A DNA stretch of 36,020 nucleotides from Cochliopodium minus (Eukaryota > Discosea > Himatismenida > Cochliopodiidae): assembly GCA_024220525.1 (NCBI GenBank), contig JAMYWO010000096.1:69674-105693 (forward strand). The letters are read 5' to 3'. Positions 1-36,020 of the stretch are shown in pieces; the first letter of the stretch is position 1, and every line of letters begins with the position of its first letter. Made by a program: the position numbers and the translations under genes. The notes beneath the pieces were generated by a model. That model made no database searches. It saw only the letters and a list, made by a program, of their open reading frames with translations, and was not told the DNA's origin.

Positions 1-257
1 TAAAAAATAAAAAATAAAAAATAAAAAATAAAAAATAAAAAATAAAAAATAAAAAATAAATAATAAAAAATAAAAATAAAAAAAATAAAAATAAAAAACC
101 AACAAAATAAAAAACAAAAATAAAAAATGAAAATAAAAAATTTTTAAAAGATAGAAATAAATAAAATAAAAAATGAAAATACAACAAAGAAAAAAAATAA
201 AAAATAATTTAAATAAAAAAAAAGGAAAATAAAATTAATTTTAAAATAATTTTTTAG
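1..257 (+). repeat. A-rich simple repeat in an intron, (TAAAAAA)n
   Basis: Bases 1-56 are eight copies of the heptamer TAAAAAA, then less regular A/T sequence up to the acceptor at 256-257. It is intronic: the exon beginning at 258 needs an upstream exon. The right edge of the window ends with one TAAAAAA unit (36014-36020) directly after a donor G. Confidence 0.85.
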
Positions 258-1098
258 ATTAAAAGAATTGGAAGGTCAAACAATACACGAGTTTTCAACA
301 GAAAGCATCGATAATGCTCACATCATGGTTGCCAAACAAGAAGTTGTCGTTGATTTTGTTTATGAGGGAATTGAGGTGGATGGATTAATTTTGCCTCCTG
401 AGGCTGTTACTTTGGAGGTCACTGAAAGAACTGAAAAAGTTTTGGAGAAGAACACCTATGTGAGCACTGTTCCTAAATGGATCGCTGACGAAAAGTAAAA
501 AAATAAATTTCAAATTTAATTTTAATTTCAAATTTTATTTTTTATTATTTATTAATCATTTTTAATTTATTTATTATTTTATATTGAATTTATTTTTTAT
601 TTTATTTTTTATTTTTATTTTTTTATTTTTTATTTAATTCATAAAATACTCTATTTAAATTATCTTTGATTGAAATTTTTTATTAAATTTTATTTTAGGC
701 CTCCTGAAGAAGAAATTGATGAGACTGGTTTGTTTTCAATGTTCGAAATGAAGAACTATGACAATTATATCCCTATTTACGACAACGTACAATCTCTTTC
801 AAAGGAAGATGCTGTTTATTACTTGAGAAGTCTCAAAGAAAACTTTGACAACATTGATTTGGATGATGACATGGAGGATTCTGATTCCGACAATGATTCT
901 GACGATGAACAAGTTATTGAGGCTAAATATGAGGATGTAAAACAACCTTCTGTCAAAGTAGGAAATTCTTATTATCCTTTGTCTTCTATTGACAATCAGA
1001 TTAGATCTTTGATGACAAGAGAAGAAGAAAGTGATTTTTGGATAGTCTATTCCCAATATTTCGAAAATATACAAAACAATTTTAAACTATTGCTTTAA
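258..1098 (+). CDS. GTF2E1: TFIIE-alpha-like, C-terminal half (5' part outside window)
   Basis: Exons 258..494 and 699..1098, TAA stop. The first visible exon follows a TTTTTTAG acceptor and starts in the middle of a codon; an in-frame TAA at 247 rules out reading further upstream. The donor after GAC-GAA-AA joins to G-CCT-CCT, giving an open frame across the intron. TFIIE-alpha is the large subunit of the general factor that recruits TFIIH to RNA polymerase II. Seen here: VPKW (like the VPIWL segment of the family), a long Asp/Glu/Ser-rich stretch at about 850-920, then a C-terminal block VKVGNSYYPL...LMTREEESDF...YFENI that resembles the conserved TFIIE-alpha tail (VxVxGxxxxY...MTxEExxxY...FE). 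The N-terminal half of such a protein lies at the other end of this window on the same strand. The exon structure is firm; identity rests mainly on the tail. Confidence 0.68.
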
Positions 1099-1242
1099 AA
1101 AGTATGAGTCAAAAATAAAAAGTTTTTATTTATTCAGATGCTTTTTTCTTTTTTTATTTTTTAAAAATTATTTATTAATTTATAATTACAAAAACGAAAA
1201 AATTGAAAAAAAATTTTCTTGGGAAAAAAGTGGGAAAGGAAC
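1099..1242. other. convergent intergenic spacer
   Basis: Only 144 bases separate the TFIIE-alpha-like stop from the stop of the minus-strand copy 0. It must hold both 3' ends. It is A/T-rich; I see no gene in it. Confidence 0.7.
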
Positions 1243-4204
1243 TCAGCTTATTTCACTTGCCACTTCAACAACGCTCTTAGAAAAGTTGATGCTTTGACTT
1301 TTTTTCTTTTTTTTTTTTTCTTTTTTTTTGAAATCAGCTTTCAGTTCATCACTGTTCTTCAATTCCAGCTTTGCTTCTTTCTTTCGAAGGTTGATAGGTT
1401 TGGGACTGAAAATCAACAACAAGATGATCAGCCAAACGATTGTGGTGGCATTAAATATTAAATAAATGATGAAAAAAGTAGATATGTTGTTTTGAACACT
1501 CTTAAAAGAAATCGCAACTGTAAAACTGAACCCTGCAACATCAACCTATCAATAAAAAAAAAAAAATAAAAAATGAAAAATTTAATTTAAACAAAAATGT
1601 TCTTTTTTACCAAGAAACTCAAAACCATCATGACTGATAAAAAGATGTACCTCCTTCTCCTTTTTTGGATTTTGTTGTCCGAAACTTTGTTGACAGCAGA
1701 GTTTAATTTGAAAATAAGAAAGCAAGCAGAAAAAAGAAAAAACACTCCACAAACCCCTTTGTTTAAAAAAGAAAACAAATTAAATATTTTTCAATTTAAT
1801 TTTAAATTATTTTTAAATTTTTTAATTTTTTTTTCACATTATTTTTTAAAAAAAAAATTTTATGTACCAATCATGATGGATGTGATGACAGTGATCGAGT
1901 TACCAATCTGCTGATTGAAGTTCCAAGTGAAGCCATAAACAGAAAAAACAATGTTGGTAGTAGTATAGAAAATCTTTTATAATAAAAAAATTAAAAAATA
2001 AAATGAAAAATATTAAAAAAAAAAAATATTAAATAAAAATAAAAAATAAAAATAAAAAAATTTTTACAACAATGGTAGTAACAATGAAAAAATTGACAAT
2101 TTTGATTTGCTTTTTGGTTTCTTTTTTGTGAGAAATTTCGGCGAGGACGTTTCCGATGTAACCAGAGAAGATGATGAACTCGTACATCACTGGGGTGGAC
2201 AGCCAAAAGTAGTATGTTGTTTGGTATTGCATTGTGTTGTACCAGCCTCTGAATCCTTGCAAGTCGATAACCACTATTGCATTTGCTACACAAGCTAAAA
2301 AAAAGGTCAATTAATAAATATAAAAATAAAAAAAATAAAAAATAAAAAAATCATAAAAAAATAGGGATAAAAAATCCAAATAAAACAAAAAAAAAAAAAA
2401 TGTAAAGAAAATCTGAAAAATAAAAAAAATGTGAAATAATTAAAATATGAAATTAAAATAAAAAATAAAAAATTTAAAAAATAAAAAAAATCAAAAAAAA
2501 TCATAAATAAAAATGAATAAAAAATCAAAAAAAAACATCAAATAAATAATAATGTTAAAAAAAAATAATAGCAAAGAAAATAAAAAAAAATAACAATAAA
2601 AAATATTAACAAAAATTTTTACAATAAATACTGATTGACAAGATTAGTTTGGGAATTGAAAATCTCTTTCCTTCATATATAAAGAAGAGGATGAGCCTGT
2701 ACAGAGTTGCGAGACCCAATATGATGTACAACACAAAAAAAAAAATTGTACTAAAGTTAATCAGCTTGTAGTTAAGATGTGTCTCGAACTGACTGGGATC
2801 TTCGTTCAATATTGCAATGGTAGGTCTATTAAAAAAAATGATAAAAGATAAATTTTTAATTATAAATAAAAAATTATAAAATATTAAATAATTTCTCTGA
2901 ATATAATTTATACTAAAAAGAAAAAAAATTTATTTTTAATTTCTTTACTCTGGTGTTGTTTTGTTGTAATTTGCTACTATGATTTTCATGAGATCAGTGA
3001 AATCCTCTCCCGAGATGCACACTGCAGGGATGGTGTTCTTGAAATGCTTGGATTTGTAATCTGTGGTACTGCAAATCCTTGAAATAAAAAAAATAAATGA
3101 CATATTTAAAGGAAAATAGTTATTTATGGAAAGATAATTAATTCAATTTATTTATACTTGTATTAAATTTGAACCAATATTTTTTGATTATAATGGGATT
3201 GATATTGTCAAATAGATTTCCAATTGATATTCAAAAGCAAAAAATATTAATTTTTAATTTTTCTTCTTACTTCCATATTGGATCCCCTATTACTATCACT
3301 CCAATGGCACCTGCATTTCTGTTGAAATAGAAAATAATTAGAGAATTAATGATTGAACTACATACTACTGAGGTGTAAGTTAAAAAAAAATTTTACTGTG
3401 CAACCTTTTAAAAAAAAAAAAAAAATATTTTATAATTTTTATTTGATTCAAAATTTTTTTTTGAATCTAACCACTATATGAGCCTCTGTAGAACATCCTC
3501 CTGAAAATTTATTCGGATCGATTTAAATAAAAATATATTTTTTTTATTTCTTTACCGTATGGAGCTACGATTGCAATGGATCCGTTTAAAAAAGAATTTG
3601 GAGAAGCCCTATAGTTTGAGTTTTGAAATTAATGAATTTAATAAAATGTCCTATCTCTTTAAAGATGATATTTTAATCTTATCATTATTTTATAAATCTT
3701 TAAAGATATTAATCATAGAATTTTTATATCACTTGTCATTTGTTTCATCTTGTTTCATTAAGGATGCAATTAATTAATAAAATTTTTTGTTTTTCGAATT
3801 TTATTAATTATTTATGCAAAATATTTCGCGAATAATGAGGCAGTATAAAAACAATCCGTTGTTGAATAAAATGGTTTGAATGTTGATGAAAAGTGTAAAT
3901 TGAGAATATATTATGATTTTAAATCTCTCAGTGTTATTCATTGAGGAAATTATTTTAAGTGATAATATAAATTTTTTTAATTCCTTTTATATTGATGGAA
4001 ATGTTACCTATCACATGCCTGCAATTCTTTTGAAGTGTACCCCAATAAACTCAAAAAAGTGATTATGGTTCCATTTTGTATTTTATGTTTGTTACCAGCA
4101 AATGCTGGAGTATAATAATGCTTTGTAGTTCCATTCTCCATTAATATTTCCATCGATTTCAATCCATATATGAATATGAATAAAAGTAGCATTCCTCTCA
4201 ACAT
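1243..4204 (-). CDS. PA-domain seven-transmembrane protein, copy 0 (inverted)
   Basis: Eleven exons on the minus strand: 4204..4008, 3608..3556, 3500..3472, 3404..3397, 3318..3271, 3077..2949, 2825..2623, 2294..2068, 1973..1868, 1756..1611, 1545..1243; 482 residues, TGA stop. Signal peptide (about 1-17), PA-type lumenal domain with four cysteines (QACDR, GGCST, KICST, AVCIS) and an NGT glycosylation site, then seven predicted helices. The start was chosen by homology to the other copies. Odd points: the intron that sets off a 19-base exon in copies 1-4 is absent, while two introns (1757..1867 and 1546..1610) occur where copies 1-4 are uninterrupted. The tail is lysine-rich, encoded by A runs of 9, 13 and 7 bases (1299-1329), and ends SKSVVEVASEIS instead of the KSYVEMN seen elsewhere. 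The 328-base intron 2295..2622 and the 399-base intron 3609..4007 hold only A/T low-complexity sequence. It is the most diverged copy. Confidence 0.85.
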
Positions 4205-5598
4205 ATCCTTTTTTTTCTCTCCTCTTAATTCTATTGATTGGTGATTTCCTTCTTTGGAAAATGAAAAAAAAAAGAATTTTATCTTTAATTTTTTTTATTA
4301 ATTCTTTAAATTAAGAAAAATAAAGATCCTTGGATTTTATTTTCGGATCCTCAGTAATAATTTATGACCTTTTTACTAGATTGATCAAAGCAAACTATCA
4401 ATTATTTACATCACTTTAATTGTTAATTCAACCTTTTTTATATCAAAGTGCACAGTAAATCACCAATTTGTGTTTTTCTTCGACTTTCGGATGAATAAAA
4501 TATTAAATTAAATTTCGATATTAATAAAAAAAAAAATCACCAAAGTGCAAGAAAAAGTATTTTAATTTTTTTTCAAAAGAATAACCAATACTTAAGTGCA
4601 GCAATAAACAATTTATGAGATGAAATAGATTCAATTTTTGTTGAGATAACTCAATGATTTAAATAATATTTTAAAATTCAAGAACTGTTTAATTTTTTTT
4701 CTTCATTCAAAAAAGAATGCATTTAAAATTAAATAAAAAGTGGCTTTATTAAGCCAATATAACAAATTAATGATTTTCAAAGTGAGTCTATTCAACAATT
4801 TCTTCATTTTTTTTAATTTTTTTTTATAATTTCAAAATTGAAATATTGATTTTTAACTTTATGAAATTCAGAATTGAGCATTCACAAATGATTCCATATG
4901 GAAAATAATTTGCATAATTAAGCGAATCACCTTACATTGTATGTAAATATCAATTGGGATATCTAATTTGAAGATTAAAGATTTTTTTTTTATCGTGCAA
5001 GTCAGGGGTTCAGACATATTCAAAAAGAAAAAAAAATTTCTTAAAGTTATTTTTGTTTCAAAGATTTAAGTAAGTTTTTGTGTAAGTATATTTGTACCAA
5101 CTAATTATTATTTCACAGATTCTAATAATCCACTTTAAAAATATCATTGTCCATTTGATGGGGAAGCTGAAAAAGAAATCAAATTTCTATCTGGTGAAAA
5201 TAGATGTTTCAACTTATCCAAACCGTGAATATAAAAGAGTGATCATCATTGTTTTGTATTTCCATTACCTTTTCAAATAAAGAACTTAGTTTTTTTATCA
5301 ATGATTACCGTTATTAAAAAAAAAACAAAGATAATTCTTTATATTCAAAAAAATATAAAGAATCTAAAGTATAAATACATTGATATTTTCGAAAAATCTT
5401 TGACATAAAAGATTTAATATGAAATTGAAGGGAAATTAAATTTGTATATATCTTCAAATTTTAGATACTAACGGGTATTAAAAGATAAATATAGTGTGAT
5501 TGAATATCACTTTGGGCAAGATAAAAAATTTTGCGAGGGAATTTACATACAAAAAAAAAAAATTTGAAAAAAAAAAATTTTAAAGAGGGAAATATAAG
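4205..5598. promoter_or_regulatory. divergent intergenic region between copies 0 and 1
   Basis: This 1394-base spacer lies between the start codons of two divergently transcribed PA-seven-helix genes, so it should carry both promoters. I find no supportable gene: the 62-codon ORF at 5092-5280 has no recognisable content and no splice partners. Copy 1 has AAATATAAG immediately before its ATG and copy 2 has nearly the same context, but I cannot call a core promoter element with confidence. Confidence 0.5.
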
Positions 5599-7864
5599 AT
5601 GTTTAAGTATAAAATGATTATTATGTTATTGATGTTGATATGGGGTATCTACTCGATAGATGTGATCCTCGAAAATGGAACCCTAAAACATTATTACACC
5701 CCAGCATTCAATGGCAACAAATTTCCAATCATAAATGGACAGATAATCACATATATTGGATTATTGGGAACAACATCCAAAGAATTACAAGCTTGTGATA
5801 AGTATAAATCCCTATCTAATTAAATGAAAAATTTTTTTTTACAAATATACTTTTATAGGGCTCCTCCGACTGCATTTTTGAATCAATCCATCGCAGTATT
5901 GGCTCCCTATGGTAATTTTTATTTCAAAGATTTTCTCAATCCAAATTCCATCGTTAAAATTATTTATATTTAATTTATATTCTTCTCTAAAAAAAAAGGT
6001 GGATGTTCAACTGAAAGACATGTGGAGGTAAAAAAGAGGGATTTGTATATATTTTTAAAATTTAAAAAGTGAATTTTAATGGCAGAAATTCTCTTTTTTA
6101 AATAAAAAAACATTTATATATTTTTTCTAATTCCTCTTTATTTGAGTATAATTAATAAGAATACATCAATAAATTCCCTTCTTAATAAACAATTATAAAC
6201 GATTGTTCTTTATAAATTTTGTTTTATCCATCTTTCTCTTTGACAAATCAGGTTGCACAGTAAGAAAATTATATTTTATAAAAATTATTATTAATTATTT
6301 CATTTCCTTTATTCAAAATTTTTTTTTTTACCAAATAGAGAAGCAGGTGCATTGGCGGTGATAGTTATAGCTGATCAAACATGGAAGTAAGAAAAAAAAA
6401 TTTTTTTTATTTAATTTATTAAAAGCTTTTACGTAAGAATATTTATTTTCTTTAACTTTTTTTATTCTTGATTAGAAACTGCAATACAACTGATATCTAT
6501 CATCACAACAACAATATCCCAGCAGTATGCATTTCTGGTGAAGATTTTCGGGATTTGATTGGAATAGTGATTGCAAATGGTAAAATCTTTTTAATTTTTA
6601 TTTATTGAAATTTTTTTTTTATTTTATTTATTAATAATTTTTTGGATTCTTCAAAATAAAACTATTGAACATTAGGAAGCAAAAACCCACCACAGTAAAT
6701 TTTTTTTTATTTTGAATTCATTTTGATTATTCCTCTATGGAAACTTGATTCAATATCAATTTTTGGCCCAATAATTAATTTCCCTTTAACAATTTTTTTA
6801 TTTCAGAGCAACAATTGCAATATTTGGTGCAGATAAAAGCGAATACGAAACAAAATTGAATCACAAGTTGATGAATTTTGGAACGATCACTTTCTTCATC
6901 GTATATATCATCTGTGGCTTCTTATCATTATTCAGATTCATACATTTTCACATAGTAGAAGGATTTAAATTCTCCATTCCAAAGATCCTTTTGGGATTGA
7001 ATATCTTGAGTAATTTTCTTTTTGTAAATCTTATTTCTATTTCTTTATTTGATCTGATCTTTTGTTATCTTCAGGTTGCTTTTTCAGTGCTCTTATAGTT
7101 ATAGATATGCAAGGTTATAGGGGATGGTATAATAATCAACAATTCCAAATCACCTATTATTTCTGGATAGGAGCTCCCCAATTATACCAATTCATCATTT
7201 TCCAAGCTTATGTTGCCAATATTCTGGTGCAATACTCTCTACACAGAAAAACCTTGAATATTCTCAATATCTCCATCTTTTCTCTTTTGATGGTAAACCC
7301 CAAATGATGAACCTCAAATTTTTTTATTTTATTTTTTATTATTTCTTTGTATAAAAGACCTTATTTGCGACTTCAAACATCGTATTTTCAGTTTATGGAT
7401 ACACTTGGAATTTTACTGCTCAAGTGGGAAATGCAATCACAATCATAATTGCAATGATAACAGGAATCTGTGGATTGTTCTTTTTATTTTCAGCGATCGT
7501 TCTTGTTTTAAGACTAACAAACTTTGCTAATATGCAATCGGGTAACAGAGATGAGACGAAAAGAAAATACATGTTTTTGTCATTCATGCTGTTTTGGGCT
7601 TTCTTATCTGTGACTCTTGGATTTGCCATCACAGTAGCAATCACTTCTAAAAAGATCCAAAACAACATTCAAACATTTATGGCTGTTTACTTTATTTTCA
7701 ATGTTGATGTTTTAAGTTGGATCTTGGTCATCTTGTTGGTTTTCAACCCTAGGGAATCTCACAAAAAGACAAGTGCAAGCAGCTTCAATTTGAAGAAGAG
7801 CGGAGAATCTGATCCCAACAAGACTGACATGAATACGAGCAAAAGTTATGTTGAGATGAATTAG
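5599..7864 (+). CDS. PA-domain seven-transmembrane protein, copy 1
   Basis: Ten exons: 5599..5801, 5859..5911, 5999..6027, 6252..6259, 6339..6386, 6476..6579, 6676..6694, 6807..7009, 7075..7292, 7358..7864; 463 residues, TAG stop. Residues 1-20 are a signal peptide, followed by a PA-like lumenal domain (about 22-170) with the typical core AGALAVIVIAD, four conserved cysteines and sequons NGT, NQS and NTT. Seven hydrophobic segments follow, from about residue 178 to 418, then a Ser/Lys-rich tail ending KSYVEMN. PA domains in other membrane proteins cap a lumenal or extracellular region and often take part in sorting or ligand binding. No GxGD or YD motif of signal-peptide-peptidase-like proteases is present, and I cannot place the helices in a named GPCR class. 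Exon 4 is only 8 bases long. Function is inferred as receptor-like, not shown. Confidence 0.88.
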
Positions 7865-8219
7865 AAAAATCTATTTAAATCCTTTTTTTTTTTCAGGTTT
7901 AAAAAGACTTTTTTTAAAAAACACAAATTTTCATAAATAAAATTTTTTTTCACAAATCTTTTTGACAAATCAACTTGTAAAAGTCAATCTTAAATTTTAT
8001 CTTTTTTTTTTAAAAAGATATGAAAATTATTTATTAAAGAAATCTTTACAAAATAATAACGACAAAAATATTTTTAAACATTGTATAAGAAGTGCCGAAT
8101 CAAATTGTGAGAAAGAATCCATTTCAAGAAAGAACAGATTTTGAAAAATAGAGTATTTTTTGAAAAAGAAAAAAAAAAAATCTCCATTGATTATTGATTG
8201 TAAAGTTCAAAATATAAGA
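7865..8219. other. intergenic spacer between copies 1 and 2
   Basis: 355 bases of A/T-rich sequence holding the copy 1 3' end and the copy 2 promoter. The open frame upstream of 8220 begins with TTG at 8160, not ATG, so it is not taken as coding. No other feature seen. Confidence 0.6.
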
Positions 8220-10401
8220 ATGAAAATGATAGAGAGAATGATATTTTTGATGATGTTGATATGGGGTATCTACTCGATAGATGTGATCCTCGAAAATGGA
8301 ACCACAAAACATTATTACACCCCAGCATTCAATGGCAACAAATTTCCAATCATCAATGGACAGATAATCACATATATTGGATTATTGGGAACAACATCCA
8401 AAGAATTACAAGCTTGTGATAAGTAATCCTGATATCAGGAATTAAATGAAAATTTTTTTTTTACAAATATACTTCTATAGGGCTCCTCCGACTGCATTTT
8501 TGAATCAATCCATCGCAGTATTGGCTCCCTATGGTAATTTTTGAATTCGATATATCAACTGGAAAAAAAAAGTCAGTTAATTTTTGGGGATCTTTGAAAT
8601 TATGAATTTTTTTATTTTAAAAAAGGTGGATGTTCAACTGAAAGACATGTGGAAGTAAAAATTTTTTAAACACAAAATTCAAATTAATTTTGTGTTTGAT
8701 ATCTCCTCTTTTCAATCAATTTGAGGAGGAATTCATTTAAAAAATAAAATATTATATTATAATTCCACTTCCCCTTTAAAAAAAAAATCCTCTTTGATGA
8801 AATAATATAGGTTGCTCAGTAAGAAAATATTTTCTTTTTATTCAAGTTGAATACAATAATCATTTTTAAAATTATTTATTATAAGATTCTTATATTACGT
8901 TTAAAAAATAAATTTTTTTTTTTTTATTTACCAAATAGAGAAGCAGGTGCATTGGCTGTAATGATAATTACGAATCAGATTTGGAAGTAAGAAAAAATTT
9001 TTTTTTTATTTATTTGCTTTTACGTAAGAATATTATTTTTTCTTCAACTTATATCTTAAGAAACTGTAATACAACTGATATCTATCACCACAACAACAAT
9101 ATCCCTGCAGTATGCATTTCTGGTGAAGATTTTAATGATTTGATAGAGATAATCACGTCAAATGGTAACCATCTCCATTATTCATTCCAAAATACTTTTT
9201 TCCATGGATTCTTTGAATTCATTTTCTATATTTAGGAATGAAAGACCCACCACAGTAAATTTTTTTTTATTTATTTATTTAATTTCCCTCTAACAATATT
9301 TAAAACTGAATATTATTATTTTTTTTTTATTTCAGAGTAACAATTGCGATATTTAGTGCAGATAAAAGCGAATATGAAACAAAATTGAATCACAGGTTGA
9401 TGAATTTTGGAACGATCACTTTCTTCATCGTATATATCATCTGTGGCTTCTTATCATTATTCAGATTCATACATTTTCACATAGTAGAAGGATTTGAATT
9501 CTCCATTCCAAAGATCCTTTTGGGATTGAATATCTTGAGTAATTTTCTTTTTGTCAATCTTATTTCTATTGCTTTATTTGATCTGATCTTTTGTTATCTT
9601 CAGGTTGCTTTTTCAGTGCTCTTATAGTTATAGATATGCAAGGTTATAGGGGATGGTATAATAATCAACAATTCCAAATCACCTATTATTTCTGGATAGG
9701 AGCTCCCCAATTATACCAATTCATCATTTTCCAAGCTTATGTTGCCAATATTCTGGTGCAAAATTCCCTACACAGAAAAACTTTGAATATTCTCAACATC
9801 TCCATCTTTTCTCTTTTGATGGTAAAACCACAAATGATGAACCTCAAATTTTTTTATTTTTTATTATTTCTTTGTATAAAAGACCTTATTTGTGACTTCA
9901 AATATCGTATTTTCAGTTTATGGATACACTTGGAACTTTACCGCAGCAGTGGGAAATGCAATCACAATCATTGTCGCAGTTATAGAAGGGTTTTGTGGAT
10001 TGTTCTTTTTGTTTTCTTCCATTTTTTTAATTGTGAGACTTGCAAGTTTTGTGGAAATGCAGTCAGGAAGTAGTGAAGAAAACAAAAAGAGATACACATT
10101 TCTTTCTTTCATGTTATTTTTCGCTTTCTTATCTGTAACTCTTGGATTTGCCATCACAGTAGCAATCACCTCTAAAAAGATCCAAAACAGCATTCAAACT
10201 TACATGGCTGTTTACTTTATTTTCAACATTGATGTTTTAAGTTGGATTTTGATAATGTTGATTGTTTTCAGCTTGAGAGGTTCAAAGAAAGTCAGCAAAG
10301 ATAGTTTCAACCTGAAAAAGAGCGGATTCACTACCAATGGCACTAACAAGAGTTTCATTGACATTGACAAAGATAACAAAAGCTATATCTCTATGGATTG
10401 A
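8220..10401 (+). CDS. PA-domain seven-transmembrane protein, copy 2
   Basis: Ten exons: 8220..8422, 8481..8533, 8626..8654, 8811..8818, 8939..8986, 9061..9164, 9236..9254, 9336..9538, 9604..9821, 9883..10401; 467 residues, TGA stop. The ATG at 8220 is the first in frame and matches copy 1 in position. Domain plan as in copy 1: signal peptide, four-cysteine PA domain, seven helices, cytoplasmic-type tail. The tail ends KSYISMD, keeping the Y-x-x-M pattern. Exons 8 and 9 and the intron between them are almost identical in DNA to copy 1 (only two intron differences noticed), whereas the last exon has many substitutions. This patchwork points to recent duplication with later gene conversion. Splice sites were fixed by phase and by identical exon lengths to copy 1. 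Confidence 0.88.
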
Positions 10402-10710
10402 CAACCTATTTTTCAAAGGGGTTGGTTTTAATATTTTACAATTTGTTTTTCAATTCTAGTTTTTTCAGTTTGTATTAAATGATTTTTAAAAGTTCATATT
10501 ATATATATTTTTTTTTTTTTGATCAAATTTCCACATTAAATATCATCTTGTACCAATTCAAATTATATGGATTGAAGTGAATCTCTATAATCTTTAACAA
10601 AGATGATTTTAAATTTAGGAATTCCCGAAAAGAGGAGATATAGATTTTAATAATTTTAAAATTTAAATTAATTTTAAAAAAAAAAAAATCATAACGTTGA
10701 ATAATTGCAA
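10402..10710. other. intergenic spacer between copies 2 and 3
   Basis: 309 bases of A/T-rich sequence with no supportable gene or RNA; it holds the copy 2 3' end and the copy 3 5' flank. Confidence 0.6.
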
Positions 10711-12957
10711 ATGAAAATACTTATTTTATTGATTTTCTTGATATATGGGGTTTATTCATTAGATGTTTTGCTTGAAAATGGAACCACAAAACATTATTAT
10801 ACACAACCTTTCTTTGGAAATAAATCTCCAATTGTAAATGGCCAGATTATCACATTTTTGGGTTTATTGGGAACAACTGCGAAAGAATTACAAGCTTGTG
10901 ACAAGTAATAAAAGATTCACAAACAAAAATTTGTTGATAGACAATCAATCCAAATTTATTAATTAATTTTATAACTTAGAGCACCACCCACCGCATTTTT
11001 GAATCAATCCATTGCAGTGGTTGCTCCATTTGGTAAAAAAATTATAAATTTTCTTTTGGAAAAGCAAAAAAAAATCATAACACTTTTATATATAAAGGTG
11101 GATGTTCAATTGAAAGACATATAGTGGTAAAAATGATTGAAAAAATGATATCTTAATAGTTAAATCTTTTTTCACATCACTATTATTTGCATATAATTTT
11201 TTAATCTTTGATTGAAATTTTAAAATTCCTTTTTTTTTTTGTATAATTCCTCTCACATTAATTTATTTTAATTACCCTCTTTATTAAAAAAAGGTTGCTC
11301 AGTAAGAAAAAAAATTTTGAAAAATGTTCTATACCTAATTCCTCTTTTAAAATCTTTTCAAAAAAAGAAATGCAGGAGCAGTGGCAGTTTTGGTAATTGC
11401 GGATCCTCAATGGAAGTAATCTTTTTTCTTCAATTATTAAAACGATCTTAATTTCATCTCTTCAATATTTTTGTTTGTTAGGACTTGTAGAATGACTGAT
11501 GCTTATCATCACAATAACACTATCCCAGCAATGTGTATTTCAGGTGATGATTTTACAAATTTGATCTCAATAATCATTGCTAATGGTAAAAATAAAAAAA
11601 AAAAATAATTATTTTTTCCCAAGGATTTCTTTACTAATTCTCCATCATGGATTCTTCAAATAATAAAATATAATATTATAAAATTTTGAATAAATTTACC
11701 TTTAAAGAAAAGATAAATACTTTCTTATATCAACCACCTTCTTTTCCAAACTAAACTTTTATTCTTTGATTTTTTAAAGGCATCAAGAATCCACCCCAGT
11801 ATTTTTTTTTTTTTTTTTATTTAATTTATTTATAATCTTCCTTCAACTAAAAATAATAATAATTTTTTCTTCTTCTATTCAGAGCAACGATTGCTATTTT
11901 CAATGCAGATCCTGTTGAATATGATTCAAAATTAAATCATCGTTTGATGGATTTTGGAACGATAACATACTTCATCCTATACATCATTGGAGGGATTTTA
12001 TCCATCATCAGATTCATCCAATTTATAAAAGTGGAAGGATGGGAAGTTACTCTCCCAAAAATATTGTTGGGGATGAATATCTATAGTATCAATTTTTTTT
12101 ATTTTTACATTTTATTTATTTATTTTTAATTCTCAATAAAACAATAGGTGCTTTTTTTAGTGCCATCATTGTTATTGACTTGCAAGGTTATAGAGGTTGG
12201 TATGTCACAATGCAGTACCAAGTGACTTATTACTTTTGGATAGGGACAGCTGGCATGTATCAATTTATGCTTTTTTCTGGTTACATTGCAAGTATTTTGG
12301 TCAAATTTTCTAAACATAAAAAAATACTCGAAAAATTGAATTATATTCTTACCGGATCATTGATAGTAAAAACTTTTTTTTTACCATTTTGAGTTTTTTT
12401 TTTAAATTTTTTTGTTTTGTTTTTTTTTTTTTTGTCAGTTGACATACGTTGTGTCAATTATTGTTTTCTCGGTTTATGGATACACTTGGAACTTTAATGC
12501 TGCAATAGGAAACGCAATCACAACTATTGTGGCAGTGATAGAAGGAACAACCGCCATTTTCTTTTTGTTTTCTGCGACCATTCTTATCACAAGGTTGGCC
12601 ACATTCATAGGAGGAATGAAATCAGAGAAAAGGGATGAAAAGAAAAAAAAATATTTTTTCTTGTCAATCATGTTGTTCTTCGCTTTCTTGGTAGATTTTT
12701 TGGCATTCGCCATCACAGTAGCAATCGTTTTCAAAAGTATTCAAAACAACATAGGAACGTACATGGCCATTTATTTCGTTTTGAACATTTCTGCTCTTGG
12801 GTGGGTGTATATCATTTTGTTGGTCTTTAATACTAGAGATCATTCCAAGAAGGCCAGTGCTAGTAGCTCTCAGTTCAAGAAGAGTGATGAGATGAATAAA
12901 AGTTTCAATGGTGATACTCAATCTAAACAAACCAAGAGTTATGTAGAAATGAATTAA
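10711..12957 (+). CDS. PA-domain seven-transmembrane protein, copy 3
   Basis: Ten exons: 10711..10904, 10980..11032, 11098..11126, 11294..11301, 11368..11415, 11482..11585, 11780..11798, 11883..12085, 12148..12365, 12439..12957; 464 residues, TAA stop. The first ATG is at 10711; the frame opens at a TTG two codons upstream. Signal peptide MKILILLIFLIYGVYS, PA domain with core AGAVAVLVIAD, seven helices with the family motifs GYRGWY between helices 2 and 3 and VYGYTWNF between 4 and 5. The tail ends KSYVEMN. It pairs most closely with copy 4: the intron before exon 8 is nearly identical between them apart from homopolymer length. Confidence 0.88.
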
Positions 12958-13301
12958 TTTATTTTTTTAAACTAACAAAATGTACAACAAAATTTTTCAT
13001 TTTTCATTTTTCTTGTTGAAATAGCTTTTTTCATAATTTTTTTTATTAAAATTGTTTTTATCTTGTTTATATCATTTAAAATTCAATTTTTAAAAAATGA
13101 AAGTTCAACTGAATATTGAATCCAAATGTATAATCAATGGGTTCTTGAATTGAATTCTGAAGAAATCCAATTTGAAAACAAAATTTAATATATATCCGAT
13201 TTAAAAAGAAAGAATTTGGGTTGATGTTTTAGGATTAATATTTTAATGAAATAATTTATCGATTTAAATTTATTGAAAAAAAAAAAACCAGTTTTTATAC
13301 C
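12958..13301. other. intergenic spacer between copies 3 and 4
   Basis: 344 bases, A/T-rich, no gene or RNA seen; includes the copy 3 3' end and copy 4 upstream sequence. Confidence 0.6.
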
Positions 13302-15409
13302 ATGAAAAAACTGTTCTTGTTGATTCTCTTCCTATTTGGTGTTTCTTCAATTGAAGTGATGCTAGAAAATGGAACTACAAAACATTATTATACAGCTCCT
13401 TTTCATGGAAATAAATCTCCGATTGAAAATGGGAAGATCATCACCTTCATTGGACTATTTGGAACAACTGCAAAAGATTTGCAAGCTTGTGATAAGTTAT
13501 TTCAAATCACTAATAAAAGTTTTTTCTTAAATTTATGTGATTTTTTTTTATAGGGCACCTCCGACTGCAATTTTGAATCAATCCATTGCGGTTGTTGCTC
13601 CATTTGGTAAACAAAAAAATTTTCTAATTTGAAGAAAAAAAATTATAAACAAAATTATATAAAGGTGGATGTTCGATTGAAAGACATATAGTGGTAATGA
13701 ATTGAAAATGAATAATAGTATATATCAATTCAATTCAATATTAAATTAAATATAATTTTTTAATCTTTGATATATAATAATTTTTAAAATTTATTCCGAC
13801 AATTAAAAATCATCCTCTATTTAAAAGGTTGCTCAGTAAATAGTTTTTTGAAGTTCCTTTTTTACCTTATGTTTTTAATCCCCCTTTTAAAATCTATTCA
13901 ATAGGAATGCAGGAGCATTGGCAGTTTTGGTTGTAGCAGATCCTGTTTGGAAGTAAGTTTTTCTTCAAAAGATTTTAACAAAATCTTAATTTCATCTTCA
14001 CTTTTTTCAAAAGGAATTGTAGAACGACCGATGCTTATCCAAAAAATAACACTATCCCAGCAATGTGTATTTCGGGTGATGATTTTACAGATTTGATCTC
14101 AATAATCATTGCTAATGGTAAAATAAAAAACATATTTTTTAAATTCTAAGATTCTTCTCAATAAAAAAAGTAATAATTAATTTACCTGTGAAGATACCTA
14201 TATCTTTCAAAATATCCAATCTGTTTCTTTTATTATTATTTTTTAGGTAGCAAGAATCCACCACAGTATTTTTTTTTTTATTTTTTATTTAATTTATTTA
14301 TAATCTTCCTTCAACTAAAAATAATAATAATTTTTTCTTCTATTCAGAGCAACGATTGCTATTTTCAATGCAGATCCTGTTGATTATGATACAAAATTAA
14401 ATCATCGTTTGATGGATTGGGGAACGATTACTTTCTTCATCCTCTACATCATTGGAGGAATTTTATCCATCATTAGATTCATCCAATTTATAAAAGTTGA
14501 AGGATGGGAAATTACTCTCCCAAAAATATTGTTGGGAATCAATATCTATAGTAACAATTTTTTTTTTATTTTTACATTTTATTTATTTATTTAAATACTT
14601 AGATGGTTTTGCGAGTGCCATTGTTGTTATTGACATGCAAGGATATAGAGGTTGGTACGTTACTGAACAGTATCAAATAACTTATTTCTTTTGGCTGGGA
14701 ACACCTACATTATATCAATTTATTCTATTTTCTGGTTACATTGCAAGTATTTTGGTCAAGTTTTCTCAATATAAATCAATTCTCGAAAAATTAAACTATA
14801 TACTTTCCGGCTCATTATTGGTAACAAATAATTTAAATTTTATTAATAAAGTTTTAAGTAATTGTTTCCAAAAAATTAATGATTAATTCCTAGTTGACAT
14901 TTTTTGTGGCAAACATTGTTTTTTCGGTTTATGGATACACTTGGAACTTTAATGCTGCAATTGGAAATGCTACTACCACAATTATTGCGGTAATAGAAGG
15001 AGTGACAGCCATTTTCTTTTTGTTTTCTGCGACTATTTTAGTTGCAAGGTTAGCCACTTTTGTTGGAATGAGATCAGAGAAAAGAGAAGAAAGAAAAAGA
15101 AGATATTTGTTTTTGTCGATGATGTTATTCTTCTCTTTCATGGTCGATTGTCTTGGATTTGCTATCACAGTAGCAATCACTTCCAAAAAAGTTCAAAACA
15201 ACATTGAATCCTATTTTGTAGCATATTTCTTTTTGAACATTTCTGTTCTTGGATGGATCTGTATTATTTTGATTGTTTTTAATCCTAGAGATCATTCAAA
15301 GAAAGCCAGTCAAAATAGTTTTCAATTCAAAAAGAGTGATGAGATGAACAAAAGTTTTAATGATAACGAATCAAACAAACCTACAAAGAGTTATGTAGAA
15401 ATGAACTAG
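13302..15409 (+). CDS. PA-domain seven-transmembrane protein, copy 4
   Basis: Ten exons: 13302..13495, 13554..13606, 13665..13693, 13828..13835, 13905..13952, 14014..14117, 14247..14265, 14348..14550, 14603..14820, 14894..15409; 463 residues, TAG stop. Same plan as copy 3: signal peptide (MKKLFLLILFLFGVSS), four-cysteine PA domain, seven helices, tail ending KSYVEMN. In exon 6 the HH pair of YHHN in copies 1-3 becomes PK without changing length. Exon lengths 53, 29, 8, 48, 104, 19, 203 and 218 are identical to copies 1-3. Intron 1 starts with a weaker GTTATT donor. Confidence 0.88.
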
Positions 15410-15695
15410 GTTTTTGACTCTGATTATTAAAAAAAAATTTTTTTTTGACCTTCTTTGTAACTCATTCTTTTTACAAAATGATTAAACTAGTAAAATATTC
15501 AAATTTTTTGATTAAAATTTAAATCTAAATTTAAAAGTTGAAATGTTCAAATGTAAAAAGAAATATTTGAAGGAATAATTCAAATCGCACATGGACTTCA
15601 GTATATATCCGTTAAACATTTATATATTGAATTTTTTTGGAAAAATAAAAAAATTTGAAAAAAAAAATTCAGATTCCCAAAAATATAATACGATA

Positions 15696-15895
15696 ATGAT
15701 GAAAAAATGTTTACTGATTTTAATTTTAGTTGTATTTGCTTCAAATGCAATTGAAGTATTGCTTGAAAATGGAACAACAAAACATTATTATACACAACCG
15801 TTCTTCGGAAATAAATCACCAATCATAAATGGAAAGATAATAAGTTATATTGGTTTATTGGGAACAACTGCAAAGGATTTACAGGCATGTGATAA
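15696..15895 (+). pseudogene. copy 5 of the PA-seven-helix family, exon 1 only
   Basis: An intact first exon (signal peptide MMKKCLLILILVVFASNA, then the family N-terminal block with NGTTKHYYT, GNKSP, GLLGTT and QACDK) ending in a plausible donor GTGAG at 15896. None of the other nine exons follows: the next 170 bases lack the PPTAFLNQS exon and an unrelated gene lies on the opposite strand. An unresolved base N at 15905 sits ten bases past the exon. It is either a truncated gene copy at the end of the array or an assembly join between array copies. Confidence 0.7.
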
Positions 15896-15904
15896 GTGAG
15901 AAAT

Positions 15905-15905
15905 N
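15905..15905. other. ambiguous base N
   Basis: The only N in the window, just after the last recognisable piece of the tandem array. It marks an assembly uncertainty exactly where homology to the other copies stops. Confidence 0.95.
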
Positions 15906-16070
15906 TGTTCAAATTTCTTCCTAAATGTGGTGTATTCCAAATAATGATTTTTTTGTCCTAAATTGGATTTTTCTACTCTATTTTCGATTCGCAATATAAT
16001 GAAATAAGATTATGAAGAAATTTCGCTTTAGAAATGAGATTTGAGATGATAGAATTAACTTTTTAATCTT

Positions 16071-16835
16071 TTAATAGTAAATGTTTTTTAAATTGATTGA
16101 ATTGAGGAAGGATAACACTTTCTTTAAATCATAATGATACTTTTTATTGCTAGGGTCGATGTTTTCTACTTTTTTATTAGCTATTTCAAGAAAAAGTTTT
16201 TGCTCGAGGATATTTTGATAGAAATAGTTTGATTTTTTATCTTTCATTAAGTAAATTTCGCATATATGTTCAATATTAATCTGATATCTTCTTTGGAATT
16301 CTCCCTTCAACATGATTTCTTCAAATTTTTCTTTGGATAATTTTTTTTCTAGGAATAATTTTTGATGTTTATTATATTTATCTACATAATCATCAAATGT
16401 TCGATTAATTTCTTTCAAAAACGTTGAAAGTGCATAATATGAATACATCCTGATTATATCCGCAAAGATAAAATTTATATCACTATTAATAATTGAAGAA
16501 AAAATGATTGATTCCTTATCCTTTAATTCAAAAGATCCATCAATCCCTTCAATAGAATCATTCAGTTGGGGTTTCAGATTTTTTTTTTTGTTAAGTACTC
16601 CATTAAAATCTAGTACGATAATTATCTCCTCAGAATGTTCATTTCTTACATATTCGGAACTGTTTTCTTCCAAAGAGAATATTTTTAGCTTTTTGGCGAA
16701 TAGTTCTTCAAAATCTTTTTGAAAGTAATTCCTCTTTTTGTTTGGATTTTTATTTAAACCTGAACTATGATTGTAAAATGCATTCTTTAATCTTTTTCTT
16801 ATCAAATCAATTTGGTTTGCTTCCTTTCTTTTCAT
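16071..16835 (-). CDS. hypothetical protein, 254 residues
   Basis: Single exon with ATG at 16835 and TAA stop at 16073..16071. Not recognised. The protein is rich in Lys, Asn, Glu and Ile. Residues about 71-82 read IIIVLDFNGVLN, which resembles motif I of HAD-type phosphatases of the FCP1/NLI branch (hydrophobic stretch, D-x-D-x-T/V), but the second Asp is Asn and I see no convincing motif II or III, so catalytic activity is not supported. It starts 218 bases downstream of the F-box gene on the same strand; the 3' end faces the truncated copy 5. Confidence 0.7.
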   Translation of the reverse strand: MKRKEANQIDLIRKRLKNAFYNHSSGLNKNPNKKRNYFQKDFEELFAKKLKIFSLEENSSEYVRNEHSEEIIIVLDFNGVLNKKKNLKPQLNDSIEGIDGSFELKDKESIIFSSIINSDINFIFADIIRMYSYYALSTFLKEINRTFDDYVDKYNKHQKLFLEKKLSKEKFEEIMLKGEFQRRYQINIEHICEIYLMKDKKSNYFYQNILEQKLFLEIANKKVENIDPSNKKYHYDLKKVLSFLNSINLKNIYY

Positions 16836-17053
16836 TTTTTTTTTTTTAATTTTAATATAAATTGTGAAATTTTGAAAATTTCTTAATTATTCCTTATCCT
16901 GCTCAAATCAATAGAAAATAAACAAGGGAAGAAGTAAAGAAAAATAAAGAAAGAAGTGTGATTTATAAAAAATATTGGATTTAATAAAAGTGAATAATAA
17001 ATATTATTTATAAATTAAATTAAATTTGAAAATAATATTTTGAAAAAAAAGGA

Positions 17054-18661
17054 TCAATTTTCATTTGAATCCTGAACTGTTATTTTTTTTATGACTTTGA
17101 AAGGGGCATTGAGGGTTTTGGACTTTGCGACCTTTCGAAGCTTCATCTCACCAGGAGGGCTAGTACCGAGAACCTCCTTCTTGATGAAAACCTTCTTGGC
17201 AAAGCCTTTCTCAGGAGTGATACCAATAGAAGGAGGAGGTCTCATAGGACGTTTTAAAGGAGTCTTAGTCATCAGAATCACTTTTCCGCTTTCATCAACT
17301 TTCTTTCCAATGATGAAATTATTTCCATTGCTTGTACGAAGATTAGACTCATTAAGGAAAGAGATGGGCTTGTTATCGTTTGTTTCATTGAGGGTTGTTT
17401 CGTTAGAAGTAATGGAAGGATGTTTCTTTTCTAAGGTAGGACTTCCTGTGACGGGATCAAGGTCAAGATCGCTTTCCATTTCGAGAGTGTTGTCGAGCAT
17501 TCCGTACATGGCGGTGTTCCTCTCAGTGGTTATTCTCACATTCACTATTCTATCAGAAGTCTTATTTCCATCCTCTTTGTTCAAAAGCAAAAGATTGAGA
17601 TTTTCTATTTTCGGAAAATTAATCTTCAATTCCTTTTTATCACTGATGAGATGATTATATAAATTCTTGGATTGATGTGTTCCATTCTTATCTTTTTGAT
17701 CAATAAGATCAAGAGGATCATTATCCTTGATGGTAGGCTTTTTGGTGATGGGAGTAGAATTTATGTTTCCATCAGTGGAGGTATGTTTCTTCTTCATCAC
17801 TTTTTTGAACAGAATATTGGTGGTAACCTTGATATCCTCCTCCTCTATCTTATCATGGGTGTTTTTTCGAGGTGAATTACAAGATAATCCAGGTGATGTG
17901 GAGAATAGAAAACTTGTTTCAATATTATTGTGATTTTCCAAATCAATATCTTCCACCATAATATTCTCTTCATCAACTATCTTCTTATTCTTCTTTAAAT
18001 TCTTAATCTTCTTTATCACTTCTGATTTTCTGAGGGTTCCTCTTCTATTTTTGGAATTATTATTATTAGTGAATTTCTCGTTCAATATCTTGAATAATTT
18101 GATGCTAGACACATTTGGATCTTCCAATTGATAAGGAGAAACTCGGCTCAGAATTTCATTTGTGGTTTGTATTCTTTTATTCTCGCTTAACGTGCTTGAT
18201 ATTATTTGCATTGTTAAAAGCTCGAATTGAACGATTTTGTTCTTCATCTTCTGTCCACAGATGCATAGGTGATTTAATTCATTATTGGCACATTCTGTAC
18301 AATATAATATATGCCCACATACCATTGAATAAACATTTCTGTATCTCTTTTTGCAATTTATACAGAATCTCTTCATTTTTTCTGCTTCAGTCAATTTATT
18401 ATATATATTTCTATTTTGGAGAATATTGTCAAAGATATATTTATGATCTTTTGTGAATTTAGTAATCTCCAACTCATTTTTGTCTTCATTCAATTTTTTA
18501 ATTTTTATTTTGAACAATTCATCCACTACATTGAACCATCTTTTCTCCACCAATCTTGCAGACAATAAATCTAGAAAATTCAGTTCATTTAATATTATCA
18601 TTAACAATGAATCTTCCAAATGAGAGATATTTTTCTTTTGTAATGTCGGCCCTAAAACCAT
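17054..18661 (-). CDS. F-box and RING-like zinc finger protein
   Basis: Single exon, 535 residues. Residues about 12-50 (HLEDSLLMIILNELNFLDLL...KRWFNVV) match the F-box pattern, which binds Skp1 in SCF ubiquitin ligases. Residues about 98-146 carry C-x2-C, CGH, C-x2-C and a final C-x-C, a degenerate C3HC4 RING arrangement (CINC...CGHILYCTEC...CIC). The remaining roughly 390 residues are low in hydrophobics, rich in Ser, Thr, Asn and Lys, and hold several S/T-P-x-K/R sites (SPRK, TPLK, TPEK), so cyclin-dependent kinase control is possible. Having both an F-box and a RING-type finger suggests a ubiquitin-ligase component; F-box plus zinc-binding-region proteins of the Emi type are a possible comparison. 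The start at 18661 is the first ATG; the helicase gene diverges 450 bases away. Confidence 0.8.
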   Translation of the reverse strand: MVLGPTLQKKNISHLEDSLLMIILNELNFLDLLSARLVEKRWFNVVDELFKIKIKKLNEDKNELEITKFTKDHKYIFDNILQNRNIYNKLTEAEKMKRFCINCKKRYRNVYSMVCGHILYCTECANNELNHLCICGQKMKNKIVQFELLTMQIISSTLSENKRIQTTNEILSRVSPYQLEDPNVSSIKLFKILNEKFTNNNNSKNRRGTLRKSEVIKKIKNLKKNKKIVDEENIMVEDIDLENHNNIETSFLFSTSPGLSCNSPRKNTHDKIEEEDIKVTTNILFKKVMKKKHTSTDGNINSTPITKKPTIKDNDPLDLIDQKDKNGTHQSKNLYNHLISDKKELKINFPKIENLNLLLLNKEDGNKTSDRIVNVRITTERNTAMYGMLDNTLEMESDLDLDPVTGSPTLEKKHPSITSNETTLNETNDNKPISFLNESNLRTSNGNNFIIGKKVDESGKVILMTKTPLKRPMRPPPSIGITPEKGFAKKVFIKKEVLGTSPPGEMKLRKVAKSKTLNAPFKVIKKITVQDSNEN

Positions 18662-19111
18662 TTTCTATATATTTCAAAATTATTGTAAAACCCCTTTCTA
18701 TAAATTTGTTGTAGTTAAAATTTAAAATTTATTTTGTTAATCTCCCTTTCTATTTTTTTTTTTTATATTTTACAGTTTAAAAAAAATAAAAATATTTTGA
18801 ATTATTATTCTAAAAAATAGACATCGAACTGAACATTTGGATCTAATTCGATCTTAAAATCCAAAAATTTTTCTTCAAAATTATTTTTTTGTTAAGAATA
18901 TAAAATCTTAAAATACAAGATTCCATTTAGAGATCTAATTTCACAATTAGGAAAAAACATTACCAGAACATTCTTTTTTAATATCCATTTGTTTGTCCAA
19001 TATGAGATAATTAAAATATTTCATAAAAATAAAATATAAAAAAATTAAGAATAGAAACATTTGTTTATAGCGCCATATTCGATTATTTAAACCAATTTAT
19101 AAAAATAAAAA
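18662..19111. promoter_or_regulatory. divergent intergenic region (F-box / helicase)
   Basis: 450 bases between two divergent start codons, so it should contain both promoters. A/T-rich with no gene, RNA or clear core element that I can name. Confidence 0.5.
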
Positions 19112-22100
19112 ATGAACAAATTAAAATTAAACATTCATCTTGTTCCATCAAATGAAGTTCTTGATTTAACATTTCTTTTATTTTCAAATAAATCTTCTAA
19201 AATATCTGATTTATGCCCATTGGTGATTAAAAAAGCATCCCAATTATTCAAAAGAGACTTTAAAATTTTAAAATGCTACGATATGCAAAACGAAAATATT
19301 GATATGTCGACACAATTGGAAAAAATCTTTTCCAATAATTCACAAGTATACTTTCAAGTGATTGATTCCTCCTCAATAGTTGAGAATAAGTAAGAAAATT
19401 TCAAGAAATATTTATTTTTAACTCATAAAATTTTATTCTAAAACATATTCAACCCATTTCGAAAATATAGAGAATGATATTCAAAATAAACTCTTTATTC
19501 ATCTTTTCTCATTATTTTCTCAATAAATTATAAATTATATTTTTGATAAAGCACGAATATACAAGAAAACGAAAAGAATGATGTAGAAGAAGTGAAAGTA
19601 TTGGGAAAAGAATTTAAAGAACCAAAAGATGTAAAAGATAAACAAGATTCATCCACAGCATCAGATGAAACATCTTCGGAGGAAGAAGCAACACTCTCCA
19701 ACCTGGCAGAAATTCAAAAGAACACCCAAATAACTAATGAGGAAGTAGAAACAGTAGATAACTCGAAAAAAAGAAAGAAGAAGAAAGATTCATTAAAAGA
19801 TACCATTAAAAATTCAACATTATGGCAAATAAACAAAAAAACAAAAACTGTAACCTCTGACTCACCAAGACAAGTCAGCGTCGTATAAAAATTTTTTTGT
19901 TAAATTTCTTTAAATTTTTGATTTTTTTTTTGAATTTTTTTGCTTTTTAATTTTTTTTGAATTTTTTTATTTTAAAGGTACCAGTTGTGAGAGACTCCAA
20001 ATTTGTTTCACTCAAAAAAGAATACATAAGCAAGATGAACAAACTCATCAACTTGGAATTGGAAGAAGAATTAAACAACGTCAAAAATAGGCTAAAGCAT
20101 AACGATAAAAATTTGATGGAGGAAGGGTTGTTGTTGAAAAATTTGCAAGGTAAAAGAAAACTTTTTAAATCCAAATTATTTCCTCAATAAAACTAATCTA
20201 ATACTTTTTTAAAATTTAAAGGTGCTTTCGAAGGAATCCATTTTTTGACACAAGAATTTATTGGGAGATTTATGGCAACAAACAAGAAAAAAATTTTGCC
20301 CTTTCACAGATTTTTCCAAGTAAAAAAAAAAACAACTTTTTAATCTTTTTTAATTTAATGATTTATTTATTCGTTTCAAACAGGGAGATATTGTGTTTGT
20401 TTCTAGAAAACATCCCATTAAGGACGATGTGCAGTACATCGGATCCATTGACTCCATTTCTCATAAAAACATCAAAATAATCATGCAAAAAAAACCAGAA
20501 AATTTCAACAAGGGACATTGGAGGATAGACAAAGCAGCCAACAAAGGTTACTATCCAAATCAAAAAAATTTTTATTTATTTTTAAATTATTTATTTTATA
20601 ATTTTTTATTTATTTTATTTATTTTTTAATGTTAAATTTTTAAAAATTTTATTTATGAATTTTTTATTTATTTTTTTACATTTTTATTTTTTAATTTTTT
20701 AATTTTCATTAAAATTTTGTAAAGTTACTTTCGAAAGAATGCAAAGGGCTATAGATAATTTTACAGATTGTAACATGTCACAGGAAATTAAAAAACTTGT
20801 CATTTGTTATGGAGACATCAAGAAACTCGCCAATGAAGAGATCAGATTCAGCAAAGATGAAATAAACCCCAAGTTCGACTTTGATAAAGATAGTCTCCCT
20901 TATGGGCTCAATGAGTCTCAATCTTCTGTAATTAAATCTGTATTTCACAAAAGACTTTCTATCATACAAGGACCTCCTGGTATTTTTAAAATTCAAAATT
21001 AAAAATTTTTTTTTTGATTTTTCTCTTATATTTTTTATTTTTTTTATATTTTTTATATTTTTTATTTTTTTATATTTTTTATTTTTTTTATTTTTTTATA
21101 TTTTTTATTTTTTTATAAATTTATTTTTATTTTTATATTTATCAAATTTTAAAAGGTACTGGAAAAACTTTCACTGCAGGTATTTTGAATTTTTTTTTTT
21201 TGTTTAATTTTTAATTTTTGTTGATTTTTTGTCAGTGAGACTCATTGCTTTGCTCACACATTACTACAAGAAATCGACCATCTTGGCAACTTGTCAATCT
21301 AACACTGCTGTGGACAACTTAATAGAAGGTAAACAAAAAATTTTAAAATAAAAAATTCAAAATAATTTCAAAATAATTTCTGATTTTTTTTTAATTATAT
21401 AAAATTTTTTAAAAACTTTTTTTTTTTTGATTTTTTTTATTATAATTATATTAATATTGAAATTTCAATTAATTCAAATATTTTTTAAAATTTGAATTTA
21501 TTTTGTTTATTTTTTAAAAATTTTCAATCATATTTTAATTTTTTATTATTTTATTAATTTTTTTAGGGCTTTTGAAATTGGGAGTTTCATCAGTGAGAAT
21601 AGGGAAATCAGAAAAAGCAAGAAAAACCATAAGCAATGTGACCCTCGACGCATTAATAGAAAAACACAAAAACAACTTGGAAATCTCCAACATCACCCGA
21701 TCCATAGAGGAGCTCAAGAAAGCAGAGGGGCAGGTTGACGTTTCTCAAATCTCCGCGTTGATGGCCAAAATCAAACTCATTCAAAACGAGACTATAGGCC
21801 AAATCATCAACTCCGTTAGGGTCGTTTGTGGTACTAATGCTAGTTTGGGTCAAGCTTTCCTCGAAGGCCATTCTTTTCCAATTCATATTTTGGTATATTT
21901 TTTCAATTTTTATTTTATATTTTATTTTTTTGTTTAAACAATTATTTACTTTTTTCAGTTTTTAATATTTTATTTTATTTTATTTTTCATTTTTAAGTTT
22001 ATTTTTTATTGAATTTTATTTTTTGTTTTTCAGATTTTATTTTATTTTTCATTTTTTAAGTTTTTATTTTTTGTTGAATTTTATTTTTAATATATTTTAA

Positions 22101-23517
22101 TTTTGTTATTTTTTATTTTTGATGTTAGTTTTATTTTATTCTTTTAAAGTTTTTATTTATTTATTATTTTTTAAAATAATTTATTTTTTCATTTTAGTTT
22201 TTATTTTTATTATTTTTTTGGTAATTTCATTTTCTTTTTTTAACATTTTCATTTTTTTTGTTCAAGGACGAAGCAACCCAATCAACCGAACCTTCTGCTT
22301 TAATTTCATTAGTGAAAGGAACCCAACAGTTATTTCTTTTTGGAGTAAACAAACCATTATAAACAAATTATTAGTTTTTTAATTTTTTTTTTTTTTAAAA
22401 CGGATATTTTATAATGTACTTGTTTTAAACATTTTTTCAATTATTTTCTTACTTTATTTTTTTAAATAATTTATTTTTCTAAAATTATTTATTTTATTTT
22501 TTTTTTTAAATTTTTTTTTTAATTTTTAATTTTTAATAAAGGATCACAAACAATTGTCACCTACAGTAACATCTTCAAACAAAGAGCTAGAAAAATCGTT
22601 TTTCGTGAAATGGGTAGAAAAAGGGATCGAACCCCTCATGCTCAGCACCCAATACAGAATGCACCCTTCCATCTCCGAATTTCCCTCTCAGCAGTTTTAT
22701 GATGGAAAGTTGGTCAATGGTGTTTTGGAAGATGACAGGAAAACTTATGACAACTTTGATTGGGTCAATCCTAATGTTCCTGTCATGTTTTTGAATGTCA
22801 ATGGCTTGGAAGAAAAATCTATTCAGCAGAGTAAGTACAATAGAGCTGAGGTTTTGATTTTGGTGGAGATGTTTAAAAAATTGAAGAAAGAAAACTTTAA
22901 TTTTGATGAAATAGGTTTTTTTTTTAAAAAAAAATTATTTTTATTTATTGTTGTTTTTAAAAGTTTTAAATTTTTTTTTTGTTTTAAAAGTTTTTATTTT
23001 TTTTTTATTTTTACTTATGATTCTTTTTTTTCTAGCCATTTTATCTCCTTATGCTTCTCAAATCAAACTCATCAAAAGAACTCTTAAAACTCATAACTTG
23101 TTGGATCCTAATTTAAGTGTAACCCTTCTCCTTCTTTTTTATTTATTCCCGCTCTTTTTTTTTTTATATTTTTTTTTAAAATAGATTCAAACAATTGATG
23201 GATTTCAAGGAAGAGAAAAGGAGATCATCATCTTTTCAACTGTCAGATCTAATGTGAAGAACAAAGTAGGTTTCTTGAGTGATCAAAGAAGACTCAATGT
23301 AGCTTTGACACGTGCGAGAAGAGGTCTCATCGTTCTTGGTAACCAAAAGACCCTTCAAAGCAATGAAGTTTGGAACAAGTGGTTTCTTTGGGCTGAGAAA
23401 CTTGACATCATCAGGGATTATGAAAAACCTGAATCTGAAAAAATCAACCAGCTTGTTCCTGTTGCTGTGGATGAAGAATCTGAAAATGAGAATGACAAAG
23501 ATCCTGTCGACAATTAA
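19112..23517 (+). CDS. UPF1-type superfamily 1 helicase
   Basis: Thirteen exons: 19112..19389, 19552..19882, 19978..20149, 20222..20319, 20384..20546, 20725..20979, 21156..21179, 21236..21328, 21567..21892, 22267..22344, 22542..22914, 23036..23118, 23185..23517; 868 residues, TAA stop; every junction keeps phase. Motifs in order: LNESQ (Q-motif region), GPPGTGKT (I), ATCQSNTAVDNL (Ia), DEAT (II), GDHKQL (III), QYRMHP (IV), DGFQGREKE (V), VALTRARRG (VI). These define an SF1B 5'-3' RNA/DNA helicase of the UPF1/SEN1/IGHMBP2 group. The N-terminal 90 residues look like a ubiquitin-like fold and are followed by an acidic then Lys-rich linker. The Cys/His domain of true UPF1 is not seen, so nonsense-mediated decay is not implied. 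Walker A is split by an intron. Intron 21893..22266 (374 bases) is T-rich filler. Confidence 0.9.
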
Positions 23518-23765
23518 TTTATCCCCTCTTTCCTTTATAAATAATTCTATTTTTTTTTTTTTATTTATTAATTTCAAATATTAAATTAATTTTTAAATCT
23601 GTCTTTGTGGTTTTTCAATTTTCATTTTTTTTAAAGATATCTTTGTCAACTTTAGATATAAATATAATTGGTTTTAAGAAGCAAATCCAAAATTAAAAAA
23701 AAAATTTTGATCTCCTTCATCTCCAAAAACTATTTCATACTTGATTCATCAATTCAATCGAGAAA
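23518..23765. other. intergenic spacer before the ROCO gene
   Basis: 248 bases, A/T-rich, holding the helicase 3' end and the 5' flank of the large gene. No other feature seen. Confidence 0.6.
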
Positions 23766-26700
23766 ATGAGTAAAAAAAAATTAACATCCAAATTTAATTA
23801 TCACTATCAAAAATATATTTTTGTTGGATAGACAAAGGAGAAGTGGAAACAATAGCAATTGAATTTGCAACATATTATTGTTCATTTTCGATCAAAATAA
23901 AATCAGAAGAAGAGCCAATCATCCACAATAAGTGGAATGGTGAAGATGATGGTGCTTTCAAAAATCAGGTGATCCTCATATACAAGAAAGGAGAAGAGAA
24001 TAAAGATCCAGTGGAATGGGGATATAAATGTATTGAATTTTGGAAAGAGATGAAGATAGGGGAAAGAGATAATTACATCTTATACAGAAATTTCAGAGGA
24101 TTTCTTTTCGATAAGGAGAAGATGCAATTGGGAAAGAAATTGGTGGTGGATTATTTGAAATTGATCTTTAACGAGATTATATATTCGATGGAGGAAAATA
24201 ATTATGCAATAACAAAGGGATCAAAATACATCATAACTGTAAATAGAATCTAAATAAATTAATATAAAGTTTTATTTGGATAAAAAGAGGATATAAAAGA
24301 TATAATCAAATTATTTAAAGGCACCAACCACATTTGATAATGATAAAAAAAACATATTGAAAGAATGTTTCGTTGAATCTGGGATATTGGACAAAACATT
24401 GTCGAAAGAACACGAGATAATATCAGAATCACTGGCCTCAGTGAAATACATCATCAACTCGAAAGAAAACAAAAACCTCATCCTCCATAACAAACCCTTT
24501 CTCCTCTTCGACGCAGGGGCAGGGAAATTCTCGATATCTTTTTTCACATTCGATTTTTCACTGAAAACTCTGAAGCAATTAGGAACTCCATTGGGTGTCA
24601 CAAGGGGATCCACTCATTCTGACATTAATTTTTTGACATGGATGCAGTCATTGTTGGAAGAAAGTCAACAAAACCAATCTTGGTTTGGAATTTTTGAGAG
24701 TAATCCTGATTTCTATGAAAACTGGATTCGAACTAAACATTCTTTTAATGATAATAAAAATGACGTTTATGTAGAAATCCCTTCTTCTTTGTTTGAAATG
24801 CTGAAATTTAAGAAACAAAGTGTAGATCTCTTCAAAGGGAAAGAAATTAAAATACCGAAAGAAAAAATGAGATCTTTTTTCTTTGGATTAATTGAGACGA
24901 ACATTGTTCTGCTTCAAAGAGCATTGGACAAAAACGAAGGAATAGAAGATATCATTTGTGTTGGAGGTTATTCCAATTCCGATCTTCTTTTCAACCATCT
25001 CAAAGAAGAATTTGAATGGAAAAAATATAACGGGAAAAGAAGAAAAGTTTTCAGAACGTATGCTTCCGAATTGTCTGTTGTCTCAGGTGCTTCTTACTCC
25101 GATAAAATAAAACTCAACATCACCGAAACCCGTTCTCCTATCTCTTTTCAAAAAACCAAAATGTCCAATTTCTTTTTTGGCTCGAAAAATAGGAATGATG
25201 TCATCGAAGAAGGCTTGAAGTTGTTCGAAGAGCTGGGGTTTTCTGAAAAAGAAAGATACAGAGAATTTTTGAACGAGAAAAACATTTCTTCAATGAAAGA
25301 TTCTGACAAAAACACTCCACTTCATTTGGCATGTAAGAATGCGAGCTATCACATTGATGTCATCAAATTTCTTATTGATAATAAAAGTGAGATCAATTCA
25401 AAGAACAACACACAACTCACTTCTTTGCATTTTTCTTGTGAAAATCCTAATGCTTCCTTTGCTATCATCAAATTTTTGGTTCACACAAAATCTGACATTA
25501 ATTCAAAAGATGAAAATGAAACTAGTCCACTTCATGTTGCATGTAAAAATGAAAATATCTACATTAAAATCGTCAAATTTTTGGTTGAAAATAAATCTGA
25601 AATTAATTCGAGAGACAAGTTTCTTGGTACTCCTGTTCATTCCTCTTGCATCAATCCCAAAATTTCTCTTGAAATCTTAAAGTTTTTGGTTGAAAGCAAA
25701 GCAGATTTGAACATGAAAGATCATTTCAAAAATAACACTTTGCACATCGCTTGTAAGAATGATACAATCACATTTGAAGTTGTAAAGTATTTGGTGGACA
25801 ATAAATGTGAAATCAATACAAGAAATAAATATGACAATGTTCCTCTCTATATCGCCTGCCAAAACGAACACATGACCATTGATATTCTCAGATTTTTGAT
25901 TGAAAACAAAAGTGTAATCAACATCGAAGATGAAATAAAAAAGACACCTCTACATTTTGCCTGTAAAAATAAGAATGTATCGTTAAACATCATCAAATTT
26001 CTTGTCGAAAACAAATCACATCTTAATTTGTGCGACAAATACTTGACCACCCCTCTCCACTTTGCTTGTGAAAACAATTTGTCTCTAAACATCATAAAGT
26101 ACATGGTTGAAAATAACTCTGACTTGAATTTAAAAAATGCCAATGGATCTACTCCTTTTCACTATTCTTTTGAAAACCCTTACGTAACATTGGATGTTGT
26201 GAAATTCATGGCAGAAAATAAATCTGATTTGAATTTGAAGTTTGGGGTTCTTTCGGAGATTCCTCTGCACTTTTCTTGCAGAAACAAGAACATTTCTTTT
26301 CCGATAATCAAATTCTTTATTGAGAACAAGAATGATGTAAACTCCAAAAACTCAAACAATTTCACTCCTCTTCACTTTTTGTGTCAAAATGAAAATATTT
26401 CTTTTGAAATGTTGAAATGTTTGGTTGAAAGTGATTCTAAAATAAATGCAAAAACAAATGAAGAAGAAATTCCCCTGCATTTTGCCATGAGAAACAAAAA
26501 CATCACTTTTGATTCCATTAAATTATTGATCGAAAAGAAAAGTGATTTAAATTTGAAAGACAAGTTTGGTGACTGTTGCATCCATCATGTTTTTGAGAAT
26601 GAAGTTTCTTTTGAAATGATCAAATTTTTGGTCGAAAGCAAATCTGATCTCAACCAAAACGGCTCCAAAGGAAGATCACCTCTGGATCTGGCGTGTGCGA

Positions 26701-29700
26701 TAGAAGGGATACCAATACAGATCATAAAGTATTTAATTGAGAAAGGATCGAAGGACATGAACAATTTTTCTTTCATCAAATATGCAATAAAAAACAAAGA
26801 CAAGATCATTCATTTACATGACAAAATAGTTTTGTTTGACGGTTATTTCGACGGAGATCTCCACAAAATGGAATTCAATGGAATAGGATCTGTTACTCAT
26901 TTCACCAAAGACAAGTTTTTGATGACATTAGATGGACAGTGGAAAGGTGGAAGGCTGGAGGGGAAGGCGAAGATGATTTCCAACGAGGATGGTGTTGAGT
27001 CCTACTTTTCTGGCGTTTTCTACAACGGGGTTAGGAAGGAGGGGATTTTGAAAGAATCTGGAAAGGAATACCTTGTAATTTTTGATGATAATGGAGAAGA
27101 AATCAAAGATTTTAGACAAAGAACTTTCGAAGGGATAAGAATAATGATAGGTAAAAAAAATTATTTTTTTATTTTTATTTTTTCTTCGTTCTTTTTTTTA
27201 CAATTTATTTTTATTTTTATTTTTATTTTTATTTTTATTTTTATTTTTATTTTTATTTTTATTTTTATTTTTATTTTTATTTTTTCTCTATTTTTAAGAT
27301 TTTTTTGTTTGTGTTTTTAAAGATTTTTTTTTTTCATTAATTTTTTACTAGTTGGTTGTGAAAATGTTGGGAAAACAACTTTGAAAACAAGATTGATTGG
27401 TTCTACTAAAAATAATGAGAAATCGTTTTCACAAGTTCAGCAAATCAAAAAAGAAAAAATGATGACACATGGAGTCGACATAGAGCAATGGGAAAACAAA
27501 GAAAAAGGAATTTGTAAAATAAACAAAAAAAAATTTTTATTTTTTATTTTTTTTATATTTTTTTATTTTTTTATTTTTTTACTTTTATTTTATTTTTTTT
27601 TTATAATAATGTTTAAAAAATTCATTTTTTAAAAAAAAAATAAGATGAGATTTGAATCAGATATTGTTTTTTTATTTTTTTTCATTTTTTTATTTTTTTA
27701 TTTTTTTATTTTTTTTATTTTTTTATTTTTTTATTTTTTCATTTTTTTATTTTTATTTAAAAATTCATTTTTTAAAAAAAATAAGGTTTCTCTATGTGGG
27801 ATTTTGCAGGACATGAGGAATACCATATTGGACACAGTTTTTTCTTCACATCTGGTATCAAATCAAAAAAAAAAAAAAAATCATTAATTTAATTTTCACA
27901 TTCCTTTCTTTAGGATGCATTTACCTTCTTTTGTTCGACATGTCTTTGCCAATTAATGACATCATTTCCAAAAACAAATTGTTGTATTGGTAAAAAAAAA
28001 AAAATTTAAAAAATATGTGATCATTCTTCTAAATAGGTTTCATTTCTTACAATCTCAAGGTTTTTTTCAATTTTTTAAATATTTTTTTTCTTCTTTTTAA
28101 TATTGATTTGATTTAATTTTATTCTTTTTTCTTTCGATAAAGTTGGATCAAGCTCACCAGTGTTGTTGATAGGAACAAAGTTTGACAAAATAGAAAAGAA
28201 CATTCCCAACACTATAAAGACAGAAAGCGAAAGAAAAAATATTATTGATGAGAAAGTGAACGAAATAAATGAAGGTAAAAAAAAACAAAAAAAATTAAAA
28301 AAAAAAACTTTTTTAAAAAATCAATTTTAATTAAAAAAAAAAGAAATATTGAAAACGATTGAGAAAAACAAAATTTATCTTCTATTTCACAAATTCCACA
28401 ACACTTCATTGAACAAAGAAATACTTTTCCATTACATGAAAAACAGAGAGTTGGATCTTTCAAACTCTGGAATAAATGATCTTTTCCAAATTTTGTCCAA
28501 ACAATACGACAACACAGAAAATAGCGTTTCAACAGATCTCTCTCATAAAACCGTAATTTTCTTAAAATTTTTTTTTTTTACTTTTAACAAAAATCTTATC
28601 CATTTGAAAAAAGGTAAATGATCTCATCAACCAACTTTCCAACAAAGATCTATTTCTCAAAAAAATTTCCAAAACCAAAAAAGAAGAAACTCCAAATGTT
28701 GGAAAAACACCAAAGTACATGAACATGGGAGCCAAAAAATATTTGGAAGAATTCTTGGACAAAAAGGAGTTGTTTTCTCTTGATGAAAAAGATCCCAAAT
28801 TGGAAGAAAGCAAGTTCAAATTCATTAATTCGAGAATATCTGATTGTGAAATCTTCTTTAAATCAACAAAAGAGCTTCAGTCTGGTGCCATATGGTGGGG
28901 AGAGAAACTTAACTTGCAAAACGGGTTTTCCACAAAGTTCAAATTTAAAATACTTTCAAAGAGTGGTGAGGGGTTTGCATTTGTCCTTCAAAACGTAAAA
29001 TAAAAAAAAAATTCTTTTTTTTATTTTTTTATTTTTTTCAACAGGATCCATCTTCTTTCAAAGCAATTGGTAAAAAAAAATATTTCATAATCTTTTTTAA
29101 ATAAAATTTTTTTTTATTTTTTTAATTTATACAGGGAAAAAAGGAGGAGGATTGGGATATGAAGGACTCAGAAGTTGTTTGGCTGTAGAGTTTGACACCA
29201 ACAAAAATCTTGCAACAAAAGATTCCAACGACAACCACATTTCCGTAATGACAGGAGACAAAGGAATATGTACTAGCAACCACACTAAATCAGAAATAAA
29301 GTGTTTTAATCTTTCAGAGTTTGGACTAAAGTTGACTGATGGAAAAGAACATTGTGTAGAAATTTATTATGATGGAGAAAACTCTGATTTCGAATTAATT
29401 GTTGATGAAAAGTTTTTCTTCAACTTCAAAGTCAATTTGAACCAAATCTTTCCTTATGAATGTTGTGTCGGTTTCACTTCTTCAGGAAAAAACAACATGA
29501 ATATCATTTCTCAATGGAAATGCTTTTATTCTTATTTTCCGAAAGTAGAAAACTCTTCAAGTTTAGATATGATCAGCCTTGTTGAAGGAAGAAAAGAAAC
29601 AAATTCCAAAAATGATGAAGAGGTGGAGAGTAATGACAATGATGAAGAGGGAGATGATGGAGAGTTTGTTCCTTTCATTAATGTCGTTTCTTTGAAAAAA

Positions 29701-32700
29701 GAGTTGGAGAACAAGTTGAAGAATCAATCAGAAATTTACGAGAGGCAAGAAACAATGTATTTGATCAATAATCTTGAAAACATCCTTAAAGATCTTCACA
29801 AACTTGGTATGATCATTTATTTCGATGATCCTCTTCTCAGAAATATTTTGATTTCTCATCCATCTTGGTTTAATGATGGTAAAAAAAAAAAAAAATTTAT
29901 TATTTTTGAACATTTTTATTATTTTTTCAAATTCCTTAAAAATCAATTATATTTTTAGTTATCAAATCAATTATTGATAGAGGAAGGAGGAAGATTGAAA
30001 TTTTGATAGAAAACATTCACAACAGATTTAATGATTTGAAAGAAGAGCTCGAGAATGATAACCAAGAAGATGATCAAGCAGATGAAAACGAAGAAAACAG
30101 CAACGAAAACAAAAACTCCCCAAACAACTTCAACGTAGCTAAAAACGAGTTGAAAGTGGTTGAGGGAATTCTCGAGATAACAAAGAATGTTTTGATCAAC
30201 TTGAAAGGAAAAGTAGATTGGGACAATGACATCGAAAACATCTGGAATGATGAGGATCTGAAAAGGAAATCTAACGTAGACAAGTTGAGTTTTGGAACTT
30301 TACTTTCAAATATCGAAGACATGGAATCAAAGTTAAAGAGAAACAAAATTTCCAAGATTGTTTTCAACGATATCATGCAGGTAGAAAATGATCAACTCAA
30401 CAACGCCAAAAACAATTTTTCTCAGCTCTTCTACACCATAAATAAAGACAACCTCGAAGATATTATGATAGATATATTGGGAGAGAATTATAGAGAGGAC
30501 AAGAACAAAAAGGAATACATGGAAGAGTTGTTGATCAGGTTCGATTTCATTTTGATGGAAGGAAGACAAAAATTTGAAAAGGGTGACAAGAAGGCGACAA
30601 GAAAACAGAACTACTTGGTTCCTCTTCTTTTTCCTAACATGAAACCTAAAAACATCAACTTGATGGAAGAAGAAAGGGAGACGGACTACTCGAAATTGAA
30701 GCTCAAAAAAGAGTGGGTTCTCAATTATCTCATTCCTTTCAAACATTCTTCTTTTTGGAAGATTTTCTTTTTTAAATTGAGAAAGATTTGTAATGGTTTT
30801 GGAAATTCTCTCGAAATAAAATCTGAAATCTATTGGAATGATGGTAAAATACTTTTTTTTTCATTAAAAATTTTTAATTTTTAAACTCATTATTAATATT
30901 CTTATATTTATTTTAATTCAAATTTTAAGTTTATTTAAATTTTTTTCTTATATTTTATTTTTTCGAAATTTTATTTTATTTTTCATCTAAAAATAGGATT
31001 CATTATTTACCTCGAAAACCAAAAGAAGGACAAAATTTTGATAGATGTGGAATTCAAATCCTTTGATTTCCATTCTTTTGAAGCTCTGAACAAGATAAGC
31101 ATTGGAAAATACGAGGACTATTTGGGGTACAATGAAAAACTTACAATAAAAGTGAAAACAAACAAGAACCCTCAATTTGTTATTGGTAAGATAAATAATT
31201 GTGTTGAATATTTCGTTGAGAATTGGATGAATTCTGATGTTTATCAAATCACAAACAAAACCATCCATCAAAATAGAAATGAAAACAAAAAGACTTTCAA
31301 CTTTGTTGTTAATTTCAAACAAAAAACCTCCAAGCAGGACTTAAACGAATCTACAATTTTGAAGGAACAATCCAAGGTAAATATATATATTTATTTAATT
31401 TTATTTTTTAATATTTAAATATTTAAATTTTTTTTTTTTTATTAAAGTTTGAATGTGTTTACTGTGGACTTTCTGTTTTGATGAAAGTTAAAGAAAAGGA
31501 ATGCAAATTTTGTAATAATGAGTTTTTGATTGAAAAGCAATTTGGTATTTTGAAGACAATAGCACAAGGAGGTAAAAAAGATTGTTTATAGTGTTGGAAT
31601 TTATTTTTGTTTTTTAATAAAAAAAAAAAGGATTTGGAAGGATTTTCAAAGCAAAACATCTCAAAACATCCATAATGGTTGCCATCAAAGAAAGGATAAA
31701 TGATAAATTGATTGAAGAATCAGAAAATGAAGTAAAAACACTCCTTACAATAGAAAAAACCGTTCCTGATCTCAATACCTCCAGATTGATTTGCACTTTG
31801 GACGATACAAACAGAAATATCCTCCAAAAGTATATGATTATCGAGTGGGTGGAGGGAAAAGACTTTACTTTTATCAGTGAGTTGTTCAATCGAAAGCCTG
31901 AAGAAGAAAAGGAGATTGAAATGGTCAGATTGATGCTCATTTTGCTGAATGAATTGAAGAAACTCCATTCCAAAGGATATTTGCATAGAGATTTGAAATT
32001 AGATAATCTGATGTATTACATTGAAAATGAAAAGATAAACTACATTCTGATTGATTTCGGTTAAAAAAAATTTAATTAATTTATCTTTAAAAATATCTCT
32101 CATTAAGAGAAATCTGATACAAATGTTTTTTTTTTTAGGATCCTCATCACATAAAGACATTCCTTTTAATAAAAGAGTAAAGAGTAATTCAAGACCATTT
32201 ACACCACCTGAACAAAACACAGAAAGAGAAGACTTTGGGAGTGATGTACATGCTTTGGGTGTTTGCTTCTCAAGCATAATGAAAACAATAAAAATTGACA
32301 AATTGTTTCCCAAAATAAATGAAATAATAGATGAAATGTCTAAAAAAGAGATAAAAGAAAGAACTTCCATCGACCAATGCCTACAAAAGTTAATCGAATA
32401 CTCGAACGAAAAAAATTTTCAAGACAAAAACATCTTTTTCAAATCGATTGTTGATGGAAAGTTGGTGATCGTAAATGAAAAATTAAATGAAAGTATCTCC
32501 TTCATTAGAAATACAATACAAAAAGAAACAAAAAAAAACAAAATTCTTTCTGGAAACTTCCTCTCTTTCATTAATCCTAATCTCCTCAACTCCGCTTCTT
32601 TACATCGAAGATCTTCAATGGGTCTTAATAACGAAGCATTACCTAGTATTTATAAAGAGAACTCTTTCAAAGTTCTTTTAACAAATGAAGAAAAATACAT

Positions 32701-34827
32701 CTCCAACAACGAAGATAAACAAAATTGTGTTATTTCAAACAAAATATTGATTCCTGGAAAGTATTTCCTAAAACTTAAATTCAAACTCGGAGATGAGAAA
32801 TCATCTTATTTTGGTAAAAAAAATTAATTTGAATTTTTTAATTTCACTGTTTATTTATACATATTTTTTTTTTGATAGGGTTTTGTGATCCAAAAATAAA
32901 GTATTTTAATAATGAAGAGGATATTATTTTTAAAGTAAATGGTTTTGGAGAATCAAAAGAAATGAAACACTCCAAGTTTTCCTTCAAAAAGAATGAGGAA
33001 GAAGATCTTACTCTCTTGATAGATCTTCATAACCAATACGTATTCATTTTCAACAACAAACAACCCACCACAAACAACCTTCAAAGTTTCCTTCCAGTAC
33101 CCAATACATTCAACGCTTTATCTTTCTTTGTATTGTTTTCAAAGAAAAATGATTTCTGCGAAATTCAAGAATTTTATCATTATCATGATTTCGAGTTCAA
33201 GTTGAACGAGATCAATTCACCTTTCATTGATCTCACCAACAACCAAAGAAACGCCGAGAAGAAAAACGAAGGAGATGAGAATTCAAAATACATCAGCTTG
33301 TTGAGCAAAAACAAATTCAGAACATCTTATCAACCAGAAGGAAGTCAAAGAGTGTTCATAAGAATATTCATGAAATCATCCAAAAAAAATCCTATTCTCA
33401 TTGGTAAAAAAAATATAAAAAAAGATGGAGTTTTCTTGAATATTTTTTTTTTTCTTTTCAAAAAGGTCTTTGTGATGAGACCGGAGGCAATTTAGAAGAA
33501 GATATTATGAAATGGGAAAACAAGTTTGTTTTGTGGGACAAATCAGAAACAGACAAAGATCAGGAATTGCTGTTCATTGTGGATCTCTTCAGAAAAGAAA
33601 TTCAAACTGTCGATCTCTACACCTCGGAAGTCTCCAAAATAAAAAAGCTTACATTGAGAAATAACATCATGAGTCTATGTGCATCACTGTATGATAACGA
33701 AGATTTCCTTGAGGTTTTGGAAAATAAAAACATCCAATTTGAATTTCAATGTTACCCTTCTTACCATAATAATCTTGTCGTTTTCTCTTCTGGAAATAAA
33801 AGTGTTGCTTTCAATGATACTCCCAAATCACTTTATGTTATTTCGAATCCTGTTGTTTCTGTTGAATCATTGACTCTTTTAGTTCATGTAAACTTTGTTT
33901 GCAACAACAGAAACTTTTTTTCTTTTGGTAAGAACAACATTCTCGTTCTTCATTTATTTGATTTAATTAAAATCATTTGTTAATAGGTATTGTTTCGGAT
34001 GTATCTGTCGATCTAGAAACTTTTGAAGAAAACAAAACGAAAATATTCTTCAACTCTTTCGAAGATCAAAACAGAATTACCATCAAAGAGAAACAAAAAA
34101 ATGATATTATCATCTCTATCAACTTTTTGTTGGGAATGATCCATGTCTTTGATTTAAGAGACAACAAAAATGTTTGTAAATTGTTTATCCTAAAAAATAA
34201 TTGATTTTTTTTAAAACATTTTAAAATATTTTAAATCCAAATAAAGATTCAATAGGGGATGTGAATTTAAATGGAATAAGAATTTTCACAAAAATTTCTC
34301 AATTAGATAGCTTCAATATCAAGAGCTGTATTCTCTCCAATCTTAAAATAGAAGAAATACAAAAGGAATTTTATGAATCAACCAAAAACGAGAAGGATTT
34401 CAACTTTAACAACTCGATGTTCTTGACCGAAAACACATTTTTCAAAGTACATGACACTAACAAAGAAATCTCCTTGAAAAGAGGAGGTTCTTTTACTCCA
34501 ACTTCTATCAAACAACAAGATCAAGTAGTAAAGAAGGGTTTATTAGAAAAAAAAACCAAAAAAAAGATTTTCGCACGAAATAATTGGAAGCCCCAGAACT
34601 TTGTTTTGACAGAGAGCACTCTTTATCATTGTAACATTAATGACAATGTGCCTAAGGGAAAAGTTTATGTTTCTGATATTGATCAAGTTCTCGTTCATGA
34701 TGATCCCAACAAGAAGTTTGCTTTCAAAGTTTTAACAAAGGATGACAAAGAGTTTTTGATTGCAGCGAAAGACAATGAGGAGAGGAATGAGTGGATTCAA
34801 AGCATCAAAAAAACTATGGATTTTTAA
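23766..34827 (+). CDS. giant ROCO kinase with Hsp70-like, ankyrin, lectin-like, SPRY-like and PH domains
   Basis: Twenty-one exons: 23766..23769, 23832..24238, 24321..27150, 27352..27513, 27786..27854, 27914..27989, 28037..28059, 28143..28274, 28344..28552, 28614..28994, 29045..29069, 29135..29878, 29959..30843, 30997..31376, 31448..31571, 31631..32059, 32139..32813, 32879..33403, 33466..33927, 33987..34175, 34256..34827. Total 9303 bases, 3100 residues, TAA stop; phase is kept at all 20 junctions. Domains: HSPA12-like ATPase (about 8-400), ankyrins (468-950), MORN-like (978-1060), Roc (1078-1300), L-type lectin-like (1378-1570), acidic linker, COR (1620-2109), zinc ribbon (2110-2140), kinase (2140-2385), three SPRY-like repeats (2470-2955), PH (3000-3098). 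ROCO proteins couple a GTPase dimer switch to kinase output. Several junctions fall inside domains (Hsp70, Roc, lectin, COR, kinase), which argues for one gene rather than neighbours. The four-base first coding exon (ATG-A) is the least certain point. Confidence 0.85.
23832..25110 (+). other. Hsp70/HSPA12-like ATPase module of the ROCO protein
   Basis: Three actin/Hsp70-fold nucleotide motifs are recognisable: phosphate 1 AIEFATYYCSFSI (Hsp70 has IDxGTTxS), phosphate 2 LLFDAGAGKFSIS (Hsp70 DxGGGTxD) near residue 200, and the adenosine motif ICVGGYSNSDLL near residue 351. KYIITAPTTFDNDKKNILKE corresponds to the VPA-connecting segment of the family and crosses the intron 24239..24320. Key Gly/Asp positions are altered, so nucleotide binding is plausible but hydrolysis is uncertain. 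The Hsp70 substrate-binding domain is absent, as in HSPA12-type proteins. Confidence 0.72.
25308..26765 (+). repeat. 14 ankyrin repeats in one exon
   Basis: Fourteen units of about 35 residues (105 bases), each beginning TPLHxACKN-like and ending FLVENKS-D/E-I/L-N-like, run without an intron. Unit 8 and unit 13 are one or two residues shorter; the last unit, SPLDLACA...EKGSKD, closes the stack. Such arrays are protein-binding solenoids. The repeated FLVENKS/FLVESKS core is more uniform than usual, suggesting internal expansion. Confidence 0.92.
26823..27090 (+). other. MORN-like segment
   Basis: Glycine/aromatic-rich units such as DGYFDGDLHKMEFNGIG, DGQWKGGRLEGKAKM and FSGVFYNGVRKEGIL match the MORN pattern (Y/F-x-G-x-W/F-x-x-G-x-x-x-G-x-G) loosely. 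MORN repeats often contact membranes or partner proteins. It sits directly before the Roc P-loop. Confidence 0.6.
27196..27285 (+). repeat. (TTTTTA)n hexamer tract in intron
   Basis: About thirteen tandem TTTTTA units inside the intron 27151..27351 between the MORN-like segment and the Roc P-loop. It keeps an open frame past the exon by chance, but the conserved P-loop lies only in the next exon. Confidence 0.8.
27614..27785 (+). repeat. duplicated 3' splice-site block and heptamer tract in Roc intron
   Basis: The sequence AAAATTCATTTTTTAAAA followed by more A and AATAAG occurs twice in this intron, at about 27616-27644 and 27757-27785, separated by a T-rich tract of ATTTTTT-type heptamers. 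Only the second copy is the working acceptor. Use of the first would read T-AT-GAG-ATT-TGA, a stop. Confidence 0.7.
28840..29540 (+). other. L-type lectin-like domain between Roc and COR
   Basis: Reads GAIWWGEKLNLQNGFSTKFK, GEGFAFVLQN, GGGLGYEGL, CLAVEFDTNKN, NDNHISV, then VGFTSSGKNN with ISQWKCF. This order (F-x-T-x-F...G-F-F-x-L...GYxG...AVEFDT...N..HI...GF-S) is that of legume/L-type lectin sandwiches. AVEFDT and the downstream DSNDNH supply the usual Ca/Mn-site-like Asp and His residues. The domain crosses two introns (28995..29044 and 29070..29134). Sugar binding in the cytosol is not implied; the fold may bind another ligand. Confidence 0.78.
29680..31376 (+). other. COR domain
   Basis: LKDLHKLGMIIYFDDPLLRN and HPSWFND-VIKSII match the first COR block (LxxLGxIxYFxDxxLRxxVILxPxWLxxVI). 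Later come NYLVPLLFPNMKP and a beta-rich C-terminal part through IYLENQKKDKILIDVEF. The stretch has an unusually Asn/Glu/Asp-rich insertion around 30050-30120. COR mediates dimerisation in ROCO proteins. Confidence 0.8.
31448..32400 (+). other. zinc ribbon plus protein kinase domain
   Basis: Exon 15 has two C-x2-C pairs (CVYC and CKFC) directly before the kinase glycine loop GGFGRIFKA, which spans intron 31572..31630. Catalytic elements present: VAIK lysine, alpha-C Glu in ENEVKTL, HRDLKLDNL, DFG split by intron 32060..32138, PPE for APE, and SDVHALGV for the helix F Asp. All residues for activity are there. The closest group by pattern is the tyrosine-kinase-like branch usual for ROCO proteins. 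Confidence 0.85.
32657..34340 (+). repeat. three SPRY-like repeats with matching introns
   Basis: Three stretches share the pattern of a hydrophobic strand, a split Gly, then x-x-D, and later (L/I)-x-x-(L/I)-D/N followed by an aromatic strand: YFG-FCDP...TLLIDLHNQYVFIFNN; ILIG-LCDE...LLFIVDLFRKEIQTVD; FSFG-IVSD...IIISINFLLGMIHVFD. In each an intron cuts the Gly codon in phase 1 (32814..32878, 33404..33465, 33928..33986). The LIDLHNQYVFIFNN piece resembles the SPRY/B30.2 strand (LDxxNGxxxFxNN). Repeats 1 and 3 are the most alike. Confidence 0.6.
34520..34815 (+). other. C-terminal PH domain
   Basis: KKGLLEKKTKKKIFARNNWKP...FVLTESTLYHC...KGKVYVSDI...KKFAFKVLTKDDKEFLIAAKDNEERNEWIQSIKK follows the PH pattern: a basic first strand, a W-K/R-x-x-F strand, and the invariant Trp (EWIQSI) of the closing helix. 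PH domains bind phosphoinositides, so the protein could be held at membranes. Confidence 0.88.
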
Positions 34828-35044
34828 AAATGATGTGTTTTTTAATTAAATTATTTTTTAAAATATTTTTGCAAAATGCTTTCCGGGTGATAAACCGATT
34901 TGATTTTTGATGTTTTTAATTTGAAGATATATCGTTGAAAAAAAAAATGGAAAACTTGGATATTCAAATCTTTCCAGAAAAAATTTAAATATAAAAAAAA
35001 TTGAGACCTCATTAACAATCAATTCATTGAAATCTATTTATTAA
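34828..35044. other. intergenic spacer
   Basis: 217 bases between the ROCO stop and the TFIIE-alpha start, both genes on the plus strand. A/T-rich; nothing else seen. Confidence 0.6.
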
Positions 35045-36012
35045 ATGTCCAATAAAGCAGCAGATTTAATTAGGCTCGTTTTCAGGACGATTTTTGGAGG
35101 ATATGAATTTGTCTTCATCAATGAGCTTTTGAATAGACAAACCTATACCAGCGAGAAAGAATTAACCGACTCATTGAATCTCCCCTTTAAATATATCAAG
35201 GATAAGCTCAAGATGATCCAAAGTGCATATCCTTTCGTAATCAGTGCTGAAAAAAGGGTTCCTATAGAAAGAAAGGAAGATGATAAAAAACAAGTAAGTG
35301 TCCATTTTAGATCAGAGGAAGAAATATCTCTTCAAAAATATTTGCTCAACAGAATATTTTGCTTTATTATAACATATCTCTTTTACTTTAAAGAATACAC
35401 TCACAATATTATTCCCTTTATTTCCAATTCTTTTATATACCTTATATATTATCAGGTAAATAATGATTTACAACGTATGTGAAAACAAAAATTAATTTAT
35501 TCTTAATTATAATAAAGAATTACTTTGAAAGTTAGAAAATAGAAATTATAAATTCAAAATTTTGTTTGAATCTTGAAGGTTAAATGATATATATTTGAAT
35601 GAGAATCTATCAGAAAAAATGATCGAGAATAGGATCAATAATAATCAACATATAAAAATGATAATAAGCTAATTTGGATCTCATGGTTTAATTATATAGT
35701 ATCTTATTGGATCCAATGTTGAGATAAACAAATTAATTTTGTTTTTTAATTAAAATTTCAGCAAAAAAAAAAAAAAAAAAAATTTTTAAAGAACTTTTTT
35801 TATTCCAGTACAAAAGACTCCCCAAAACACAAAAAATCAAATATTTTGCTGTAAGCTACCGCATCTTCTTGAACTATCTCAGTCTCAAAATCACTTTCAT
35901 GGAAGAAAGCATCACCAAAAAAATGAGCGAGAAAACCACTAAGTACGACAAACAGAATAGGTCTTACAACTGTACTGTGTGTAATATAAACTTTGATGTT
36001 CATGAATTACAA
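35045..36012 (+). CDS. GTF2E1: TFIIE-alpha, N-terminal part (cut by window edge)
   Basis: Exons 35045..35293 and 35809..36012, both phase 0, then a GTAAAAAA donor at 36013 and the window ends. The first exon encodes a winged helix: LIRLVFRTIFGGYEFVFINELL...LTDSLNLPFKYIKDKLKMIQS, matching the TFIIE-alpha order (helix, helix, KxxK/RxxLxxL). The second gives KIKYFAVSYRIFLNYLSLKI (family: YYxINYxxxVNVVKYK) and NRSYNCTVCNINFDVHELQ, the first CxxC half of the TFIIE zinc ribbon. The second CxxC is not in the window. The factor loads TFIIH onto the RNA polymerase II pre-initiation complex. The 515-base intron 35294..35808 has an open frame read through from exon 1 to 35482, but conservation requires its removal. 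Confidence 0.82.
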
Positions 36013-36020
36013 GTAAAAAA

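Follow-up and report, generated by a model that had tools for sequence, protein, structure and literature searches.

A single Cochliopodium minus gene joining a degenerate HSPA12-like head to a ROCO kinase with an L-type lectin between Roc and COR, and paralogues with other heads on the same chassis

In a 36,020-nt window of Cochliopodium minus DNA (the whole stretch analysed; GCA_024220525.1, contig JAMYWO010000096.1, 69,674-105,693 forward), one predicted gene joins an HSPA12-like head, 14 ankyrin repeats, a MORN-like region, a Roc GTPase, a lectin, COR, a zinc-ribbon-like motif, a kinase, a tail and a PH domain, and in predicted paralogues this chassis bears different heads. Judged by its sequence, the protein very probably belongs to the ROCO kinases, as a novel form of them. 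Research on ROCO proteins has largely gone by way of LRRK2 and Parkinson's disease, and the field still asks what the N-terminal arms sense. With an arm that varies on a switch that is kept, one can ask directly how Roc, COR and kinase are controlled by heads. The features of the gene, all on the + strand, are as follows.

23766..34827, +, whole gene: 21 exons, 3100 aa and stop; splice model without stops
23766..25151, +, degenerate HSPA12-like (Hsp70-fold) head, aa 1-414; paralogue alignment and profile match to DnaK/BiP
25311..26783, +, ankyrin domain, 14 repeats at 34-36-residue spacing (from the repeat starts), aa 468-958; Pfam Ank_2 8.7e-68
26832..27119, +, MORN-like region, aa 975-1070 (limits by eye); homology with the C185 region
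27120..28661, +, Roc GTPase and C-terminal linker, aa 1071-1320, several exons; Pfam Roc 1.9e-16
28037..28059, +, microexon of 23 nt inside Roc that the automatic model skipped; with it, YWFHFLQSQVGSSSPVLLIGTKFD is restored
28806..29541, +, L-type (legume-type) lectin domain between Roc and COR, aa 1369-1575; Pfam PF18483 7.2e-21
29674..31376, +, COR, aa 1620-2109; Pfam COR-A 2.5e-5, below cut-off, with paralogue support
31448..31540, +, CxxC...CxxC zinc-ribbon-like motif, aa 2110-2140, seen in the sequence on the same exon as the kinase
31541..32410, +, Ser/Thr-type protein kinase, aa 2141-2384; Pfam Pkinase 4.3e-20
32750..34404, +, tail, the first two modules mutually related by hhalign profile comparison
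34525..34818, +, PH domain, aa 3001-3098; Pfam PH 1.1e-15

Gene unity and introns common to paralogues

A coding/intron splice model, trained on the open exons of the gene itself, automatically gave 20 exons and 3089 aa, free of stops over 23766-34824 and followed by TAA. Addition of the microexon brings this to 21 exons and 3100 aa over the same stop-free span and TAA, and restores a normal Roc strand ahead of TKFD (the TKxD motif); the single 21-exon, 3100-residue frame proposed in the first-pass annotation is thereby borne out. Exon 1 is just ATGA, and 15 of the 20 introns are in phase 1. The last acceptor (34255/34256) has, by eye, an alternative close by that would alter few residues.

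Three module borders are crossed without splicing. Exon 3 (24321-27150), one open frame of 943 codons, takes in the greater part of the HSPA12 head together with ankyrins, MORN-like region and first Roc strand; lectin and COR share exon 12, and the zinc-ribbon motif and the kinase start share exon 15. One splice junction lies one residue ahead of the Roc P-loop and another four residues ahead of WDFAG (G3), and further ones fall at the lectin core, the kinase glycine loop (by eye) and the G of DFG, so the splice junctions earlier placed within conserved motifs are indeed in or beside them.

The paralogues referred to below lie on other contigs of the genome (44.65 Mb in 598 contigs; the window is C96:69674-105693) and read in order as follows, with MORN in C325, C87 and C306 judged by eye.

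C185: Ras-like (Pfam 6e-24), Ank, MORN, Roc, lectin, COR, zinc ribbon, kinase, tail; ends at the contig end
C325: LRR-like, MORN, Roc, lectin, COR, zinc ribbon, kinase, tail, PH (9e-9)
C87: LRR-like, MORN, Roc, lectin, COR, zinc ribbon, kinase, tail, PH (5e-11)
C306: HSPA12, Ank (6e-37), MORN-like, Roc (2.5e-11), COR, zinc ribbon, kinase-like; lectin-less
C81: HSPA12, Ank (2e-28); no Roc match in the downstream stretch examined
C218: HSPA12, Ank (2e-9); no Roc match in the downstream stretch examined

When the window protein was aligned from Roc onward with C185, C325, C87 and C306, nine of its 18 introns had the identical column and phase in at least one of the four (after residues 1080, 1157, 1234, 1687, 1982, 2109, 2150, 2518 and 2693), and five of these (1080, 1234, 1687, 1982 and 2109) were common to all three lectin paralogues; the remaining nine had no same-column intron in the four. 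The splice model trained on the window gene also produced the gene models of the relatives, in which some mis-splicing can be seen; such training could favour similar splice signals, not identical positions.

The single-exon joins and the introns in common with paralogues speak against a stitched gene, which was rejected, in agreement with the first-pass annotation. The broader supposition that at least two adjacent genes, or a chimaeric assembly, had been taken as one draws on the partial reliance of the join on splice prediction and on the microexon missed by the automatic model, but it is barely credible given the one-exon joins (HSPA12-Ank-MORN-Roc, lectin-COR and zinc ribbon-kinase), the same order and common introns of paralogues on other contigs, and the recurrence of the module order in C306. 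On sequence evidence 23766-34827 is a real gene, and its predicted architecture and unity are close to certain.

Roc, the inserted lectin, COR and the kinase end

The Pfam scan of the window protein, run on three pieces, confirmed the ankyrins and the Roc domain claimed earlier, both above their cut-offs, the latter at 60.8 bits (cut-off 27). The best PDB match of Roc is the LRRK2 Roc (5.2e-12), and motifs G1, G2, G3 and G4 are all present. The MORN region, for which the first-pass annotation had suggested a profile search, has no Pfam match in the window protein, but the homologous C185 region has a weak one, 1.8e-4 and 0.8 bits below cut-off. The claimed COR is likewise below cut-off in the window protein (COR-A 24.7 bits; cut-off 35.3), and a profile built from the COR of four members had no PDB match at E<=1; its assignment is probable, backed by the paralogues C4 and C461, both of which reach the COR-A cut-off and align to the window COR (C4 at E 6.6e-40). 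In viral contigs 71 pattern matches to COR gave no confirmed relative.

Between Roc and COR lies the lectin domain. Its PF18483 score, 75.5 bits, is 2.8 bits below the cut-off of 78.3 and the Pfam scan at E<=1 gave no Lectin_legB match for the window protein, but the corresponding domains of C185, C325 and C87, 48-54% identical to it, are all above the Lectin_legB cut-off and those of C325 and C87 above that of PF18483 as well. The best PDB match is a legume lectin (7elv, 1.5e-9), and LAVEFDT and DNH, which have a role in metal binding, are retained. The L-type lectin profile membership is thus backed by paralogues, and the lectin-like domain claimed earlier stands.

In four genes, which form one clade, the domain has been inserted between Roc and COR, as far as sequence comparison goes. 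In a tree of Roc and COR from 15 genes, made with the lectin columns excluded, a branch (99/99; 98% of bootstrap trees; none of 500 shuffles as low) sets the four lectin genes apart from the others. The branches of C306 and C4 are long in this tree, the window branch is too short because the window row was the query used to align the others, and C108 was left out because it is too incomplete (296 of 719 columns). The lectin is absent from the 11 other ROCO genes of the tree, in which the Roc-linker match runs into COR with little or no DNA between: the two matches overlap or nearly touch in C153, C75, C19, C387, C30, C127, C4, C77 and C217 (in C75 the end at query 250 and the start at 559 are 7 bases apart), are 73 bases apart in C306, and touch in C91, where the P-loop part of Roc is outside the stretch examined. 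Of the 200 lectin columns, C87 covers 195, C325 185 and C185 198, and the other rows 0-14 except C91, whose 161 stem from an overall alignment of 24% identity; C91 was not counted as a lectin gene.

C-terminal to COR, the CxxC...CxxC pattern recurs in C325, C87 and C306; that of C185 is visible in its open frame and missing from its splice model. The kinase is as claimed earlier, with its catalytic motifs (VAIK, HRDLKLDN, DFG and PPE) present and 72.6 bits to Pkinase (cut-off 31.7) versus 37.1 to PK_Tyr_Ser-Thr; the window protein does not have a TKL-type kinase with a WD40 tail. Against the PDB, MELK was best, followed by PpkA, CaMK1, CDK9, MARK and others, and no LRRK kinase was among the best 60 of 820 matches. 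The kinase-like part of C306 is 36% identical to the window kinase (3.5e-32), has no Pfam match at E<=0.01 and has lost the HRD and DFG residues, so kinase output would not be family-wide; G3 is also altered in C306, and by eye a hydrophobic segment ends the protein.

The PH domain at the end of the window protein is above its Pfam cut-off and agrees with the earlier claim; a PH fold does not guarantee phosphoinositide binding. The SPRY-like repeats claimed for the tail fared otherwise: Pfam gave no SPRY, the tail profile had no PDB match at E<=5, and self-BLAST found no internal repeat in the tail. What is found there is kinship of two modules out of three, the hhalign score for modules 1-2 being 42.6 versus a maximum of 15.2 in 15 column shuffles, and the scores for 1-3 and 2-3 (12.1 and 15.8) lying inside the shuffle range.

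A degenerate HSPA12-like head and other heads on the same chassis

The first-pass annotation began the protein with an Hsp70-like ATPase and staked its reading on HMM support for this part and for the lectin. Unlike the near-cut-off lectin, the window head has little such support when taken alone: no Pfam HSP70 match, a best Hsp70 chain in the PDB at E 0.23, and NCBIfam HscA at 9.8e-4 (17.8 bits; cut-off 743). Its relationship to Hsp70 over the nucleotide-binding domain is found by way of paralogues and a family profile. It is 34-38% identical on alignment to seven paralogues; Pfam HSP70 matches four of the eight aligned members (best 5.2e-11), the window member not among them; and the head-family profile matches DnaK, BiP and Hsc70 in the PDB (best 9.6e-8, in the best 60 of 108 sequences at E<=0.1). 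The name HSPA12, given for the family motifs, presumably applies.

Kinship with the Hsp70 fold holds, an active ATPase probably does not. The window head aligns with copies bearing IDFGT, VPAIW, DAGGGT and CVGGF, and differs from them in its fusion to an ankyrin-ROCO protein and in its degenerate phosphate loops, with IEFAT for IDFGT in phosphate-1 and AGAGK for AGGGT in phosphate-2; the GG loop is altered as well (TRGSTHSD) and the adenosine motif CVGGYSNS retained. Canonical phosphate loops are required for ATP hydrolysis by Hsp70. Because the loops are degenerate, 'ATPase' is probably wrong as the function of this head, which on its sequence is probably not an ATPase.

A working chaperone ATPase, with the protein as a stress sensor linking protein folding to kinase signalling, would fit the intact adenosine motif and the full-length alignment with paralogues that have canonical loops. 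It is nonetheless unlikely, as both phosphate loops and the GG loop are changed in the window protein, phosphate-2 is altered in C306 and C218 too despite their IDFGT, and the head is followed by ankyrins with no Hsp70 substrate-binding domain in the Pfam scan. Among ten HSPA12-like copies compared, seven retain AGGGT; the decayed forms are AGAGK (window), AGAGF (C306) and AGAGS (C218), and of these three only the window protein is changed in phosphate-1. All three decayed copies are ankyrin-fused, but so is C81, which keeps canonical loops, so ankyrin fusion and loop decay are not strictly coupled. With two of its seven inner branches well supported, the HSPA12 tree is silent on a common origin of the C96 and C306 heads.

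Sixteen ROCO genes were inspected and the head read in 11 (six of these, C75, C153, C127, C387, C19 and C4, from open frames upstream of MORN-Roc and not from spliced models). HSPA12 with ankyrins heads C96 and C306, and a Ras-like part with ankyrins C185. LRR heads are found in C4 (2e-11), C325 (4e-3) and C87 (2e-3), the last two below cut-off; RCC1 heads in C127 (2e-15, in a stretch partly N) and C75 (4e-5, below cut-off); and weak ankyrin heads in C387 (8e-4, below cut-off) and, by likeness, C19. The open frame upstream of Roc in C153 matched no identified head type. The lectin clade alone contains three head types, two of which, HSPA12 and LRR, are also seen outside it. This distribution supports, at the level of predicted proteins, an exchange of heads on one chassis, for which repeated head loss may be an alternative account. 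Directly ahead of the P-loop, RTFEGIR(I/L)M(I/V) is found in seven of the 11 and close variants in the other four.

In the genome, the Roc-lectin-COR query gave at least 74 matches (45 of 253 candidates scored), the kinase-tail query at least 54 (46 of 148 candidates scored) and the HSPA12-head query 31, the window's own exons being included in each. C19 and C387 each have their Roc, COR and kinase matches in one unbroken frame (1284 and 1299 codons), and C153 has a similar frame of 1252 codons except for one TAA within the Roc match. COR-A was found at 69 spots, or 65 separate places at E<=0.01, of which 19 are above the curated cut-off (one just with its neighbours); united with 39 typed rows from the Roc-lectin-COR search, the places number 73. 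Candidate ROCO places thus number roughly 65-73, a count that is rough because weak matches may be due to chance and exon-split genes may be missed.

Possible roles and known systems

The layout of the first-pass annotation, with possible sensors ahead of a GTPase switch, a kinase and a PH tail, is the module order of the window protein. An intracellular ROCO-kinase receptor, a function that we infer from this order, has about an even chance of being the right reading. The head, no longer hydrolysing ATP, would serve with the ankyrins as a binding surface; ligand on the head, the lectin or both would change the nucleotide state or dimer of Roc-COR; this change would release the kinase; and PH would keep the protein at a membrane. 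The position of the lectin, in the Roc-COR linker, is one at which ligand binding could act on the switch. By eye, no signal peptide is visible at the N-terminus (MNKGEVETIAIEF), and the lectin would therefore meet glycans mainly on damaged vacuoles or cytosolic microbes, so that the most likely job of the protein would be to watch for damaged phagosomes or intracellular microbes, control of membrane traffic coming second. As to what is sensed, which ligand is bound and what is put out, the modules allow inference.

A possible though doubtful alternative is a scaffold or regulator of membrane traffic or cytoskeleton like LRRK2 or Dictyostelium Roco, with no receptor role: heads would recruit partners, Roc, COR and kinase would modify small GTPases, and PH would set location. 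LRRK2 is the best match of Roc, one paralogue (C185) has a Ras-like head, a protein encoded about 14 kb downstream of the window combines a Ras-like part with PH and a tail like that of the window protein, and Ras-like GTPases abound in the genome (at least 155 matches to the Roc profile, 150 of 491 candidates having been scored). A scaffold, however, leaves the inserted lectin and the diversity of heads unexplained.

For the receptor reading, the family counts for more than the single gene, since a family that swaps heads supports, by analogy, a receptor-like logic more strongly. A tentative extension is an NLR-like repertoire built on ROCO kinases, with dozens of genes, a conserved switch and kinase, exchanged sensor heads (pseudo-HSPA12, Ras-like, LRR and RCC1-like) and, in one clade, a lectin set into the GTPase switch, where bound glycan could gate Roc-COR directly. 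The earlier comparison with NLR-like or LRRK-like sensors gains from the head-swapping family, but likeness to NLRs is one of analogy, since Pfam found no NACHT or NB-ARC in the window protein or in those pieces of the paralogues that were scanned, and LRRK is missing from the best 60 of 820 PDB matches of the kinase.

With LRRK1 and LRRK2 (ROCO group 2), the window protein shares N-terminal repeats, ankyrins among them, followed by Roc-COR and a C-terminal kinase. It differs in the HSPA12 head, the lectin at Roc-COR, the zinc ribbon before the kinase, the terminal PH, and a kinase nearer to MELK, CaMK1 and others (in the best 60 of 820 PDB matches); the Pfam scan of the window protein found neither WD40 nor LRR, and the LRR that precedes Roc in LRRK is missing. 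Dictyostelium Roco and Amoebozoan IMLRK are likewise large multidomain Roc-COR-kinase proteins with varied extra domains, those named including LRR, inactive myotubularin, RhoGAP, RasGEF, GRAM and cNB; HSPA12 and L-type lectin are not named in the available portions of text, and 'lectin' occurs 0 times in the first of the two papers and once, outside those portions, in the second (PMC6337361, PMC2927912). In the available text of PMC7159879, considered as a precedent for ROCO with lectin and rejected, 'Roco' or 'Roc-COR' stands in the reference list only and 'lectin' refers to C-type lectin folds. A search of open-licence PMC literature for Roco proteins together with L-type lectin gave 0 matches, and one for ROCO combined with lectin, HSPA12, MORN, RCC1 or protists gave no such title among the matches listed.

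Brown algal ROCO proteins are the nearer likeness in family terms, being an expanded family of proposed immune receptors with a variable sensor part. As described in the available text, they are LRR-ROC-COR (with peptidase or DUF900 in two small groups), no kinase is reported there, genomes have at most 47 genes as counted by ROC and not COR, and variation is by shuffling of LRR exons, which differs from the whole-head exchange proposed here (PMC11378527). If true, the present reading would set beside that proposal a protist ROCO receptor repertoire with kinase output and exchange of whole heads (PMC11378527, as far as its available text goes).

The lectin also has relatives outside these genes. 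It is like the L-type or legume lectins in its Pfam family match, LAVEFDT and DNH, and unlike them in sitting at the Roc-COR border of a GTPase-kinase protein. The Pfam lectin family has 14 matches at nine places in the C. minus genome, four of the places being these ROCO genes, and taken exon by exon none of the 14 is above cut-off. In bacterial genomes 39 loci were found with relatives of the lectin, many of them titled Acidobacteria or Planctomycetes.

Tail and PH domain outside the window gene

About 14 kb past the window on the same contig (C96) of the Cochliopodium minus genome (G000) lies a gene that encodes a similar tail and a PH domain, as the ROCO kinase gene in the window does:

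L062: 6959-9559 (C96 about 119.96-122.56 kb): Ras-like part, tail and PH domain

It has a Ras-like part (1.2e-5), a PH domain (1.3e-13) and a tail, the region that lies between kinase and PH in the window protein, with 42% identity to its window counterpart. No ROCO part was seen in the stretch read (6959-9559; the gene start is outside it), and the tail and PH appear to form a unit that also occurs without the ROCO core.

HSPA12-like heads and kinase-like ends

C306, a paralogue without a lectin domain, ends as follows:

L055 8105-9400: pseudokinase-like domain and hydrophobic C-terminal segment

No PH was seen, and the product may be a membrane-anchored, catalytically dead ROCO protein. The HSPA12-like head is fused to vWA at locus L017 (vWA 4.7e-13) and at L019, where vWA was assigned by likeness, is joined to Sel1 repeats at L014 (1e-40) and is present as a tandem pair at L015. 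Judged from these arrangements, the module is promiscuous in the genome.

Neighbouring genes and very large frames

Within the window the neighbours are:

about 6500-15410, +: four tandem, mutually similar multi-pass membrane-protein-like frames
17054-18664, -: 536-codon single-frame protein
22530-23087, +: AAA_12 helicase-type exon (1.3e-23)

The tandem frames, recognized by eye near 7355, 9880, 12406 and 14894, gave no Pfam match for the one copy searched with an approximate query sequence. The 536-codon protein has an F-box-like start by eye and a weak, below cut-off, RING finger match (1.8e-4). The gene with the AAA_12 exon, UPF1-like by eye, ends directly upstream of the ROCO gene.

Elsewhere, a Roc-profile match (C1:633812-634150) is within a 14711-codon open frame and a kinase match (C32:86894-88108) within one of 4360 codons; both frames probably represent very large genes.
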